A DNA stretch of 64,000 nt from a virus: positions 1 through 64,000 of IMG/VR virus record IMGVR_UViG_3300010371_000030. One strand, 5' to 3'. Position 1 is the first letter of the stretch. The number at the start of each line of letters is the position of its first letter. The notes under the pieces were generated by a model. The model was not told the origin of the DNA and did no database searches. It worked only from the letters and a program-made list of their open reading frames with translations. Positions 1 to 64,000 of this stretch are shown here, one piece after another. Made by a program: the position numbers and the translations under genes.

Positions 1-20
1 CCCCCCCCCCCCCCCCCCCC
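1..20. repeat. Homopolymer run of 20 C at window edge
   Basis: The first 20 bases are all C, followed directly by ordinary sequence. Nothing comparable occurs elsewhere in the window. The most likely explanation is a contig edge formed from poly-G/poly-C sequencing artefacts. A real genome terminus cannot be excluded from sequence alone. Confidence 0.85.
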
Positions 21-70
21 TACGTTGGCGCCTGTTATCCTACCTCATACTACCTTGGGTGCCTGGGTAG

Positions 71-112
71 GAGAAACAACGACGCCCGCGTCGGAGGTCC
101 GACGCGGGCGTC
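71..112 (-). terminator. Rho-independent terminator ending the leftward operon
   Basis: Bases 81-94 and 99-112 form a perfect 14-bp, very GC-rich inverted repeat with a 4-nt loop. Reading leftwards, the stem is followed by GTTGTTTCTC, a short U-rich tract. It lies about 25 bp past the stop of the last leftward gene (137-1201), so it probably ends the long leftward transcript. A second, weaker inverted repeat (TCCTACC at 38-44 with GGTAGGA at 66-72) lies further left. No gene is visible in 21-136. Confidence 0.72.
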
Positions 113-136
113 TGAGGTAGGTGGAAGGGCGGAAGG

Positions 137-1201
137 CTACGCCTTGAGAGCGTCGACAACGTCAGTGACGTCGGGAGCGAGCGCGGCACCGAGGAAAGAG
201 ATGTCCACGCCCTTGATCCCCCTGAAACGCTTCTCCGCCACGGGGATGGGGCTGGCGAAACGAATGAAGGAGCCGTGGACCTCGGTGCCATCGGGCTCCA
301 CGAGCCCCTTCTCCACGAGCTCATCGAGCGCCTTGTGCGCAGCCTTCGGAGCGCCCTCGGAGGTGGTCACGACGTACACCCCGCCCGGCCGACGCTTGCC
401 GCACTTGCGCTTCTTTTCCACCACGAGCGCTTCCGGCCCCACCGGGGCGAAGTCCTTGACCGCCTCCAGCTTCTCTTCGTCTTCCTCGCCGGACATGATG
501 TACTCGATGCGCTCCGGCACGAAGACACCGAACACCTGGGCGTTGGGCATCTCGCCCGTTCCGCCGCACGCGGGGCACATGTGCTTCTCCACCACCAGAT
601 CTGGATCGAACTTGGTCGGCTGGTGGAGCCAGTAGTTGTAGCGCCTGTAGTCCCAGACGTCGTCATCGACCAGCAGGACGTGTCCGCCCGTGCCCGTCTC
701 GACGGACGCCCGCCCCTCACAGATGACGCACGCGGCGTCTCGCTCGTCCAACGTCCTGATCTTGGCCTCGCGCAGCGCGACGTAGCGCCTGTCGCCCTCG
801 GGCGCCATCAGCTCCCATCCGGCGAAGCCAGCCGCCTCGGGCGCGTGGCGCTTGCGAACGCTGTCGATGGCCTCCTGGAGGGCGATACGCTCCACCGCGC
901 GCTTCCGACACTCGGGGCACTCGACGGGGCCGATGCAATGGGCGCAGGCGGTGGTCTCGCCCTCGTCATGGGCCACGAAGATGGCGACGCCCGGCCGCAT
1001 GAGCGCCTTCCCGGCATCGACCGACGGAAGGCGCTTGGAGATGCCCATCTCCACGGCTTCGTCGGTCCAGTCGCCGATGCCGGGGTAACTGTCGCTGCCG
1101 ATCCACATCAGGTAGGCGCTCGTGATGGCCGGCTCGGGCGGCGGCGCGGGCTTCCTCTTGGTCTTGACGGGCTTGGGTGCGACGCTGGTCGTGGTGTCCA
1201 T
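137..1201 (-). CDS. Hypothetical Cys-rich protein with zinc-knuckle-like motifs
   Basis: I do not recognise this 354-aa protein. It opens with a Lys/Pro-rich segment. In the middle it has several cysteine pairs (CAHC, CPEC, CVIC, CPAC followed by GGTG), which resemble the CxxCxGxG repeats of DnaJ-type zinc fingers but are irregular. The C-terminal third (from about residue 255) may form a small separate domain. The ATG at 1201 is preceded by GAGGAG at suitable spacing. It is the last gene before the terminator at 71-112. A role in nucleic-acid or protein binding is only an inference from the cysteines. Confidence 0.75.
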   Translation of the reverse strand: MDTTTSVAPKPVKTKRKPAPPPEPAITSAYLMWIGSDSYPGIGDWTDEAVEMGISKRLPSVDAGKALMRPGVAIFVAHDEGETTACAHCIGPVECPECRKRAVERIALQEAIDSVRKRHAPEAAGFAGWELMAPEGDRRYVALREAKIRTLDERDAACVICEGRASVETGTGGHVLLVDDDVWDYRRYNYWLHQPTKFDPDLVVEKHMCPACGGTGEMPNAQVFGVFVPERIEYIMSGEEDEEKLEAVKDFAPVGPEALVVEKKRKCGKRRPGGVYVVTTSEGAPKAAHKALDELVEKGLVEPDGTEVHGSFIRFASPIPVAEKRFRGIKGVDISFLGAALAPDVTDVVDALKA

Positions 1202-1300
1202 GGCTGGTCTCCTCGCTTCCAGGGAGAGCGTAGCGCGTCCGCTTCCACCCGTCTAGTGGGACGGCCAAAGAACACTGATAACTGTCGTCGGAGGTGGAAG

Positions 1301-1918
1301 CTACTCGGCAGCAGCTTCCTCGGGCTCGCCCTCGGTCGTGAACTTCACGAGCCCGAGGCGTTCCAGGTCGAATTCGTCGATGAGAGCATTGGCACCGACG
1401 TGGCAGCCCAGCTCCTGGTTGAGGATGGCGAGGGTTAGCCCGATGGCCGCGGGCGAGCGCCCGGCGGTCACCTTCTCCAGGATGGTCTTGATCCGAGCAC
1501 GGGCCACCACCACGGCCACGGGCTCGCCTTCCTCGGCCGGCTGGGCTGCCTCGGGCTCCACGATAGCGTTCTTGATCGTGGTCTCCTCGGCCAAGTCGAC
1601 CGTCGGCGGCGGAGGGGGCGGCACTTCCCCGGCCGGAGCGGAGCGCCGAAACCTCCGAACAGGCGGAGGCGCGGCCGGAGGCGGAGGGGCAGCAGGCTCT
1701 GGCAGCTCGGTGGCAGGCTCGGGCTCCTCGGCCGTCGCCTCCGCCTCGGACTCCACGGCGGTCTCTTCGGTCGCGTCCCTGTAGCCGTACTGGGGGCAGT
1801 CGGGATTGCGACAGAAGGCGTACGGGTCCTCAGGCCGGACCTTGGCGCCCTTCTCCATCGACTTGTAGAGCGCGCGGGCGCAGTCGGCGCACTTGGGGTG
1901 GGCGGCATGGACGGTCAT
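1301..1918 (-). CDS. Hypothetical protein: N-terminal zinc ribbon, Pro/Glu-rich linker, helical C-terminus
   Basis: A 205-aa protein in three parts. Residues 1-47 hold CADC and CRNPDC pairs, as in a small zinc ribbon. Residues 50-120 are a low-complexity Glu/Ala/Pro linker with poly-proline runs. The last 70 residues (from about ARARIKTILEKV) look like a compact helical domain ending in an acidic tail. It starts 4 nt after the stop of the upstream gene, consistent with one operon. No family is recognised. The flexible linker between two modules suggests an adaptor protein, which is inference only. Confidence 0.7.
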   Translation of the reverse strand: MTVHAAHPKCADCARALYKSMEKGAKVRPEDPYAFCRNPDCPQYGYRDATEETAVESEAEATAEEPEPATELPEPAAPPPPAAPPPVRRFRRSAPAGEVPPPPPPTVDLAEETTIKNAIVEPEAAQPAEEGEPVAVVVARARIKTILEKVTAGRSPAAIGLTLAILNQELGCHVGANALIDEFDLERLGLVKFTTEGEPEEAAAE

Positions 1919-1922
1919 GGCG

Positions 1923-2201
1923 TCACCTGAGCTCGATGGCGATCACGGTCATGAGCGGGATGGTGTCCGACGGATCGCCATTGAGCTCGATGTCCGTGAT
2001 GACGTTCTGCTTACGGTTGTTGTACCTGATCTCACGCATGTGGATCGCAGTCAGCTTACCGCCGCGCACCACACCGTCGGACGTCTCCAGGTTCACGTAC
2101 TTGCCGACGCCGTTGGCGATGTCGTTGAGCCAGCCGGCCACGTTCGGGTCCGGGCGGGCGACGGACACGCTTGCGCCCGCCTGGTGGTTATTCGCTGCCA
2201 T
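1923..2201 (-). CDS. Small protein with possible Sm/LSm-like beta fold
   Basis: A 92-aa protein. I chose the ATG at 2201 because it overlaps the 3' end of the upstream gene (stop at 2188-2190) by 14 nt, whereas the longer frame would run far into it. The C-terminal 60 residues alternate hydrophobic and polar residues in the pattern of a short beta-barrel (YVNLETSDG, then GGKLTAIHMREIRY, then a final strand MTVIAIEL). This resembles the Sm1/Sm2 pattern of LSm/Hfq-like proteins, but it is a fold impression and not a firm match. The function is unknown. Confidence 0.6.
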   Translation of the reverse strand: MAANNHQAGASVSVARPDPNVAGWLNDIANGVGKYVNLETSDGVVRGGKLTAIHMREIRYNNRKQNVITDIELNGDPSDTIPLMTVIAIELR

Positions 2202-2397
2202 CGTCTTTCCCCTGTTTCTTCCAGCACTCTTCCGAGCAGTGCGACTTATGTTTTGGAACCCAGTTACCACACGGGCACTGGGACTGTCGGAAGATGGAGA
2301 GCCCGTCCTTGACTCTGTTGAACAGAGTGCGCTCCGCCCCCGTCATGTAGGGCAGCTCCGGATTGAGCTTGAGCCACGAAGTGTGAATGATTCCCAT
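2188..2397 (-). CDS. Small zinc-finger-like protein
   Basis: A 69-aa protein whose C-terminal half has CPCG, then HKSHCSEEC, a compact Cys/His cluster typical of a single treble-clef or zinc-ribbon module. The rest is unremarkable. Its 3' end overlaps the next gene (start at 2201). It belongs to a run of small Cys-rich proteins at the left end of the operon. No family assignment is possible by eye; DNA or protein binding is inferred from the metal site. Confidence 0.6.
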   Translation of the reverse strand: MGIIHTSWLKLNPELPYMTGAERTLFNRVKDGLSIFRQSQCPCGNWVPKHKSHCSEECWKKQGKDDGSE

Positions 2398-2471
2398 CGT
2401 CCAAACGTCCCAATCGCCCCAATAGGGTAACGCGCGATTGGCGCGGACGGAAGGTCAAACGGGGCAACCGA

Positions 2472-3443
2472 CTACGATTGCCCCATAGACATCAAAGCGT
2501 ACAGTTCCGCAGGCGCCGCCAGCGACTGGAACTTGTACTTGCGAAGATGTTCCAGAACATCTCTCTGGCTCGCCTTCCCCGGAAGGCGCTCCACAGGAAG
2601 GTCGGTGCGTACCTGCGACACCTTGTAGTACAGAATCACATCGAGCGCGGCGGCGGCGACGAGCGCACGGAGGCGTGGCGTCAGCGGCCATCCTTCATCC
2701 TCGTTGATCGCCGCACGAAGCACCTTGTTCAGGCTACCATAGTGGTTGACGAGAGTCACGCCGGACTTCTTGCCAATGCCGTGGACGCCAGGCAAGTTAT
2801 CCTTGCCTCCGACGAGCGCCTTGAGCGCCGCCATCTGTTCCGGGGCGACGCCATGCTTGGCGATGACTTCCTCCGGCGTGTAGATGTGGTCGCTGACGCC
2901 CTTGCTCTTGCCGCCACCCTTGAACTTCTGCTCCGGAGCGACCACGGACACCGAGCCTTCACGCACCAGTTGGCGAAGGTCGGAGTCACCGCTGTAGATG
3001 TAGACCGTCTCGCCTTTGCCCGCCCACTTCGTCGCAAGGTGGCCAACCACGTCGTCGCCTTCACACCCCACGCCCATGTACTGCTCGACGCCCATCGACA
3101 CGAGCACCTGCTTGAGACGCTCCTCCTGGCCGATCATCTCGCGGATGAACTCCAGACGCTCTGCGTCCATCTCTTCGTCCTTGCCCTTGTATGACGGGTA
3201 CAAATCGAATCGGAAGTTGCGAGGGCGTGGGCGACCGTCGGCGCGCTTGCCGTGTTGCCCCTCCCAAGTCACGGCGACCCTGCCGCCGTACTTGGCGTGG
3301 ACTCGAATGGCGACGCTGAGGAAGCCATACATGCCTCCGGTCGGAACATCCTCGCCATCCAGCTCCACGGACAAGTCCGAGTGCGCGTCAGCTGTACGCC
3401 ATAGCAAGTGGCGGCCATCGATGATGAGACGGTTACACCTCAT
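2472..3443 (-). CDS. 5'-3' exonuclease / flap endonuclease (FEN/PolA-type)
   Basis: A 323-aa protein that should remove RNA primers and 5' flaps on the lagging strand, as T4 RNase H and the PolA 5' nuclease do. The PIN/FEN metal residues are visible: D9 in LIIDGRHLLW, the CEGDD cluster at 128-131, and SGDSDL at 152-156. A helix-3-turn-helix DNA-binding motif follows at 211-228 (VGGKDNLPGVHGIGKK). It has no polymerase domain, so it is a stand-alone nuclease. Its ATG overlaps the upstream stop by 11 nt. It lies in the recombination and repair block downstream of the RuvC-like gene. Confidence 0.87.
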   Translation of the reverse strand: MRCNRLIIDGRHLLWRTADAHSDLSVELDGEDVPTGGMYGFLSVAIRVHAKYGGRVAVTWEGQHGKRADGRPRPRNFRFDLYPSYKGKDEEMDAERLEFIREMIGQEERLKQVLVSMGVEQYMGVGCEGDDVVGHLATKWAGKGETVYIYSGDSDLRQLVREGSVSVVAPEQKFKGGGKSKGVSDHIYTPEEVIAKHGVAPEQMAALKALVGGKDNLPGVHGIGKKSGVTLVNHYGSLNKVLRAAINEDEGWPLTPRLRALVAAAALDVILYYKVSQVRTDLPVERLPGKASQRDVLEHLRKYKFQSLAAPAELYALMSMGQS

Positions 3444-3792
3444 GGCGCTTGTCTCCGGGCAGCGGAACGTAGTGGGCGATGCCGTGGATCTCCTCCCTCC
3501 ACCACCGCTTCCCTCGGTTGTTCTCGCTGTACCATCGTTGACGCTCGATAGGGCACGCCGGAGCCTCGCCCCGGGCGCGCCACTTGGCCTCGATACGGAA
3601 CCACTCCGCCAGCGCCGGATTGGCAGGCGCCTTCGGGTCGCAGCCGGGGCACCCGAGCCGGTGGTGAATGTCGTCCACCAGCCCGTGTGTGTAATACATG
3701 AACTCCAGCTGGCCCATCTTGGCCATGTCGTCGGTGTACTCGGTGATCCCGATGGCCGACGAGTGCTTGCTGACGGGCTTGTCCGAGTGCAT
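3433..3792 (-). CDS. Hypothetical protein, 119 aa
   Basis: The start is placed at 3792 because the upstream stop and this ATG form a TGATG overlap. The longer open frame upstream is only a shadow of the neighbouring gene. The protein has a CPGC pair near residue 45 followed by a basic and aromatic-rich part (about ERQRWYSENNRGKRWW). The sequence looks soluble and possibly nucleic-acid binding. I recognise no family. It overlaps the exonuclease start by 11 nt, so it is probably translated together with it. Confidence 0.65.
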   Translation of the reverse strand: MHSDKPVSKHSSAIGITEYTDDMAKMGQLEFMYYTHGLVDDIHHRLGCPGCDPKAPANPALAEWFRIEAKWRARGEAPACPIERQRWYSENNRGKRWWREEIHGIAHYVPLPGDKRHEV

Positions 3793-4103
3793 CAGCTTGC
3801 CCGTCGGCGGATGTCCAGCGGCGACCGCCTCTTGGCCTTGGCCAGAGCGGGTCCGCCCGGCTTCTTTTCGGGCTCCATCGTGCTGCCGCACTTCAGACAT
3901 CGGTCTAGCCTCTCAGGGTTTCGATGGTGGGAACAGCTAGCCTGGATCGTCTGAATCTCGATCAGCAGGCGTTGGACTTCGCCCTCTTCACGCTCGATGT
4001 CTCGGTGGCTGGCTTGCCCGAGTGGAAGCAGACGCCGCGCCTCCGCCAAGCGTCGCTCCGCCAGTCCAAGATCACGAACCAACTCCCAAGTGTTCGCCGC
4101 CAT
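3792..4103 (-). CDS. Small coiled-coil protein with Cys cluster
   Basis: A 103-aa protein. Residues 5-55 are strongly helical and charged, with heptad-like leucine spacing (LVRDLGLAERRLAEARRLL, then EVQRLLIEIQTI), indicating a coiled coil. A metal-binding-like cluster follows (CSHHRNPERLDRCLKCG), then a basic Pro/Arg tail. Stop and next start overlap as TGATG at 3792. It may be an accessory factor for the nearby nucleases. Its function is not known. Confidence 0.65.
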   Translation of the reverse strand: MAANTWELVRDLGLAERRLAEARRLLPLGQASHRDIEREEGEVQRLLIEIQTIQASCSHHRNPERLDRCLKCGSTMEPEKKPGGPALAKAKRRSPLDIRRRAS

Positions 4104-4148
4104 CGGAAGTCTCCTGGGCTTCCGTAACGGACGGACTCAAGGGCGCTG

Positions 4149-4871
4149 TCAAGTCTCGCGGCAGATCCACTCACGCGAGAGAAGCGACGTTGGATATGTC
4201 GCCGTAACTCGGTTGAACACCTGGATCTCTTTCGGCTGGAGCTGGTCCAGGCGGATGATGCCGAAGCGCAGCAACACCTCCGTCCAGACGAGCACGGCGA
4301 TGGTGTACGCGTCGGCCAAGTCTTCCGACGTCCGCCGGGATGGATGCTTGCCCGTCTGAGGACCGTTGTATGCTCCGAAGTCCCACCCCCAACGGTCGGC
4401 AACGGCGGCTTCGATTGCGTCCTTGGGCGCTCCGCCGTTGAACGTCGCGAACATCTTCACGCTTACCGGATCGTGCAGCCGGAAGTGAACGCCCCTCTTC
4501 CACAGGAGCATCCTCGCCATGCCACCCACTTCACCGAGCTGATGAGCGCCTTGCCCTTCGTGCAACGCATAGTCTTCCACGCCCACGTAGTCAGGACCGG
4601 AAGCGAGCGGGACGCTGTCGAGCCACTCTTCAATCCACGCCAGACGCTTCATCGCCTTGGTGTGCTTGTCCGCCTTGCCGTCCAACGTCAATCGGTAGCC
4701 GATGCCATGGCACCTGCTAGCAGAGCCGGCTTGGTCGGTGTAGTACCAGAAGGTGTCGAGCGCTCCGTTGCGAAGTTGAACGACGGCTCCGTGGTTGAGA
4801 GATAGGTCCATGCCTTGGACTACAACGTCGCCGTCAACGTCGATGGCGGTCACGTTCAGGACTTCGCTCAC
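4149..4871 (-). CDS. ruvC: RuvC-like Holliday-junction resolvase (RNase H fold)
   Basis: A 240-aa protein with the acidic layout of RuvC-type resolvases: D22 in MDLSLN at the end of the first strand, E99 in VGVEDYAL, a conserved-type segment around HDPVSVKMF and GGAPKDAI (about 133-153), and a C-terminal EDLADAYTIAVL with D184 and D187. It probably cuts branched replication or recombination intermediates before packaging, replacing T4 gp49. The start is GTG at 4871, which overlaps the stop of the preceding 56-aa gene as GTGA. It follows gp46/gp47 homologues, as expected for a recombination operon. The exact third and fourth acidic residues are by-eye assignments. Confidence 0.78.
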   Translation of the reverse strand: MSEVLNVTAIDVDGDVVVQGMDLSLNHGAVVQLRNGALDTFWYYTDQAGSASRCHGIGYRLTLDGKADKHTKAMKRLAWIEEWLDSVPLASGPDYVGVEDYALHEGQGAHQLGEVGGMARMLLWKRGVHFRLHDPVSVKMFATFNGGAPKDAIEAAVADRWGWDFGAYNGPQTGKHPSRRTSEDLADAYTIAVLVWTEVLLRFGIIRLDQLQPKEIQVFNRVTATYPTSLLSREWICRET

Positions 4872-5038
4872 AGGTCATTCTCCGGGCAAGCGGGGTTGAG
4901 GCACTCATACGTGACGATGTCGGCGTCGCTCTCTCCATCTCCGCTTACGGCACCGTTGGGATGCTCGTCATCGAGCGTGACGCTGATCTCTCGCGTGATC
5001 GTCTCGTTGAGCACTTGCCCGCACGTCTCGCAACGCAT
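4868..5038 (-). CDS. 56-aa zinc-ribbon protein between gp46 and RuvC
   Basis: A short gene of 56 residues. The N-terminus reads MRCETCGQVLNE and the C-terminus ends with YECLNPACPENDL, giving two Cys pairs (CxxC and CxxxxC) about 40 residues apart, as in a zinc ribbon. Its ATG overlaps the gp46 stop (TGATG at 5036-5040) and its TGA overlaps the RuvC GTG start (GTGA at 4868-4871). This seamless coupling on both sides strongly supports a real gene. The function is unknown; a partner of the SMC-like nuclease or the resolvase is plausible. Confidence 0.75.
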   Translation of the reverse strand: MRCETCGQVLNETITREISVTLDDEHPNGAVSGDGESDADIVTYECLNPACPENDL

Positions 5039-6933
5039 CACGCCACCTCCAGCGTTGACACGCCATCCTTCTTCACGACTGTGATCGCTCGCTCGAACAC
5101 CTCAGCAACGTCTTGCTCGTGGCTGACGACGAAGATGGAGCCACGACGCGAACGAAGCGAGTGAAGCAAGTGGAGTACGCGCTGACGCCCCTCGGCATCG
5201 AGTCCGTCAAGACACTCATCGAGGCAAAGCAAGTCGATGAACGCACCTTCACGAGAGCAAGCGAGATCCATCAGCGCGAAGTCAGTAGCCACGGACATCT
5301 TCTTGAACTGCCCTCCGCTCGGAGGATAACCGTCCACTCCCTCGATGCTCCAGTTGATGCCGATCTCATCTCGATACTCGCCCTTGGCCTTGAGCTCTCG
5401 TTGGGTGCTGAACGTCATCGTGATGTCGCCATCGGCGAGCACTTCCAAGTAGTGGTTCGCGCGCTCGGTGAGATACGGCATCCACTTGTCGAGTGCGAAC
5501 GAGGGCAACCCAGTCGGGCCGAAGCCGCGCATCCAGAACTCAAAGTGAGCTCGTCTGTTCGTGACGGCATCCAACTCCGCTTGCGTCGTCTCGATGAGCG
5601 CGTTGAGCTCATCGACGCGAGCACGCGCGGTCTCCAACCGAGACGTATGTGGATTGGTCTCTGCCGCGATGGACTTCGCTTCATCCAACTTCGCTCTTGC
5701 CGAGGCGGCGACGACATCGACACGACGGCCGTGATCGCGACCTTCGTTCAACTCATCAAGAGCGTTGGCGATCAAGTCATCGTGACGTCTGACTTCGCGT
5801 GAGGCTCGCCGGGCTGCGTCGCGCCTCTTGAACTCATCGGCAAGTGACGCGCGAGCAACGCTCAACCGCTTGCTCGCGTCATGCCACTCATCGGTCTTGG
5901 TCTCAAAGTCAGCGCGCATCTGAACGACGTGCTCATGCGCCGTGCTACCCTCCGCGAGAGAGCTGGAGCAAGTCGGGCACGTGCTCTCGCCCTCCAACGC
6001 AGCCAGACGTTCATCGATGCTCTGCGCCTCACGCTCTGCCGTGCGCACTTCCACGTCGATGTCGTTGACTCGCTCCTGGAGCGTAGTGATCGAAGCCTCG
6101 ATGGCGTCGATGCCCGATGCTGACTTGGAGCGCTCCGCACGCTCGCTTCGGAGCGAAGCCAATCGCGTCTCGATGTCGTCCAAGTCGGGCGCACTCGCGC
6201 GGAGCGTCTTAGCTTCCGTCAGGAAGGCACGAGCGCTCTCCCGGGCGGCGACCACTCGGTCACGACGTTCATCGTCCCAGGCGCTGGTCTCTGCCTCCAG
6301 CCCATCCAAGTCGATCTCATCGACACGAGCCCGATACGTCGCGAGGGTTGCCGACAGCGATGACTCCGACCGTTTGAGGTCAAGGTTCTGCTCCTTGGTC
6401 CACGCGTGGCAGACACCGTAGATGTTCGTGCGGAGGATGCGTTGAAGAACTTCCTTGCGCTGGGCGTCAGTCACTTCCGGCTCTGCGAAGCGCTTGTTGT
6501 CGCGCTGAGCATACATGGAGGTGTTCCTGAACGCTTGGAAGTCGATTCCAAGCAGCTCGTTGATTCGCGCTTGAAGCTCGGTCCTGCTCCCGTCTTGTAG
6601 AGCACCGTCACGGTAGAGCCGGAGGCGAGGCGCGCCCTTTCGACGATCACGCTCCCATCGCCACGACGTCTCTCCGTCCGTCGCCTCTACCTTCGCGCTC
6701 GCGCACTTGGTACCCAAGCGGATGATCTTGTCAGGGTCCTCATCGTCGATAGTCTCACCGTACAACGCCCACGTGATGACCTTGAAGACGTTGGACTTGC
6801 CTGAGCCGTTGCTCTTGGCCGCCTCGGAGTCACAGTTGTGACCGCCGATCCATACCAGCCCCTGGCGATGGAGAGGCATCTCCAGTCGCTCGAATGAGCA
6901 GGCGTTAGTCGCGGTGACCGAAAGCAGATCCAT
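5038..6933 (-). CDS. Recombination nuclease ATPase subunit (T4 gp46 / SbcC / Rad50-like)
   Basis: A 631-aa SMC-type ATPase that works with the gp47/SbcD-like nuclease to resect DNA ends. The start at 6933 (MDLLSVTATN) places the usual first strand at the N-terminus. The Walker A motif is at about 41-48 (SNGSGKSN). Long coiled-coil arms flank a CPTC zinc-hook turn. The C-terminal lobe has a signature-type segment (PPSGGQFKK), Walker B LLCLDE with a following D-loop (LDGLD), and a switch His in VVSHEQD. The order gp47, small gene, gp46 resembles T4-like operons. It overlaps both neighbouring genes. Confidence 0.92.
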   Translation of the reverse strand: MDLLSVTATNACSFERLEMPLHRQGLVWIGGHNCDSEAAKSNGSGKSNVFKVITWALYGETIDDEDPDKIIRLGTKCASAKVEATDGETSWRWERDRRKGAPRLRLYRDGALQDGSRTELQARINELLGIDFQAFRNTSMYAQRDNKRFAEPEVTDAQRKEVLQRILRTNIYGVCHAWTKEQNLDLKRSESSLSATLATYRARVDEIDLDGLEAETSAWDDERRDRVVAARESARAFLTEAKTLRASAPDLDDIETRLASLRSERAERSKSASGIDAIEASITTLQERVNDIDVEVRTAEREAQSIDERLAALEGESTCPTCSSSLAEGSTAHEHVVQMRADFETKTDEWHDASKRLSVARASLADEFKRRDAARRASREVRRHDDLIANALDELNEGRDHGRRVDVVAASARAKLDEAKSIAAETNPHTSRLETARARVDELNALIETTQAELDAVTNRRAHFEFWMRGFGPTGLPSFALDKWMPYLTERANHYLEVLADGDITMTFSTQRELKAKGEYRDEIGINWSIEGVDGYPPSGGQFKKMSVATDFALMDLACSREGAFIDLLCLDECLDGLDAEGRQRVLHLLHSLRSRRGSIFVVSHEQDVAEVFERAITVVKKDGVSTLEVA

Positions 6934-7498
6934 ACGCACCCACCTGGATGACTTCACGTCCGGAGATGACGGCGCTGCGATGACGTGACTTCTGTTCCTC
7001 AACCCACATCGCGTCGGTGACGTTGAATTGGAAGTCAGCCCTGGTGGCTCGCAGCGAGATGTTGAGAGCACGACCCTTCATTGGGTCGACTCCATAGGCT
7101 CGCTCGATGTCACGTGACCACAGCGTGATGATCTGTGCGAGGCGGTTCTTCAGCTGGTTCCACGATGGAGACGTGGGGTGGAAAAACTCCGTTGGAAAGA
7201 CGATGCTGCCGTTGATCTCCTTCAGCACGGACTTAACATCCACGAGCAACGGGCCCGCGTGTGACATCAGCTTCCAAAGGCTCGGGTCCATCGACGCTTC
7301 AAGAGCGTCGTACTCATCGGCGCGGCGTCTGTATTCCTCCTCACGCTCAGCTGCCGTCGTGAACCTTGCCGCGAACGTCGTTGTCTCGGTCGGCAGCCGC
7401 AGCGACGGCTCCCGAACGAACAGCACCGGGGAAGAGGCGCCCGGACTCGCGATGTCTGGCCCCCGCTCGAAACGTCGGCGCATCTCATCGAGCTTCAT
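6905..7498 (-). CDS. Hypothetical protein with N-terminal EMRRRF motif, between gp47 and gp46
   Basis: A 197-aa protein of unknown function placed between the two subunits of the Rad50/Mre11-type nuclease and overlapping both (ATGA at 7495-7498; 29-nt overlap with gp46). The N-terminus (MKLDEMRRRFERG) matches the start of the protein at 16310-17161 (MPSLEEMRRRFAPG), while the rest of the two proteins does not look alike. A charged helical stretch lies at about 48-70. A shared docking peptide for a common replisome or recombination partner is an inference. Confidence 0.7.
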   Translation of the reverse strand: MKLDEMRRRFERGPDIASPGASSPVLFVREPSLRLPTETTTFAARFTTAAEREEEYRRRADEYDALEASMDPSLWKLMSHAGPLLVDVKSVLKEINGSIVFPTEFFHPTSPSWNQLKNRLAQIITLWSRDIERAYGVDPMKGRALNISLRATRADFQFNVTDAMWVEEQKSRHRSAVISGREVIQVGAYGSAFGHRD

Positions 7499-8625
7499 GC
7501 CATCCTCCGGCGTGCCTCTTCCAGCGCCTGACGACCGATGCTCTTGAGCAAGTCGACGTCCAAACCATTCGTGTCAACGTCAGCGGAAGCAACGTAAGCA
7601 TCCGCCATCGCCTCCGGCGTCATCGACGTCTCGACGGACGATGCGACCAGACGCTCTGAATGGTGGTAGATGGGACGATGTTTGGCCGAGGCTCGGATGC
7701 CTTCGCCCTTCAAACGTTCGATGTACTCATACACGGCCGGACGGACCGCCACCCACTCGGGCTGAGTGGCCTCGACGGTGACACGTAGGTAGTCGCCGGG
7801 GCGCGCCTCGTGCCGAGTCTTGGCCGCGCTTCCCCGCCACGCAGCGCTCCACATTAGCGGCGCACCGCCGTCCACGAACGTCTCGTCACGTTGCCCGTCG
7901 GAAGTGAAGTCCACGAGCCAGTACCCCGCGGCACGTCCCTCGTCATCCATGCGATGGTGCATGGGCGCTCCGAGGTATCGGCCCTTGTCGTCAGGGCCGA
8001 ACATCTGCGGCGTATGGAAGTGCCCGCTGAGCACGTGGTCGAATCCATCACAGACTTCGTTCGCATCGAGCCCATCGTCGCATGTCCATCCGAGGTGCGT
8101 ACACCCGAGGATGCTATGGTGTAGCAGCAGAACGTTGACGGGGCGTTCCGCCACATTCGCGGAACGGATGGCGCCCAACGCTCGCTCGGTGTGGCTGTAC
8201 TCGACGGGATGGAAGCGCAACCAATCGTCGATATCGATGTACGCAGCAGCACTTCTCGCACCGATGTACTGGACGTCTCGACGCCCCATCTTGCCGAACG
8301 CTTCCACCGTAAACCGCCCGCCCGACGTCGACACCGCGTCGTGGTTGCCCGGCAGGATGTACTTGGGCCCAGGCAGCGACGTAATTGCCTCGACGGTAGC
8401 TGTAAGCGTCACCGCGTCGACCAGCGACTTGTCGAACAGGTCACCTAGAATGTAGGTGGCAGCGGGCTTCGCCTCCTTCACGGTCTGTTCCACGCGCGAC
8501 CACAACGCCAGTTGGTCGTTGAGTCGGTCGGTCACGCCATCGGCGACCAGCTGCGCTTGAGGCAGCTTGTTCGACATATGGATGTCCGAGATGAACAGAG
8601 CACGATAGGAGTGAACCCGGGGCAT
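7495..8625 (-). CDS. Recombination nuclease subunit (T4 gp47 / SbcD / Mre11-like)
   Basis: A 376-aa metallophosphoesterase that, with the gp46-like ATPase, should process DNA ends for recombination-dependent replication. The calcineurin-like motifs are in order: SDIH at 13-16, GDLFD at 61-65, GNHD at 93-96 and a late SGHFHTP. The start at 8625 (MPRVHSYRALF) puts motif I close to the N-terminus, as in the family; the longer frame would overlap recA. It begins 8 nt after the recA stop and ends with an ATGA overlap to the next gene. Confidence 0.92.
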   Translation of the reverse strand: MPRVHSYRALFISDIHMSNKLPQAQLVADGVTDRLNDQLALWSRVEQTVKEAKPAATYILGDLFDKSLVDAVTLTATVEAITSLPGPKYILPGNHDAVSTSGGRFTVEAFGKMGRRDVQYIGARSAAAYIDIDDWLRFHPVEYSHTERALGAIRSANVAERPVNVLLLHHSILGCTHLGWTCDDGLDANEVCDGFDHVLSGHFHTPQMFGPDDKGRYLGAPMHHRMDDEGRAAGYWLVDFTSDGQRDETFVDGGAPLMWSAAWRGSAAKTRHEARPGDYLRVTVEATQPEWVAVRPAVYEYIERLKGEGIRASAKHRPIYHHSERLVASSVETSMTPEAMADAYVASADVDTNGLDVDLLKSIGRQALEEARRRMA

Positions 8626-8633
8626 CGTTCGCC

Positions 8634-9860
8634 TCACAGCCCGTACGCCGGGCAACCCTCGATACAGTCGCCCGGCGAGGCCAGGCAATCGTCGCTGTGG
8701 TGGATGACCTCGCCCGACTCTGCTGCCGCCTCCGCTTCCTCCACCCAGCCCATCTTGCTCCGGAGTGCCCAGTTGATGTCGGCCGTCATCGTCGCGTTGG
8801 CGGCAAGAGCCTTGGCCGCGGCGATGGCGCCGTTGCCGATGCGCTCATCGTTGTAGGAGAACCATCCGCCCGTCTTGACGACAATCTTCTGGGCGACTGC
8901 CGTCATGAGCAGGGAATAGTGGAAGTCGATGCCTTGGCCGTAGCGAACAAGGAAGCCTGCCTTGCGGAAGGGCGGGGCCACCTTGTTCTTCTTGGCCTGG
9001 GCCTCGCACATGTAACCGACCTTGATGGCGTCTTGGTCGTCGCCCGTCGTCGCGGCGCCATCCGCGGACTCTCGCGATGCCCCCGTGGGCGTGAGCTTGA
9101 GGATGATGCTGGCGTAGAATTTGGGCGCCTCGCCACCGGCAATCTCGTCAGGATCGCCGAACATGACGTTGAGCTTCTTGCGCACCTGGCTGATGAAGAT
9201 CAGCGCCACATCCTCCTTGTAGCAGGCCGCGCAGAGCTTGGGCAACTCCGCGGACCAGATGCGCGCCTCCGGCGCCACGTGTGCGTCGCCGGGCTGCCCG
9301 TCGATGCGACACTTGGCGATGGCCGCGTTGATCGAGTCCAAGACGATGACGATGGGGACGCGACGCCCCAGACGCTGTCGGTGTGCAGCCGCCAAGTCGA
9401 TGATCTTGTACATCATCTTGACGATGTCTTCCAGCGTACCGTCTTGGCTGATGATCAGACGGTTCACGTCCACGCCGATGGCAGCAGCGTACTCCGGATC
9501 CAGAGTGTGCTCCTTGTCGATGTAGACGGCCAAGCCGCCCTCTTGCTGACATTGGGCGACGATGTGTAGCGCCAGCGTCGTCTTCCCGCAACCCTCCTTG
9601 CCGTGGAGGATGGTCAACCGAGCGAGCGGGACGCCCCCACGTCCCAACGCGACGTCCAGACCAGGGCATTGCGTCGAGATGACACCCCTGATCTTGAACG
9701 CCATGGCATCCGAACCCACGAACATAGCGACGTCATCGCCGCCGCAGGCCGCTCGGATTCCTCCGAGGACCTCAACGGCGATGTCGTCATCTGCGAACGC
9801 GGGGGATGCGGCCGTGGCAGCGTCCGTGGCGGACGCTTTGGACTTCTTTTTGGCCGCCAT
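8634..9860 (-). CDS. recA: RecA-family recombinase
   Basis: A 408-aa strand-exchange ATPase. Walker A is GKEGCGKTT at 87-95, followed by the catalytic-type Glu in DKEHT, Walker B IVIVLDSINA, and a later IFISQVRKKL segment typical of RecA. The N-terminus has a Lys/Ala-rich extension. The last 22 residues (387-408) carry HHSDDCLASPGDCIEGCP, a His/Cys cluster that I do not know from RecA. It recurs in the neighbouring SSB-like protein (H319, C323, C331, C335). Gene order UvsY-like, SSB-like, RecA, gp47, gp46 forms a recombination operon. Confidence 0.93.
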   Translation of the reverse strand: MAAKKKSKASATDAATAASPAFADDDIAVEVLGGIRAACGGDDVAMFVGSDAMAFKIRGVISTQCPGLDVALGRGGVPLARLTILHGKEGCGKTTLALHIVAQCQQEGGLAVYIDKEHTLDPEYAAAIGVDVNRLIISQDGTLEDIVKMMYKIIDLAAAHRQRLGRRVPIVIVLDSINAAIAKCRIDGQPGDAHVAPEARIWSAELPKLCAACYKEDVALIFISQVRKKLNVMFGDPDEIAGGEAPKFYASIILKLTPTGASRESADGAATTGDDQDAIKVGYMCEAQAKKNKVAPPFRKAGFLVRYGQGIDFHYSLLMTAVAQKIVVKTGGWFSYNDERIGNGAIAAAKALAANATMTADINWALRSKMGWVEEAEAAAESGEVIHHSDDCLASPGDCIEGCPAYGL

Positions 9861-9869
9861 GGGTGTGGA

Positions 9870-11495
9870 CTACTTCTTGGCGACGATGGCGGGCTTGGCG
9901 GCGGGCTTGGCAGGAACGGCCGGCTTGGCCGCGGCAGGCTTCGCGGCGACGGGAGCGGGCTTCGCCGGAGCCGGGGCGGGCGTCGCCGCCGCCGCGGGCT
10001 TCGCCGCCGCGACGGCCGGCTTGGCGGCTGCCTTGGGCGGAGCGGTCATGCCCTTGAGCTCCGCCTCCAGCTCTTCCAGGCCCAGATCTTCGTCGGCCGG
10101 AGGCGCGGCCGGCTTGGCCGCGGGCTTGGCAGCCGCGGCTGCTGCCGGCTTCGCGGCGGGCGTCGCCTTGGCGGCGACGGCCGGCTTGGCAGGAGCAGGC
10201 GCCGGCTTGGCAGCGGCCGGCTTCGCCGGAGCCGGGGCGGGCTTCGGCGCGGGCTTGGCGGACGCCACCGCCTTCTTGGGCGGAGGGGGCGGAGGCTCCT
10301 CGGGCTCCTCGGCCACCTCTTCCTCCGCTTCTGCTTCTGCCTCCACCTCGGCCGTCTCCTCGGCCACCTCTTCCTCCGCCTCCGCGGGCTCCTCGGGCGT
10401 CTCCTCGGCTGCCTCTTCCTCCGCGGCGGCTTCCTCCGCCTCGGGCTCCGCCTCGGCCGCCGCCTGCTCGGCCAAGTAGATGGCCACGGGGCAGTCTTCC
10501 ACGCAATCCTCGCCACCCGCCTCGATGCACTCCTGGGAGTGCTCGATGGTCTCCTGCTCCGCCTCCGCCTCGGCCGGCTCCTCGGACTCGCCAGCTGCCT
10601 CTGCCTCCAGCTCTGCTTCGTCGTCGGGCACCACTTCCTCGGGCTCGGGCGCCGGGGCAGCGCGCTTGGGGGCGGGCTTCGCCGCCGCCGTGCGCTTGGC
10701 CGGAGCCGGCGCGTCATCGTCGAATTCGGCCGCGTCACCGGACACCGCCGCTCCGGAGAGCAGGGCCTCCACCTCTGCGGGCGTCTTGAGGAAGTTGCCG
10801 ACGATGCGCCACAGGTCACAGTCGCCGCCCACCTTCATCGCGTCGGCCAGCTTGGCGCGCAGGCCCTTCGACAGCACCATCGCCTTCTTGGCCGTCTCGG
10901 TGTGTACCTTGCCTTCGTACTTGGTGTTGCGGTCCTTGCCGGACTTGATGAGGCGGACCAGGATCGCCGCGTTCGGGTCCGTGATGTCGCCGTAGTCGAA
11001 GAACACGCCGGTGATGCCGTCGTACACCTGCTTGCCGCCGAAGTACACGCCCGGCTTCGGATTGGCCTCCATGCTCCAGAGAGACTTGGAATCCTTCCGG
11101 AAGCCCAGGACGGTCATGCCGAACATGAAGCGCGTCTGCGGGCGCATGTCGTCGATCTCGTCGTCCGTCAGCGTGCCGGAGGCCAGCGCCTCCGCCATCG
11201 GGCACACTTCGGGGATGCGGATCTTCTTGGCCTTGAACGCCTCCTTCAGGAAGGGATGGGCGATGACGGGGTTTTTCTCCTTGTCCAGGGAGACCACCAT
11301 GGACTTGGACTTGCCGACGCCGTAGTGGACGGTCACCGGAATGTACGGCAACCCGGTCGTCGGGGCGAACGTGTCGTTGTCGCGGCACGGCGGGTGGATG
11401 TACACCAGCGTTTCGCCGTTCTCCAGCTGGATGAAGTCACCACCCCTCTGGTGTGACTCCGCATCCTCCCTCATCTTGTTGACATCTACACCCAT
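9870..11495 (-). CDS. Probable single-stranded DNA-binding protein with very long low-complexity tail
   Basis: A 541-aa protein. The start at 11495 is supported by AAGGAGG just upstream, while the in-frame TTG at 11510 is less likely. Residues 1-250 look like a compact domain (ETLVYIHPPC, YIPVTVHYG, TRFMFGMTVLGF) consistent with phage SSB proteins, an assignment based mainly on context beside recA. Residues 255-350 are acidic and contain EHSQECIEAGGEDCVEDCP, the motif shared with the RecA tail. Residues about 420-541 are a histone-H1-like Lys/Ala/Pro repeat interrupted by a short acidic helix (DLGLEELEAELKGM). The basic tail may bind DNA; the acidic part may recruit partners. Confidence 0.6.
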   Translation of the reverse strand: MGVDVNKMREDAESHQRGGDFIQLENGETLVYIHPPCRDNDTFAPTTGLPYIPVTVHYGVGKSKSMVVSLDKEKNPVIAHPFLKEAFKAKKIRIPEVCPMAEALASGTLTDDEIDDMRPQTRFMFGMTVLGFRKDSKSLWSMEANPKPGVYFGGKQVYDGITGVFFDYGDITDPNAAILVRLIKSGKDRNTKYEGKVHTETAKKAMVLSKGLRAKLADAMKVGGDCDLWRIVGNFLKTPAEVEALLSGAAVSGDAAEFDDDAPAPAKRTAAAKPAPKRAAPAPEPEEVVPDDEAELEAEAAGESEEPAEAEAEQETIEHSQECIEAGGEDCVEDCPVAIYLAEQAAAEAEPEAEEAAAEEEAAEETPEEPAEAEEEVAEETAEVEAEAEAEEEVAEEPEEPPPPPPKKAVASAKPAPKPAPAPAKPAAAKPAPAPAKPAVAAKATPAAKPAAAAAAKPAAKPAAPPADEDLGLEELEAELKGMTAPPKAAAKPAVAAAKPAAAATPAPAPAKPAPVAAKPAAAKPAVPAKPAAKPAIVAKK

Positions 11496-11506
11496 CGCAT
11501 CCTCCT

Positions 11507-12043
11507 TCAATCGTCCGACATCTTGTGGTGCTTCGCCATCGGCCCTTCCCGACGCGGGCGTGGCTCTGAATCTACGTCACCGGAGCCAGCGCGCGCTGAC
11601 CGAGCCGGCCGGGGCGCTGCTGGCGTGTGGAGTCCAATCGTCTCCACCTCCGAACGCACGTTTGCTCCCTTGGATTGGAGCACATTCGCCTTCTTGGCGA
11701 AGGCATCGAACATGCCGCGAGCGGTGGCGATGTTTCCCTCGCAGCGGGCGATGTCAGCCTTGTGCTTCCTGAACTCGGCATCTCCATCGATGGCCGCCTT
11801 GACGCGCCACTCGGCCAGCGTCGCCGGGAGCCCCCCGACCTTGCGCGAGCGGAACGCCCTGTATGCGGCGTCCACCTCGATGAGCTCACGCTCCGCCTCG
11901 CCCATGACGCTCGCCCACCACGCCATCTGCGAGGCGACTTGAGTCATGTCGTTGCTGATGTCACTGATCACCAAGTCGGCGGTGTTCACCTCGACTTGTG
12001 TCCCCGCGACGACGATGATACGCTTGTTGAAGTCGACAGGCAT
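11507..12043 (-). CDS. Candidate UvsY-like recombination mediator
   Basis: A 178-aa, mostly helical, charged protein. The start at 12043 was chosen because it follows the HU-like gene stop (12046) directly; the longer frame reads through that gene. The central part (about DMTQVASQMAWWASVMGE, then a long helix to EAEFRKHKADIARCEGN) resembles the small helical mediator proteins that load UvsX/RecA onto SSB-coated DNA. Its position immediately before the SSB-like and recA genes fits this. No diagnostic motif exists for the family, so this remains a context-based suggestion. The C-terminus is basic and disordered. Confidence 0.45.
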   Translation of the reverse strand: MPVDFNKRIIVVAGTQVEVNTADLVISDISNDMTQVASQMAWWASVMGEAERELIEVDAAYRAFRSRKVGGLPATLAEWRVKAAIDGDAEFRKHKADIARCEGNIATARGMFDAFAKKANVLQSKGANVRSEVETIGLHTPAAPRPARSARAGSGDVDSEPRPRREGPMAKHHKMSDD

Positions 12044-12045
12044 CG

Positions 12046-12408
12046 TCAGCCCTCCTTGGTCGGCACGGCGGTGGCCTTCTTTCGCGGCGGGCGCTCCAAA
12101 AGGTTCTTGGCCGCCGTGGCTCGTCCCTTCTTGTATGACGCCATGTTCGCCAGCTTCTTTTTGACGAATGGAGCCGGCTTGAACATGATCGACAGCTGGT
12201 CTGAGAACGTCACGGGCTCGCCGCCCTGGATGACAGGACTCTGGACCGTTCGCCCCGGGATACGCTTGACCCTGAAGGAGCCGAAGTTGGGGATGGTGAC
12301 GTGAGTCTCGTTGTCGTCGGCCAAGAGACCGAGGATGGTCGAGAACAGGCTCTTGGCGTCCTTCAGACTGATGTTCGCCTTCTTGGCCAACTCGTTCAAC
12401 CCAGACAT
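12046..12408 (-). CDS. HU/IHF-family DNA-bending protein
   Basis: A 120-aa protein with the bacterial histone-like fold: two N-terminal helices (LAKKANISLKDAKSLFSTI), the beta segment VTIPNFGSFRVKRIPGRTV, where the GxF and R-x-GR features are typical, and a third strand and helix ending near KPAPFVKKKL. A basic extension of about 35 residues follows. It may organise phage DNA or help at the replication origin. It lies between the polymerase and the recombination genes with very short spacing. Confidence 0.88.
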   Translation of the reverse strand: MSGLNELAKKANISLKDAKSLFSTILGLLADDNETHVTIPNFGSFRVKRIPGRTVQSPVIQGGEPVTFSDQLSIMFKPAPFVKKKLANMASYKKGRATAAKNLLERPPRKKATAVPTKEG

Positions 12409-12429
12409 GACTTCCTCCGAGGGAAGGCC

Positions 12430-15400
12430 CTACGCCGTCCCGCCTGCGCCCGATGAAGCGTCCACATCCAACTCGCCGCCATCCAGCACCTCGGCTCTCT
12501 TCAGCCACTCGACGCGACCGCCCGTGTACAGATACGACCATCCCCGCCGCTTGTCCGGCTGTCGCTCCAGTTCCAGCTTCAGGAGCCGCCCAGCCTTGAA
12601 CACGCGCTTGGCATCGACCCACACAGAAGCGAAGATGACCACCTCAATGTACCGAAGGTCGCCGCTGATCATACCGGCATACGCCATCAGACCGCCTTTA
12701 CGGTCGTACTTGAGCTTGACGTTGGTCACCAGTCCACAGAACACACCGCCGCCCTGTGAATGCCAGAACGCCTCGTTGGTGATGCGCAGGTTCGCCTTCC
12801 GCTCGTCGGGCCAAGGGTAGGTTACGGCCGGATGCTGGCCGCTGATCACGCGCTCCCACATCGTCATCGCCTCGCCGGAGCGAACGCGCGTGCGGAAGCC
12901 CTCCATGTCGACCGCGAACTGGACGCGTAGGGTGCCGGTGAAGTTGCTGGCCGTCGCGTGGACGAGAATGGCGGAGCCAACGCCTAGATCGATGATGGGA
13001 CGCAAGTCATCAAAGACATCGATGTCAAACTTGAATCTGTTCTGCTTACCACTCTTGTCTTCGATGTTGACGTTGGCGTACCGGGCGCCCCAGAACTGAC
13101 GCTTGCGCTCCAGCTCGGACGGGAGTTCACCGGTGTGGAAGTCGCCGATCTGGTTGTACTTGACTTCCACGACAACGCCAGCGACGAAACATCCCTTGTT
13201 GTCATAGTCCTTGAAGAAGTTCTCATCGCCCATGTCGGCAAGCTCGACACGCACCTGCTCTTCCATGAAGAGCTTGTAGGCGTCGATGGGGTGGTTGCCG
13301 AAGGCGAGCGGGTTGACCGATGAGGTCACAAACTGTCGCTCCTCATCGGTGTAGTCAGGAACGCTCTGTGCCTCTTCCAGCATCGCATCCAGAGCGTCCA
13401 CGGACTTCTGGCTGCGCGGCTTCGTCAACGTCCCCCAGTATCGCTCCATGTTATCCACGAGCCATCGGATGTTCGGGAACATGTCATCGAGTGCGCCTGC
13501 CTTGGCGAGCGCCGCGACGGCACCCCGGTTGCACTGACGTCGATCAACCCTGTCCGCAAAGTCGACGATGTCCGTGTACGGCTGCGCGGCGATGACCGCG
13601 GCTGCTGCCTTCTCGCCCACACCCTTGATGTCGACCAGCGAACCGCGAATGGCTCCAAGCCCGTCATCGATGCTGAACTGCTGATTGGACACCGAGACGT
13701 GCGGAGGGAGGAGCGGGATGCCATGGCGTTTGGCGTCCTTGGCGATCTGCTGGACGCGAATGCGGTCTGGCTCGTTACGCATCAACGCCCAGTAAAACTC
13801 CAACGGATAGTACACCTTGAGCCACATACACCAGTAGGCGATCATCCCATAGGCCGTAGCGTGGGACTTGTTGAAGCCGTACGACCCAAAGAAGGTGATG
13901 GCATCCATGATACGGTTCGCCACGTCCTTGGTCATCCCGGGCGTATGCTTGAGCGCCCCCTCCACGAAGGCTTCGCGCTCCCGTCCCAGCGTCTCGTCGC
14001 CGATCTTCTTGGCGATGGTCTTGCGCAGAGAGTCGGCGGTGCCCGGGGCGAAGCCCGCGATCTCAGTGAAGATGCGGATGACGTGTTCTTGGTACACGAG
14101 GATGCCGAGCGTATCCTTGGTGATCTCGGACACCATCGGATGGAAGTCGACCTTGGCCACCAGCGCTGGATTCTTCTTGCGCTCCACGTACTTGGTCGCC
14201 AGGCCGGAGCGCGACGTGCCCGGCCGGTTGAGAGCCGTCATCGCGGCGACGTCCTCAAACGTGTCGAAGTTGACGCCCATACACACCTTGTCGGCACTGG
14301 GCGTGTCGTACTGGAAGATGCCGCCGTAATCATGTGCCGTGAACGCTCCCAACACCCTCTGGTCTTGGAGGTCCACGTCCGCCACGCTCTCCATGTCGAT
14401 GACGCGGCCGTGTCGCTCCTCAATCGCCGTCAGGGCGTCGTGGATGACAGAGAGCGTTCGGAGCCCGAGGATGTCGAACTTGACGAGACCCACGGCGGCG
14501 ACTGCATACATGTCCGTAGCAGACACCACGACGTCGGCGCCATCGTGCTTCCGGACTTCCAGGGGGATGACGTCGGTGAGCGGCACCGACGAAGCGATGA
14601 CGCCGGCTGCGTGGATGCCCAGATTCTTGGCCATGCCCTCCAGGTGCTGAGCGTGATACAGCACCTTGGGATAGTCCTCATTGAACTTCTTACAGACATC
14701 GAAGTCCTTGAAGGAGTCCACGATGGTCTGGCTCGCTCGCTCGTCGCCGCTAGACCGCTCGATGATCGAGCTAGTCACTTGTCGCACCCTCATGAGCGGG
14801 ACGTCAAGCACCCGGGAGACGTCGATGAGACACTGCTTGCCGCTGAGCTTGCCGATGGTCGCGATCTGGCACACCTTGTCATCGCCATACGTCCGTCGGA
14901 TGTACTCGATGATCTCGTGTCGACGTCTGTCTTCAAAGTCCATATCGCAGTCGGGCATGTCGATGCGATGGGGGTTGATGAAGCGCTCAAAGATGAGCCC
15001 GTGCTCGATGGGGTCGATGGCCGTGATGCCGAGGAGATACGCCACGAGCGAGCCGGCCACAGAGCCTCGCCCCGGCCCCAGGACGTGACGCTGCTCCCGA
15101 GCGAAGGCGTAGATGTCGCGCACAATCAGGAAGTAGTTGACGAAGCCCTGGCGCTTGAGAGCGCCCATCTCGTGCTTCAGGCGCGCCGTGTAGCGCTGGG
15201 TGGCCTCGTTCATGTCGATGCCTTCGCGCGCAGCGTATGCGGCGACGCGTTGGGGCATATCACGCCATGCCCACCCCGTCAGACATAGATGCTTCAGATA
15301 CGCAAACGTGTCGTGGCCAAACGACTCCGGGATGCCCGGCTCCGGGAGAAGCGCCTTGCGCCAGTCCACGACCACCTTGGCCGTACATTGATCTGCGAAG

Positions 15401-16323
15401 GCGAGCGTGTTGTCCAGCGCCTTCTTGACGAGGTGGGAGGGCATGAACTCGTGGTGACGCGCGAAGGCTTCCGCCATCTCCTTGCGCCGCCTGAAGTGGA
15501 ACTCATTGCCATCGAACTTGAACCTGTTCGGGTCGTCCAAATTCGAGCCTGTACCAATACACAATAGAATCTCGTGGTGCTCCCAATCGGACTGCTCGAT
15601 ATAATGCGCATCCTGCGTGGCCAGGAGTCGGTCGGTGCCTCCGTAGCGTTCCGCGAGCTTGAGCATCAGGGCGTTGGCAACGCGTTGATCCGCGATGGCG
15701 TGAGGTTGAACCTCAAACCACAGGCGGTCTGCGAAGATGCCGTGAAGCCGGTCTGCGTACTCCAGCGCCTGGCGCCGCTTGCCGGCATTCCAGCTGTCGT
15801 TGACCGGACTCGACAGGCACCCCGTCGAGATCATCACGCCTTCGCTGTACTTCTCCAGCTCGTTGACGTCGATGCGAGGCTTGTAGTAGAAGCCCTCCAT
15901 GAAAGCGGCCGACGACAGCTTGTACAGATTCCGAAGCCCGACGTCATCCCGGGCCCACGCGCAGATGTGCCACCGATCGCGGATGCCCATCCGCTCCTCG
16001 TGGTTCTTGATCGCATCCTTGCACTCTGCCTTCTTGAGCCCCTTGGTGACCTCTGCCTTCTCTTCGTCCGTAAGCCCACGTCGGCGCATGTCCGGAGACA
16101 CGTAGAATTCGATGCCGTAGATGGGCTTGATCCCGTGCTCCTCGGTCGCCTCGTGGAGCTTCATGTAGCCACGCATCGTACCGTGGTCGGTGATGGCGAT
16201 AGCGCGATGGCCGCGCTCCTTGGCCGCCTTGACATAGCCTCCGATGGTCCCGCAACCATCGAGCTGGCTCATGTCGCTGTGTGTGTGTAGCGTTACAAAG
16301 TCATCGACTTCAGCCACGGCCAC
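12430..16323 (-). CDS. dnaE: DNA polymerase III alpha subunit (DnaE type, with PHP domain)
   Basis: A 1297-aa C-family replicative polymerase. The N-terminal PHP domain is present with metal-site motifs LHTHSDMS and AITDHGT near residues 13-50. The palm motif GPGRGSVAGS is followed by the catalytic PDCDMDFEDRRR at about 456-467. Fingers, thumb, helix-hairpin-helix (GVGEKAAAA) and an OB-like C-terminal part follow. The length fits bacterial DnaE. The start is GTG at 16323, overlapping the previous gene. No clamp or clamp loader is in the window, so it may use host or distant phage factors. PHP metal residues look intact, so proofreading by this domain is possible. Confidence 0.95.
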   Translation of the reverse strand: MAVAEVDDFVTLHTHSDMSQLDGCGTIGGYVKAAKERGHRAIAITDHGTMRGYMKLHEATEEHGIKPIYGIEFYVSPDMRRRGLTDEEKAEVTKGLKKAECKDAIKNHEERMGIRDRWHICAWARDDVGLRNLYKLSSAAFMEGFYYKPRIDVNELEKYSEGVMISTGCLSSPVNDSWNAGKRRQALEYADRLHGIFADRLWFEVQPHAIADQRVANALMLKLAERYGGTDRLLATQDAHYIEQSDWEHHEILLCIGTGSNLDDPNRFKFDGNEFHFRRRKEMAEAFARHHEFMPSHLVKKALDNTLAFADQCTAKVVVDWRKALLPEPGIPESFGHDTFAYLKHLCLTGWAWRDMPQRVAAYAAREGIDMNEATQRYTARLKHEMGALKRQGFVNYFLIVRDIYAFAREQRHVLGPGRGSVAGSLVAYLLGITAIDPIEHGLIFERFINPHRIDMPDCDMDFEDRRRHEIIEYIRRTYGDDKVCQIATIGKLSGKQCLIDVSRVLDVPLMRVRQVTSSIIERSSGDERASQTIVDSFKDFDVCKKFNEDYPKVLYHAQHLEGMAKNLGIHAAGVIASSVPLTDVIPLEVRKHDGADVVVSATDMYAVAAVGLVKFDILGLRTLSVIHDALTAIEERHGRVIDMESVADVDLQDQRVLGAFTAHDYGGIFQYDTPSADKVCMGVNFDTFEDVAAMTALNRPGTSRSGLATKYVERKKNPALVAKVDFHPMVSEITKDTLGILVYQEHVIRIFTEIAGFAPGTADSLRKTIAKKIGDETLGREREAFVEGALKHTPGMTKDVANRIMDAITFFGSYGFNKSHATAYGMIAYWCMWLKVYYPLEFYWALMRNEPDRIRVQQIAKDAKRHGIPLLPPHVSVSNQQFSIDDGLGAIRGSLVDIKGVGEKAAAAVIAAQPYTDIVDFADRVDRRQCNRGAVAALAKAGALDDMFPNIRWLVDNMERYWGTLTKPRSQKSVDALDAMLEEAQSVPDYTDEERQFVTSSVNPLAFGNHPIDAYKLFMEEQVRVELADMGDENFFKDYDNKGCFVAGVVVEVKYNQIGDFHTGELPSELERKRQFWGARYANVNIEDKSGKQNRFKFDIDVFDDLRPIIDLGVGSAILVHATASNFTGTLRVQFAVDMEGFRTRVRSGEAMTMWERVISGQHPAVTYPWPDERKANLRITNEAFWHSQGGGVFCGLVTNVKLKYDRKGGLMAYAGMISGDLRYIEVVIFASVWVDAKRVFKAGRLLKLELERQPDKRRGWSYLYTGGRVEWLKRAEVLDGGELDVDASSGAGGTA

Positions 16324-17161
16324 GCCTCGCCTTCAGCGCCTCTACATTGGCACGAACGTACTTGACTACATCGATCAGATCTTTGGGCCAGTCGCCGCCC
16401 GACTTGGACATCCAATCCAGGTAGCCGCCATCTTCCAGAACGATGTCGCTCAGCGACTTGCCCTTGTGCTTGCCGACGTTCATCACGGCGTCGGTGCCAT
16501 CCACAGACAGCGTATACCGCTTGTCCTTGGGGAACACAATCGTCGTGGGTGGAAGCGGCGCCGGGGGAGGGCCGAGGGGAACACCTCGGGACACGGCGGC
16601 AGCCTTGATAGCGTCTCGCTTGATCCTTGTGCGATCCTTCGACATAGCGCCGAGATCCACCCCGCCCGGCCGAGGCGAGTCAGGCGAGCGCGACGTGGGC
16701 GGCGGCACTTCCTCGCTGGCCTCGCTGGCGAACAAGGCAGACATCTCTTCATCGGACATCTCGCGCGACGGCAACGAAACCTTGGCAACTGCGACCAGGC
16801 CAATCTTCACAGCCGCGGCCTTGATCCGATTCACAGCCACCGGCACTTGCAGCGACGCTCGTTGCTTCGCCACGTCCACGCTCGGCTTGAATGGATGTGC
16901 GTACTTGACCGCATCTTCCAGCGCGGCGCTCACCTCGGGTCGCACGCTCCAGTCGCGCCCGCAGTAGGTGACGCAGCCTCTTAGGGTATGTTTGTTTGCG
17001 CTGCCCAGTTGCTCCGTTACACCGTCGAGAATGACAGTCATAACGGCGTGTCTGTAGAATGATTCCAGAGAATCGACGGACACGCCCGAAGGCGATTCGG
17101 GCTCGGACACAGATGCCGCTCCGGGCGCGAAGCGGCGGCGCATCTCTTCCAAGGAGGGCAT
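16310..17161 (-). CDS. Protein with EMRRRF N-terminus and C-terminal ExoX-like domain
   Basis: A 283-aa protein. It begins MPSLEEMRRRFAPG, sharing the EMRRRF motif with the protein at 6905-7498. The middle (about 125-205) is a Pro/Ser-rich linker. The last 70 residues contain VGKHKGKSLSDIVLEDGGYL followed by W and basic helices, the pattern of the small domain found at the C-terminus of exonuclease X and related phage proteins. No exonuclease catalytic domain (DEDD) is present, so it is not itself ExoX. It overlaps the polymerase start and may act as a replisome accessory factor. Confidence 0.62.
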   Translation of the reverse strand: MPSLEEMRRRFAPGAASVSEPESPSGVSVDSLESFYRHAVMTVILDGVTEQLGSANKHTLRGCVTYCGRDWSVRPEVSAALEDAVKYAHPFKPSVDVAKQRASLQVPVAVNRIKAAAVKIGLVAVAKVSLPSREMSDEEMSALFASEASEEVPPPTSRSPDSPRPGGVDLGAMSKDRTRIKRDAIKAAAVSRGVPLGPPPAPLPPTTIVFPKDKRYTLSVDGTDAVMNVGKHKGKSLSDIVLEDGGYLDWMSKSGGDWPKDLIDVVKYVRANVEALKARRGRG

Positions 17162-17183
17162 CTGTGTCCGAGCCTCGGTGCTG

Positions 17184-18248
17184 CTACTGGATCACGCGGA
17201 GGCGACGCCCGCTCCACGGGTCACGACCCCAGAACAGCTTCCGCTTGTCGGCGTGCTCGCCCATCGCACGCGCCGTCGCCTGGTTGTCGGCGAGTGTGCG
17301 TTGCTCGGGCGTGGCCTCGTGCGTGTAGTGGAGAGAGCACGGCGGCAGCTTGTCCTCGCCCGTGTAGCGGCGCCTGTTCTCCTCCATGAAACGGCACCCC
17401 ACCCACTCGGTCGGAGGCGTCGCCGTCGTGCCGTCGTACAAGCTCGGCGGGCCCTCCTTGCCCGACAGGCACGGAGGCGTCACCAGCGAGCTGAACACGG
17501 GATCCACCTTCTCCACCAGCTCCGCGATCATCCCCTCGATGATCGGCCCCCAGATGCCGAGCTGAAGAATCCAGCACCCACGCTCGCCCACGATGTGGCG
17601 GAGAGACTGGATGTTGAGGCTCCAGCTCATGCGGTGCTGCATCGCGATGGGGATCAGCTCGCGCGCATCCTCCATCGGGATGCCTTCCGCCACCATCTCG
17701 TTGTAGAGCGCCTCGGTCACCTCCATGTGGTGCGTCCACTTGGAAAGCAGCTCCGCCATCTTGGGGTGCTCCAGAATCGACTGCGGCACCCGATAGGCGT
17801 TGTCGCGCGCGAACGTGCCCATGTCCAAGATACGCGCCGACTGCGACCAGAAGCTGGACGTGGCCCGGTCCGGGATGATGTCGATGACCGTGTCGGCTCC
17901 GGAGCGCTCCGGCGAAGGCGAGACGCCGATGCGATGTCTCACCGCGTGCTCACGCCAGCTGACGCTGATGTTCTCGAACATGAACACGAAGTTGACGTGC
18001 TCGCCGATGGGGATGCCCTGGCGGATGACGGCCAGGAAGAGCTTGCGCACTTCGTCGGGGTGTACTTCGGCCTTGATCTGCTGCGGCGTACGCAGCGGCT
18101 TGTCCGTCTTGGACGCCTCCCAGATGGCGTACACCACCTCCATCGGGTCGCTGGTCCACGACATCAACGTGACCTTGGGCGTCTTGATCACGGGCTCCGG
18201 CTGTTCGTTGCTATCGAACACCACGGGCTTCTTCACTCTATCCGACAT
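17184..18248 (-). CDS. thyX: ThyX-like flavin-dependent thymidylate synthase, divergent
   Basis: A 354-aa protein of the ThyX type, which methylates dUMP using FAD, NADPH and methylene-tetrahydrofolate. The hallmark RHR is at 104-106 (REHAVRHRIGVS), followed by a long helix FWSQSARILDMG. A later NIQSLRHIVGERG matches the conserved nucleotide-binding helix. The usual motif RHRxxSxNExSxRY is not intact: after RHR the sequence reads IGVSPSPERSGAD. The protein is also longer than common ThyX (about 220-270 aa). It ends the cassette of kinase, aminotransferase and oxidoreductase genes. A changed product, such as 5-hydroxymethyl-dUMP, is possible but unproven. Confidence 0.82.
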   Translation of the reverse strand: MSDRVKKPVVFDSNEQPEPVIKTPKVTLMSWTSDPMEVVYAIWEASKTDKPLRTPQQIKAEVHPDEVRKLFLAVIRQGIPIGEHVNFVFMFENISVSWREHAVRHRIGVSPSPERSGADTVIDIIPDRATSSFWSQSARILDMGTFARDNAYRVPQSILEHPKMAELLSKWTHHMEVTEALYNEMVAEGIPMEDARELIPIAMQHRMSWSLNIQSLRHIVGERGCWILQLGIWGPIIEGMIAELVEKVDPVFSSLVTPPCLSGKEGPPSLYDGTTATPPTEWVGCRFMEENRRRYTGEDKLPPCSLHYTHEATPEQRTLADNQATARAMGEHADKRKLFWGRDPWSGRRLRVIQ

Positions 18249-18267
18249 GGCTGATCTCCTTGCTCTG

Positions 18268-19416
18268 CTACTGTCCGACGGCTGCGAGCGCTTCCCGCAG
18301 TCGCTTCAACCCCTCTTCCAGTTCGTCAGGACTGATGTTGAGGGGAGGAGTGATCTTGATGACGCCGACACCGCGCCGGAAGGCGCCGATGATCAGGCCT
18401 CTCTTCATGGCTTCGTTGGCCACATCGAAGATGCTTACATCGCAGTCGAAAGCGACCATGGCGCCGACGCGACGAATGGCGCCCACGTGCGGCATGCCCT
18501 CGATTCCCTTGGCGATGATCTGGCCCACGGTCTCCGGAACGCCTCGGTGGAGGTCCAGCCAATCCATCATCCCATCGATGGCGAGCATTCCGAGTCCGGA
18601 GCCACCGAACGTGGAGAAGTGGGTGCCAGGAGTGAATGCCTGGCTGTACGGCATCTCGGCCACGACCGCGGCCACCGGGAAGCCCATGCCCAGCCCCTTG
18701 GCGAACACGGAGATGTTCGGCCGGAAGTCGCCCCGGAACCTGTCAGCGTAGCTCATCGTGCCGGAGCGCCCCGCACCCGTCTGAACCTCGTCCCAGATCA
18801 CGGGCGCTCCGAGAGCGAAGGCACGACGGTGAACGGAGCGGAGCCACTGCTGATCATACGGGCGAACGTCGTTGGAGCACGCGACCGGCGACAGGAGCAC
18901 GGCGGCGCAATCTTCCCCGATGCCCCTGGGCTCGGTGAAGCGCTGGAATCCCTCCGGCAGCGGGCCATAGCCGTCCGTGTGATACGACGGGCAATCGCCG
19001 CTCGCCATCGAGGCGTACGTGCGCCCGTGATACGCCCCGGCGACCGTGTAGATGGTCGTACGCGCGTTCTGCTTGTCGATGTCCCATTGCCATCGTCGGG
19101 CGAGCTTGATCGCAGTCTCGATGCCTTCTGTCCCCGACGTACAGAAGAACACGTGGTCCATCTCCAACTTGGAGCAGAGGCGCGCCGCCAGCTTCTCCCG
19201 GAACGGCCAGTTGAAGATACACGGCACGTGGAACGGAACACTCACAGTTCCAGTCGCCGCACGATTGAGCATCTGCGAGTGCTCTGTCGAGTTGTATCCC
19301 AGCGATGCCGCTCCGCTATCGGCAAAGAAGTCGATGAACGCGCGACCATCCTGCGCATACAGAGTAGCGCCGCTGGCGTCCACGAAGGGAACGTCACGAA
19401 CGGTCACTGTGGACAT
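18268..19416 (-). CDS. Class-III PLP-dependent aminotransferase, copy 1
   Basis: A 382-aa fold-type I enzyme of the ornithine/GABA aminotransferase class. The phosphate-binding SGTEG is at 94-98, the Asp that holds the pyridine nitrogen is D209 (IWDEVQTG), and the Schiff-base Lys is K240 (FAKGLGMG). The downstream THFSTFGG loop is also typical. All catalytic residues appear present. Start and upstream stop overlap as TGATG at 19414-19418. It is clearly a paralogue of the gene at 19957-21093 (common DFF.D.G.AS.GYNSTE), with the kinase gene between them. The amine acceptor is unknown; it could be a nucleotide sugar, nucleotide or DNA-modification intermediate. Confidence 0.9.
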   Translation of the reverse strand: MSTVTVRDVPFVDASGATLYAQDGRAFIDFFADSGAASLGYNSTEHSQMLNRAATGTVSVPFHVPCIFNWPFREKLAARLCSKLEMDHVFFCTSGTEGIETAIKLARRWQWDIDKQNARTTIYTVAGAYHGRTYASMASGDCPSYHTDGYGPLPEGFQRFTEPRGIGEDCAAVLLSPVACSNDVRPYDQQWLRSVHRRAFALGAPVIWDEVQTGAGRSGTMSYADRFRGDFRPNISVFAKGLGMGFPVAAVVAEMPYSQAFTPGTHFSTFGGSGLGMLAIDGMMDWLDLHRGVPETVGQIIAKGIEGMPHVGAIRRVGAMVAFDCDVSIFDVANEAMKRGLIIGAFRRGVGVIKITPPLNISPDELEEGLKRLREALAAVGQ

Positions 19417-19973
19417 CAGATGCATTTCCAGATCTCCTGGTTGGCTCGCTTCAAGACGTCGGCCGGGGCGAGCGCTCCGGTGGGGATACGGCAAGGCATC
19501 CCAAACAGATGGTAGGACCAGTGTAGAATAGCATCCTGTAGCTGGTCATGACGAACGCGCATCATTCGACGCTCCGGGGCGAGCCTCGCGCTGGCGGTCT
19601 CGTGACTCACGGTCAGCACGATAGGAACGATGGTTACGCCCTCCAGTAGGCGCAACCAAACGCGGCACATGTCCGCTCCGATGCTCGGCGGGGTGCCGGC
19701 GTATGCCAGCCCCGACGGCAGCGAGCGGTCCAGGATGAACGACTGCCGCGCTGACAGCGCGCTGACAGCATCCGCGATGAACAGGTCCTCTACTGGCGAG
19801 TTGAAGGGCACGCGCAGACGCCGCAGAAGCTCATCGCCGCTGCCATTGTTCCCCCAGTGGCCCTTCCTGAAGGCTTGGAACGGCTTGAGCTCCACCAAGT
19901 CGTGTTGTTCCTTGAGGGCAGTGACCAGCGTGGACTTGCCGCCGCCGTTGACACCTTCAACGACCACGAGCAC
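19416..19973 (-). CDS. P-loop nucleotide kinase (thymidylate-kinase-like)
   Basis: A 185-aa kinase with a Walker A loop GVNGGGKST at 7-15 directly after the first strand, DRSLPSG in the middle (the DR dyad of deoxynucleoside-monophosphate kinases), and an Arg-rich lid region (SARLAPERRMMRVRH). These features fit dTMP kinase relatives, including the phage 5-hydroxymethyl-uracil DNA kinases. The start is GTG at 19973, inside the end of the upstream aminotransferase; the stop overlaps the next aminotransferase start. Whether it acts on dNMP or on modified DNA cannot be decided from the sequence. Confidence 0.82.
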   Translation of the reverse strand: MLVVVEGVNGGGKSTLVTALKEQHDLVELKPFQAFRKGHWGNNGSGDELLRRLRVPFNSPVEDLFIADAVSALSARQSFILDRSLPSGLAYAGTPPSIGADMCRVWLRLLEGVTIVPIVLTVSHETASARLAPERRMMRVRHDQLQDAILHWSYHLFGMPCRIPTGALAPADVLKRANQEIWKCI

Positions 19974-21093
19974 CGGACATCTCCCTGGCTGCTTCGTTCA
20001 TGATCGCCAACCCGTGCTCCAGCTCCGCGCGAACGATGTTGAGAGGCGGGGCAATCTTGACCGGGTTGGGCCGCCACGCTCCGAGGATGAGACCACGCTC
20101 GCCACAGAGCCGGGCGAACGATCGCGCGTCTCCTCGGATGTCGAAGGCGATCATCAGGCCAACGCCACGGACCGCCCGAACCCAGGAGCTGCGCTCCAGA
20201 TGCTCACGAAGCCATTCGCCATTCTCGTGAATGCTCTTCAGCAGCGACGGCGTGAGAGCATCGATCATGGCGTTGATGAACACCATCTGAATAGGATTGC
20301 CTCCGAACGTGGAGAAGTGCGTACCAGGGGTGAACGTGTCCGCCAACTTCTCGTTGGCGAGCGTCGCGCCGACAGGGATGCCCATGCCCAGCCCCTTGGC
20401 CAAGCATACGATGTCAGGACGCGGGCGCAGGTGGTTCCATGCTCCGGCGCGACCAGACCCGCTCTGGACCTCATCGAAGATGAGCACGATATCGTTGGCG
20501 TCTGCGTACGTTCGGAGCGCCTTCAGGAAGGCACGGCTGAGCACTCGGACGTCGTGGTGGCCGAACACAGGCGCCAGGAGGATGGCCGCGGCGTCGCGCG
20601 GAATCTCCTCCAGCTCGTTGAACTTGTAGAAGCCCTCCGGCATCGGGCCGAAGCCGTCCGTGTGGTATGGCGGCCCATCGCCCGCTGCGACCGTTGCCAG
20701 CGAACGTCCGTGGAAACCTCCCGCCATGGCGTAGATGTCCGACCGTCCGGTGCCGCGCTTGTGGTGCCATAGACGAGCGAGCTTGATAGCGGCCTCCACG
20801 GACTCCGCGCCGCTGCTACTGAAGAACACCTTGGACATGCCTGTCGTCGCGCAGAGACGACGGGCCGCCAAGTCGCGCTCCGGAAACGGGCAGATGTTCG
20901 GCACATGGACCGGGATGCCTTCCCTCACGATACGCACCATGGCCGCCGTGGCTTCCGTCGAGTTGTACCCCATCGAAGCGGTGCCCGTGTCGGTGAAGAA
21001 GTCCAGATGCTTCCGTCCACCATCGTCGATCAGGTATGGCCCTTCGCCGCCCACGAACAGATTCGGCTTGTATTCGACCGTCGACATCAGCAT
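19957..21093 (-). CDS. Class-III PLP-dependent aminotransferase, copy 2
   Basis: A 378-aa paralogue of the gene at 18268-19416. The PLP phosphate loop SSGAES is at about 93-98, the pyridine-nitrogen Asp is D207 (IFDEVQSG), and the Schiff-base Lys is K233 (LAKGLGMG). The THFSTFGGNP loop is conserved. The N-terminal parts of the two copies align well (MSTVE..., then DFFTDTGTASMGYNSTE), while the C-terminal halves differ more. This suggests an old duplication followed by specialisation. It begins just after the HAD-fusion gene, and its last codons overlap the kinase start. Confidence 0.9.
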   Translation of the reverse strand: MLMSTVEYKPNLFVGGEGPYLIDDGGRKHLDFFTDTGTASMGYNSTEATAAMVRIVREGIPVHVPNICPFPERDLAARRLCATTGMSKVFFSSSGAESVEAAIKLARLWHHKRGTGRSDIYAMAGGFHGRSLATVAAGDGPPYHTDGFGPMPEGFYKFNELEEIPRDAAAILLAPVFGHHDVRVLSRAFLKALRTYADANDIVLIFDEVQSGSGRAGAWNHLRPRPDIVCLAKGLGMGIPVGATLANEKLADTFTPGTHFSTFGGNPIQMVFINAMIDALTPSLLKSIHENGEWLREHLERSSWVRAVRGVGLMIAFDIRGDARSFARLCGERGLILGAWRPNPVKIAPPLNIVRAELEHGLAIMNEAAREMSGARGR

Positions 21094-21096
21094 GGT

Positions 21097-21993
21097 TTAG
21101 ATCCCCAACCAGGCCAGAACGGCCTGCCAGTCGTTGACGCGAGTGATGTTGGCTTGTTCGGGCATATCTCGATTGCGAGGAGTGTCGAACAGGAGTACAG
21201 GCACCCCGATGGCAGCCAAGGCAGTGGCGTTACGCGTGTGGTCCTCCACGAACGCCCGCGGCCAAGCGGGTTGGATATGGTGATAAACCGCCTCGCACTT
21301 GTCCTTATTGAAGAGCAGCAGATCGTAGGGCACATCGTGGCGCGTCAGCCAATCCATCGTATCGCCCTGAAGACGACGATACTGCCACTGGGGTCGCGCC
21401 GTGACGACCGCGATGGTGTACCCGTGCGCCTTGACCTTCCGGAGCGCTTCCGGCGCGCCTCGGACAGGAGGGCACCGGAGGAAGCCGCCCGATCTGTTCC
21501 ACTCGTCTTTGAACGCTTCCTCGTTGGCCTGGATCGCAGCCGGAGTGGCACCGTCGATGGCTTCCAGCAGGGCGCGCCATTCGCTAATGTCCACCACGAC
21601 GTCATCGAGATCCACGCACAGAAGCTTGGTAGTCGCTTCCAGACTCGTGCGCTCCGCCTCGGCTCGCGCCGTCGTGATCGCGGTCTTGCGACGGAACGCG
21701 TCCATCAGTTGTTCGGCGGTGATGCCGTTCAACTGTGCCCAAGCCAGAGCGCACTTGAATACATCGGCAACATCTTCCGCCGCGTCCATCTGAACGACGG
21801 CCGGCATACGCAGGAGGTGTCGCTTGTAGCCCGGAACGTGTCGCCCCAGGTCGGTGACTTCCTCGTGTGCTTGGGCCACTAGCTCGGTGGCGACGGTTCG
21901 CCGTTCGGCATCATTCAGCCCGGCCGGATCCAGCCCCAGTGCTTCCTGCTGCTCGCGTTGAAGCGTGTACATCTCTGACAGGCGATCACGCAT
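21097..21993 (-). CDS. All-alpha NTP pyrophosphatase fused to HAD-family phosphatase
   Basis: A 298-aa two-domain protein. The start at 21993 overlaps the FAD gene stop by 8 nt. Residues 1-110 are helical with the acidic pattern of MazG/dimeric-dUTPase proteins (HEEVTDLG at 43-50, AEDVADVF at 72-79). Residues 120-298 are a HAD hydrolase: DLDD at 128-131 as motif I, VVTARP as motif II, a Lys in FNKDKCE, and VEDHTRN as the acidic motif IV. Together they could turn a dNTP into dNMP and then a nucleoside. In phages with modified thymine such pairs remove dTTP or dUTP, which fits the cassette. Substrate is inferred. Confidence 0.78.
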   Translation of the reverse strand: MRDRLSEMYTLQREQQEALGLDPAGLNDAERRTVATELVAQAHEEVTDLGRHVPGYKRHLLRMPAVVQMDAAEDVADVFKCALAWAQLNGITAEQLMDAFRRKTAITTARAEAERTSLEATTKLLCVDLDDVVVDISEWRALLEAIDGATPAAIQANEEAFKDEWNRSGGFLRCPPVRGAPEALRKVKAHGYTIAVVTARPQWQYRRLQGDTMDWLTRHDVPYDLLLFNKDKCEAVYHHIQPAWPRAFVEDHTRNATALAAIGVPVLLFDTPRNRDMPEQANITRVNDWQAVLAWLGI

Positions 21994-23029
21994 AACGTTG
22001 CCAACCCCACTCGGAGCACATCGCGTACGCTCGCTCCAGAACGACATCCGCCGTTGCCCTTGGATCCCACTGCGCGAACCGACCGAGCGGCTGGATGTGC
22101 GCCGGCCAGGCGGGCTCTCTCTCCAGAGGCAGCAGATGCCCATTCAGCCCCTTGGCCACACGTCGGATGGCCCATCCGTTCGGGAACAGGAAGTTGAGAT
22201 CGCTAGTGAGACCGACGGTGATCCGCTCGTCGCCCTCGGGCCACGCTCCGTTGAACTCACACGCATACCCATCCTCAAACGGATAGATGCGGTGGATGAG
22301 CCCGTCCGGTGTATATGGCGTGTAGATGTAGTCCCACTGGCTGTACGGATCCTTGAGGGCGCCTGGAACCTTCTCACCGCCGCCAGCCACGATCTTGTGC
22401 GGCTCGATGTACACCACGTTGAGACGGATTGCGAGCGCATCCGGGAGCCGGAAGAACATCGCCCGCTGCGCCGCCCAGAGCGGCGCCGTCCAGATCAGGT
22501 AATCATATGGATACACCGCTCCAGAAGTGGCGGTGATCTCGGCGGGCTCCACCTTCGCCACGGCATCTCGCTGTACGAAGGCCTGCCGTTGTAGACGCTC
22601 CACGACGTCCGAAGCATCGCACCGGAGGGCGAGCCGAGCGCCCGTGGCTTCAGGATCGTTCATGGACTTGCCGCTGAACGACGGATCAGGCTCGGTCTGC
22701 CGTGTCTTCCTGTAGTGGTCTTGCTGGATGCGCTTGGCCGCTTCCGTTGGCATCCCGCGGAGCACATCCGGATACGCCTCCACCTTCCCCCGGAGATGGA
22801 TGCCGCCCATCACCGTGTACTGGGTGAATACACCGCCGATGTCGATGATCATCGACTTCATCTCATCGGACGCGTGGAGGTAGCGCAGACCGCCCGAGAG
22901 CCATTCGCCGCCGACGCGCCCTGGCTCCAGGACGATGGGCGACGTATGTTTGTGCTGCTTCGCCACGTAGTTGGCGATCAACCCCGCTACGCCAGCACCG
23001 ATGATGACCACTCTCATCTTGTCAGCCAC
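21986..23029 (-). CDS. FAD-dependent oxidoreductase (Rossmann-type)
   Basis: A 347-aa protein beginning with a dinucleotide-binding strand RVVIIGAGVAGLIANY (GxGxxG at about 11-16) and a downstream IVLEPGRVGG segment, as in amine oxidases, UDP-galactopyranose mutase and related FAD enzymes. A second FAD-contact region may lie around YDYLIWTAPLWA. I chose GTG at 23029 because GGAGG lies 5 nt upstream; the ATG at 23017 is an alternative. It is the first gene of the nucleotide cassette after the hairpin at 23051-23115. The substrate is unknown; oxidation of an amine or amino acid would suit the adjacent aminotransferases. Confidence 0.8.
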   Translation of the reverse strand: MADKMRVVIIGAGVAGLIANYVAKQHKHTSPIVLEPGRVGGEWLSGGLRYLHASDEMKSMIIDIGGVFTQYTVMGGIHLRGKVEAYPDVLRGMPTEAAKRIQQDHYRKTRQTEPDPSFSGKSMNDPEATGARLALRCDASDVVERLQRQAFVQRDAVAKVEPAEITATSGAVYPYDYLIWTAPLWAAQRAMFFRLPDALAIRLNVVYIEPHKIVAGGGEKVPGALKDPYSQWDYIYTPYTPDGLIHRIYPFEDGYACEFNGAWPEGDERITVGLTSDLNFLFPNGWAIRRVAKGLNGHLLPLEREPAWPAHIQPLGRFAQWDPRATADVVLERAYAMCSEWGWQRYA

Positions 23030-23050
23030 GTTCGCCTCCACGAGAAAAGC

Positions 23051-23115
23051 GGAAGGGCCCAACACGCTCCGCGGAGAGATCAGCCAGATCACGCGGCGGC
23101 ACGTTGGGCCCTTCC
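23051..23115 (-). terminator. Long inverted repeat before the nucleotide cassette (possible terminator)
   Basis: A perfect 13-bp inverted repeat (GGAAGGGCCCAAC at 23051-23063 and its complement at 23103-23115) encloses 39 nt. Read leftwards the second arm is followed by GCTTTTCTCG, a weak U-tract. It lies in the gap between the hypothetical gene at 23123 and the FAD gene. It may be a terminator or attenuator that sets the cassette apart, or an mRNA-processing hairpin. The few bases left before the FAD start hold no clear promoter. Confidence 0.55.
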
Positions 23116-23122
23116 TCCACGG

Positions 23123-24043
23123 TCACTCCAGGTGACGGCCGTTTGCGACCGTGGACAAGTCGAGAATACCTGCTCTCACGGCGCGGTCTAGCGCCTCAGC
23201 CACGAGAGCTGCCCCGCCTTTGTCAAGGCGGTGGAATCGAACCTTGAACGCTCCGTCCCTGCCCGTGTAGTCTTCCGGACTCAAACGAGCCCTGTTCTGG
23301 AGGGAGAACATGCCGATGAATGATTTGTAGTCACAGGCGACACGCACCTCCAGCACGCCGTTGTTCGGACGGAAGTACATGGAAGTGACTGCCATACGTC
23401 CACCGTCGTCTGTCTTCATGTACAGTGAGCAGTATCCGCTCCGTGCGCGACGGTCGACCATGAAGAACTGCCCCGGCTCCGCCTCGCCCTGGCTCGTGGC
23501 CATGGTCCGGGCGAGGCGCGACAGGACGTTCTGCTGGTAGTGGTCGCCAATCTCCTCCACGATTCGGCGACCTTCGACGTTGGGCACGAGCTTGCCACGG
23601 GAAGCGCCCGGCTTCTTCACGACGAGCGGAGCCTTGCTCACGACCGACTTGACAGCAGAGCTGACAACGGCGGTGGCAGGACGGATGCCGCCTTGCGTTA
23701 CCAGCGGGGCGTGCGCCGCTACACCGTCCTTGATCTTGCAGCGAGCGATCGTGGTCGACACGGCTTTCTGTAGCTCGTCATCATCGCCAGCGGCGATAGC
23801 GTACGACGACACATGCCCGTCGGCGCCTCGGGCTCGCACAATCTGGATGAGCTGCGACCGCTCCAGCCGGTTGGAACGTCCGTAGATGCCGGTGGCGACG
23901 CATCGGTCACGATACACGCATGGCATCCGGTCCGCCTCCGTCTCGCCGGAGGGGGCGCCGTCGCACTGCTCATCGCCTCGGTGGTACGTGGCGACGCACA
24001 GCGGCATCAGCGTCTTGTTCCCCTTGTACGGTTGCTCACCCAT
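23123..24043 (-). CDS. Hypothetical protein, 306 aa
   Basis: The start at 24043 (MGEQPYKGNK) overlaps the sigma-factor stop by 8 nt; the longer frame is a shadow of that gene. The N-terminal 50 residues contain four or five Cys (PLCVATYH, EQCDG, PCVYRDRC), consistent with a metal-binding module. A Lys/Val-rich linker (about 130-165) separates this from a C-terminal domain of about 140 residues with alternating strands (GQFFMVDRRARSGYCSLYMK). I recognise no family. Its position directly after a sigma-like gene might point to a transcription-linked role, but that is speculation. Confidence 0.7.
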   Translation of the reverse strand: MGEQPYKGNKTLMPLCVATYHRGDEQCDGAPSGETEADRMPCVYRDRCVATGIYGRSNRLERSQLIQIVRARGADGHVSSYAIAAGDDDELQKAVSTTIARCKIKDGVAAHAPLVTQGGIRPATAVVSSAVKSVVSKAPLVVKKPGASRGKLVPNVEGRRIVEEIGDHYQQNVLSRLARTMATSQGEAEPGQFFMVDRRARSGYCSLYMKTDDGGRMAVTSMYFRPNNGVLEVRVACDYKSFIGMFSLQNRARLSPEDYTGRDGAFKVRFHRLDKGGAALVAEALDRAVRAGILDLSTVANGRHLE

Positions 24044-25058
24044 CTTGCACCTCGGCCGTATGCTTCCGCTTGGCGAGCGCCTTGTTGAGCTCGCCATACC
24101 AAGGCAAGTAGTCCGACACCTGTTTCCAGTGGCCAGCGACGCCGATGACTTCGCCCGTCCTGTGGTTGAACCGTCCCTCCAGCAGGAGCGTCGCTTGGCG
24201 CTCATCATCGAGCCGCAGGTGCACGATGGAGCCCCATTCGTAGTGCTCGATGATCCTGTGGATGTCGCCGTCCGACGTCGCATCGACAGCGGCACAAGGG
24301 CGTGCGTCCAGCTGTCGAGCGTCGATGAGCGTCTGGATGAACAGGACGTCGGCGGCCATGTCGCTCTTATACACCATCGGCCAGCGCCCGTCGCGCATCG
24401 ACGCCTCGATGATGTCGATGTATTCGGACTCCTCCAGGATGATGGTGAACAGTCGCTTGATCTTGTGTACAGACCAGTCGATCTCATTCTTGTTCAGCCC
24501 GAGGAAGCCACCGATGGCGTCGATGGTCGGACTCTCAATGCCCCTGTTCCTCATGTAGATCAGGAACGCTTCCGAGGGCTGCGATTGGCACTCGAACACG
24601 TCACGCTCCCGGCCAGACAGGGACATCATCAGCCGGAGGCGGAGCAGCCGGATGCGCTCGTCTGCTTCCGCGTGGAGGTACTCCGACTCTGGGCAGCCCT
24701 CGTCAGGCGGGTCAAGCAGAGGGTGCGACTCCATCGACTCCACGCTGTAGCGCAGCAGACGCTCGGAGCCGTCGGGAGACGTCACCACCACGTGCGGAGC
24801 CCTCATCTGCGCCGTCGCTGCGTACATCAGCCCGCACATCGCGTTCCTGATCACCCTTCGGGCGTAGGCTTTGATGCCGCCGCGGCTCTTGGCGTAATCG
24901 TAGTGCGGGAGCGACATCAGCAGAGCGATGCGCGCTTCCTGCTCAGCATCATCTCTGTCAACACCGAGCGCGCGGTGGAAGCGCTCCGACTCATCGCGGA
25001 TGACCCCCTCCACGTGCGGTACCAGCTCTTGGTACAGAGTGTCAAATGTAACGTTCAT
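24036..25058 (-). CDS. Divergent phage sigma-70-like transcription factor
   Basis: A 340-aa protein. Residues about 30-80 (DDAEQEARIALLMSLPHYD, then AYARRVIRNAM) match the region-2 pattern of sigma-70 proteins: an acidic DxxQEARI helix and an arginine-rich recognition helix. A second block (LMMSLSGRERDVFE, then IGGFLGLNKNEIDWSVHKIK) looks like region 4 with its helix-turn-helix. The C-terminal 110 residues are an extra domain. Start and upstream stop overlap as TGATG at 25056-25060. It probably redirects host RNA polymerase to phage promoters. The call is by pattern only. Confidence 0.66.
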   Translation of the reverse strand: MNVTFDTLYQELVPHVEGVIRDESERFHRALGVDRDDAEQEARIALLMSLPHYDYAKSRGGIKAYARRVIRNAMCGLMYAATAQMRAPHVVVTSPDGSERLLRYSVESMESHPLLDPPDEGCPESEYLHAEADERIRLLRLRLMMSLSGRERDVFECQSQPSEAFLIYMRNRGIESPTIDAIGGFLGLNKNEIDWSVHKIKRLFTIILEESEYIDIIEASMRDGRWPMVYKSDMAADVLFIQTLIDARQLDARPCAAVDATSDGDIHRIIEHYEWGSIVHLRLDDERQATLLLEGRFNHRTGEVIGVAGHWKQVSDYLPWYGELNKALAKRKHTAEVQDG

Positions 25059-27778
25059 CACGCTGCCCTCACGACCAGACGCTGCCCGAGCGCCGCGAAC
25101 AGCGTAGGGGCGAGCTTGTTCAGGTCCCTGATGATGATGTTCTTGGCGCCTGTGCGCTCGTTGTAGTAACTCCGGGGCGCCTCGGTCCCTGCGCCGATGC
25201 CCCACACCTCGATGCCAGCAGAGGTGATGGTGGAGACCGTCTGGATCAGATGCCGCTCCAACGTCGACCGGCTGATGCCTGGATGGCAAGGCTGGCCGTC
25301 CGAGATGACCACGAGGATGCGCCGCGCCTCGCGCCGCCCGGCGACACGACGGGCGGCGGCCATGACCGCCTCGCCATCGGCGTTCTGCTCGTAACCATGG
25401 ATGGCGACGAAGCGGTCACGGCACTGGGACAGGCGCTCATTCCAACCCTTGAAGATGGGGAACACCAGCGGCGCTCGGGACACATAGCCCTCGGGCGCTC
25501 GCTCCCAATCGCCGCCCGTCGGATGCGGGCGAGACTCGTGGTTGTAGAAACCGATGATCTCATACGGCACGCGGATGGCTTCCCACGCCTCGGCCAGCGC
25601 GATGGCGGTGCGCTTGGCGTAGTACGCGCAGCACTGGGAGTTGACGCGCGGATCACCGATGGGGTCAGACGGGCCCATCGAGCCGCTGAGGTCAATAAGC
25701 ACCTCGATGGCCGTGTCAATGGCCATCTTCTTGGAGATGTCCGTGAACACGTTCCGGTCGCCCATCCGGACGTTGGCGAGCGCATCGTCATCGAGGCGCC
25801 CAGCGTCGAGTCCGGGCAGAACGCGCCGCCGCGTCATCGTCTGGAGCTGCGACTGCTGCTTGCCCCGAAGCGCTCCGATCTGCGAGCTGACGTCGTCGTA
25901 CGCCTTGCTGTAGTTGTCCAGCGCCTTGTTCTTGTCCGCACAGTACGGCGATGACGCCTGCTCGAATCGGTCCAGCTTCTGTGCCTCGGGATTGGGAACG
26001 TAGCGATGGTGCCGGTCCACATCCTCCTGGATAGTCCGCTCCATCTCTTCCTTGGCGATGTCAAACAGATCATCCGTGGTGACGTCGTCGCCCAGCGCGT
26101 GCTCCGCCTCGGGCGCCAGCTCCAGACGCGGGATGTCCAGCGCGTCATCGCCCGTTCCAGGCGCCTCGCTCGCTTCGCCCGGCTCCATCGGCATGTCCAC
26201 GTCGCCATCGGGTCCATCCGGCTCACCTTCGGACGCCTCGGGATCGCTCGCCCCTTCCTCGCCCTCGCCCGGCTCGCCCGCGGACATCTCCGCTCCACCT
26301 TCCGTGCCTTCGCCGTCCGCCTCCATCGCATCGCCCATCTCAGGGTCGCGCACGTCGTCGGCGGCAGCTTCCTCACTGTCCCCGTCGCCTTCGGGCTCGC
26401 CATCCTCGCTCGGCTCCGGCTCCGCCTCGGCAGGTTCGCCTTCCGTGCTCTCCTCGCCATCTGCGGGCTGGTCCTCGCCTTCGATGGCCTCCGGCTCCTC
26501 GCTCATCTCCGACGGCTCGCCTGCCTCTTCGCCCTCGGCCGGCTCGGAATCTTCGCCCGGCTCCGGCTCACCCTCGGCCGGTTGCTCGTCGCTGTCACCG
26601 TCTTGCTCACCTTGGACAGCTTCCCCCTCCTCACCATCCCCCGGTCCATCGGCATCGTCGCTCGTTGCTTCGCTGCCATCGTCTGCGTCAGCGTCGCCAT
26701 CGGCGCCTTCCGTGTCCTCATCGGCAGCCTCATCGCTGCCTTCGGCCGGCTCCTCGGAGGCTTCCGGGGCGCCCTCGGCCGACTCATCGCCGGTCTCAGC
26801 ATCCGCATCGCCCTCGGGCTCCGCGGTCTCCTCGCTGACAGACTCGCCATCCGAGTCATCCCCGCCGTCACTGCCTTCGGACGCCTCAACAGCCTCCTCG
26901 GCCGGCTCCTCGCCCTCACCATCGGCTTGTACGGCGTCACCGTCGGGCGTCTCCATCTCCTCGCCGGACGCCTCGGGCTCGCCATCCTCGCTCGGCTCCG
27001 GCTCGCCTTCATCGCGGCCATCGTCGGATTCCGGCGATGCCGGAGGCTCCTCGGACTCCGGTGCCGCTTCCGGCTCGGGCGGCGGTGCGGGCTTCTCTGC
27101 CTCTTCCTTCGCCGCCTTGGCCGCCTCCGACACCTTGTCGAAGGTACGCCGGGCGAGCGCTTCGCAGTCCTGGACCCACAACGCCTTCGCCACATCGGCG
27201 ATCTCATCGGCGACCAGATCCACGTACGGCTGAACGTCCGAGCGGACCCAGCCGACGTCCAAGCCGTCGGCGCGGCAAATGATCGCACAACCCAGCTCCA
27301 TCCAGAAGCTAGTGCGCGACTTCTCCTTGGCCGTCCGAGCCCGGAACGCCTGGATGAGCTCCACGTTCTTGGCAGCCAGGTTCTCGCCCATGCCAGGGTA
27401 GCGCGCGCCGTACTTGCGCTCAATCCGGATGTCCTCGTAAGCATTCGTCAGCATCGAGACGATGCGCGCCATCCGCGTGTTCGGCGAGCGGATGCGCTTG
27501 AGCGCGCTGATGGGCGTCTCGCGTCCGACTTCCTCGTGCGCTCGCTCCTCCATCACGTGCGACAGCTCGTGGTCGAGATGCCCATGAAGCTTCTGGCGCT
27601 TGTCCTCGGGCAGATGGTCGGCCGTGAACGGGATCCAGATGCGCTTGCCGTCTGTCTGGCACTTCATGCCGCTGGGGATGATCTCGACGTTCCAGTTGCC
27701 CGACATGACACGGGCAATCTTCCCGAAGGGACCGGCGAGGCCCAGCAGCTCGGGCGCGATGGTAGTGGAGCGAGACAT
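25058..27778 (-). CDS. CobT-like VWA-domain protein with very long acidic linker
   Basis: A 906-aa protein in three parts. Residues 1-225 are a globular domain containing an HLDHELSHV motif, a possible metal site. Residues about 230-560 are almost wholly Glu/Asp/Ala/Ser/Pro/Gly repeats. The C-terminus (about 690-906) is a von Willebrand A domain with an intact MIDAS: DLSGSMG at 696-702 and SDGQP near 826. This layout matches CobT-type proteins, which pair with a CobS/MoxR AAA+ ATPase. That partner is the gene immediately upstream (27781-28935). In cellular systems such pairs insert metals or remodel complexes; the phage role is not known to me. Confidence 0.85.
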   Translation of the reverse strand: MSRSTTIAPELLGLAGPFGKIARVMSGNWNVEIIPSGMKCQTDGKRIWIPFTADHLPEDKRQKLHGHLDHELSHVMEERAHEEVGRETPISALKRIRSPNTRMARIVSMLTNAYEDIRIERKYGARYPGMGENLAAKNVELIQAFRARTAKEKSRTSFWMELGCAIICRADGLDVGWVRSDVQPYVDLVADEIADVAKALWVQDCEALARRTFDKVSEAAKAAKEEAEKPAPPPEPEAAPESEEPPASPESDDGRDEGEPEPSEDGEPEASGEEMETPDGDAVQADGEGEEPAEEAVEASEGSDGGDDSDGESVSEETAEPEGDADAETGDESAEGAPEASEEPAEGSDEAADEDTEGADGDADADDGSEATSDDADGPGDGEEGEAVQGEQDGDSDEQPAEGEPEPGEDSEPAEGEEAGEPSEMSEEPEAIEGEDQPADGEESTEGEPAEAEPEPSEDGEPEGDGDSEEAAADDVRDPEMGDAMEADGEGTEGGAEMSAGEPGEGEEGASDPEASEGEPDGPDGDVDMPMEPGEASEAPGTGDDALDIPRLELAPEAEHALGDDVTTDDLFDIAKEEMERTIQEDVDRHHRYVPNPEAQKLDRFEQASSPYCADKNKALDNYSKAYDDVSSQIGALRGKQQSQLQTMTRRRVLPGLDAGRLDDDALANVRMGDRNVFTDISKKMAIDTAIEVLIDLSGSMGPSDPIGDPRVNSQCCAYYAKRTAIALAEAWEAIRVPYEIIGFYNHESRPHPTGGDWERAPEGYVSRAPLVFPIFKGWNERLSQCRDRFVAIHGYEQNADGEAVMAAARRVAGRREARRILVVISDGQPCHPGISRSTLERHLIQTVSTITSAGIEVWGIGAGTEAPRSYYNERTGAKNIIIRDLNKLAPTLFAALGQRLVVRAA

Positions 27779-27780
27779 GT

Positions 27781-28935
27781 TCAGACCGTCCCTCCAAAGT
27801 GACGCTGGATGATCGCCGCGATGGCCTTGGAGTCATCATCCGGTAGCTTGTTGAGGATAGTGATCTTGGCGGCACGGCTAACATTGGAGAAGCGGACCGC
27901 CTTGCGCGCCCAAGCGATGAGGCGCCGAGGCGAGAGAGACACCATCGTCTGCTGGTTACGTTGCGCCTCGCGCACCTTCATCGCCACCTGGACCATCTGC
28001 TCGGCCCACGACTGTCGAAGCCCTGGTGCCTTGGACATCAGGATCTTCTGTTCCGCATCGGGCTCGGGATAGTCCATCCGGATGACGGTCTGAAACCGAT
28101 CCAGCAGCGCCTCGTTCATCGGCCCCGTTCCAGCGTACAGGCCGGAGTCGTCGCCGTAGCCGAGCGTGTTGGCCGTGGCGATGAAGCGGAAGTGCTCATG
28201 GAACGACACCTCGGTGCCGCCCGCCCGATCCATCAGCATCAGCTGGCGATGCTCCTCCAGCACAGGATGTAGAACGAAGGTGACCGTGGGTGGCGCGGCG
28301 TCGAATTCGTCAGCCAGGAACCAGTGCCCGCGTTGCGCCGAGTCCGGCAGCGGACCGTCGGTCCAGGAAGTGATCGCCTGTCCGCTCGCTTCGTCCACGC
28401 GCAGGTCCTTGCCTCCCACGAGGCTTCCGAGCCGCATCTCACCGTTGAAGGGACAGCGTCGGAGCGGCTGATCCACGATGGCCGCCAACTCGCGCACGAG
28501 GGTGGTCTTGCCGAGACCGGGCGGCCCCACGATCAGGACATTCTCCTTGTCCTGGACCGCCAACGCCAGCTCCTCCAGCGCCGCCGTTTCGTTGGGACCC
28601 ATCTCCCACTGCTCGTCGTGGATGGGGATGTATGCCCTGTCGTATCCGTCCAGATCCTCACGCCGCGCAAGCGTCGCGACGCCGAACTTGAAGACGTTCC
28701 CAGGAGAGGCCACGGCCACGGGCGTCTCAACGTCCGGCGCGGAGGCGGCCTTGGCGTTGGCCTTGCCCGTCTCGGAAGCGAGCGGAGCACCAGGGTACTT
28801 CTTCAAGTACGCCCTGGTGTTCATCTTGTGGACGGAGGACAAGTGCGCGTCCAGGCGGTGGTACCACAAGTTACACTCGCGGCACTGGACCTTCTCTCGC
28901 CCGGCGCTGTCCCGTCTGTCGTGTGCGTCGCCCAT
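27781..28935 (-). CDS. CobS/MoxR-like AAA+ ATPase with N-terminal MucR-like zinc finger
   Basis: A 384-aa ATPase. Residues 18-36 form a C2H2 finger (C18, C21, H31, H36) followed by NTRAYLKKYPGAPL, the pattern of MucR/Ros-type domains. The AAA+ core has Walker A GPPGLGKT at 137-144, Walker B FLADE, and a sensor-1-like ATANT. The pairing with the VWA gene directly downstream, 2 nt away, is that of CobS-CobT. A cobS-like gene is known in cyanophages, but here the full pair is present. It could remodel a protein complex or help insert a metal. Confidence 0.88.
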   Translation of the reverse strand: MGDAHDRRDSAGREKVQCRECNLWYHRLDAHLSSVHKMNTRAYLKKYPGAPLASETGKANAKAASAPDVETPVAVASPGNVFKFGVATLARREDLDGYDRAYIPIHDEQWEMGPNETAALEELALAVQDKENVLIVGPPGLGKTTLVRELAAIVDQPLRRCPFNGEMRLGSLVGGKDLRVDEASGQAITSWTDGPLPDSAQRGHWFLADEFDAAPPTVTFVLHPVLEEHRQLMLMDRAGGTEVSFHEHFRFIATANTLGYGDDSGLYAGTGPMNEALLDRFQTVIRMDYPEPDAEQKILMSKAPGLRQSWAEQMVQVAMKVREAQRNQQTMVSLSPRRLIAWARKAVRFSNVSRAAKITILNKLPDDDSKAIAAIIQRHFGGTV

Positions 28936-28946
28936 CGTCTGTCTCC

Positions 28947-29060
28947 TCAGTGTTTCTCGTTGTCGCTTGCCATCCGTCCGTCAACGAAGGGCGAGCAGGG
29001 AGCCGATAGCTTAACCGCTACTTGGGCATCCAGGAAGAGTTTTTTTGTCCAAGCACCCAT
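28947..29060 (-). CDS. Possible 37-aa small protein between primase and AAA+ gene
   Basis: A short frame (MGAWTKKLFLDAQVAVKL...) fills the 132-nt gap between primase and the AAA+ gene. Its ATG at 29060 has TGAGGA 5 nt upstream, overlapping the primase stop, and its own stop again forms TGAGGAGA ahead of the next ATG. These well-placed ribosome-binding sites are the only support. The peptide has no recognisable motif and could be an untranslated spacer. Confidence 0.35.
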   Translation of the reverse strand: MGAWTKKLFLDAQVAVKLSAPCSPFVDGRMASDNEKH

Positions 29061-29067
29061 GGCGTCC

Positions 29068-30189
29068 TCAAGACCACCTGGAAGCGCCAGCCCGTTTGGC
29101 GGCTGCCAACTTCGCTTGGAGCCGGGGAAGGCGCGCCCCAGTCCAACGCTTGGCGTTGTCGATGGCGGCATACGCTTCCTTGGTGGTGCTGTTACCAGGG
29201 TCCAACTTGCCTCTGTCGTCAGACCCATCGATGGGAGCGAGCAAGGCGATGTAGACATCCGTGAAGTGGACCGCCAAACGCGTCGCGACCTTGATCGGCG
29301 CTTCCATCTCTTCGGGGTCCAGCATCACGGTCATCGATGTACTCGACGGCAACGACATGAGCATAGACATCTGCTCGTCGTGAAGCTCCTTGCCGCCGAG
29401 AGAGAGCGCGCTGATGGAGTGCTGATACAGCTTCACCGCGTCCAGCGGACCTTCGCACAGAACGACATCGCCAGTGAGCCGGGCCAGGTTCCAGCCGATG
29501 AGCAACCGTCGGAAGTCCGTGCCGGTCGGGTTGAGGTACTTCGGGATCTGGTCGCCAAGCATATCACGAGCCGTGTGGCTTCGTCCGTTGGGACACTCCA
29601 CCGGGATGACGAGGCGCCCCGAGTAGCGCCGTGCGCAGAGTGGCGTGCATTTCTCGCCTTCCCATCCAGGGCAGCCCCTGGAATGCTTGGATCCTTTGGC
29701 TACGAATCCCATGCCCCAAGCACGAGCGGTCGCGCTCTTGATCCCGCGCTCCTTCAGGTACGCGGGCAGCTGCCATACGTCCTTGCCCGCTTTGCTGGCG
29801 TAGCAGGGCCGGAAACCGTCCGGCAGAGCGTCGTCCACGAAGGTGACTTCTGCCACCTCCTGCCCAGCGTGCGGGCGGAGCGCTTGGAGCCGCTCCCGAA
29901 GGCTGACGCTGGTCTCGCGTCGCCGCATCTCCACCGACTGACGGAAGATGAAGCCGTTGGCCTCCGCCTCTGAGATGTCCTCGATGATCGCGATGAGACC
30001 GGCGATACGGCGACCGGCGAGCCCGCACTTGTTGCAGAGATACGCTCCGCTGTCCGTGTTTGCATAGAATCCACCATACCGACGGCACGATGGAGAAGGG
30101 CACACGCCGGTGACCTCCGAGCCGGCCGACGGCCGGAAGCGTTCCAGGTGCTCCTCCATGTAAGCACGGATGTCGAAGCGTCGCGACAC
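29068..30189 (-). CDS. dnaG: DnaG-like primase (zinc finger plus TOPRIM)
   Basis: A 373-aa primase. The N-terminal zinc module has CPSPSC and CNKCG about 20 residues apart, set in a GGFYANTDSGAYLC context typical of phage primases. The TOPRIM part shows VVLCEGPLDAVKLYQ at about 240-255 with the catalytic Glu and then MTVMLDPEE with an acidic pair. It is shorter than cellular DnaG and lacks a recognisable C-terminal helicase-binding domain. The start is GTG at 30189, directly after the upstream stop. The DnaB-like helicase gene is nearby, as expected for a replisome operon. Confidence 0.86.
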   Translation of the reverse strand: MSRRFDIRAYMEEHLERFRPSAGSEVTGVCPSPSCRRYGGFYANTDSGAYLCNKCGLAGRRIAGLIAIIEDISEAEANGFIFRQSVEMRRRETSVSLRERLQALRPHAGQEVAEVTFVDDALPDGFRPCYASKAGKDVWQLPAYLKERGIKSATARAWGMGFVAKGSKHSRGCPGWEGEKCTPLCARRYSGRLVIPVECPNGRSHTARDMLGDQIPKYLNPTGTDFRRLLIGWNLARLTGDVVLCEGPLDAVKLYQHSISALSLGGKELHDEQMSMLMSLPSSTSMTVMLDPEEMEAPIKVATRLAVHFTDVYIALLAPIDGSDDRGKLDPGNSTTKEAYAAIDNAKRWTGARLPRLQAKLAAAKRAGASRWS

Positions 30190-30471
30190 TTACACCCCCA
30201 CCGGGCGCGGAATCTCACGCACCTTGCAGCCCATCCTGATCAGCTCGCCCGTCGCCTTGGACCAGTCGGAATCTTCCACCGCACACTCACACGTGAACGT
30301 GTACTGGTACGTGTAGATGCTGGTACGCTCGATGCTGATCGTGGTACGCAGGAACTTTGGATCGCCATAGACCATGTTGGAGATAGCGCCCATGACTACC
30401 TTCTGTAGCGCTTCGCCCTGGCCAACGGCAATCTCTTTGCTGTTCTCCACGATCATGTAACGTAGTTTCAT
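30190..30471 (-). CDS. Hypothetical protein, 93 aa
   Basis: A small protein of mixed alpha/beta character with one CEC pair near residue 60 and many aromatic residues (YTYQYTFTC). It overlaps the methyltransferase stop by 4 nt (ATGA type) and ends directly before the primase GTG. I recognise no family. Its conserved-looking operon position between methyltransferase and primase suggests a replication accessory role, without direct evidence. Confidence 0.62.
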   Translation of the reverse strand: MKLRYMIVENSKEIAVGQGEALQKVVMGAISNMVYGDPKFLRTTISIERTSIYTYQYTFTCECAVEDSDWSKATGELIRMGCKVREIPRPVGV

Positions 30472-31220
30472 GCTGCCATCCCTTCCACAAGCCGAGCGTC
30501 ATCCAGTTCCTTCCAGCAGCGCGCTCGGCTACGCGCCACGGCATCCTCGACCACATCGAAGCCCAACCACAACCGACCGGACGCCAGCGCCGCCTCGCCG
30601 GAGGCGCCCGAGCCCGCGAACGGGTCCAGAACTAGCTCGCCCGGCTGGGTGGAGTTCAGGATCAACCGCTCGAATACTTCGGCCGGTTTCTCAGTTGGAT
30701 ACAAGTCCTTGCCTTGAAGCCTCTTACACTCGATGACGTTCGGCCACCCTAGCTCGTTGAGACGCCGCTTGCCCTTCTCCAGGAACAAGATGAACTCGGT
30801 GCGCTTCCTCCAATGGTAGCCCATCCCGATGGTCTTCTTATCCCAGATGAGCCGGTCCCACACCTTGAAACCCACCGCTTTGGCCATTGGCTTGACGATG
30901 TCGCTCGTCTCATCGTCGCACAGAATGTAAGCGTGTCGGTCGCGCCGGAGTACACGATACATCTGCGCCAGCAGCTCCGGGAAGCGCTCGTTGGCGAAGA
31001 TTGGAAACCAGTCGTTGGACGACATCTTGGAGTGCGACAGACGCGTAGTCGTGCCCGAGGCTCGGTGCTTCTCCAGCGATTCGTAGGCTGGATCCGTCGC
31101 CACCAAGTCGACGCTCTGGGCGGGCATCGCCGCCAGCATATCCACGGCATCGCGGCGGAGCACCGCAAACCCATCGCGGCTCACGACGTCCATGGCAACG
31201 CTGTAGTCAGCGACGCTCAT
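30468..31220 (-). CDS. DNA methyltransferase (beta-class amino-MTase)
   Basis: A 250-aa enzyme that transfers a methyl group from SAM to an exocyclic amino group in DNA. Motif IV is DPAY at 43-46 (most relatives have DPPY or SPPY), and the SAM-binding motif I is DPFAGSG at about 199-205. The order IV before I is that of the beta class. The LYPTEKP segment is typical of this class. No restriction enzyme gene is nearby, so it is probably an orphan enzyme for anti-restriction or for marking DNA. Target sequence unknown; Ala in the second position of motif IV may alter activity. Confidence 0.88.
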   Translation of the reverse strand: MSVADYSVAMDVVSRDGFAVLRRDAVDMLAAMPAQSVDLVATDPAYESLEKHRASGTTTRLSHSKMSSNDWFPIFANERFPELLAQMYRVLRRDRHAYILCDDETSDIVKPMAKAVGFKVWDRLIWDKKTIGMGYHWRKRTEFILFLEKGKRRLNELGWPNVIECKRLQGKDLYPTEKPAEVFERLILNSTQPGELVLDPFAGSGASGEAALASGRLWLGFDVVEDAVARSRARCWKELDDARLVEGMAA

Positions 31221-32656
31221 GCCGCCTCCGCTTCCTCGTCGCCCGCGCCGGTCGCTTCCTTCATCAGCATACGTGTGAAGTCGCAGTCCAGCTTGATCTT
31301 GAGTCTCGACACGCCGTCGCGATACTTGGCGAGGAACAACTCCATCTGGCGTCGCCCCTCTTCATCGGAATCGAAACCGCTGACCTCGCCAGGCTCCTCA
31401 CCGACATCTTCATCGTCGGTCACCACCTCGACGGTCTTGTGCCGACGATGAATGTCCTTGGCATTCGGGTCGTTGATCGACAGGATGATGTCCGCGATGC
31501 GCGCCTTGTCGTAGCTTTCGCTGGTGGCTTCTGCCGTGGCGATCTGGACGGCCCACTCCCTACCTGCGTGCACCGTCGACCACACCATAATGCCCAGCTC
31601 CTCAGCCAGCTCCTTCAGGTCCCAATACACCGCCGCCTGCTGAAGCCGGAAGCTGTCCAGCGACTGGTCGACCGACTTGAGGTGATCGCCCGAGTCCATG
31701 GTGAGGAAGTCGGGAGTGAAGTCGTACTCATCCTTGAGCTCATCGAGCGCGGCGCGGATGGTCCGGATGTCGGCGCTGCGGACGGGCATGCTCAGGATGT
31801 GGAGCATGTTGGCGTACTTCTTTGCCGCCTTCTTGTATCGCTCCTCCAGCTCGCGCAGCTCACTGGGCTTGAAGTCAAACCCTTTGAATTGGTCGTACTT
31901 CATCCCGGACCACCGAGCGTCTTGCCGGGTGGCTACCTGTCGCGCCGGCATCTCCAAGGCGAAGTACACGCCGCGATGCCCTCTGGAGATGCCAGTGTGG
32001 GTGAAGTTGGAGCCCAGAATCGACTTTCCACGGCCCGTGGTACCCATGATGAGTCCCACCTCGCCCTTCCGGCCGCCACCGCCCAACGCCTTGTCGAGGC
32101 GAGCGATGCCGGTGGGGATGACCCTGAACTCGTCGGGGTGTTCCTTCTCATACTTGCGAGCGGCCTGTCGCTCGCCAAACTCCTCACTCCATCGAATGTG
32201 CGTCCAAGTACGCTCCACGGAGACACCCCGGGAGACGCCCGCCAGCGCCTTGTCCGCGGCGTCGAGGTCATTCTTGGACAGCGCCTCCGCTCCGCGCTCC
32301 ATGGCCAGTTGTAGCGTGACGTACCGAACAAACTTGGTCAGTTGTTCGAGCGCCGCTTTGGGGCCTGCCGGCTTGGTCTTCAGGAGGCGATGGACGAAGG
32401 TGAGATGTAGCGCACGCTCCTCATCCTTCTTGAAGTCGGTCCGAGCCCGAGCGATGATGAGCTTGGCGTTTGGACGCTCCCGGTACTTGGCCCACGTCTC
32501 GGCTGTCACCTTCCATAGCCAAGCACGCTCCTTGGTCCCGAAGTGGTGCGCACTACAGATGCGCGACGCCGTGCGCAGGTACGAATCGTCACGAAGACAC
32601 TGCCCCAAGACAGCATCTTCAAACTCGGCATCGAACGTCGCTTCAGGCTCACTCAT
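31217..32656 (-). CDS. dnaB: Replicative DNA helicase (DnaB type)
   Basis: A 479-aa RecA-fold hexameric helicase. The N-terminal domain is short and helical (EDAVLGQCLRDD). The ATPase core has Walker A GTTGRGKS at about 204-211, the LEMPA segment after the first helix, Walker B FLTMDSGDHL, and a later VHAGREW where DnaB proteins have the arginine-glutamine loop. The C-terminus carries an acidic tail. Stop and next start overlap as ATGA. Together with the DnaC-like loader just upstream in the operon and the initiator carrying iterons, it forms a lambda-style initiation set. Confidence 0.93.
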   Translation of the reverse strand: MSEPEATFDAEFEDAVLGQCLRDDSYLRTASRICSAHHFGTKERAWLWKVTAETWAKYRERPNAKLIIARARTDFKKDEERALHLTFVHRLLKTKPAGPKAALEQLTKFVRYVTLQLAMERGAEALSKNDLDAADKALAGVSRGVSVERTWTHIRWSEEFGERQAARKYEKEHPDEFRVIPTGIARLDKALGGGGRKGEVGLIMGTTGRGKSILGSNFTHTGISRGHRGVYFALEMPARQVATRQDARWSGMKYDQFKGFDFKPSELRELEERYKKAAKKYANMLHILSMPVRSADIRTIRAALDELKDEYDFTPDFLTMDSGDHLKSVDQSLDSFRLQQAAVYWDLKELAEELGIMVWSTVHAGREWAVQIATAEATSESYDKARIADIILSINDPNAKDIHRRHKTVEVVTDDEDVGEEPGEVSGFDSDEEGRRQMELFLAKYRDGVSRLKIKLDCDFTRMLMKEATGAGDEEAEAA

Positions 32657-33327
32657 TGGATGCCCAGTTCCTTCTTCATCCTGGCCTTGGCCGCCTTGCG
32701 GAAGTCGCCCGCCTCCAGAGGCACCACTGTGTACTTCCCCTCCAGCATCGACTCGATGCTCGACCCATACATCTTGGTCAGAGCGGCATACGACAGATTG
32801 GTGGCGAGGAGAACAGGATCGCCATCGTCATACCGACGCTTGAGAAGCAACTCCAACTGCGTCGTCAGCCACGAGTCCGCCTTGTAGTGCTCCTTGCCTA
32901 GCTCGTCAATGGCCACGAAGTCCGAGTCCAGCAAGAACGCCAAGCGCCGATCAGAGTCCGGGCTGTGGAAGCCTCGCTTGATGTCGGCATCCAGTTGTGC
33001 CAGCGTGGTGTAGTAGGCCGTGCGCCCTCGCCGCAGGGCCTGTGTGAGCACGAACGACATGAAGATGGTCTTGCCCGCTCCGTTGTCACCGCTGAACAGC
33101 AGCGAGTAGCCACGGACCATCGCCACCTTCATTCGAGCCGTGTACTTCAACACACACGCATCGAAGGCAGCCCGATTGTACTTGATGTCGCCACTCCCGA
33201 CGTTCCAGAACGTCTTGGGGATACACGCTTCATAGCATCGCGTGTAATACAGCGCTCGTGTATCGTCGTCACCGAAGCGCTCCGCCATGGACGCTTGGAA
33301 GATGGAGACTTGTTCCGGCGTTCTCAT
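32653..33327 (-). CDS. Helicase-loader ATPase (DnaC/IstB type)
   Basis: A 224-aa AAA+ ATPase. Walker A is SGDNGAGKT at about 79-87, Walker B and the following residues are FVAIDELGKE, and LLATNLSY is the sensor-1 strand. The N-terminal 60 residues would contact DnaB. It overlaps the initiator stop by 4 nt and the DnaB start by 4 nt. The role is to place the DnaB-like ring on the origin opened by the initiator encoded just upstream. Confidence 0.9.
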   Translation of the reverse strand: MRTPEQVSIFQASMAERFGDDDTRALYYTRCYEACIPKTFWNVGSGDIKYNRAAFDACVLKYTARMKVAMVRGYSLLFSGDNGAGKTIFMSFVLTQALRRGRTAYYTTLAQLDADIKRGFHSPDSDRRLAFLLDSDFVAIDELGKEHYKADSWLTTQLELLLKRRYDDGDPVLLATNLSYAALTKMYGSSIESMLEGKYTVVPLEAGDFRKAAKARMKKELGIQ

Positions 33328-34802
33328 GGCGTGAACAACACCTCCGCGACAAACTCCGCCATCTCTTTGGCCTTACCAGCTGCCATGAACACCTTCGTTC
33401 CTTTGGCCAGCAGTTCTGCGTTGTGCTGTAGAGTCAGCAGATACCTGTCGTTGTACGCTTGCGTCTTGAAGCCGCCCTGTTCCAACGTCTTCCGCAACTC
33501 CGGATGGAGTTGCCCCATAGCCGTGTAGCTGTTGCCCGCCGGTGGCTTCGGGCTTTCTGCCGACACGGCGGCCGACGTCGGCGCCGGGGCGGACATGGAC
33601 GAGCACGCTACGCGGTCGATGTTGGCAGGAGACTTCAGGAAGCTAAGCGGCGGCAGAACCATGTCACGTTGTGCGAAGTTGCCGATGTTGGCGTCCCAGT
33701 ACTGGAGAAGCTGGCGTGGTGTGACGCCCTTCCGAAGGCACATGATGCCCGCCTCTTCAGCGTATCGTCGCTCCTCGGCAGAGACGTTGTACGTGCTGAC
33801 CAGCTTGCGACGCCGCTCCGCCTCGCGCCGATATCGTGTGTAGATGCGGCTGAACTCGGTCGCAATCTTGTCCACGAGAGCTTGGCGTGACTTGTCGCTC
33901 TTGGGTCTGTCGAGAATGGCCAGGAACAGCGGATGTCTCCGGGAGCCGGGGTCAAAGGTGAGCACCGGGTCCTCATACCTATCCAGCTGTACCCAATCAA
34001 TAGTACCGGGAACGCGCCCTTGAATCTTTTGTGCTGTGGCGTGGTTCTTGCCGTTGGCAGCGCGCGCCTCGCTTCGCTCGGCTCTAAGCCTCTGTCGATC
34101 CGCTCCGATCCTTTCGACCATAGAAAGGGATCCGATCTTAGGCCCAGCAGCAAGAGGCTCCTTGTAGGCACCTTCGGACACGAATTTGACACGCTCTCCA
34201 TCGCCATCAAAGGCGATCTTGGTGGCAGCAAGAATGCTTTGTACACAGGCGGCCTGGAAGTCGGTCGACATCGCCGAAACTCCAGCGCCGATGGTCATCG
34301 AAAGGGCTTGCTGGGAAAGTCCGACTGGACCCCTGGGAAAGTCCGAATCCTGGCCTGGGAAAGTCCGACTGAAGCCCTGGGAAAGTCCGACTGACACAGT
34401 AAACGTGTCGGTTCCGACGTGAGTCACGCGAGGCTCCGCCCTGTCGAGGGCTGCGACGGCGACGTCTGCGAGACGCGCGAAATGGTGCGCGCGAGCATTG
34501 ATCAGAGCACGACGCTCGATGATGACGCGCGTCGGCCGACCGCCCCCGACGGTGTCAAATGAGATGTAGCCCTTGAGATGGAGCTCACGGAGAACTTCGT
34601 TGCTCCGGCGTTCAGAATACTTGAGCAGCTTGGCGAGTTTGCCACGACCAGAAGCCAGCTCATCATCCGTCGCGACGATGAGACGCATCCAAACGGCGAA
34701 TCCTTCGCTGGTCAGCTCATCAAAGGCAGTAGAGATGCGGGCGGGCCCTACTCCGGGGTGCGAGACTGGCGTTGCCTTCTGCCGTCTTACGATTGGATCC
34801 AT
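33324..34802 (-). CDS. O-like replication initiator carrying the candidate origin
   Basis: A 492-aa protein. The start at 34802 is preceded by GAAGGA. Residues about 25-100 form a winged helix-turn-helix (FAVWMRLIVATDD, then KLLKYSERRSNEVLRELHL, then a wing and RPTRVIIERR), the DNA-binding layout of phage initiators. Four 22-bp direct repeats (34311-34398) lie within its coding sequence and encode different peptides in different frames. The C-terminal half is helical and could bind the helicase loader. The gene order initiator, DnaC-like, DnaB-like parallels lambda O and P. The assignment rests on domain, repeats and position together. Confidence 0.75.
   Translation of the reverse strand: MDPIVRRQKATPVSHPGVGPARISTAFDELTSEGFAVWMRLIVATDDELASGRGKLAKLLKYSERRSNEVLRELHLKGYISFDTVGGGRPTRVIIERRALINARAHHFARLADVAVAALDRAEPRVTHVGTDTFTVSVGLSQGFSRTFPGQDSDFPRGPVGLSQQALSMTIGAGVSAMSTDFQAACVQSILAATKIAFDGDGERVKFVSEGAYKEPLAAGPKIGSLSMVERIGADRQRLRAERSEARAANGKNHATAQKIQGRVPGTIDWVQLDRYEDPVLTFDPGSRRHPLFLAILDRPKSDKSRQALVDKIATEFSRIYTRYRREAERRRKLVSTYNVSAEERRYAEEAGIMCLRKGVTPRQLLQYWDANIGNFAQRDMVLPPLSFLKSPANIDRVACSSMSAPAPTSAAVSAESPKPPAGNSYTAMGQLHPELRKTLEQGGFKTQAYNDRYLLTLQHNAELLAKGTKVFMAAGKAKEMAEFVAEVLFTP
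34311..34398. repeat. Four 22-bp iterons inside the initiator gene (candidate origin)
   Basis: A 14-bp core, CTGGGAAAGTCCGA, occurs without mismatch at 34311, 34333, 34355 and 34377, exactly 22 bp apart. The remaining 8 bp of each unit vary. Since 22 is not a multiple of three, the same DNA is read in three frames, so selection must act on DNA. Short inverted repeats (GACAC...GTGTC, GTCGG..CCGAC) lie at 34393-34418. By analogy with lambda O, these are binding sites for the initiator. The DNA-unwinding element has not been located. Confidence 0.85.
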
Positions 34803-34866
34803 CGTTTGGATTCCTTCCATTGTGCCCACGTCCGTCTGGGTCGGAAACCGCTGTATCCCTCTGCTT

Positions 34867-34908
34867 AAAAGCAAACGGCCGACATCCCGTTGGAGGATTG
34901 TCGGCCGT
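34867..34908 (-). terminator. Terminator-like hairpin upstream of the initiator gene
   Basis: A perfect 10-bp inverted repeat (ACGGCCGACA at 34875-34884 with its complement at 34899-34908) has a 14-nt loop. Read leftwards it is followed by TTGCTTTT. It lies in the 233-bp gap (34803-35035) between the UvsW-like helicase and the initiator, so it probably ends the upstream transcript or attenuates entry into the replication operon. The rest of the gap shows no clear gene; I could not identify a convincing promoter there. Confidence 0.6.
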
Positions 34909-35035
34909 CTCTGCTCACGAAGCAAGCGCCCGAGCGCGCCCACCGTCCGCCGCTCGTCCGTCCCTACGTCAAGCAGCGTAGGGAGAAGCCTAACCGGCGA
35001 ACGTCCGGAGCGAAAGCGTTTTTTCGCCCAGTCGG

Positions 35036-36496
35036 CTAATTCCTGACTTCGACAAGAAACGCTGGCTCAGACTGGTACGCTTCCAACCGAGCTTGGGAGT
35101 GCTCCTCCAAGTAATGGTTGGTTTCGTCCATAAAGTCGATGAACAAGGCTACACGCTTGCCCTCGGCCATCGTCAGGTTACGCTGTCGCTGGATGGCTCT
35201 CTTGATATCCCTGCCACCTTCCGCGTTGATGACACACTCGACGGCCGGGATGTCCACGCCCTCGCCCAGGACTGTGCCAATAAGCACGTTGAACTCACCA
35301 GACAGCATACGCTCGATGAGCGCGCGGCGTTTATCCTTCCGCTCCCGCCCCGTGATCTTCTCGTTGGGCACACCCACGGAGTCGAGCCATCGACGAAGCG
35401 TGTTAATGTGCTCCAACTCACGCGCGAGGATGAGCACCTTCATGCCCATATCCACACTCGCCTTCCGGGCGAGCCGAGCGATCATGCTATTGCGCTTGTC
35501 GTTGTTCGTAAGACACATCGAGCGCATCATATCGCTCCACCCCGCAGTCTTGAAGCCGGTCGGTGTGGTAATGCGATACATCTTGACGTTCTGGCGCATC
35601 AGGTAGCCAGCTTCAATCAAGTCCGACATGGACAAGTCGGTTCTGACGGGCCCAAACACACCCTTGAGCCAGATGATGCCGCGCTCCGCTTCCTTCACAT
35701 CGTCCAGGAAGACGGTGGCAGAGAGCGCGACCTTGAACATGGCATCGAAGTCGTATGGAATCTTGTACCACTCGCCCTCGCCCCGGATGTGGTGCGCTTC
35801 GTCGCAGATGAACACGTCCCGCGTGTGAATCAGTTCCTTGTAACGTGGATCCATCGGGCGTCCATTCTTCTTGCCTGGGTCCGAACGTTTGCCGCGCCAA
35901 CGCGCGAGCGATTGAAGCATCGCCACGATGAAGAAGCCATCCTTGTACTCGGAGTCCCCAATGTATCCAATGTCGAGTCCGGGCAAGGACTCCCGCAGGG
36001 AGGCAACCGTCTGCTCCAACAGCATCTGGCTCGGCACGCCGAACACCCCGGGGCGCCCGATTCGACGGATGACTTCAGCCGCTGTCTTGGTCTTGCCCGA
36101 GCGGATGGGCATCTTGAGAATGCCCAGTCCTGGCATCTGGCAATTGAAGATGGAGTCGACCGCCGCCAGCTGGTAGGGACGCAACTGGATGTCTGGATTC
36201 CACGCGATGTCCACGCGTTCGTGGTGGGCATATCGCTCATTCACGACCTTGTAGGGCAGCTTCATCCGCTTGAGCTCTCTGGCGATGTCGATGGCCAGGC
36301 CTGCGGGCGCGAAGTACCCTTCTGGCTCTGCGTACTGAAGCAGATGCTCCTTGCCGTCCCATCGTTTGGCCCGGAAGGCGGGTGAGAAGTGCGAGCCCGC
36401 GATCTTGTAGCTGGTCAATCTTCCAATGGCTCGTGTCACCTTGAGCGAGGCGCCCGAGATGACCACGTGACGATTGGTGACCCGAAGGGTGATCAT
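35036..36496 (-). CDS. SF2 DNA helicase (UvsW-like)
   Basis: A 486-aa superfamily-2 helicase. Motif I is PIRSGKTKT at about 129-137, motif II is CDEAHH near residue 230, motif III is ALSATVF, and motif VI is QRQRNLT. The N-terminal 100 residues are a UvsW-type accessory domain with the FRAKRWDGKEHLL segment. Such helicases unwind branched DNA and help switch from origin-dependent to recombination-dependent replication. The ATG at 36496 is not preceded by a clear ribosome-binding site; an in-frame TTG at 36526 is another option. It stands between the structural genes and the replication operon. Confidence 0.88.
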   Translation of the reverse strand: MITLRVTNRHVVISGASLKVTRAIGRLTSYKIAGSHFSPAFRAKRWDGKEHLLQYAEPEGYFAPAGLAIDIARELKRMKLPYKVVNERYAHHERVDIAWNPDIQLRPYQLAAVDSIFNCQMPGLGILKMPIRSGKTKTAAEVIRRIGRPGVFGVPSQMLLEQTVASLRESLPGLDIGYIGDSEYKDGFFIVAMLQSLARWRGKRSDPGKKNGRPMDPRYKELIHTRDVFICDEAHHIRGEGEWYKIPYDFDAMFKVALSATVFLDDVKEAERGIIWLKGVFGPVRTDLSMSDLIEAGYLMRQNVKMYRITTPTGFKTAGWSDMMRSMCLTNNDKRNSMIARLARKASVDMGMKVLILARELEHINTLRRWLDSVGVPNEKITGRERKDKRRALIERMLSGEFNVLIGTVLGEGVDIPAVECVINAEGGRDIKRAIQRQRNLTMAEGKRVALFIDFMDETNHYLEEHSQARLEAYQSEPAFLVEVRN

Positions 36497-36564
36497 GGCG
36501 CCGTACGATACCTGGCGCCGTGTCAACGCGCTGTCAGCTTATGCTGCGGGGAGGGCGACGTCTG

Positions 36565-36592
36565 GGCCGACGTATGCGGGCGAACGTCGGCC
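36565..36592. other. Inverted repeat between late genes and the helicase gene
   Basis: GGCCGACGT at 36565-36573 and its complement at 36584-36592 form a 9-bp stem with a 10-nt loop, in the 104-bp gap at 36497-36600. No U-tract follows leftwards, so it is at best an unusual terminator or an mRNA element. The stem shares GGCCGAC with the hairpin at 34875-34908. Confidence 0.5.
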
Positions 36593-36600
36593 TGCCAGGT

Positions 36601-37359
36601 TCAGGCAGCGGCGTGGAGCGGGTGCGCGGAGAGGGGCAGCCGCGGCGGGCGAGGCGGAGTCAGCAGACGCTGGACGTGGCGCGCGGTGGGATGGCACCTG
36701 TCGAAACCGTGCTTGGCGCACTTCGGGCACGCGCCACCCGGCCTGGTCCGCTCTGCCGGGATCTGGCTCGTCTGCCCGTTGATCATCACCATCATGTAGC
36801 CGCCCATGGCCGTGTCGACGGACCAAGGCGACGTCAGCACCTTCATGAAGTCCACCGGGTGCCCGACCGGCGAAGCGTCGTTGAAGTAGTCGGGCGTCAC
36901 GAAGTCCGACATGGCCACGTTGTTGATGCGGTAGATGCGCCCTTCGCACGGGTCGCTGAGCTCGTCGGCCACGTGCATCTTCTTGGCCTCTGACCACCAC
37001 CAGTTGTTGACGCCAGGATCCTTGAGAGCCTCGGCCGCTTCGTGACTCACCGTGGAAGTGATGTCGTCCAGGCTCATGCCGTCGGTGAAGATGTACCCGA
37101 TGGGCATCCCGTTCTGGTCGGTGGTGTGATATCCGGCCGCCCCGGACACGTCGGACGCTCGGGCCAGCCGAAGCTGGGTTGAGCCGGGCGGAGCGGCGCC
37201 CGGCTCGCTGACGGCGGTGACCGACGGAGCGACTAGCCCCCAGATCGGGCAGACGTCGCGCGCCAGCTGGATCTGGAGCGCTGCGCCCACCTCGCTGAGC
37301 TGCGCGAGGGTGATCGCCGGAGAGCCCGCGACCAGGCAGAACTGCTTGATCGCAATCAC
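36601..37359 (-). CDS. Hypothetical protein with HExxE-like metal motif
   Basis: A 252-aa protein. The centre reads TVSHEAAEALKDPGV followed some 30 residues later by ELSDPCEGRIYRINNVAMSD. Similar SHExxE...DP...SDFV combinations occur in uncharacterised phage and bacterial proteins, and they look like a zinc-binding site; a peptidase function is possible but not shown. The C-terminus has a small Cys/His part (CPKCAKHGFDRCHP) and a Pro-rich tail. It is the last gene of the structural region. Confidence 0.6.
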   Translation of the reverse strand: MIAIKQFCLVAGSPAITLAQLSEVGAALQIQLARDVCPIWGLVAPSVTAVSEPGAAPPGSTQLRLARASDVSGAAGYHTTDQNGMPIGYIFTDGMSLDDITSTVSHEAAEALKDPGVNNWWWSEAKKMHVADELSDPCEGRIYRINNVAMSDFVTPDYFNDASPVGHPVDFMKVLTSPWSVDTAMGGYMMVMINGQTSQIPAERTRPGGACPKCAKHGFDRCHPTARHVQRLLTPPRPPRLPLSAHPLHAAA

Positions 37360-37766
37360 TGCTGCACCTGCGCCTTCACGCCCTTGTCGGCGAGCTGCGC
37401 CACGAGCGCGCTGGCAGCGTCCGGCCGGAGCACGCCCACGAGGCGTCCGCTGTCGGACAAGCGCACCTCCTTGAAGCCGGTGGCGGTCGCGGCACCCTTG
37501 CGGACGGCCTGGCTGGCGACGTTGAGCCCTCCGCCGATGAGCTGGAGCACCTCCTGGCAGATGGTGCCGGCCGTCGGATCGTCCGCCACCGCGGACACCC
37601 AGGAGCAGCCGGGCCCAGCTACCGTGTTGGTGACGTTGCCCGCCGTCTGAAGGTCGGACTTGACCGTGGACGTCGGAACGTTGCAGCCGACGGATGCGCC
37701 GGGAAGCGCCGCCGCGAGCACGGACGCGAGGATGATGTTGGCGAACAATTGTTTGACGGTGAGCAT
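37356..37766 (-). CDS. Small exported protein, possible lipoprotein
   Basis: A 136-aa protein. The start at 37766 is preceded by GAGGAGG. Residues 1-28 form an N-terminal signal: a short basic start, a hydrophobic run LFANIILASVLAAAL and GASVGC, where the Cys resembles a lipobox position. The mature part is Val/Thr/Ala-rich and has a further CQEV Cys. It lies between the tail-fibre gene and the HExxE-like protein. A lysis-related (spanin-like) or superinfection-exclusion role is possible, but the sequence gives no direct proof. Confidence 0.6.
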   Translation of the reverse strand: MLTVKQLFANIILASVLAAALPGASVGCNVPTSTVKSDLQTAGNVTNTVAGPGCSWVSAVADDPTAGTICQEVLQLIGGGLNVASQAVRKGAATATGFKEVRLSDSGRLVGVLRPDAASALVAQLADKGVKAQVQQ

Positions 37767-37785
37767 CGTGAACCTCCTCAAGAGG

Positions 37786-40700
37786 TCAGGTGTAGGACAG
37801 CAGGTTACAGACAAGCGAAGTGTTGCTGCCGCTGAAGGTAGTAGTCACGAACGTGGACGTGACACCGCTGTTCGAAGCACGTCCGATGATCGTAGAAGAC
37901 ACCCCATCTGAAGCGTCAAAGTTGATGGCCGAATAAGTAGTGTTGTTCCAGTAAATGAAGCCATTCATGATCATGTGTTGCCGCCCGTTAAGCGTAGAGG
38001 TGTGCCCGGTGAGGTTGATCACCGGGTTTCCGTCGGTCAGCTGGGTGCACTCGATGCGGAAGTCATTCACGAACAAGCGATTGCACTCGTCCCCATAGAT
38101 GACCGGACAATGGTTCTGCCCCATCCATCGCAGATAGAGACCACGGATGGCCACGCTGTCGCTCGATGAAGGAACATAGATGAAGGCGAGCGAACCAGGC
38201 CCCGCAGAAGCCGCGTTGGGCGAGGCAGGACCGTTGGAGCAGTTGAGCAACTGGCAGCTATTGCCCAGACGGACAACTCCATCGGTGCAAGACACAGCGC
38301 CGTAGCCTCCGCCTCCGCCGCGCGCTTCCAGCATCACGCCGTCCAGCTGAACGCAATCGTCCAAGTACAGGCCATACTGCCATCGATTGGAACCGTCGCC
38401 GCCAGCGCCGAAGTCGATGTGTACGTCGCTGTGCTTGGTCACAGGGCTGATGAACGCCACTTGGTAGGTGGAAAGGACTCCGACGGGCGATCCCAGGTTG
38501 CCGACCTTGAAACGGTGGCCGCGCGTCTTGTTCATGGCGATCATCGCCGGGAAGCCCGCCGCCAGGCTGTCGTTGCTGGTCGTACGCGTCAGACCGTTGT
38601 AGTCCACCTGGATGTTGTTGAACGTGCACGAGGCGACGTTGTTACCAACGCAGTACAGCGTCGGGCCGTTGTGGATGTTGATGCCCGAGCCCGTGGTGTA
38701 GAAAACGTACAGTCCATCCACGTGCATGATACCCGTCTGGCCGTCGTCGCCAAAGCGGATCAGCGGGTTTTGGGCTCCAGTCGGACGGGCCGCCGCGCTT
38801 CCGATGAGCACCAAGTTGTTTTTCCACGTGAACTTGCCGCCGTTCGCCGGGGTGGCCCAGATGAACTTCGGGTCTGCCAGCGTATGCGGCGACGACAAAT
38901 CCTGTCCATCGGCTACAAAGATGCAGTCTTCCACAGTCCCCGTGCACCCCGGCGCGTAGAGCGCTTGCCCCTCGGCCGTGAAGATGTAGCAGTTTCGCAG
39001 GTGGATGTCGGCCCCGTTTCGAGCGCTGATGACGGGCGAGTACACGCCCGGCGTGGCGAGAAACACGCAGTTGTCGAAGGTGTACTTGTGAGTGCCGTTG
39101 AGAAACACGGCAGGCACGTCCGCCGAATTGACCCAGAAGATGCAGTTGCGGAAGGTCACAGGCGTGATGATCTCATCGCCAATCGTCGGACCGCCCGTCA
39201 AGTCCGACCTGAATGCCGCGGTGGCAGACAGCGATGAGGCGTCGGGCCCATAGATGACCACGTTCTCGATGGTGCCGAACGACAGGTTGTTACCGCCCGT
39301 AGCATGGGCGATGCCGAGCGATTCGGAGTTGGGCGCGTTGTCTCCGGTCTGTGGCTTGATGATGCCGTTGCGGAGATGATACGGCTGAAGGCGGAGGACA
39401 TTGTGATCCAGCAAGCCGACGTAGCCCGCCCGGATGCCGAAGTCTTCCATGATCACGTTGTTGCCGTTGACAGGATCGCCCAACGCAATCGAGCCGGTGC
39501 TGGTCGGGTCAGCATCGAGATAGCACCGCATGAACGTGCCACGGTAGATGGCAGAGCCCGTGACAGGTCCGCTCGTCGTGATCCACGTCCGGACGGAGGG
39601 ATCGGCGCCGGATGGATCGGACACCTCGCCCAGCACGAACGATTGATTGGCCCCCGTATCGCCGCCTGGAGCGATCATGTACTTGTTTGCCGGATTGGCA
39701 ACACGCTTGAGGTAGTACAGCCCCGAAGTCTGGAACTGAGTGGCGAATTCCGTATTGGAGTAGTCGCCGATGAAACCAGAGCCTTGGTCTCCGAACGTGG
39801 CCGTGACGCTCCGGGCGCGGCGGAGTTGCGTGTCAGGCCCTTTCAACAGGAACGTCTGGAGAGTGTCGGTGGACGGATTGAACGTCCCGTCCGTCACGTT
39901 GCCCAGACCACCCGCGGGCTGCGCCGCCATGGGCTTCCTGGGAGTGAACGCCGTCATGTCCACGCCCAGACGCGAGACGCCCGAGGGGATTGCGGTGGAC
40001 GCCAGAACATCGACCACCTGCTGGAAGCCTTCTTGGACCGTTCCGGCCGTGATCCACTTGTACGTGGTGAGCAGAATCTGGCTGGCATCCTCGAACGTCT
40101 TGAGGACTCTCTGGTTGGAGTTGTCGAAGCTGACTGGGGTGTTCCCGGTGCCGACTCCGAGCACGGTGCCGAGGAAGCACACCGTGGGCGTGAACTGTAG
40201 ATTGATCGTTTTGGTGATGATCGGACCTTCCAGGCACACCGTGTAGTCGGCTGCGTTGGTGTCGACGCTGTTCTGGCCCAGATTGCCGGCGGTGATGATG
40301 TAGTTGTGCGTCCCGTCCCACTGGCACGTCTGGGACTCGATTGCGATGGCCGCCGTCGTGGCCTCCTGCGCCGGAACGTTCATCCACACTTGGAACGTTC
40401 GGCCAGCATACGACGTGCCTGACTCCACCACGGCGTCGACCACGATCTTGATCGTGCCATTGCCCAGGTCGGTGATGCTCGTGGGAGCGCCGGAGCGCCC
40501 GATCTGGTCGATCATCCCGCGATACTGCGGCCTGCCCGTGCGCGGATTGATGGTGATCTCGTTTGGAATCTGCGTGTGCGTCAGACCGACATAGTACAGG
40601 ACCCCCAGGTTGTTCTCGAAGAACATCTGCTGTCCTCCGATGGCCTGGGTGATGTCCATGATGTGGCCCTCGCCGTCCGTCGCGAGGCTCGTGCCCGTCA

Positions 40701-40887
40701 CATGGACGGTGTTTGGCACCGAGGAATCGAGCACCAGGAGCGTATCGAACACGCCGTCCAGATTCCAGTGCGTCTTGATGGACTCGATGACCTGCGCCTG
40801 GAGGTACTGGACCACGCGCACGGCGAAGTCCTGGAATCCCAGGATCATCTTGTCTTGGAGGTTGGCCTGTTCGAGCCCGGTGGTCAT
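37786..40887 (-). CDS. Tail fibre / tailspike-like protein with beta-helix
   Basis: A 1033-aa protein. Its N-terminal 150 residues (MTTGLEQANLQDKMILGFQD) probably attach it to the baseplate. From about residue 330 the sequence repeats short N- and G-rich turns with ladders of hydrophobic residues (for example FRNCIFWVNSADVPAVF, then KYTFDNCVFLATPGVY), as expected for a right-handed parallel beta-helix of the pectate-lyase type. It follows the I-like baseplate gene, the usual place for a receptor-binding protein. No catalytic site was identified, so enzymatic activity is unknown. Confidence 0.75.
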   Translation of the reverse strand: MTTGLEQANLQDKMILGFQDFAVRVVQYLQAQVIESIKTHWNLDGVFDTLLVLDSSVPNTVHVTGTSLATDGEGHIMDITQAIGGQQMFFENNLGVLYYVGLTHTQIPNEITINPRTGRPQYRGMIDQIGRSGAPTSITDLGNGTIKIVVDAVVESGTSYAGRTFQVWMNVPAQEATTAAIAIESQTCQWDGTHNYIITAGNLGQNSVDTNAADYTVCLEGPIITKTINLQFTPTVCFLGTVLGVGTGNTPVSFDNSNQRVLKTFEDASQILLTTYKWITAGTVQEGFQQVVDVLASTAIPSGVSRLGVDMTAFTPRKPMAAQPAGGLGNVTDGTFNPSTDTLQTFLLKGPDTQLRRARSVTATFGDQGSGFIGDYSNTEFATQFQTSGLYYLKRVANPANKYMIAPGGDTGANQSFVLGEVSDPSGADPSVRTWITTSGPVTGSAIYRGTFMRCYLDADPTSTGSIALGDPVNGNNVIMEDFGIRAGYVGLLDHNVLRLQPYHLRNGIIKPQTGDNAPNSESLGIAHATGGNNLSFGTIENVVIYGPDASSLSATAAFRSDLTGGPTIGDEIITPVTFRNCIFWVNSADVPAVFLNGTHKYTFDNCVFLATPGVYSPVISARNGADIHLRNCYIFTAEGQALYAPGCTGTVEDCIFVADGQDLSSPHTLADPKFIWATPANGGKFTWKNNLVLIGSAAARPTGAQNPLIRFGDDGQTGIMHVDGLYVFYTTGSGINIHNGPTLYCVGNNVASCTFNNIQVDYNGLTRTTSNDSLAAGFPAMIAMNKTRGHRFKVGNLGSPVGVLSTYQVAFISPVTKHSDVHIDFGAGGDGSNRWQYGLYLDDCVQLDGVMLEARGGGGGYGAVSCTDGVVRLGNSCQLLNCSNGPASPNAASAGPGSLAFIYVPSSSDSVAIRGLYLRWMGQNHCPVIYGDECNRLFVNDFRIECTQLTDGNPVINLTGHTSTLNGRQHMIMNGFIYWNNTTYSAINFDASDGVSSTIIGRASNSGVTSTFVTTTFSGSNTSLVCNLLSYT

Positions 40888-40890
40888 CTG

Positions 40891-43335
40891 TCAGTCTCCC
40901 GGATTGATGTCGATGAAGTCGGTCGTCATCGGGTTGAGGAACATCTCCACCTCGGACAGCTCCATCGTTCCGCCCGAGTAGTGGCCAACGGCCATCGTGC
41001 CGTGGTCCAGAGTCGAATCTGTAGCCGAGATCACCAAGTCTGCCTCCCAAAACACCTGTAGGTTGTTCTGTACGCTTCCCGGAAGCGTCGGCGTGACCGT
41101 GATTCGGAAGGTATAGAAGATGTTGGCAACCAACAACTCCGTGCCATGTACGTTGTGCGGCGGTCCGGGATAGTACGTCCCCAACGTCGTGGCGACGCCG
41201 GCCGACAGCGCCTTGAGCGTGATGCTATTGTTGGCGATGTCGATCTCCATCCGATAGGCGTCTGCTCCGCCAGGCACATCCGAGCGGTACACGTCCATGT
41301 AGTACACGCCTGTGCCTCGGATTCGGAACGTGGCCGTGAGATCAGACCAGTCGTCGGAGATGTTCACACCGTTGTTCGTGTACGTCTCGGTGTCCTCGTC
41401 AATCACCGTGTCGAGCAGGTGAAGCATCTGCCCGGACACCGTCGAGGTGCCCGATTGATCGTGCCACTGCGTCTTAATGTTGTCAGTCGGGAACAGGTCG
41501 CTGAACGTGACGTAATCCACCTCCACGCGCTCGCCGCACGGCCGCGTGAGCTTGAGGATGTGACGGATCATGTCATAGTCCAGCGTGCCGTTGTCGACGA
41601 TACGAACGGCATACGTCTGCGAGTCCGGACCTTCCCCGGGACTAGAGAGCAGCCACGGGTCGATTCCCAGATGGTCCTCGCCAAGCGCCGTCTCGCCCAG
41701 GATCCACCGATACCAGAACCAGTTGAGCACCCGAACCTGGGTGCCCGTGATCATACGCAGGATGTCCTCGATGATGTCTTCCACGCCGCGCTGCTTCCAG
41801 AAGGTCACGGACACGCTGATCAGACGGCGAAGCGAGTCCGGATCCAGCTTGGAAGTGATCGGGTTGTATCTGTCAGTCCATCCAACGATGTTCTTGACGT
41901 ATACCAGCAGTTGATCGGGCACGGCGTCCAGATTCCAGATGTTCGGGATCTCCAACGCCAGCTGCGTAGTCTGCTCCCACATCTGCTGCGGACCGCCGAA
42001 CAAACGCTGAATGAACTGCCCTCCATTCGCTTGATCCTCGTCACGGATGCTCTGAAGGATGAAGCGATACATGTCCAGAACTTGCGCCGGAGCCGGGAGC
42101 GGCGACGCCGTGAATCCGAGCATGGCCACCATATACGGCTGTGCGAGCAAGTTGCCCACCAGATCACGGATCGTCGCGCCGTTGATCGTCAGCTGATACA
42201 GCTCGCCCTCGGTCTGGTCGGACGTTGAGAGGATGATCGTGTCCGACTCCACTTGCATGATCTTGGTGGTCGTCAGTCCGTTGTCCCACGTGAAGTTGGA
42301 CACGTCCAGGGACAACAGCTTGGAGTCGGTCGCGATGGGCTCGCTGAAGTAGATGGAGACCGTGTTCGCATCGGTCGCGATGACCATCTTGACGAACGGC
42401 TTGACCCCCACGCCATAGAACGCGGCCGCATCCTTTGACACCGGGTTGCCAAAGGAAGTGATCAGGGAGCCCGAGGATGAACCGTACCCAAAGACGGGCT
42501 GCGCAATCACCTCCGTCCACCAGCCCTCGGCCGTCCCGGCAGGGTCGTACACGATGAACTCGAACCACCCCGGACCTTCGGGCAGGTAGAACAACGCCGT
42601 GTTGCCGTTGCTAGGCAATACATCGTTCCAAGTCCCGGGAGCAGGGGGCGAGCTATCCTGCCAGATGACTACGGGCGGACCGCCTACCGGCCTGTACTGG
42701 ACGATGAAGTTGGGCGCGAACGCGTTCTGGTACTTGGCCTGGATTTGATAGCACTGCCCGTATCCGGCATTGTACTGCTGGAAGATGCCGCCCTGTTTGC
42801 CCGATACAGTCGTCTGTGCCTGGATGTAGTTGAACGTCCCATCGAAGCCGGTCAGGAGCGTGGCGAAGCCCGCAATGGACCAGTACGTGCCAATCGTGCC
42901 CACCTGGGACATGTCGCTGTCCAGGAACGCGTCGGCGCCGATGAGAAGCTGCTCGCTGTTCACCGTGAGCAGATACGCCGCGCTGTCGAGCATCGGAGAC
43001 ACGATCACGATCACGTACTTGGTCGTGGTGCCAGCCGAGGAAGGAACCTCCACGGCCAGCACGGCAGGCGTCGACAACTCCGCATCGTTGAACCCGTACA
43101 TGTTCCAGTTGTCCGGGTTGACGAGCGCCGCATTGTTATCGACGGGCGCAGTGAAGTCGACGCGAATGCGCGTGTTCGACGTGGGCTTGGCTCGCTTGAT
43201 CCGAGTGATCTTCTGTAGATCGCCCGTCATCGTCAGCGACAGCGCCATCGTCTCGGACGATGACATATGTTCGGTGCCTTCGCCGAACAGCTTCAGCTTG
43301 AGCGCGACGGTCGCCGATGACGAGATGAAGGCCAT
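40891..43335 (-). CDS. Baseplate protein, tail protein I (P2 gpI)-like, with C-terminal lectin-type domain
   Basis: An 814-aa protein. The N-terminal half is beta-rich. Residues about 425-600 (NIWNLDAVPDQLLVYVKNIVG, with SVSVTFWKQRGVEDIIEDIL, then MITGTQVRVLNWFWYRW) match the tail protein I pattern, in which a short helical part and the WK-GT segment connect to the J protein. The C-terminal 180 residues (DWSDLTATFRIRGTGVYYM) look like a concanavalin-type jelly roll. It is much longer than P2 gpI, so extra domains were gained at both ends. It follows J and a small tail gene, as in contractile-tail modules. Confidence 0.75.
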   Translation of the reverse strand: MAFISSSATVALKLKLFGEGTEHMSSSETMALSLTMTGDLQKITRIKRAKPTSNTRIRVDFTAPVDNNAALVNPDNWNMYGFNDAELSTPAVLAVEVPSSAGTTTKYVIVIVSPMLDSAAYLLTVNSEQLLIGADAFLDSDMSQVGTIGTYWSIAGFATLLTGFDGTFNYIQAQTTVSGKQGGIFQQYNAGYGQCYQIQAKYQNAFAPNFIVQYRPVGGPPVVIWQDSSPPAPGTWNDVLPSNGNTALFYLPEGPGWFEFIVYDPAGTAEGWWTEVIAQPVFGYGSSSGSLITSFGNPVSKDAAAFYGVGVKPFVKMVIATDANTVSIYFSEPIATDSKLLSLDVSNFTWDNGLTTTKIMQVESDTIILSTSDQTEGELYQLTINGATIRDLVGNLLAQPYMVAMLGFTASPLPAPAQVLDMYRFILQSIRDEDQANGGQFIQRLFGGPQQMWEQTTQLALEIPNIWNLDAVPDQLLVYVKNIVGWTDRYNPITSKLDPDSLRRLISVSVTFWKQRGVEDIIEDILRMITGTQVRVLNWFWYRWILGETALGEDHLGIDPWLLSSPGEGPDSQTYAVRIVDNGTLDYDMIRHILKLTRPCGERVEVDYVTFSDLFPTDNIKTQWHDQSGTSTVSGQMLHLLDTVIDEDTETYTNNGVNISDDWSDLTATFRIRGTGVYYMDVYRSDVPGGADAYRMEIDIANNSITLKALSAGVATTLGTYYPGPPHNVHGTELLVANIFYTFRITVTPTLPGSVQNNLQVFWEADLVISATDSTLDHGTMAVGHYSGGTMELSEVEMFLNPMTTDFIDINPGD

Positions 43336-43348
43336 GTCAGACTCGCGA

Positions 43349-43765
43349 TCAGATGGTGATGGTCAGCGGAGTGACGCCGGCCTGGAACCTGTACACGTCC
43401 GTATCCAGCACGGTCCGAGGATTGGCCAGCGGGTCGGCCGTCAGCAGGTTGCCACCCGATGGCGCATCGAAGATGCCCACCCAGGTAATCAGCCCCCACG
43501 GACCGCCCGAGGCGGCAGGGAACACGATGTCAGCCGCGTGAGACTTGGCTCGCCCGGCTGCGGCGGGCCAATGCCCTGCATCGTTCGTCACGGCCACACG
43601 CGCGTAGTTGTTCCCGGACGGCTCGACAACGCCTGTGCCATCGCTGTTGGGAGCGGCGGTCATGAGACCCACGTACACGGTCGCCGGGAAGATGCTCGTG
43701 GAGCCGAGGAGCGAGTCCAGCACCTCGTTTGCGTACAGATCGATCAGCCCATTCGCAATAGCCAT
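43349..43765 (-). CDS. Small phage tail protein
   Basis: A 138-aa protein with the pattern seen in a family of phage tail or fibre-associated proteins: ATVYVGLMTAAPNSDGTGVVE, then NNYARVAVTND, then WGLITWVGIFDAPSGG. The beta-rich middle and the missing transmembrane segment fit a virion component. It lies between the J-like and I-like baseplate genes with an 8-nt gap to the J-like gene, so it is probably part of the tail tip or fibre attachment. The exact role is not known. Confidence 0.7.
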   Translation of the reverse strand: MAIANGLIDLYANEVLDSLLGSTSIFPATVYVGLMTAAPNSDGTGVVEPSGNNYARVAVTNDAGHWPAAAGRAKSHAADIVFPAASGGPWGLITWVGIFDAPSGGNLLTADPLANPRTVLDTDVYRFQAGVTPLTITI

Positions 43766-43772
43766 GACGCGC

Positions 43773-45941
43773 TCAGCTGTGGATGGTGATGGTGAAGTTT
43801 CCCGCCGTCGGAAGCTGGCGCGAAGTCAGGGTGATATCTGCCCATCCGTTCAGAACCACCTTGGTAATCGTCGGATCCACGGAGTGGATCTGGAAGTCGA
43901 TGAAGCTGAGAGCAATCACGCCCCCGAAAGACCACAGGAACGTCACGCCGTCCGGCCCCAGCGCTTCCGGTTGGAGGACCGCCGCCAACTGGTTGATGAT
44001 CATCTGGCTGGTCACCTCCACAGGCGCCCAGACGTCGGCATTGATGTTCACGGCCAACGGGCTGTAGTTGGTCGCGACCACCTGCTGATTCGCGACAAGG
44101 CGCTTGCGGACCGGCGGCACCACGGTCTTGTCGCCATTGAAGTAGGTGGACAGGTTTCCGAGCTGAAGTGCCGTCGCGAGCCCTCCGCCCTTCGCCACAC
44201 AGATGAGCTCAACCGTCTTGGGTCCGAATCCCTCTTCCACCGAGAAAGCGCGGCTGAACGGACTAGCGCCGGTGGAGTCGACGTAGTTGAGCGTCATGTC
44301 CGCGAGGTCATCCGGACCCAGCGCCACGTCACGATCACGGAGCGACGCGGGCCCTTCCTGCTTCGCTTGGGCGAGGCTCGCCGCGCTAGCGCTCTGCGCT
44401 TCTGCCCACCCGCTGGCCACGCGCGGATTCCAGAACTTGTTGATGAACGTCATTCCGGTCTTGTCGACCGAGATGGCCAGCGCGCCGACGTTTCCGTTGT
44501 CGTCGGCGCCATAGCGATAGTTGACCTGGATATTGCCCTGCCCGATGTCCGGGATGGCGCCGTTTTTGCCATCTCCGAACACGAACTGCGCCACGTTATC
44601 CGGTCCGAGCTGGACGCGGTACACCAGGTCTGCTCCGGCCGACGTCAGTAGCTGTAGAACATTCGTCCACGGTACGGCGTCGACCGTCAGCGCGTCGCTA
44701 TTGAGGATGAAGCCAGTCTGCGATGACGTAAACATCTGTCCGGGCGCACCCGTGGAGCTGCCCAACGTCTCGCCCAGCACCGACTTGCCCTGTACCACCT
44801 GCCCAATGACGTACTGCTTGCCTTGGTCGATGCGGATACGGCCGAACGTTCGGCCAGGCGTGGGCGAGCCCGAGACCGACACGACGCGAATGCGAAGCCA
44901 GAACGCCTTGATACCATTCACCGTGAATGGATTCCAGTCGTGCGTCAGGTCCTGAGGGAGCGTGTACCCCCACTGCGTCTCGGACTGCGAGACGGTGAAC
45001 GGCAACTCGCGCCAATCGGTCCCAATACCATAGTCAGATACATTGGTCGACGGCACCGACTGCCCGAGGAGTCCCGTGGTGACGATGTTGGTAGTGCCGT
45101 TCCAAGTGCTGACCACATCCTGATACGACGCGTTGGTCTGGAGCTGAACACGCACAGTCGCGCCGGCTCGGTTGTTCGGACCGAGGAGCGACGTGACATC
45201 GAACTGGAGCTGGCCACCGCCGATGTTGGTAACGGAAGTGGGCTGCGCGTTCTGGAAGTCTCCATCGTAATACTCCAGGATCTCAATGGAGACAGCAGGT
45301 CCTGTAGTAACGCTGCCCGTTCCGGCCACGAGATTGACCTGGTCCCACATGACCGTGCTATGGCCGATGTAGAGCATGTCGCCAGCCTTCTCGGTGCCAA
45401 TCCAGTTCCAGTTGGCACCGCCGATGGCGTTGGCGTTCGTAGTATTGTCTGTATACGTGAGCGCCGTTCCATCGAACGTGAGCACGCTCGTAAGCTGATC
45501 GGAACGGTCGATGGTGATGCCGGCCAAGCACTCGTATGGAACGGCCGGAGTGGTGCCCGACTGCTGCGTGGCGACTTGAGCGAGCTGCGGCACGACGGTC
45601 GTGGAAGTGTTGAACGGACGCGTGAGCTGGAACACGACGTCGGCCTGCGCCGGTGTCGCCGGGCGCATCTCGTAACCGATCAGCCGCAGCATGTTGCGGA
45701 TGGTCTCGGGCAGCTGCGCGGTCGGCAGCGTGCACTCGTTGGCGATCATGTCGATCAGCGTGTTGTTCAGATGCCCGACGAGTGCGGCCGCGCGCAGGAA
45801 CTGGATGAAGGGTTCAAAGTCGGATTCGTCGGTCAGCTCCGGCAGGTTCTCCCTCTTGTAGAGGATGAGCGCCTCCAGAATCTCACCATAGTAGAACACC
45901 GACCAGTTGAACGACGGGACCTTGATCACATTGGCAGCCAT
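43773..45941 (-). CDS. Baseplate protein J-like (wedge)
   Basis: A 722-aa protein. Residues 1-100 contain the helical start of J proteins (PFIQFLRAAALVGHLNNTLID, then IRNMLRLIGYEMRPATPAQAD). The middle third has inserted beta-rich domains. The C-terminal part shows the J pattern around EGFGPKTVELICVAKGGG and the final strands ending in TLTSRQL. Such proteins join the hub to the sheath end in contractile tails. The gene order gp25-like, J-like, small tail protein, I-like is the standard one. Confidence 0.82.
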   Translation of the reverse strand: MAANVIKVPSFNWSVFYYGEILEALILYKRENLPELTDESDFEPFIQFLRAAALVGHLNNTLIDMIANECTLPTAQLPETIRNMLRLIGYEMRPATPAQADVVFQLTRPFNTSTTVVPQLAQVATQQSGTTPAVPYECLAGITIDRSDQLTSVLTFDGTALTYTDNTTNANAIGGANWNWIGTEKAGDMLYIGHSTVMWDQVNLVAGTGSVTTGPAVSIEILEYYDGDFQNAQPTSVTNIGGGQLQFDVTSLLGPNNRAGATVRVQLQTNASYQDVVSTWNGTTNIVTTGLLGQSVPSTNVSDYGIGTDWRELPFTVSQSETQWGYTLPQDLTHDWNPFTVNGIKAFWLRIRVVSVSGSPTPGRTFGRIRIDQGKQYVIGQVVQGKSVLGETLGSSTGAPGQMFTSSQTGFILNSDALTVDAVPWTNVLQLLTSAGADLVYRVQLGPDNVAQFVFGDGKNGAIPDIGQGNIQVNYRYGADDNGNVGALAISVDKTGMTFINKFWNPRVASGWAEAQSASAASLAQAKQEGPASLRDRDVALGPDDLADMTLNYVDSTGASPFSRAFSVEEGFGPKTVELICVAKGGGLATALQLGNLSTYFNGDKTVVPPVRKRLVANQQVVATNYSPLAVNINADVWAPVEVTSQMIINQLAAVLQPEALGPDGVTFLWSFGGVIALSFIDFQIHSVDPTITKVVLNGWADITLTSRQLPTAGNFTITIHS

Positions 45942-45942
45942 G

Positions 45943-46347
45943 TCACACCGTCCCAGTCGTCGTCGTGGTCGAGATGGTTTGTGGGAAGCTCATCTCAAAG
46001 TCCCGTTCGTTATCAGACTCCATGTTCCAGTACACGAACGAAAGCACCAGTTCGCCCGCGGTAGTCGTCGCCCAGTTCACGGAGCCTTGGACGAGCTTGT
46101 ATCGCTTCTGCGCCTCAAAGCTCTGGAAGATGGTCACCAGCCTCGACATGATCCTGGACTTCGACACGGTGTCTGAGATGGTGAAGATTGGAGTCAATCC
46201 CAAGCCTGGATTCTGCTGGAAGGCGTTGTCGTTACTATCGTCCAGCATGGCCGTGCGAATGATCTTCCGGTCGTTGTCATCGCCAGAAACCATCGCGGCC
46301 CCGCCACCGGGACCGACGCCAACAGGGATTGCCAATCCAGTCGCCAT
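45943..46347 (-). CDS. gp25/W-like baseplate wedge protein
   Basis: A 134-aa protein just before the J-like gene, the usual place of gp25/W. It has NAFQQNPGLGLTPIFTISD, a helical centre (RIMSRLVTIFQSFEAQKRY) and a beta-rich end (GELVLSFVYWNMESDNE). The length fits gp25 (about 130 aa). The diagnostic EPR motif of gp25 is not clearly visible, so the call depends on position and general pattern. Confidence 0.5.
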   Translation of the reverse strand: MATGLAIPVGVGPGGGAAMVSGDDNDRKIIRTAMLDDSNDNAFQQNPGLGLTPIFTISDTVSKSRIMSRLVTIFQSFEAQKRYKLVQGSVNWATTTAGELVLSFVYWNMESDNERDFEMSFPQTISTTTTTGTV

Positions 46348-46350
46348 GTA

Positions 46351-46767
46351 TCACCGAGGCAGGCCAGGGTTGGAGCCGCCCGAGCCGGGGATGGAGCCCA
46401 TGGACGAGCGATGCGGGCCGGTCGCCTCCACGTCAGAGCAGCGGCACATATCCAGGCCACGAGGCTTCTCGTCCTGCTCGCCGAACCATCCGCCGCACTC
46501 CTCGCACAGGAGCACTTGCGGCGCGAGCCGTCGGAGCGCGCGACGGATACGAACCAGCTGGCCAGGGATGGTATCCACCACAGTATTGGTTTCTTGGTGG
46601 ATACGCATCGCGTCCTGTAGGATGGGCAGAAGCTGTCTTGTGATGGAAGCCTGCTCTTCCAGAGTCTGTACGTGCTTGTTCGTGATGACCTTGATCGCCC
46701 ACACGATGGCAGCGGCGACGGTCATGATCGCACTGGCGGCGGCGGCATCGGGGAATGTAATCGTCAT
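46351..46767 (-). CDS. Membrane-anchored or amphipathic protein with C-terminal zinc-ribbon-like pairs
   Basis: A 138-aa protein. Residues 8-28 (about AAAASAIMTVAAAIVWAIKV) form one hydrophobic helix, followed by an amphipathic helical stretch to about residue 80. Two Cys pairs (CEEC and CRC) come next and then a Gly/Pro/Ser-rich end. A one-helix membrane protein inside the baseplate module could be a holin-like or tail-associated protein. I cannot identify a family, so the function is left open. Confidence 0.6.
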   Translation of the reverse strand: MTITFPDAAAASAIMTVAAAIVWAIKVITNKHVQTLEEQASITRQLLPILQDAMRIHQETNTVVDTIPGQLVRIRRALRRLAPQVLLCEECGGWFGEQDEKPRGLDMCRCSDVEATGPHRSSMGSIPGSGGSNPGLPR

Positions 46768-46788
46768 GGTGCTTCCTATCCTACGATG

Positions 46789-47688
46789 TCACCCGCATTT
46801 CACCACGGTCGACTCCAGCCCGGAAGGCGGAGTGATTGGCGGCCCCGTAGGCGAGCCCGGACCCGAGGTGGAGTGGGTATGGTTGGTGAGGTAATTGGTG
46901 ATCTCATCGCCAAGTCCTACGCCGTGCGCGTTGCCTCCCAGGTCCACCTCGTCGGCATTCACGACGCATTTGGCGCCGCTGGCGACGTTGACCGTGACTC
47001 CGCTGCTATCCAGCGTGACGGTGTTTCCGTTCTTGTCGGTAACGGTGATGCCGTTCTCATCGAGCTTGATGGAGTTTTGGTTCTGATCGGTGACCGTGAT
47101 AGCAGGCGTGCTATCCATCACGATGCTGTTCTGGTTTTCGTCGGACACCGTCAGCTGCTTTTGATCGGCATCCATGGTGACTGTCGCCCCGTTCTTGTTC
47201 GTGAGCGACACGGAACCATTCTGGTCCACCTGAAGGCTCGCCTGGTCGCCGCCTTTGTTCTGCCACTGAACGGTGAGCGCCTCTTGCCCCTCGGTGTCAT
47301 CGAACCAAATGATATGGCCTACGGGCGTGGCGAAGCCACGTCGCTTGCCGTAGTTGGTCAGGAACGGCGACGGAACAGGGGTTGGCGTGTCGCCGTCGGT
47401 ATTGCCCCATAGACGCGTACCGCGCCACCGAAGGTTCATGCTCACGATGGAGACGGTGCCGGGCTGCTCGTCGTCGCTCGCCCCGGTCACGGCGACAATC
47501 TCCACCAGCTCGCCCACATCCGGTACCACAAACCATCCCCACGGAAGGTACGGCTTGATCCATTGGGGCAGGTCCTGGTCCTCGCCATCGAGTAGCGCCT
47601 GGCACGCTACCCTGATCTGCCCGAGCTGATCAGGGTCCTCATTGGCAGTAACGACGGCCAGATGGCACTCTTCAACAACTACAGACAT
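46789..47688 (-). CDS. Baseplate spike protein (gpV-like)
   Basis: A 299-aa protein. The N-terminal 110 residues show an OB-like fold (GQIRVACQALLDGEDQDLPQ, then PDVGELVEIVAVTG), as in P2 gpV and T4 gp5. The middle and C-terminal part consists of regular repeats of about 10 residues (NGSVSLTNKNGA, then NQNSIKLDENGITV), typical of the triangular beta-helix needle. The last residues include NHTHSTSG, which may bind a metal ion at the tip. It follows the gpD-like hub, as expected. It should puncture the host outer layer. Confidence 0.86.
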   Translation of the reverse strand: MSVVVEECHLAVVTANEDPDQLGQIRVACQALLDGEDQDLPQWIKPYLPWGWFVVPDVGELVEIVAVTGASDDEQPGTVSIVSMNLRWRGTRLWGNTDGDTPTPVPSPFLTNYGKRRGFATPVGHIIWFDDTEGQEALTVQWQNKGGDQASLQVDQNGSVSLTNKNGATVTMDADQKQLTVSDENQNSIVMDSTPAITVTDQNQNSIKLDENGITVTDKNGNTVTLDSSGVTVNVASGAKCVVNADEVDLGGNAHGVGLGDEITNYLTNHTHSTSGPGSPTGPPITPPSGLESTVVKCG

Positions 47689-47690
47689 GG

Positions 47691-49028
47691 CTAGCTGGTC
47701 TCCCCAAACACGCTGTTCGCAGGCGATTGAACCTGAGTCGCCGACACATCCGGGAGCGAGGGGACCACACGCCGTGCGCTGAAGTCCAGCTCATATCCGC
47801 TCCCTGGATTCATGATGTGGCGAACGCGGGTGAAGTAGTACGACCCATCGAACAAGGTTCCAAGGCCGTGCAGATTGTGAGTCTGGCGCGCCATGATATC
47901 CTCGATGCCGATGATTCGCCCGTTGCCGATGATGAACAGCTCCCGATAGCGCCTGAACCAGTTGTTCGCCCAGAGGGCGAGCGCTTGCGGGCTGTCGAAA
48001 AAGCGGTTGGTCTTGACCTCAAAGCTGTACTCTTCCAAGAACAGCTTGACGGTTGAGCCGGAGCCGGCCGCCGTGAGAATCTCGTTGCCTTGTGGCACGA
48101 GGGTGGCAGGCGCCGACTTGTTCGCAGACGGATTGGGAGTCGTCGGATCCACGAACACGTCGGGGGAATCGTCGTTTTCCTCTTCCAAGACGGCCGTGAT
48201 CAGCTTTCCAGTCTTCCAGTCCTTGGTCTCAGCCTTCATCTTGGTGACGGCGTGCTGGATGGCCAGCTCGGCGTCGAAGGACATGAGCGTGCTGTAGTCC
48301 TGCTGGTTGTACTCGAATGTATACACCTTGTCTTGGACGTCGGACTGCTGGAGCTTGTCTGGGTCCTTGAAATGGAGCGTCCAGTTGCCTTGGTCGTCGC
48401 CGTCTACCCAGAACAGGAAGCCACACAGATTGGCGAGCCCGCGCACAAAGTCATAGTCCTTCATGTGCGCCTTCTGGATGAAGTCGCTGGGCGGGTCTGG
48501 CGTCTGGTCGATGTCGAGGATGAAGCCATAGTCGGCTGCGCGAGCAGACACAGCGTCGCTGTACGTGAACTGCTTGAACCGACGTCCAGCCTTGGACTTG
48601 ACCACCTTGAGCTTTGGATTCTTCTTTCCGACCACCTTCTGGTCCTTCAGATTCTCCGGCGCGGTATCGGACATCATCGAGTCCTTGGTGTACGCGATGA
48701 CTTCCATCGACGGAAGCGCGTTGGCCGGGAAGCTGGGCCGGATGCGGCGGATGATCGCCCGTCCGATGTGGTTCAGCATCGGTCCGTAACCCAGCCAGAG
48801 GTCCAGCTCGTTGCCAGGTACGAACAACTTGCTGTCCCGGACAAGGAGCCGGCCAGTGCTGTCCGTCTGCGGGTCAGAAACTGTCAGCTTGAGCTGATCG
48901 TGCATTCCATCTGCGGATTCGTACTCCAGCGACTGAATACACGCCCTGATACCGTCTGCGATTCGGTTGCCGTTGACAGCCAAATCGAAGTTGGGGGCAT
49001 TGACTCCGAGGTCAGAAGGGCCCGGCAT
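47691..49028 (-). CDS. Baseplate hub protein (gpD / gp27-like)
   Basis: A 445-aa protein. The N-terminus (PNFDLAVNGNRIADGIRACI) and the barrel-like segments around LFVPGNELDLWLGYG match the gpD/gp27 hub family. Mid-sequence SFDAELAIQH and TYSDAVSARAADYGFILDI also fit the fold. An insert with many charged residues (about 280-330) is present. It lies between the LysM-like protein and the gpV-like spike, the standard hub position linking tube to spike. Confidence 0.84.
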   Translation of the reverse strand: MPGPSDLGVNAPNFDLAVNGNRIADGIRACIQSLEYESADGMHDQLKLTVSDPQTDSTGRLLVRDSKLFVPGNELDLWLGYGPMLNHIGRAIIRRIRPSFPANALPSMEVIAYTKDSMMSDTAPENLKDQKVVGKKNPKLKVVKSKAGRRFKQFTYSDAVSARAADYGFILDIDQTPDPPSDFIQKAHMKDYDFVRGLANLCGFLFWVDGDDQGNWTLHFKDPDKLQQSDVQDKVYTFEYNQQDYSTLMSFDAELAIQHAVTKMKAETKDWKTGKLITAVLEEENDDSPDVFVDPTTPNPSANKSAPATLVPQGNEILTAAGSGSTVKLFLEEYSFEVKTNRFFDSPQALALWANNWFRRYRELFIIGNGRIIGIEDIMARQTHNLHGLGTLFDGSYYFTRVRHIMNPGSGYELDFSARRVVPSLPDVSATQVQSPANSVFGETS

Positions 49029-49031
49029 GGT

Positions 49032-49859
49032 TCACTCGCCGCTCCGAGGAGTGATGTTGACCACGAAGGATGTATATGGCGTGCTACGAAGCTTGAACCA
49101 GGCAATGCGATGGTCTCGCGTGTCGCTCTGCTTCCGGCCGAAGGCTCCCGCGAGCTGGATGGACTGCTGCTGTGGCACCGACGTTCGGATGCCCTCGATG
49201 GAGGGCAGCACGACGATGTCACCGGTACCAATCAGCGGCACGTTGATACTCCGCTGCCGGAGTACCACACCCAGCATTGGGTTGCCATACTCTTGCTGCG
49301 CGAGCAGCTCATAGTAGTCGCCCTCTTTCGCTCGGGCGTAGCGCGTGTCCGTGTTCTGCGTATCATCGACGCTGAACGGCACATACACGATCATGTTCAT
49401 CGTGAACGTGACGTGCCGGACGTCGCCCAGGAACGTTGGCTGGTTGTATTCGATGTCGGTGACGGACTCGATGATCACCTGCTTGGTCAGGCTGCTCGAC
49501 GTTCCAAGCATGAACAAGCACACGGGCGGCCGACGCACGATGCTATCGAGCTGGGACCAACTCACCAGCTTGTCGACCTTCGCGGCCGGGTCCGACGACG
49601 TGATGTCGCGCATGTAAAAGCGCGACTTGAGCGACAGCGTCTCTTCCTTGCCGTTCAGGAACTGGAGGATGGGATTCTGGCGATTGAGCGACGTAGTGCG
49701 CGAGATGTTGCTGCCAGTGTTCCGGGTGAAGCCGTCGTGCGGGAAGTCACCGATGAACACCTCGCCAGTTTCGGTGTTGGTGATCGTCCACGTCGCCGTC
49801 TTGAGCAACGCCTCCAGAACGGTTGCGCCGACGCCAATTGCTGCCGCTGCGACTCCCAT
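49032..49859 (-). CDS. Tail protein with LysM-like domain (gp53/XkdP type)
   Basis: A 275-aa protein. The start at 49859 (MGVAAAAIG) begins 3 nt after the tape-measure stop; the longer frame would overlap that gene. Residues about 185-235 (GDYYELLAQQEYGNPMLGVV, then RSINVPLIGTGDIVVLP) match a LysM fold: two helices around a short strand pair. Such proteins follow the tape measure in many myoviruses and connect the baseplate to the tail tube. The N-terminal part is beta-rich and shows TWTITNTETGEVFIGDFPHD. LysM may also bind peptidoglycan. Confidence 0.75.
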   Translation of the reverse strand: MGVAAAAIGVGATVLEALLKTATWTITNTETGEVFIGDFPHDGFTRNTGSNISRTTSLNRQNPILQFLNGKEETLSLKSRFYMRDITSSDPAAKVDKLVSWSQLDSIVRRPPVCLFMLGTSSSLTKQVIIESVTDIEYNQPTFLGDVRHVTFTMNMIVYVPFSVDDTQNTDTRYARAKEGDYYELLAQQEYGNPMLGVVLRQRSINVPLIGTGDIVVLPSIEGIRTSVPQQQSIQLAGAFGRKQSDTRDHRIAWFKLRSTPYTSFVVNITPRSGE

Positions 49860-49861
49860 GG

Positions 49862-52342
49862 CTACATCGTCCCCAATCCACCGACCGGGACAGCTCCCTG
49901 CTCGGCAATCGCGCGCCGCTGCCACGGCGTCGTTTTGAAGCCATTACGCTCGTGGATCTCTTGGGTGTGCTTGGCGCTGGCCAGAGCCACCTCGCGCCCG
50001 TCGATCTTGGTACAAGCGTTGACATCGATCTTGCGCTTGTCTTCCAAGTTGACCTTCACATCGACGTTGGGCGTCTTGTTCTTGTCCGCCTCCTTGTCGG
50101 CGAACGCCTGCTGGATCTTGTCGAGGAAGCTGCCCTTGTCGTCCTTGGCAACCGAAGGCTGCTTGCCCAGAGCGTTGAAGTCGGCGCTCGCCACCTGGTC
50201 TTGGATGCTGAAGCTCCCTTGTGCGGCGAATTCTCGGAAGCCCTTTGGCACCCAATCGCTCTTGCCCACGGCATCGGCGAGCATCACCATCGCTTTCACC
50301 GTCTCGTGGATGTTGTTCACCACGTTTTCGATGATCCATAGAGCGATGGACTTGATCAGACGAAACACCGGAGTCAGCGCGTCCAGCAGCATATCGAAGG
50401 CGACGATGGCCTTGGATACGAACCAACCAACGATGGAGCCCAGTACGCTGAACAGACCCTTCATGAAGGGTGTGAGGAAGCGGAACGCCTCGATGACTCC
50501 GCCGATGGCCTGTGCGGCAATCTCTCGGAACGTAGTCATGAACGTCTTGAGTTTCTCCCACGCATACATGGCATAGGGCAGCACGTAGTCGATGAAGGAC
50601 TTGGCGAACGGCTGGATGGCCGTATCATATACCCAGTTGATCAAGTCGCCGATGGCGTTGAAGATGCGCTTGAACGTGTCCCAGACGCTCTCTCCCTGGT
50701 TCCGGAAAAGCAGGAAGACCGCCACGGCGATCAGCCCCCATCCGGTCATCGCGGTGGCGATGAACTCGATAACAGTAGCGATGGCGCTAACGGCCGGGAT
50801 GACGACCGAGGTTACGAACGCGGCGACGCCCGCGAAGGCGATGAGAATGGGCGCGATGAGCCCGCCGACGAGCACGAGGATGGTCACGACCTTGGCGATG
50901 GAACGAACAATCTCCGGGCTGGCCGTGCCCGCCACCTGCTGCATGAAGGCCATGAACTCCGCCTTCACTTCGCCGATGGTCGTGATCACCCAGTCGAATC
51001 CATCCTTGATCCCGACGGCGACGTTGAACGTCGTGGCACCATACTTCTTGATGAGCGCTTCGTCAGTCTCCGTCTTGGAGTTGAGCGCTTGCATCACGAG
51101 GATGACGTTGTTGAGCGCGTCGGTGATGATGTCGAACGTGCCCGACATCGGCTTGAGGAAGGCACCAAACGCCTCGATGAAGAACACCTGGACCGACGAC
51201 GCAAGGAGCGTCATACGCCCGGCCAGGTTGTCGAGGCGCCGTTTGGCCATCTGGTCGGCCGTCCCCTCCGCGTGGGACAGCTGGTCAAACAGCTTGTCGA
51301 TCTTGCCGGACTCGATGCCCGCCTGGAAGGCGTTGAACGCCTTCATGCCACGGTCGCCGAACAGCTCTTGTGCCAGAGCGGCTTTCTTGACCACGTCCGT
51401 CTCGCCGGACATGGCCTTGTCGATCTGCTTGACGACATTGATGATGTCCAGACCGCCATCCGCGGTCTTGGCCATCTCGATGTTGTGCGCCTTGAGCCAG
51501 TGAGTTGCCTCCTGCGACGGCTTGGCCAGCTTCTTGAGCATGGCGGCAAACGAAGTACCGCCCACAGAGCCTCGGTTGCCCGCGTCGGCGGCAAGACCGA
51601 GCATGGTCGCCGTGGTCGCCAGATCAATCTTCATGATCCGAGCGTTGGCGGAGGCGTATTTGAACGCCTCGCCCAGGGAGACCATGTCCGTGTTGGTCTT
51701 GGTGCTGGTCATCGCGAGCACGTCAGACACAGAGCTGGCTTCCTTGAAGTCCATGCCCATGCCACGGATGACCTTAGAAACGATGTCCGCCGACGTCGCC
51801 AGGTCGATGGAGCCGGCCGCCGCCGCGTCGAGCACGCCCTTGATGCCAGACATGGTCTCCGGGACCGTCGCGCCCGCTCGGGCCATATTCTCCATGGCCT
51901 GGCCGACCGACGTGGCAGAGAACACAGTCTCGACACCGAGCTGCTTGGCTTTGTTCGTCAGCGTCGTCATGTCGGTGGCAGAGGCAAGCGAGACGGCGCC
52001 CACGGCGCTCATCTGCTTCTCAAAGTCCATTGCGTCTTTGATGCCAAGACCAAAGCCCGCGGACAGCGGAGCGAGCGCCATGCCGAGGGAGCCCGCGATG
52101 CCACCTACCTTGCTCACGGCGTTGCTGATCGACGCGGTGGCGCTCTCGGTCTGCCGCCCGGCTGCGGCAGCTTTCTTGCCAAGAGCGTCCACCGCGTCAC
52201 CAGCCTGCTGCGCCTTCGGGGGAAGCTGTTCAGTCGCCTGGCTCAGGAACTGCGACGCTTGACCGGCCTGTCCCATCCCCTGGACGGCCTGATTGACGTC
52301 CATCGTCATCACCGCACCCAGGCCCATCTTGTCAAGCGCCAT
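49862..52342 (-). CDS. Tail tape measure protein
   Basis: An 826-aa, strongly helical protein. Residues 95-330 match the phage tail tape-measure core (KDAMDFEKQMSAVGAVSLAS, then LGVETVFSATSVGQAMENM, then AGSIDLATSADIVSKVI). Several hydrophobic segments at about 490-560 (VVTILVLVGGLIAPILIAFA) may form a membrane-inserting part. At roughly 0.15 nm per residue the tail would be about 120 nm, a medium length. It lies directly after the frameshifted chaperone pair, the canonical position. Confidence 0.92.
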   Translation of the reverse strand: MALDKMGLGAVMTMDVNQAVQGMGQAGQASQFLSQATEQLPPKAQQAGDAVDALGKKAAAAGRQTESATASISNAVSKVGGIAGSLGMALAPLSAGFGLGIKDAMDFEKQMSAVGAVSLASATDMTTLTNKAKQLGVETVFSATSVGQAMENMARAGATVPETMSGIKGVLDAAAAGSIDLATSADIVSKVIRGMGMDFKEASSVSDVLAMTSTKTNTDMVSLGEAFKYASANARIMKIDLATTATMLGLAADAGNRGSVGGTSFAAMLKKLAKPSQEATHWLKAHNIEMAKTADGGLDIINVVKQIDKAMSGETDVVKKAALAQELFGDRGMKAFNAFQAGIESGKIDKLFDQLSHAEGTADQMAKRRLDNLAGRMTLLASSVQVFFIEAFGAFLKPMSGTFDIITDALNNVILVMQALNSKTETDEALIKKYGATTFNVAVGIKDGFDWVITTIGEVKAEFMAFMQQVAGTASPEIVRSIAKVVTILVLVGGLIAPILIAFAGVAAFVTSVVIPAVSAIATVIEFIATAMTGWGLIAVAVFLLFRNQGESVWDTFKRIFNAIGDLINWVYDTAIQPFAKSFIDYVLPYAMYAWEKLKTFMTTFREIAAQAIGGVIEAFRFLTPFMKGLFSVLGSIVGWFVSKAIVAFDMLLDALTPVFRLIKSIALWIIENVVNNIHETVKAMVMLADAVGKSDWVPKGFREFAAQGSFSIQDQVASADFNALGKQPSVAKDDKGSFLDKIQQAFADKEADKNKTPNVDVKVNLEDKRKIDVNACTKIDGREVALASAKHTQEIHERNGFKTTPWQRRAIAEQGAVPVGGLGTM

Positions 52343-52348
52343 GACCGT

Positions 52349-52570
52349 TCACCTTCTCTTGCGCCGGGCGCGCTCGTTGGCGGCTTTCTCCGCCTTCTGT
52401 TCCTTCTCCAGCTGTTGCCCGAGACGTTGGATGTACCACGCTCGCTCAGCCGAGTCCATGTTCATGACGTCCGTCCAGTTGAATGCTCCCTTCGAACAGT
52501 ACGTCAGGGTGAAGATGTCTTCCCGCAGCTCCTTGAGGTCTGCTAGCGGGAAGAATTGGAGAAAAAAGCG
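52349..52570 (-). CDS. Second frame of tail-assembly chaperone, reached by -1 frameshift
   Basis: In the -1 frame, from 52561 down to the stop at 52349-52351, the sequence gives 70 residues (LQFFPLADLKELREDIF..., with AFNWTDVMNMDSAERAWYIQ, then a Lys/Glu-rich end). The frame is closed by a TGA just upstream (52571-52573), and no good start exists within it, so it must be entered from the upstream gene. The slippery heptamer T-TTT-TTC is at 52567-52561. The pattern matches the C-terminal frames of other phage tail chaperones, located just before the tape measure. Confidence 0.82.
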   Translation of the reverse strand, partial: RFFLQFFPLADLKELREDIFTLTYCSKGAFNWTDVMNMDSAERAWYIQRLGQQLEKEQKAEKAANERARRKRR

Positions 52571-53529
52571 TCATATCTCCAATCGATGGGCTGGAGAGAT
52601 TCCTTCTCACACCGCTCGCACGTCAGCTCCAGCGCCATCTTCGGGCCCACGTTCATGTCGTCCACCGCGGACACGAGCCCCTCCAGGTCGCGCTTGTGGA
52701 TGTAGTCCATATCAGCCTCGGTCATGGCGGTGTTCTGCGGGTTGTCGACGAAGCCGACGATGGCCCCGCGAAGGACAGCCAGCTTGGACGTCGCGTCGGT
52801 GATCACGCCGGTGGCAGCCATCTCGACGGAGTGCCACGGGGTCGGCCCCATCCGGAAGCCGGTGACCTTCTTGCCCCGGATGTCGACGGGGCGCTGGAGC
52901 GTGTACGTCCAGTACAGAGCATCGGGATGCTCGACGGTGATCACCTCCAGCGTGTCCAGGTCGGCCGGGAAGAGCCACTTGTGCTGGCAGAACGGGCACT
53001 GGACGTTCATCTTGATGATGTTGCCCATAGCCTCGCGACGCAGGTAGCAGTAGGCGTAAAGCACGTCGCCCATCGACATCTGAGCGAGCTGGACGCGCCG
53101 CTCGGTGACGTCGCTCTGCTTCGCCGGCATGTCCGGCCACGTGAGCGCACCGAATTCCGAACACATGCACGCGACCACGAGCGTGACGTGCTGGGCCATG
53201 TTGTCGCCCTTTTTCTTGAACTTGGCGATGGCCTTCTCCTCCAGCGTACGCCAGGGCCGCGCGTCGATGCGCTTGACCAACGGCTCGCCCGACGTCGCGA
53301 CGATACCGCCGACGGTCGTGGTGCCTCCGGCGTGGACGATGGAGCCGACCGGAAGGCGCGGCCCCAGCTGCCCGAGGGTGGTCTTGCCGCGCGTCTTCTT
53401 GGTGTCTTCGGCCGGCTTGTCGCCGTCGCCCTCGGGCTTGGCCGGAGGGGCGAAGACAGCGCGCCCCGGAAGCGGGGCGGCGGTCGTGGTCGGAGCGTCT
53501 TTCTTGGTATCGGTCTTGTCGGTCGGCAT
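52543..53529 (-). CDS. Tail-assembly chaperone, first frame (unshifted product)
   Basis: A 328-aa protein ending YDAFFSNSSR when no shift occurs; the shifted product would be 393 aa. Two zinc-type pairs (CPFC in the centre and CERC near the end) surround a beta-rich part, similar to phage baseplate/tail chaperones of the T4 gp26/gp51 kind. The N-terminal 70 residues are Thr/Ala/Pro/Lys-rich and probably disordered. The start at 53529 is the first ATG; an alternative TTG at 53550 overlaps a ribosome-binding-like GGAGG. It lies between the tail tube and the tape measure. Confidence 0.75.
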   Translation of the reverse strand: MPTDKTDTKKDAPTTTAAPLPGRAVFAPPAKPEGDGDKPAEDTKKTRGKTTLGQLGPRLPVGSIVHAGGTTTVGGIVATSGEPLVKRIDARPWRTLEEKAIAKFKKKGDNMAQHVTLVVACMCSEFGALTWPDMPAKQSDVTERRVQLAQMSMGDVLYAYCYLRREAMGNIIKMNVQCPFCQHKWLFPADLDTLEVITVEHPDALYWTYTLQRPVDIRGKKVTGFRMGPTPWHSVEMAATGVITDATSKLAVLRGAIVGFVDNPQNTAMTEADMDYIHKRDLEGLVSAVDDMNVGPKMALELTCERCEKESLQPIDWRYDAFFSNSSR

Positions 53530-53593
53530 GATGTTTTCGGTCGCCTCCAATTGGCTTTCGCCTTGTTAGGCCCACCTGGTGGATTGGTGTCGA

Positions 53594-54031
53594 TCAGAGC
53601 GGGATGATGTCGTCGATGGAGATGGGGAACGTGATCACCTGCATGTTGCCTTCGTCGCCCATCTTCATGCCGGGGATGCCGCGGCCGGTGACCCAGACGC
53701 CCACGAGCGTGTAGGAGCGGCCTGCCGCGCCGGAGAGCCGCGGCATGACGAGGGTGCAGGGAATCTTGTACGTCGGCAGCACGGGGTCCTGCCCCGACTT
53801 GTACCACAGCTCCATCGCGATGATGTCGGCATCGTGGTGTGCGGGGATGCTGATCTCCGTGGTCGTCGGGGGACGGACGCCGCCAGTGGCCGCCGTACGG
53901 TCGGGCAGCTCGATGCGAGTGAGCTCTTCTTTCAGCTCGCCAATCTCGACGGCAGTGATGGGCGCGATGCCCACCGGCAGGAACTGGAACTGGTTGTCTG
54001 CGATGTGGTCGGGTTGGATCGCGCCCTTCAT
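53594..54031 (-). CDS. Tail tube protein
   Basis: A 145-aa protein, of the usual length for tail tube subunits. The sequence is beta-rich (IPCTLVMPRLSGAAGRSYTL, then VITFPISIDDIIPL) and contains the helical ELKEELTRIELPDRT between strands, consistent with the gp19/XkdM fold. Position after the sheath gene and before the chaperones and tape measure strongly supports the call. It should form the inner tube through which DNA passes. Confidence 0.75.
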   Translation of the reverse strand: MKGAIQPDHIADNQFQFLPVGIAPITAVEIGELKEELTRIELPDRTAATGGVRPPTTTEISIPAHHDADIIAMELWYKSGQDPVLPTYKIPCTLVMPRLSGAAGRSYTLVGVWVTGRGIPGMKMGDEGNMQVITFPISIDDIIPL

Positions 54032-54064
54032 GGCCTCTCCTCCATCCTTCTGGCTTGATGCGAG

Positions 54065-54112
54065 ATGCTGGCCCCTGCGTGCCGCCGGAAGGGCGACGAG
54101 CTAGGGGCCAGC
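54065..54112. other. Intergenic inverted repeat upstream of the tube gene
   Basis: TGCTGGCCCCT at 54065-54075 and its complement at 54102-54112 make an 11-bp stem with a 26-nt loop, in the 118-bp gap between the genes at 53594 and 54150. No U-tract follows leftwards, so termination is doubtful. It may modulate expression of the tube gene or stabilise mRNA. The rest of the gap holds nothing I recognise. Confidence 0.5.
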
Positions 54113-54149
54113 ACGGGACGCATCGGTCATTCCTCGTGTCAGCGGCGTG

Positions 54150-54854
54150 TCAGGGCGCCGTGGGCTTCACCTTCGTGTAGAAGAACAGGAGCGAGTTCAC
54201 CAGCGCGTCGTCGGTGCCCAGCGTCCCGTTGTGGGGCTGCAGCGACACGGTGGCGGTGGCGGGGCCGCCGTTGGTGGGCAGGGCGAACGTTCCGCCCTCC
54301 ACCGACACCAAGACGTCCTGGATCGTGTTGGCGGTGGCGGTGGCGTTGAAGGCATTGGTCGTGCCCGAGAACGTGGGGCCGGCGCCGTCGGCGTCGCCCG
54401 GCAGCTGCTCCCACACCGAGATGTCGAAGGTGGTCGCGTCGCCCATCGTGGCGCCGGTCTTGGATCCGCGCACGAGGAAGCCGGCCGGCTGCGTGACGTC
54501 CATGTCGGCGGGAAGCAGCAGATCCATGAAGATGGCCGTCTGGGTGGCGGCATCGTTCCACCTGACGGCCATGTTCTTGCCGCCGTTCACCACCAGACCG
54601 GGGCTGCTCGTCGCCTGGTCGGTGAACTTGGCGAGCGGGGTGCCGTCCGCCAGGAGCGCTCCGCGGAGCCCGACCTTGAGCAGCGAGCCCGACAGATACA
54701 GCGCATCGATTGCCTCCACGACTGCGCCCAGAAACTCCTTGAGCGGCGATTCGCCCGTGTGGCTGTAGTCGTTGCCGGCGCCCGCCTCGCCGATGTCGTC
54801 CGGAACCTGGAGCCCGGAGGTGCCCGCGATGTTCGTCTCACCCTGATCCAGCAT
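54150..54854 (-). CDS. Virion protein of unknown role between sheath and tube
   Basis: A 234-aa protein with Gly/Thr/Ala/Asp-rich beta-type sequence (AGFLVRGSKTGATMGDATTF, then TNGGPATATVSLQPHNG) and no membrane segment or enzyme motif. Its position between sheath and tube genes suggests a tail component, perhaps an extra tube-like or decoration protein. The family is not recognised. It ends before a gap with an inverted repeat, so it may be differently expressed from the tube gene. Confidence 0.6.
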   Translation of the reverse strand: MLDQGETNIAGTSGLQVPDDIGEAGAGNDYSHTGESPLKEFLGAVVEAIDALYLSGSLLKVGLRGALLADGTPLAKFTDQATSSPGLVVNGGKNMAVRWNDAATQTAIFMDLLLPADMDVTQPAGFLVRGSKTGATMGDATTFDISVWEQLPGDADGAGPTFSGTTNAFNATATANTIQDVLVSVEGGTFALPTNGGPATATVSLQPHNGTLGTDDALVNSLLFFYTKVKPTAP

Positions 54855-54913
54855 GTCTCTTCCACCCTGTCGAGGCGCCTATGGCGCGTTGAATGCCGAT
54901 GTTCCCTTGGCGC

Positions 54914-57250
54914 TCACGAAGCCGGCGCCGTGAAGATGCCCTGCTTGCCGATGCGGATGATGAGGCGCTCGGTGGTGTCGGCCAGCCACAGCGTCACCGA
55001 AGCGATCTTGTTCCCCGCGGCGCGCACGGCAGGCGTGTTGAGCTCGCTGTCGACCTTGATCACGGCAGCGTCGGTGAACTTGGTCCCCTGGAGAGCCCGC
55101 TTGTTCCACTCCGGGAGAAAGAAGTTGTTGAGCGCCGTCTTGACGGAGTTGTCCGACTGGCTGTCGTTGATGGCGAACACGATCCAGTCGAAGTTCTCCA
55201 GGAACACGTGTTCGTAGTACGACATCTGCTCACGCTGATGCTTCCACGTCCACGTCGTGTCGATGCAGATGGTACGGTCACCCCAGAGCACGTAGTTGCC
55301 GGCGGACTTCTTGATGATGCCGATGCCGACCGGGTTCAGGTCTTCCTCGTCCAGCTTCCGCGTGCCGGTGGGGAGCCTCAGAAGCCGGGGCAACGTCGCG
55401 TCCTGGCCCGCCTCTGCCTTGTGGTAGCCCTGCCAGTTGGCGGCCATCGACGCCTCGCGACCGTGGATCATGCCGGTGAGCGAGATGAGCTTCATCTTGC
55501 CTGCGTTGGCAGCGATGGGGTCCGGATCGGGCACGTAACCATACGACGGGTGCGTCACCACGCCCATGTCGCTACGCCCGAGCGTATCGTTGATGTACTC
55601 GATGACCTGGAAGTCGTCGTTCACGCCGATGTTGGACGGCACCTCGACTCTGTACTGGTAATTCTTGGCCTCGCAGTACGCCTTGCCCGCGTTCTGCACG
55701 GTGGTCGAGGTGATGCCCGGCGTGGCCATCTTCACGAGACCCAGATTCAGCCCGATCAGGTCGTTGTAGGGCGAAGCGTTGGTGTCCCACGGCACGGAGG
55801 TGTACGCCGCGTCGGAGATGTCCGCGTTGCCGTCGCGACCGCCGGTGAACTCCTGCGGCGCGACCACCATGAACTCGGTCGCCTCCGAGCCGGCGTTGCC
55901 GGTCATGGTCATGTCGTTGCCGCCCGCGATGGTGATGGTGTTGTGATCGTTGGCGACGATGCGGAATTTGGTGCGCTTGGCGTTCACCTTGTCGGGGTAC
56001 AGGTAGCCGCCCACGAGAGTGTTCGCCATGAGCGGCTTGAACACGATGGTGATCGTGTCGTTGGCGGCGAGCGCCGTGCCTCCGGCGGTGAGCGTGAACG
56101 GAGGCGCCCACGCGACATCCGGAGTGAAGAGTGTGCCCAGGTGGAGCGTTCCGGTGAAGGATCCATAGCGGTCGGACTTGACCGTGCCCTGGGTGGCGCT
56201 GGTCATCGTCACCGTGATGATCTGCGGCAGGTGGGCATCGGTGACGGTGCCGAGCGCGAAGGTGGGATCACCGCCGCCGACGCTGTTGACGCTGAACTCG
56301 TTGATGACCGCCGTGAGCACCGTCGGCTGCGACAGCGCGGCGGTCGTCATGCCGTACACGTTCGCCGGACGGACCGACGGCGTGTAAGCACCAGTCCACT
56401 CGTCGGTGACCGTGATCTCGTCGTTGCCCTGGTCGTTGTTGATGACGTTGACCCAGTAGTTGGGGGACGATGGATCGCAGTTCAGGTTGTCGTAGTTGTC
56501 CACGAGAGAACCATCGACGTACACCTGGAAGCTGAACTCTCCATCGCTGTCGTTCTGCCCATCTGCGATTGCGAGCGACAGCGCCTTGCTTCCGGTGAAG
56601 TTGGCCGCTTGCCCGTCGGTGTTATCCAACGTCAGGTAGTACCGCAGATCGGTCTGGGTGGCCATCGCAGTGGCCATCGTCGAATCGGCGGACACCGTGA
56701 TGACGCCTGCCGAAGTGTTGCCCACGATGGCGAACTTGGCGTTGGGGAGCGCATCGAAGATGAGCCAACCGCCCTTCCACTCGTCGGTCTTCCACGCGTT
56801 GGTGAGGTTGGTCGTGAGCGTGGTCTGTGCCACCTGGGAGAGATTGCTGATCTTGGCGGTCCAGCGCTTCCACTTGCCACCCCATCGGCCGCCGTTCGCG
56901 GCTTGCACGAGGCCCATCACGGTCTGCGTACCGGCGATGCGCGCGTACAGCACCATCTGTGCCGGCACCTCGTTGCCGTCCGTGACACGAACGGTGGCGA
57001 TGCCGCCCGCTCCGTTGGCCAGGTTGTAGAAGTCCTGCGCGGCGTCGGGCAGCAGCGACTCCGGGATGATCCCGCCATGTCGCTTCGCCCACAGCGTGCT
57101 CGTCGCGCAGATGGACAGCTTGTTGACGGGGCCCTTCTCCAGCAGGCCGGTGTAGCCGACCCAACCGAGCGCGGCCGGCGTGATGCCGGCGCCGTCGCTC
57201 TGTTCCTCCACCCGGACGCCTGCGGCACGGACTGCTCCAAACGTTCTCAT
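54914..57250 (-). CDS. Contractile tail sheath protein
   Basis: A 778-aa protein. The N-terminus (TPAALGWVGYTGLLEKGPVN) and C-terminus (FLENFDWIVFAINDSQSDNS, then FFLPEWNKRALQG) match sheath subunits, where the end strands mesh with neighbours. The central part contains several inserted beta-rich domains (about 250-500), making it longer than common sheaths (400-650 aa). It directly precedes the tube-side genes. Sheath contraction drives the spike and tube through the host envelope, so this gene is the clearest evidence for a myovirus. Confidence 0.88.
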   Translation of the reverse strand: MRTFGAVRAAGVRVEEQSDGAGITPAALGWVGYTGLLEKGPVNKLSICATSTLWAKRHGGIIPESLLPDAAQDFYNLANGAGGIATVRVTDGNEVPAQMVLYARIAGTQTVMGLVQAANGGRWGGKWKRWTAKISNLSQVAQTTLTTNLTNAWKTDEWKGGWLIFDALPNAKFAIVGNTSAGVITVSADSTMATAMATQTDLRYYLTLDNTDGQAANFTGSKALSLAIADGQNDSDGEFSFQVYVDGSLVDNYDNLNCDPSSPNYWVNVINNDQGNDEITVTDEWTGAYTPSVRPANVYGMTTAALSQPTVLTAVINEFSVNSVGGGDPTFALGTVTDAHLPQIITVTMTSATQGTVKSDRYGSFTGTLHLGTLFTPDVAWAPPFTLTAGGTALAANDTITIVFKPLMANTLVGGYLYPDKVNAKRTKFRIVANDHNTITIAGGNDMTMTGNAGSEATEFMVVAPQEFTGGRDGNADISDAAYTSVPWDTNASPYNDLIGLNLGLVKMATPGITSTTVQNAGKAYCEAKNYQYRVEVPSNIGVNDDFQVIEYINDTLGRSDMGVVTHPSYGYVPDPDPIAANAGKMKLISLTGMIHGREASMAANWQGYHKAEAGQDATLPRLLRLPTGTRKLDEEDLNPVGIGIIKKSAGNYVLWGDRTICIDTTWTWKHQREQMSYYEHVFLENFDWIVFAINDSQSDNSVKTALNNFFLPEWNKRALQGTKFTDAAVIKVDSELNTPAVRAAGNKIASVTLWLADTTERLIIRIGKQGIFTAPAS

Positions 57251-57268
57251 GGCCTGTTAACTCCTCTG

Positions 57269-58537
57269 TCAGCCTGGAATCTTGAGGTTGCCCGAGCCAC
57301 CGAATTGAAGTGGGTTGATCGTGGCGAACACCTGCTCAGCTTCTACCAAGTAGAATACTGCGTTGGTGATTCGGACAGCGACCCGCGCACCATGAAGACC
57401 AGCGGCGCTCGGGACAGTTTTCTGCTCGACGTCTCGATCAACGATCATGGTGAACTCTTCATCGAGACCCACGACCGTCAGAAGCGTGTTGTTCCAGAAG
57501 AATGAAGTGAATGCCTCCGCCATCCGCTGTGCATCCTTCTCCTTGTCCGTGATCATGCGGATGTCCATCGCCAAATCGACTTGGGTGCCCAACGGCAACT
57601 TCCAGCCCGCCCCCGTCGCCCGATTGAAGCACGTGTCCGAACCAAGAATGTAACGCATGTTTTCTTGGTTGACGTTCTCAATGTTGAGCGCCGGGAGCCG
57701 CGCGACCTGGCTGAACTCTTGGTCCGTCGTCAGCGACACGACAGGACTGTAGATGAACCTCACATGGAGACGGTCGCCCACGCTTCCTGGCGTCGTCAGA
57801 GCGACCGTCATCGTGGTCGGATTCCACGCGCCCGAGATGTCCGTGAGCATCGTCGGGTCCGTGGTCAGGTTATACACGGAATCGATGCCAGTAATGACGT
57901 ACTTCGTGGGCGTTTTGATGGTTACTTGGCCAAGATTGTCACTCTGCTGGAGCGCGTAGGTGTAGTCAGCGATAGGCTGGACTCCGGCCTGGAGCGCAGG
58001 CATGAAGGACCTGACCACATAGCTCTCGATGTATTCGATGTCAGAGAGCCACAGGACCTTGATCCAGAACACCTGCGGGGTGTACGCCGGATTGGTCGTG
58101 GACAGATTGATGACCACTTGGATGCCGCCGTTGGCCATCGGAAACGAGGCGATGTTGTTCGCCACGTCCGCCTCGGTGTTCCACTCGCCCGTATTCGCCG
58201 CGCGCCAGCTCGCTCCGTCCCAATAGAGTTCATCGGTGCCATCGGTAGACAGCCTGAACTTAGCGAATGTAACCTGTGCCTTGTTCACCGTGAACTGATT
58301 GTCATTGAGCTCAAATCCAATACACTGCTTCATCGTCGTGGGACGCACGAGACGCGTCTTCACATACAAGCCGGAGGTGGTCGGGAACACCCCGGGCGCC
58401 GTCGGGACCAGCTCCAGGCGCGGCTGCGACAGCGGATCATCGGCGTTCAACCGAGTATTCGGCCCCAGCGTGAGCTTGGGCAAGCTGTTCGGATTGAACG
58501 TGTGGGTGGTGATCAGCTTCTTGAGTCGCCTGCTCAT
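57269..58537 (-). CDS. Virion protein upstream of the sheath (unknown)
   Basis: A 422-aa protein, largely beta-type, with repeats of short strands (TPTKYVITGIDSVYNLTTDP, then VGDRLHVRFIYSPVV). A helical, charged segment (DKEKDAQRMAEAFTSFFWNN) lies near residue 330. It overlaps the upstream gene by 4 nt and precedes the sheath gene. A neck, collar or tail-terminator role is likely from position, but no motif decides. Confidence 0.6.
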   Translation of the reverse strand: MSRRLKKLITTHTFNPNSLPKLTLGPNTRLNADDPLSQPRLELVPTAPGVFPTTSGLYVKTRLVRPTTMKQCIGFELNDNQFTVNKAQVTFAKFRLSTDGTDELYWDGASWRAANTGEWNTEADVANNIASFPMANGGIQVVINLSTTNPAYTPQVFWIKVLWLSDIEYIESYVVRSFMPALQAGVQPIADYTYALQQSDNLGQVTIKTPTKYVITGIDSVYNLTTDPTMLTDISGAWNPTTMTVALTTPGSVGDRLHVRFIYSPVVSLTTDQEFSQVARLPALNIENVNQENMRYILGSDTCFNRATGAGWKLPLGTQVDLAMDIRMITDKEKDAQRMAEAFTSFFWNNTLLTVVGLDEEFTMIVDRDVEQKTVPSAAGLHGARVAVRITNAVFYLVEAEQVFATINPLQFGGSGNLKIPG

Positions 58538-59397
58538 TTGAACGCCTTGCGGATGGAACGATTGACCACCTTAGTCACGCGACGACCGACCTTCTTGCCC
58601 GTACGCGTGACGGTCCTGTTGGCTCTCTTGCCGAACTTTGCCACCGACTTGCCCGCCTTCTTGGCGCGCCTGGCTAGAGTCCTGCGGAGACCGCGCGTGC
58701 TGCGCTCTAGGCGCTTCGCCGTCTTGGCTGCCTTCTTGGCGGCCTTGATCGCTTTGCCAACGATGGTCTTGTCGGCGGCTCTACCGGCCAGCTCGGCAAA
58801 CACGGCTTCGATGGCCTGCTCCCAATTGAGCATGATCTTAGCCTTGAAACTGGCATCGTTGAGTGTAATTGACACCCAAGGACGGCCAGGAGTGGTGATA
58901 ACGGTCGTGCCATCTTCCAGCGGATACCAACCGCCGGGGCGACGATTCCACAACTCCGCGGCTCGCCCGGTCAGCTGGTCCGGGCGAATGGCCCCCGTGC
59001 TCGCCTTCCAGAGGTAGAAGAACATGCCGCGCATCGCAGGCGTGACCTTTGTTTGGAATCCATCGTGGAGCGCCTGTGCGAGATTGAAGCCTTCCTCGTC
59101 TTGCTTGAGGACTCCGGCAAACACCGTGTACTCGTCAACCACTTCGTACGTCTGGCTACCGTACAGATCGGCGAAGTCCACGAGCGGCTTGCTGGAGCCC
59201 TTGATAAACACCGTCAATGCCGCGTTCGCGGCCATCCCCCTGCTCGTCGCGATGGTCTCTCGGAGCGCCTTGGCCGCGGTCATTCCATTGAGCTCGGTGG
59301 CTTTGGCCATGTGCCTCTTGAGCACACGCTCGAATCGCCGCGGATCGCACGCTGCTTGGTACTCCTTGAACCCAAACTTCACCACCCGAGCGGGCAT
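58534..59397 (-). CDS. Neck/tail-completion protein candidate with highly basic C-terminus
   Basis: A 287-aa protein. The start at 59397 forms a TGATG overlap with the upstream stop. Residues 10-200 are a mixed domain reminiscent of HK97 gp10-type or tail-completion proteins by position and length. From about residue 205 the sequence turns into Lys/Arg/Ala repeats (AIKAAKKAAKTAKRLE, then RRTLARRAKKAGKS), like a histone tail. Such a tail could bind DNA inside the portal-neck channel. This is inference; no known motif is seen. Confidence 0.58.
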   Translation of the reverse strand: MPARVVKFGFKEYQAACDPRRFERVLKRHMAKATELNGMTAAKALRETIATSRGMAANAALTVFIKGSSKPLVDFADLYGSQTYEVVDEYTVFAGVLKQDEEGFNLAQALHDGFQTKVTPAMRGMFFYLWKASTGAIRPDQLTGRAAELWNRRPGGWYPLEDGTTVITTPGRPWVSITLNDASFKAKIMLNWEQAIEAVFAELAGRAADKTIVGKAIKAAKKAAKTAKRLERSTRGLRRTLARRAKKAGKSVAKFGKRANRTVTRTGKKVGRRVTKVVNRSIRKAFK

Positions 59398-59810
59398 CAC
59401 GTGCCTCGGACGGGTTGGCGATCCTTGAAGAATGCCTTGACCATGGCCGCTCCGAACGCACTGGGATAGTGCGCCATCGGCTCCAGCCGGGCGATGTACA
59501 CCTCGCGCGTCACCATGTTGGGCCCATCCCCGAAGGTGACAAAACGATCGTCAATGTGTAGGGTGATGTTCAGGAAGCGCAGATCCAGCGTACGAAAGAC
59601 CACATAGCCGTCGGAATCGTCCTGCGTACCAATACGAGTGATGTCCAGACCGGCTTCCGTTCCCCAGAACACCTGTCCTTGGCAGTAGACCGTGTCGCCG
59701 AACGTCCCGCCCTGGACGGGCTCCCGATAGCCAGGATCTTCCTCGGCCACGCCCCTCTGAAAGGACTGGATGCCAATTCGGACGGGGTGCTGAAGGTTGG
59801 GCGAGGTCAT
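59397..59810 (-). CDS. Head-completion / neck protein candidate
   Basis: A 137-aa protein. The start at 59810 (MTSPNLQHPV) gives an ATGA overlap with the connector stop; the longer frame is a shadow. It is a beta-rich protein (VFRTLDLRFLNITLHIDDRF) ending in an alpha segment, of the length usual for head-closure or stopper proteins, and lies between the connector-like gene and the basic-tailed protein. The call is by position. Confidence 0.5.
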   Translation of the reverse strand: MTSPNLQHPVRIGIQSFQRGVAEEDPGYREPVQGGTFGDTVYCQGQVFWGTEAGLDITRIGTQDDSDGYVVFRTLDLRFLNITLHIDDRFVTFGDGPNMVTREVYIARLEPMAHYPSAFGAAMVKAFFKDRQPVRGT

Positions 59811-60604
59811 CGGATGTAACTGACGTTGGCTGGCGCGGCCATCGCGATGGGCGAACGGTAAGCCTTCATCGTGAGGAGCACCTCTGGATTGTTCGTCCAC
59901 CCGGCCCATGCCGACGGCCGGACAGTCTTGGTGTTCCCACCGGCGAGCACATACTTGATGTAGTGCCCATCGGTCCCTTCCTCCTGGATGTTCCCGAGCA
60001 CCGGAGGAAGGGGCGGAGCGGGGCTGGCCGGATTCACGTACACCGGGGTGAGCAGTTTCTCCAGCGTCAGAAGCAGCATCGCACGCTTGATGGGCTCGGG
60101 CACAGAGCCGTCCGGCTCTGTGTAGCCGAAGGTGCCATTGACCACCTGGTTCTGACGCCCTTTGCGGAACAGCATCCGACCAATCTGCATCGGCGCGACA
60201 TAGATGTCCATGTCGCCGTGCCTATTGTCGAGCAGCTTGATCCGCGGGTTGTCCCGGTCTGCAGGGTTGTTGTACACTCGATAGTACATGCGATCCAGCG
60301 GGCATTCGCCCGGCACGTCCCACATCGAGTTGAGCCAGAGTTGGTCGACAGAGATGATCGCGACGGGCAGATGAAGCGCGTCGCTGTCAGTCCCATCGAA
60401 CACCATCTGAAGTCGCTGTGGATAGAACCACTGGCGAGTCGCGCGCTCGATGTACGCCTGCGCCAGGCGAATGGCGCCCACGATCTGTAGGTCGGTGACC
60501 GTGTCCGGAATGCCCACCGCCCGTACATCCGACACATCGATGTACGGGAGCGGCGGAAACGGCGCCGGAGCGGGCGGAGGGAACGGAGGCACGGACCCGC
60601 TCAT
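59807..60604 (-). CDS. Head-tail connector / adaptor protein
   Basis: A 265-aa protein. After a Pro-rich start it has IVGAIRLAQAYIERATRQWF, followed by ALHLPVAIISVDQLWL, the helix and strand layout of HK97 gp6-like head-tail adaptors (a long helix with R-x-T-R-x-WF, and LPxxPVxSVD-type strands). A second beta-rich part follows. It lies downstream of the capsid and upstream of the neck genes, as expected. It should attach below the portal. Confidence 0.75.
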   Translation of the reverse strand: MSGSVPPFPPPAPAPFPPLPYIDVSDVRAVGIPDTVTDLQIVGAIRLAQAYIERATRQWFYPQRLQMVFDGTDSDALHLPVAIISVDQLWLNSMWDVPGECPLDRMYYRVYNNPADRDNPRIKLLDNRHGDMDIYVAPMQIGRMLFRKGRQNQVVNGTFGYTEPDGSVPEPIKRAMLLLTLEKLLTPVYVNPASPAPPLPPVLGNIQEEGTDGHYIKYVLAGGNTKTVRPSAWAGWTNNPEVLLTMKAYRSPIAMAAPANVSYIR

Positions 60605-60607
60605 GGC

Positions 60608-61078
60608 TCAGAGCACTCCGGACCAGAGCGCCTTGTTCACCGGCGCCCAACCATCGGCGCCCTGCCCCGGGATGGGCTCCGCGTGCTCCACGGGGCCGCC
60701 TTTGCCCTTGTACGTCTTGACGACCGTCTTGGGCTTGTAAGTGGTGACGCGCTGAACTTCGGACAGGTTGCTGAAGGTGAACACGCCCGTTTCGGCGTCG
60801 CGTTCGTACGTAGCGGCGCTGTACATGTACTTGCCGCGCTTGTCCTCGCTCTTGCTGTAGATGTTGACGCTGAGGACGACCACCGAGGAATACACGTCCA
60901 CCACGTACGCGTAATCCTGCTTGGGGTCCATCTTCAGCTGATCCATCACCCACTTGCGCGCGGCGTCGCTCATCGCCTGGGTGAAGTCCTGAACGGACTC
61001 CCCTGTCACGAGCGGGATGTTGGCCTTGTGGACCACCGTCTCGTGCGTTACCTGCTTCTGTTCACCTTGGTCGCTCAT
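60608..61078 (-). CDS. Hypothetical virion protein with C-terminal LWSGVL motif
   Basis: A 156-aa protein of unknown function. The middle has ARKWVMDQLKMDP and strand-like DYAYVVDVYSSVVVLSVNIY. The last residues (GWAPVNKALWSGVL) closely match the end of the gene cut by the right window edge (GEGGATPVKKSLWNGVL), on the other side of the capsid gene. This suggests a duplicated or shared terminal peptide. Its neighbours are the connector gene and a small hypothetical protein. Confidence 0.65.
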   Translation of the reverse strand: MSDQGEQKQVTHETVVHKANIPLVTGESVQDFTQAMSDAARKWVMDQLKMDPKQDYAYVVDVYSSVVVLSVNIYSKSEDKRGKYMYSAATYERDAETGVFTFSNLSEVQRVTTYKPKTVVKTYKGKGGPVEHAEPIPGQGADGWAPVNKALWSGVL

Positions 61079-61093
61079 GGTCGCTTCCCTTCG

Positions 61094-61130
61094 CTTGTCG
61101 ATTGTCGCCTAAACAGTGGCGACGGACAAG
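61094..61130. other. Intergenic stem-loop
   Basis: Nested inverted repeats (CTTGTC at 61094-61099 with GACAAG at 61125-61130, and GTCGCC at 61104-61109 with GGCGAC at 61118-61123) form a two-part stem in the gap between the genes at 60608 and 61152. There is no U-tract. It may be a processing or regulatory element, similar to other hairpins in this structural region. Confidence 0.4.
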
Positions 61131-61151
61131 CCGCGGAGCGCCGGGAGCGAG

Positions 61152-61490
61152 CTAGCGCGGGCGACCTACACGAGACATGGCGATGCGCATGGACGCGCAA
61201 TTCTTGTGAGACATGACTACCAACTTGACGCCATTGGCAACGATGGTCAATCGTTCGCCGCCGTTCTGCCCGACGTCAGGCGCTACACACTCCATCCGAA
61301 TAGACGGGTGATCGAAGCCAACGGGGCGAATGATGCTGGCTTGGTATCCGTGTGGTGACACCATCGTTACGGCCGTCAACGACAGCTGTACTTCAGAACG
61401 CGCGAGCTTTGGAAGCCACTCGCGCGCCTGATCCTCGCTGGCTAGGTCGACCGCTACGGTGCGGCCATCGTCGTGGTGGAGCTTGAACAT
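61152..61490 (-). CDS. Hypothetical protein, 112 aa
   Basis: A short protein with mixed strand/helix character (AREWLPKLARSEVQLSLTAV, then ERLTIVANGVKLVV). No signal peptide, membrane helix, Cys pair or enzyme motif is visible. It lies between small virion-type genes downstream of the capsid gene and could be a minor head protein. I cannot identify it. Confidence 0.6.
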   Translation of the reverse strand: MFKLHHDDGRTVAVDLASEDQAREWLPKLARSEVQLSLTAVTMVSPHGYQASIIRPVGFDHPSIRMECVAPDVGQNGGERLTIVANGVKLVVMSHKNCASMRIAMSRVGRPR

Positions 61491-61515
61491 CGCGCAACCG
61501 GATGCGCGCGGCGAG

Positions 61516-62073
61516 TCACTTCTTGTGGAACGGGTTGCCGTCCGACTTGGCCTCCGGCGCAGTCGGCGAAGCGGCGACCGGGGCAGGCGTCGAGACGGCC
61601 GGAGCGGGCTCGGGCTGCGCCGGAGGCGTGGCGGGAGCGACTGCGGTGGACTCGGGCTTGGCCGCGGCGGCCGGACCGCCGGACTGCGCCGGAGGCGTGG
61701 CGGGACGCACGATGTCGAGGATCACGACCTGCTTGGCCATGCCCGGCGCCTTCTGGAGCAGGTTCAGCTCGTCCTTGGTCACGGTGCGCGTGGAGTTGGG
61801 CTGAACGTGAAAGGCGCCAGTCCGCCCCTCCGCCCGCTTGATCTTCGCCGGCATCTCCACCTGGATCACCGGCGCCGTCGGGCGGAACTGGATGTGATAC
61901 AGCTGGTCGGGCGTGTGGTCCGCGGCCACGCGCGACACGCGCTCCATCACCGGCCTGTGACGACCGCCGCCGCCGCTCATCGTGTAGGTTCCACCACCGC
62001 TCTCCTGTACGACGTCGACACCATCGACGCACAGGACCGCACCCACCGCCACGCTGTTCACGTTCGCCGACAT
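61516..62073 (-). CDS. Hypothetical protein with Pro/Ala-rich C-terminus
   Basis: A 185-aa protein. Residues 1-130 form a domain with ADHTPDQLYHIQFRPTAP and beta-rich segments; the last 55 residues are Ala/Pro/Ser repeats and therefore disordered. It lies 6 nt after the upstream gene's stop. No family is recognised. A head decoration or assembly role is plausible from position only. Confidence 0.6.
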   Translation of the reverse strand: MSANVNSVAVGAVLCVDGVDVVQESGGGTYTMSGGGGRHRPVMERVSRVAADHTPDQLYHIQFRPTAPVIQVEMPAKIKRAEGRTGAFHVQPNSTRTVTKDELNLLQKAPGMAKQVVILDIVRPATPPAQSGGPAAAAKPESTAVAPATPPAQPEPAPAVSTPAPVAASPTAPEAKSDGNPFHKK

Positions 62074-62079
62074 GGCCCC

Positions 62080-62613
62080 TCACTCCTCGGCCGGAGTCAC
62101 CGCCGCCATCATGGCGTCGATGATGGCCGTCTTGGTCATGCTGAGGTTGATCTTGACGCCCATGGCGGGCAACCCGTCCGCCTGGGCTCGCTGGATGAGT
62201 TGGCTCTTGTTGAGCACTTCCAGCTCCGCGCGAGCGTACGACGGCAGCGCCGTGGGCTCGCCCTCCGTGGTCTCCTCGGCCGGCTCCTCGCCCTCGGACG
62301 CCTCGGGCTCTCCCTCGGCCGGCTCCTCGGACTCGTCTGCTGCCTCGGTGCCACCCTCCTGCTCCTCGGAATCGGGCGCGGCTTCGTCGGCCTGCTCGAC
62401 AGGCTCGGGCGCCTTCGTGCTGGCAGCGCGCGCGTCGAGGGAGCCCGACAGGATCGTGATCTCCACGCACCCACAGGACATGTAATGCCTGATCTCGGCG
62501 GGGTTGGCGGAGATGATGGACGAGCCCTTGAGGAGGGTGCGCCCATTGCTGGTGAACGACTGCGGGCCCGTCTCCTTGATCTGGATACGGGCGCTGAGAG
62601 GTGCATGTGCCAT
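62080..62613 (-). CDS. Acidic protein with SAP/Rho-N-like C-terminal helix pair
   Basis: A 177-aa protein in three parts: a beta-rich start with MSCGCVE (about 45-51), a long Glu/Ala/Pro/Gly-rich acidic middle (about 70-125), and a C-terminal helical part (LEVLNKSQLIQRAQADGL, then NLSMTKTAIIDAMM) that resembles the SAP/Rho N-terminal domain, a small nucleic-acid-binding fold. Such proteins occur next to capsid genes in several phages. Its job is unknown; an accessory head protein is possible. Confidence 0.62.
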   Translation of the reverse strand: MAHAPLSARIQIKETGPQSFTSNGRTLLKGSSIISANPAEIRHYMSCGCVEITILSGSLDARAASTKAPEPVEQADEAAPDSEEQEGGTEAADESEEPAEGEPEASEGEEPAEETTEGEPTALPSYARAELEVLNKSQLIQRAQADGLPAMGVKINLSMTKTAIIDAMMAAVTPAEE

Positions 62614-62636
62614 GGCTGATCTCCCGGGGCGCTCGG

Positions 62637-62673
62637 GCGACGCCCCGCCATTACGTCAGCGGGGCGCCGTCGC
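62637..62673. other. Hairpin after the capsid gene
   Basis: GCGACGCCCCGC at 62637-62648 pairs with GCGGGGCG...TCGC at 62659-62673 apart from a 3-nt bulge. It lies in the 72-bp gap after the capsid-gene stop and lacks a U-tract. It could lower read-through from the highly expressed capsid gene. Confidence 0.45.
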
Positions 62674-62685
62674 GAGCAGCGGAGG

Positions 62686-63891
62686 CTACAGGTTGAGACC
62701 GATGTTGTGCCCGTAGGCCACGGCGTCGACTTCCTCCAGCTGGACGTCGACCTTGGTGGTGATGGCGTACTGGTTCACGCCCTTGAAGATGTCGCGATCC
62801 TTCTCGATGCGGACGTCGCGACCGATGCCGATGATCATGTTGTCCTTGTGGGTCAGCATGATCGTCGGGTTGGACTGGTAGGTGACCTTGACGGTCGCCC
62901 CGCTGCTGATGCCGCCGCCGACGCGCGTGATGCCGCCGCCGCTGTAGTCCACCGTGTAGTCGGTGTTCTCCACGTACGGCGTGACGGGCGTGTTCCCGAG
63001 CGTCACGGGGGTGACGACCACGTTGGTCACGGGCCCGTGGAGGAGCGACGTCTTGGTGGTGCCGGTGAGGACGATGTGCTCCACGACGATGGGCTGGAGC
63101 GCCCAGAGCGGGACGGGCACCGCCTTGATCCCGAACGGGCCCTGGAGCTGATCGGGCGTCTGGGTGGCCGCGTCGTCACCGAGCTTGCCGATGCGCGTGG
63201 CCATCTTCTCCTGGAACATCTGCCACAGGTCCGGGCTGAGGAACCAGCGCAGGTCCTGGAGGCGCCGACGGAACTTGATCGGCAGAGCGCGCATGATCTT
63301 GCCGAACACGCTCAGACCGATGTTCTGCCCCTGGAGGTCCACGACGTGGCCGGTCATGCCCAGCTTCTGCCAACCGTCGACCAGCGCCACGAAGGTGTCC
63401 TTGATGTAGCGCGTGCTGTCGCCGCCGTCGATGAGGTCGGACTCCAGGCGAGCGGGACCGAGCTTGTTGCCGGTGATGTACTGCTCCTCCAGGTCGTTGC
63501 CCGTCTGGGTCGCCATGAGGCGCACGATGGTGTCTTCGACATCGCGCCCCTCGATGTTGATCTCCGCGAAGATGTCGCTGATCTCGAAAGGCGTCATGAC
63601 CTCGTGCGGCTGGAGGGTCACCTTGGAGGTGGTGACGCCGCGACGGCGGCGCGGATCGGTCGCCTCCGACTTGGCCATGGCCGCGCGCTTCCCGACGCCG
63701 ATCTTGTCGATCTCCAACGTCTCGTTGGTGAAGCGCACCACGCGAGCGTTGTTGCGAAGGATGGTGATGTCGATGACGTAATCGATGAACTTGTTCGACT
63801 GCGCCGGGTTGAGCTTGCCTGCCGTGGCCAGCGCGTCGGTGGTGACCACCGCCTTGTTGACCAACTCTTCGTTCGTGACGCCCGTGCTCAT
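62686..63891 (-). CDS. Major capsid protein candidate
   Basis: A 401-aa protein. The order of helix and strand segments fits an HK97-fold coat protein: an N-terminal helix, the long extended arm (TLEIDKIGVGKRAAMAKSEA), the spine-helix region near EGRDVEDTIVRLMATQ, and the final P-domain strands (VDVQLEEVDAVAYGHN). A Gly/Val-rich piece (about 280-340, with DYSGGGITRVGGGISSG) looks like an inserted Ig-like or decoration domain. It is followed by connector and tail genes. No protease or portal gene is in the window to confirm the order. Confidence 0.75.
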   Translation of the reverse strand: MSTGVTNEELVNKAVVTTDALATAGKLNPAQSNKFIDYVIDITILRNNARVVRFTNETLEIDKIGVGKRAAMAKSEATDPRRRRGVTTSKVTLQPHEVMTPFEISDIFAEINIEGRDVEDTIVRLMATQTGNDLEEQYITGNKLGPARLESDLIDGGDSTRYIKDTFVALVDGWQKLGMTGHVVDLQGQNIGLSVFGKIMRALPIKFRRRLQDLRWFLSPDLWQMFQEKMATRIGKLGDDAATQTPDQLQGPFGIKAVPVPLWALQPIVVEHIVLTGTTKTSLLHGPVTNVVVTPVTLGNTPVTPYVENTDYTVDYSGGGITRVGGGISSGATVKVTYQSNPTIMLTHKDNMIIGIGRDVRIEKDRDIFKGVNQYAITTKVDVQLEEVDAVAYGHNIGLNL

Positions 63892-63946
63892 GATCGGTCT
63901 CTCCTCTTGGTCTATCGTCCTGTGTCCGCTGCCCCTGGTCGCCTGG

Positions 63947-64000
63947 TTACAGGACGCCGTTCCAGAGGGACTTCTTCACCGGCGTGGCGCCGCCCTCGCC
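63947..64000 (-). CDS. Partial gene cut by right window edge (LWNGVL C-terminus)
   Basis: Only the last 17 codons are present: GEGGATPVKKSLWNGVL, then TAA at 63949-63947. The end is nearly the same as that of the protein at 60608-61078 (PVNKALWSGVL), so the two are probably related or share a terminal peptide. It lies upstream of the capsid gene, where protease, scaffold or decoration genes often are. The rest lies outside the window. Confidence 0.6.
   Translation of the reverse strand, partial: GEGGATPVKKSLWNGVL

Follow-up and report, generated by a model that had tools for sequence, protein, structure and literature searches.

A conserved phage gene cassette with a variant ThyX and class-III aminotransferases as a candidate source of a non-canonical thymine-like nucleotide

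The cassette and its setting

The window, that is, the whole stretch of 64,000 nucleotides that was analysed, comes from a phage record of 105,832 bp. It carries a single unit upstream of dnaE, made up of a ThyX, two class-III aminotransferases (ATs), a thymidylate-kinase-like (TMK-like) protein, an NTP-pyrophosphatase (NTP-PPase)/HAD fusion and an FAD enzyme. All six genes lie on the minus strand and profile searches give each of them family support, which bears out the six-gene cassette proposed in an earlier, sequence-only reading of this DNA. The cassette runs on into g015 and dnaE, as listed here.

21986..23029, minus strand: FAD flavoenzyme, ~340 aa (DAO and NAD_binding_8 signatures; AF2 model and Foldseek; orthologues at all cassette loci)
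21097..21993, minus strand: NTP-PPase (EExxE..D..K)-HAD fusion (PF06941 NT5C, 5.1e-9; profile matches; alignment)
19957..21093, minus strand: AT2, class-III (fold type I, ArgD-like) aminotransferase (PF00202, 1.9e-68; tree)
19416..19973, minus strand: thymidylate-kinase-like P-loop kinase with DRS for DRY (PF02223; PDB profile matches; alignment)
18268..19425, minus strand: AT1, second class-III aminotransferase (PF00202, 5.8e-54; alignments)
17184..18248, minus strand: variant ThyX (PF02511, 8.7e-20; Foldseek fold; residue table; alignment)
16310..17161, minus strand: g015, between ThyX and dnaE, with a weak ExoX-like C-terminal motif (PF20600, 1e-5, below cut-off)
12430..16323, minus strand: DnaE, DNA polymerase III alpha (43-61% identity in relatives)

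The genes had been described as overlapping or closely spaced. All six are present, but their overlaps measure about 8-17 nt and not 80-160 nt, because comparison with homologues places the start of the HAD fusion at ATG 21993 and that of AT1 at 19425. The FAD gene starts at 23029 (GTG) or 23017 (ATG). In complete loci dnaE adjoins the cassette throughout the phage family; g015 has partial matches in some relatives and is not kept in all.

Conservation and linkage among uncultured phages

The FAD, HAD, AT, ThyX and TMK-like genes occur at the same location in 17 further contigs from uncultured phages, with shuffled orders: ThyX-AT-TMK (n=12), AT-ThyX-TMK (n=4) and AT-TMK-ThyX (n=1), against AT-TMK-AT-ThyX in the window. 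In all 17 the five families form a single block, which lies next to dnaE whenever the locus reaches that far. The proteins are about 25-60% identical across these contigs, and that contiguity has been kept at such divergence and despite the shuffling excludes chance. One relative, L035, has a UDP-sulfoquinovose synthase gene inserted. These relatives were found with alignment-based searches; single-sequence back-translated scans were insufficient, and those run with the FAD, ThyX and AT1 proteins gave no matches. Among cultured relatives, for which TerL identity is at most ~29%, none was found with the cassette. AT matches among annotated phage records are mostly to cellular argD, astC and bioA genes, many other records being unannotated.

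Within the complete records, AT, HAD, ThyX and TMK-like genes are present in 9/9 cassette records and jointly missing from two genomes (G006 and G007), which carry ordinary TMKs. Both of these retain the FAD gene without AT, ThyX or HAD, so the role of the FAD enzyme may be a separate one. A search of the complete records for a further gene that every cassette record has and the others lack found none, so the genes listed above may be the full set, with no transferase acting at the DNA level. Genes of the MoxR-AAA, CobT-vWA and sigma-like kinds are not universal: they occur together in 8/9 cassette genomes and in neither G006 nor G007. In the dnaE tree these two genomes fall outside the clade that has the cassette, although their branches are long, and the TerL and portal trees do not resolve their position, so the cassette may have been either gained or lost.

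Features of the cassette enzymes

The ThyX belongs to the Thy1 family by profile and by fold (PF02511, 8.7e-20; Foldseek matches to 1o26 and others), while scoring below the NCBIfam thyX cut-off (53 vs 88 bits). Its closest known counterparts are the flavin-dependent thymidylate synthases and PolB, from polyoxin biosynthesis. The earlier impression that it is unusual was correct. The dUMP/FAD residues, equivalent to Tm R78, H79, R80, S88, R90, R147 and R174, are invariant in 15/15 ThyX proteins. The catalytic Tyr91 is replaced by Ile or Leu in 15/15 variant proteins (Ile in the window), and an 18-26-residue insertion splits the active-site RHR..S.R motif in 19/19, including those of an unrelated phage group. 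The uninterrupted RHRxxSxxxxSxR motif with a following Tyr91 is accordingly not found in the variant. The His53 position is mostly Arg, and a C-terminal extension of ~100 residues holds invariant Cys260, Cys285 and Cys304. Tyr91 and S88 have been described as conserved among ThyX proteins, and Y91A slows carbinolamine consumption over 100-fold (PMC8316439). Loss of Tyr91 need not mean new chemistry, since the ThyX proteins of the distant Pbunavirus and Wifcevirus, presumed thymidylate synthases, also lack it; these genes too are kept beside DnaQ/DnaE.

A scan of 84,980 genomes of bacteria and archaea confirmed no variant ThyX. The subfamily was found here in phages only, and is common to two unrelated phage groups. 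Its neighbours in the second group encode an HD nucleotidase of the YfbR-like kind and a member of the nucleoside deoxyribosyltransferase family, much as the ThyA-type synthase of phage M6 adjoins a YfbR-like gene. A Z-genome (2-aminoadenine) was considered for this group and rejected: PurZ (PF00709) is absent from 14 records, and 14/14 control genomes were positive.

The ATs have the Aminotran_3 fold with the PLP lysine, Asp and HGR present, the HGR His being Ala in 1/16. They are nearest to acetylornithine/ornithine aminotransferases but fall short of the ArgD-family cut-offs, and the E..QGE substrate-gate signature of ArgD-type enzymes is replaced, with no Glu at either site in 16/16. AT1 and AT2 are 44-45% identical, and AT1 keeps its catalytic Lys and PLP residues. 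AT2 is the copy nearest to the single AT of the relatives in the tree (50% identity to the L005 AT), and AT1 occurs only in this phage. The pairing of ThyX with two class-III ATs, which the sequence-only reading had emphasized, is therefore real here but does not define the cassette, as 17/17 relatives have one AT. A heteromeric AT pair was set aside on the same ground.

In the fusion, an all-alpha NTP-PPase-like region precedes the HAD domain (NT5C, 5.1e-9), and the family profile matches human cytosolic dNT (1.1e-5) and the MazG-type 2q73 (4e-4). With catalytic motifs present in the alignment, the protein is a predicted NTP-PPase joined to a 5'(3')-deoxyribonucleotidase-like domain. Thymidylate kinase is the nearest family to the P-loop protein (PF02223, 1.1e-5, a little below the curated cut-off). 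PF02223 matches 10/15 members of its family, whose profile finds YorR (1.9e-10) and TMK (1.6e-8) in the PDB. This predicted kinase, in its DRS variant, is encoded in all complete cassette loci. The FAD enzyme has a Rossmann signature (DAO, 5e-4), and its AF2 model (pLDDT 90.5) has a predicted fold of the amine oxidase/protoporphyrinogen oxidase (PPO)/UDP-galactopyranose mutase (UGM) superfamily. Foldseek matches in the PDB include UGM, L-amino-acid oxidase, PPO, and nicotine and polyamine oxidases, at E~1e-12 to 1e-14; these score alike, UGM being as close as the amine oxidases.

Known systems and candidate functions

Where thymine is known to be hypermodified with an amino side chain, 5-hydroxymethyl-dU enters the DNA first and the side chain is assembled there afterwards. 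Systems of the ADDT/HMUDK type (Pseudomonas phage M6, Salmonella ViI, Delftia phiW-14) resemble the cassette in having a pyrimidine synthase, a kinase, PLP and tailoring enzymes and a nucleotide-clearing enzyme clustered near a polymerase, and M6 has its ThyA-type synthase gene beside that for its YfbR-like nucleotidase. The M6 PLP enzyme, however, has the PALP fold where that of the cassette is class III, and the cassette kinase resembles a mononucleotide kinase. We searched 19 phage records, the whole 105,832-bp record plus 18 others that are related to it or share the ThyX, for three hallmarks of such systems, with M6 as a positive control. The amino acid:DNA transferase (PF18724; M6, 2.3e-48), the 5-hmdU DNA kinase helical domain (HMUDK_hel, PF18723; M6, 1.4e-57) and the ThyA-type synthase/dUMP hydroxymethylase (PF00303; M6, 5.5e-20) are absent from all of them. 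The cassette is therefore not a known thymidine-hypermodification system. The analogy to DNA-level hypermodification that had been drawn for it is not supported, and the transferase reported as missing from the window is missing from the full record as well.

Base replacement in T4 and SPO1 relies on a dNMP-modifying synthase, a dNMP kinase and enzymes that destroy the ordinary nucleotide. By its predicted functions the cassette may follow the same logic of synthase, dNMP kinase and clearing enzyme. It differs in using the ThyX family and not a ThyA-type hydroxymethylase, in adding an aminotransferase and a flavoenzyme, and in that its clearing enzyme is the NTP-PPase/HAD fusion. The suggestion that this is a nucleotide-modifying cassette matching no named system is supported by an abnormal ThyX set among predicted nucleotide-destroying, kinase and amine-handling genes. 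The genes, how they are conserved and linked, and the changes in their catalytic residues are established here; from these we infer the reactions below, each of them, and the base itself.

Our tentative reading, to which we give slightly less than even weight, is that the product of the cassette is a non-canonical deoxynucleotide, thymine-like and probably carrying an amine, and that it is made as a mononucleotide. The phage DnaE would use it in place of or beside dTTP. The variant ThyX, with reduced flavin and methylene-folate, would add a one-carbon unit to C5 of dUMP; with Tyr91 gone and the loop at the active site remodelled, water or an amine may trap the exocyclic-methylene intermediate, which would then not be reduced to methyl. 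The FAD enzyme and class-III AT could then interconvert the alcohol or amine, the aldehyde and the primary amine on that C5 carbon. The simplest product would be 5-aminomethyl-dUMP, by way of 5-hydroxymethyl- and 5-formyl-dUMP; as the exact product, 5-aminomethyl-dU takes perhaps a third of our belief within the nucleotide-level reading. The TMK-like kinase would phosphorylate the modified dNMP and host NDK complete the triphosphate, while the NTP-pyrophosphatase/deoxyribonucleotidase would clear the competing ordinary nucleotide. The fuller claim, that a complete mononucleotide-level pathway is built around a repurposed ThyX and an AT and that this whole family of uncultured phages builds its DNA from an amino-substituted thymine analogue without a DNA-level transferase, is possible but rather doubtful.

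Ordinary thymidylate supply is an unlikely explanation, though one to be taken seriously. Here ThyX would make dTMP, the fusion would act as a dUTPase/nucleotidase and the kinase as a TMK, with the AT and FAD genes as separate auxiliary metabolic genes. The intact dUMP-binding residues are in keeping with this, as are the ThyX genes beside DnaQ/DnaE in distant Pbunavirus and Wifcevirus and the FAD gene of two genomes without ThyX or AT. It fits poorly with the joint gain or loss of AT, HAD, TMK-like and ThyX genes as one block despite reordering, with the lost Tyr91 and the conserved active-site insertion, and with DRS in place of DRY; moreover, a dNMP phosphatase would oppose dTMP supply. We think it quite improbable that the ArgD-like AT and the amine-oxidase/UGM-like FAD enzyme serve to reshape the arginine or polyamine pools of the host, or a nucleotide sugar. 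The nearest relatives of the ATs, the UGM and polyamine oxidases within the FAD fold and the UDP-sulfoquinovose synthase insertion in L035 would suit such a role, but the constant partners are nucleotide enzymes, the block has no other recurring arginine, polyamine or sugar gene, and the ATs have lost E..QGE and miss the ArgD-family cut-offs.

Another route to a modified nucleotide borrows from tRNA. MnmEG traps a flavin/folate-derived methylene with glycine (taurine in mitochondria), and MnmC cleaves the product in a flavin-dependent reaction (PMC9626948), which is also a precedent for the amine trapping considered in the favoured reading. By analogy, ThyX might join an amino acid or polyamine straight to the exocyclic methylene of dUMP, with the AT making or editing the amine and the FAD enzyme trimming as MnmC does, giving a bulkier 5-(substituted aminomethyl)-dUMP; we consider this, all parts taken together, improbable. 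The chemistry proposed for the cassette is alike in having a methylene on uracil C5 amine-trapped before flavin trimming; a DAO-type signature in the FAD enzyme and the resemblance of the AT to omega-amine enzymes of the ArgD/ornithine type speak for it. The fold search, however, singles out no amine oxidase, the MnmEG/MnmC substrate is the tRNA wobble uridine, and the likeness is mechanistic only.

If the favoured nucleotide-level reading is true, finishing an amine-bearing thymine analogue ahead of polymerisation would differ biochemically from the known solutions, take ThyX chemistry beyond methylation and offer enzymes for producing amine-tagged DNA. Candidates for such chemistry are this phage family and the ThyX subfamily that was found here in phages only and is common to two unrelated phage groups.

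Palindromic sites with T, GATC and CTCGAG among them, are avoided by the cassette phages. Phage M6, the DNA of which is reportedly modified, avoids such sites too, so the avoidance does not discriminate for modified DNA. In fully protected DNA it would be unexpected.

Layout and conservation of the cassette

Gene and family analysis of the window, the first 64,000 bases of a virus record with a total length of 105,832, confirmed the six-gene cassette proposed in the sequence-only reading. The cassette is real and conserved in phages, its ThyX is abnormal, and no earlier description of it was found in the literature searched. Relatives corrected the starts of the NTP-PPase/HAD fusion (21993) and the aminotransferase AT1 (19425), therefore neighbouring genes really overlap by between a few and 17 nucleotides. 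Long plus-strand ORFs within 12430-23092, e.g. 20905-21882 and 17800-19515, are spurious and result from the high G+C.

Features of the cassette region (window coordinates)
27781-28935, MoxR/CbbQ-type AAA ATPase, upstream of the cassette
25058-27778, CobT-like vWA protein, upstream of the cassette
24036-25289, sigma-70-region-2-like protein, upstream of the cassette
23029-21986, minus strand, FAD (small flavoenzyme), first cassette gene in transcription order
From ATG 21993, minus strand, NTP-PPase/HAD fusion, second; start set by comparison with relatives
Minus strand, after the fusion in transcription order: AT2, thymidylate-kinase-like (TMK-like) kinase, AT1, ThyX
Minus strand, after ThyX in transcription order: g015 (small protein), DNA polymerase III alpha

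Alignments of the two aminotransferases, of five FAD orthologues and of ThyX matched eight contigs, 24 loci and 35 loci, respectively. With duplicates merged, 17 contigs besides the window have a single block made up of FAD, HAD, AT, ThyX and TMK-like genes; the block adjoins dnaE wherever the locus extends that far. FAD-HAD comes first in every locus, followed by ThyX-AT-TMK (12), AT-ThyX-TMK (4) or AT-TMK-ThyX (1); this shuffled order with kept contiguity is as expected of a pathway. G+C spans 39 to 63% among the cassette contigs measured. Only the window has two aminotransferases; in a tree AT2 clusters with those of other phages and AT1 forms a long branch.

Profile searches were run on nine cassette records close to full length and on two relatives that lack the cassette (G006, G007). 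The AT, HAD, ThyX and TMK-like genes are present in 9/9 and jointly missing from the latter two, which keep FAD alone, adjoining dnaE, and have ordinary thymidylate kinases. In G007, FAD sits with the ordinary kinase and a MazG/PRA-PH-like pyrophosphohydrolase. The dnaE tree separates both from the cassette clade, with long branches, so joint gain and joint loss are both possible. Across these 9 + 2 records no family other than the cassette genes was present in every cassette record and in neither of the two without it; the AAA, vWA and sigma-like genes came close (8/9, missing from both cassette-less relatives).

Some relatives carry additional genes in the cassette.

Insertions in the cassettes of relatives
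L034 11847-12650, methyltransferase-like protein (ELFGGSGWH...HADFN), no family assigned, beside ThyX
L036 11890-12702, the same
L038 13024-13776, the same
L039 6430-7200, the same
L035 12612-14027, UDP-sulfoquinovose-synthase-like gene (NCBIfam 4.2e-146, below family cut-off), in this one relative

A fragment of the methyltransferase-like protein lies just before ThyX in L067. The DnaE of several relatives has an in-frame insertion of ~250 aa after the finger domain (L005 12982-17742, L011 12028-16740), and that of L040 (17561-19716) a ~2.1-kb interruption; these are possibly inteins or an intron, with no intein match by Pfam or NCBIfam in L005 and L011.

The variant ThyX and its partners

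Both fold and family back the ThyX assignment. Aligned to Thermotoga ThyX, R78, H79, R80, S88, R90, R147 and R174 are invariant in 15/15, Tyr91 is Ile or Leu in 15/15 and His53 is mostly Arg; the RHR...S.R motif is lengthened by 18-26 residues. Both Tyr91 and S88 are reported to be conserved across ThyX enzymes and to aid methylene transfer, a step slowed >100-fold in Y91A (PMC8316439). The kept residues, lost Tyr91 and stretched motif together suggest an enzyme that looks to have retained dUMP and FAD binding, with altered methylene chemistry. A caution is that ThyX of the cultured phages Pbunavirus and Wifcevirus likewise lacks Tyr91. In the Wifcevirus and Pbunavirus loci (L014, L015) the residue is Ala and the gene lies beside DnaQ/DnaE.

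The same insertion occurs in four ThyX sequences of an unrelated phage group. In L087 two ThyX genes lie next to each other (7778-8686 and 10016-10960), with the insertion only in the second, and L093 likewise has two ThyX-family genes close together. A scan of a bacterial and archaeal genome collection by short peptide patterns did not find the variant.

By sequence the aminotransferases fall in the ArgD/ornithine group, yet they score below every family cut-off listed and no longer have the E..QGE signature, with PLP residues retained; their substrates are therefore probably different from those of that group. FAD has the amine oxidase/PPO/UDP-galactopyranose mutase fold in a compact form (model pLDDT 90.5). 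In the TMK-like kinase the P-loop is intact, and DRY is changed to DRS, which leaves its R in place. The fusion is half MazG-like and half 5'(3')-deoxyribonucleotidase-like, with catalytic motifs in both.

Possible base modification and a proposed pathway

Known thymidine hypermodification depends on two enzymes that act on hydroxymethyl-dU within DNA, a DNA kinase and an amino acid:DNA transferase. The families identified from Pseudomonas phage M6 (PF18724, PF18723 and ThyA, PF00303) are absent from the window's record and 18 others, with the M6 control positive for each, so the cassette is not a member of this system. A modified base, as the sequence-only reading suggested, is plausible, and conservation and residue evidence strengthen the case; its close comparison with DNA-level hypermodification finds no support. 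The logic of the cassette would be closer to the nucleotide-level base replacement of T4 and SPO1, although its synthase differs and it would add amine chemistry.

The reading with most support is a mononucleotide-level pathway to an amine-bearing nucleotide, in which we infer every reaction. The variant ThyX would add a one-carbon unit to dUMP, the methylene intermediate being trapped rather than reduced; FAD and AT would convert the trapped carbon to an amine, most simply from hydroxymethyl through formyl to aminomethyl; the TMK-like kinase would phosphorylate the modified nucleotide, and the fusion enzyme would clear the ordinary one. MnmEG/MnmC offer a chemical precedent, with amine trapping followed by flavin-dependent trimming (PMC9626948). 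Against this pathway, FAD is also present without its partners, and ThyX may serve plain thymidylate supply. Cassette phages also still avoid T-containing palindromes, as does M6, whose DNA is reportedly modified.

A second group with the variant ThyX consists of 45-49-kb phages with a family-A-like polymerase. Upstream of ThyX they encode a nucleoside 2-deoxyribosyltransferase-family protein, a YfbR-like HD 5'-nucleotidase and sometimes a radical-SAM protein or kinase. PurZ is absent, which rules out Z-genomes. The M6 ThyA-type synthase also adjoins a YfbR-like gene. Elsewhere in its genome, the window phage encodes a circularly permuted YpsA/SLOG-family protein (PF12694, 3.8e-20; L002:17257-17790, record 80257-80790).
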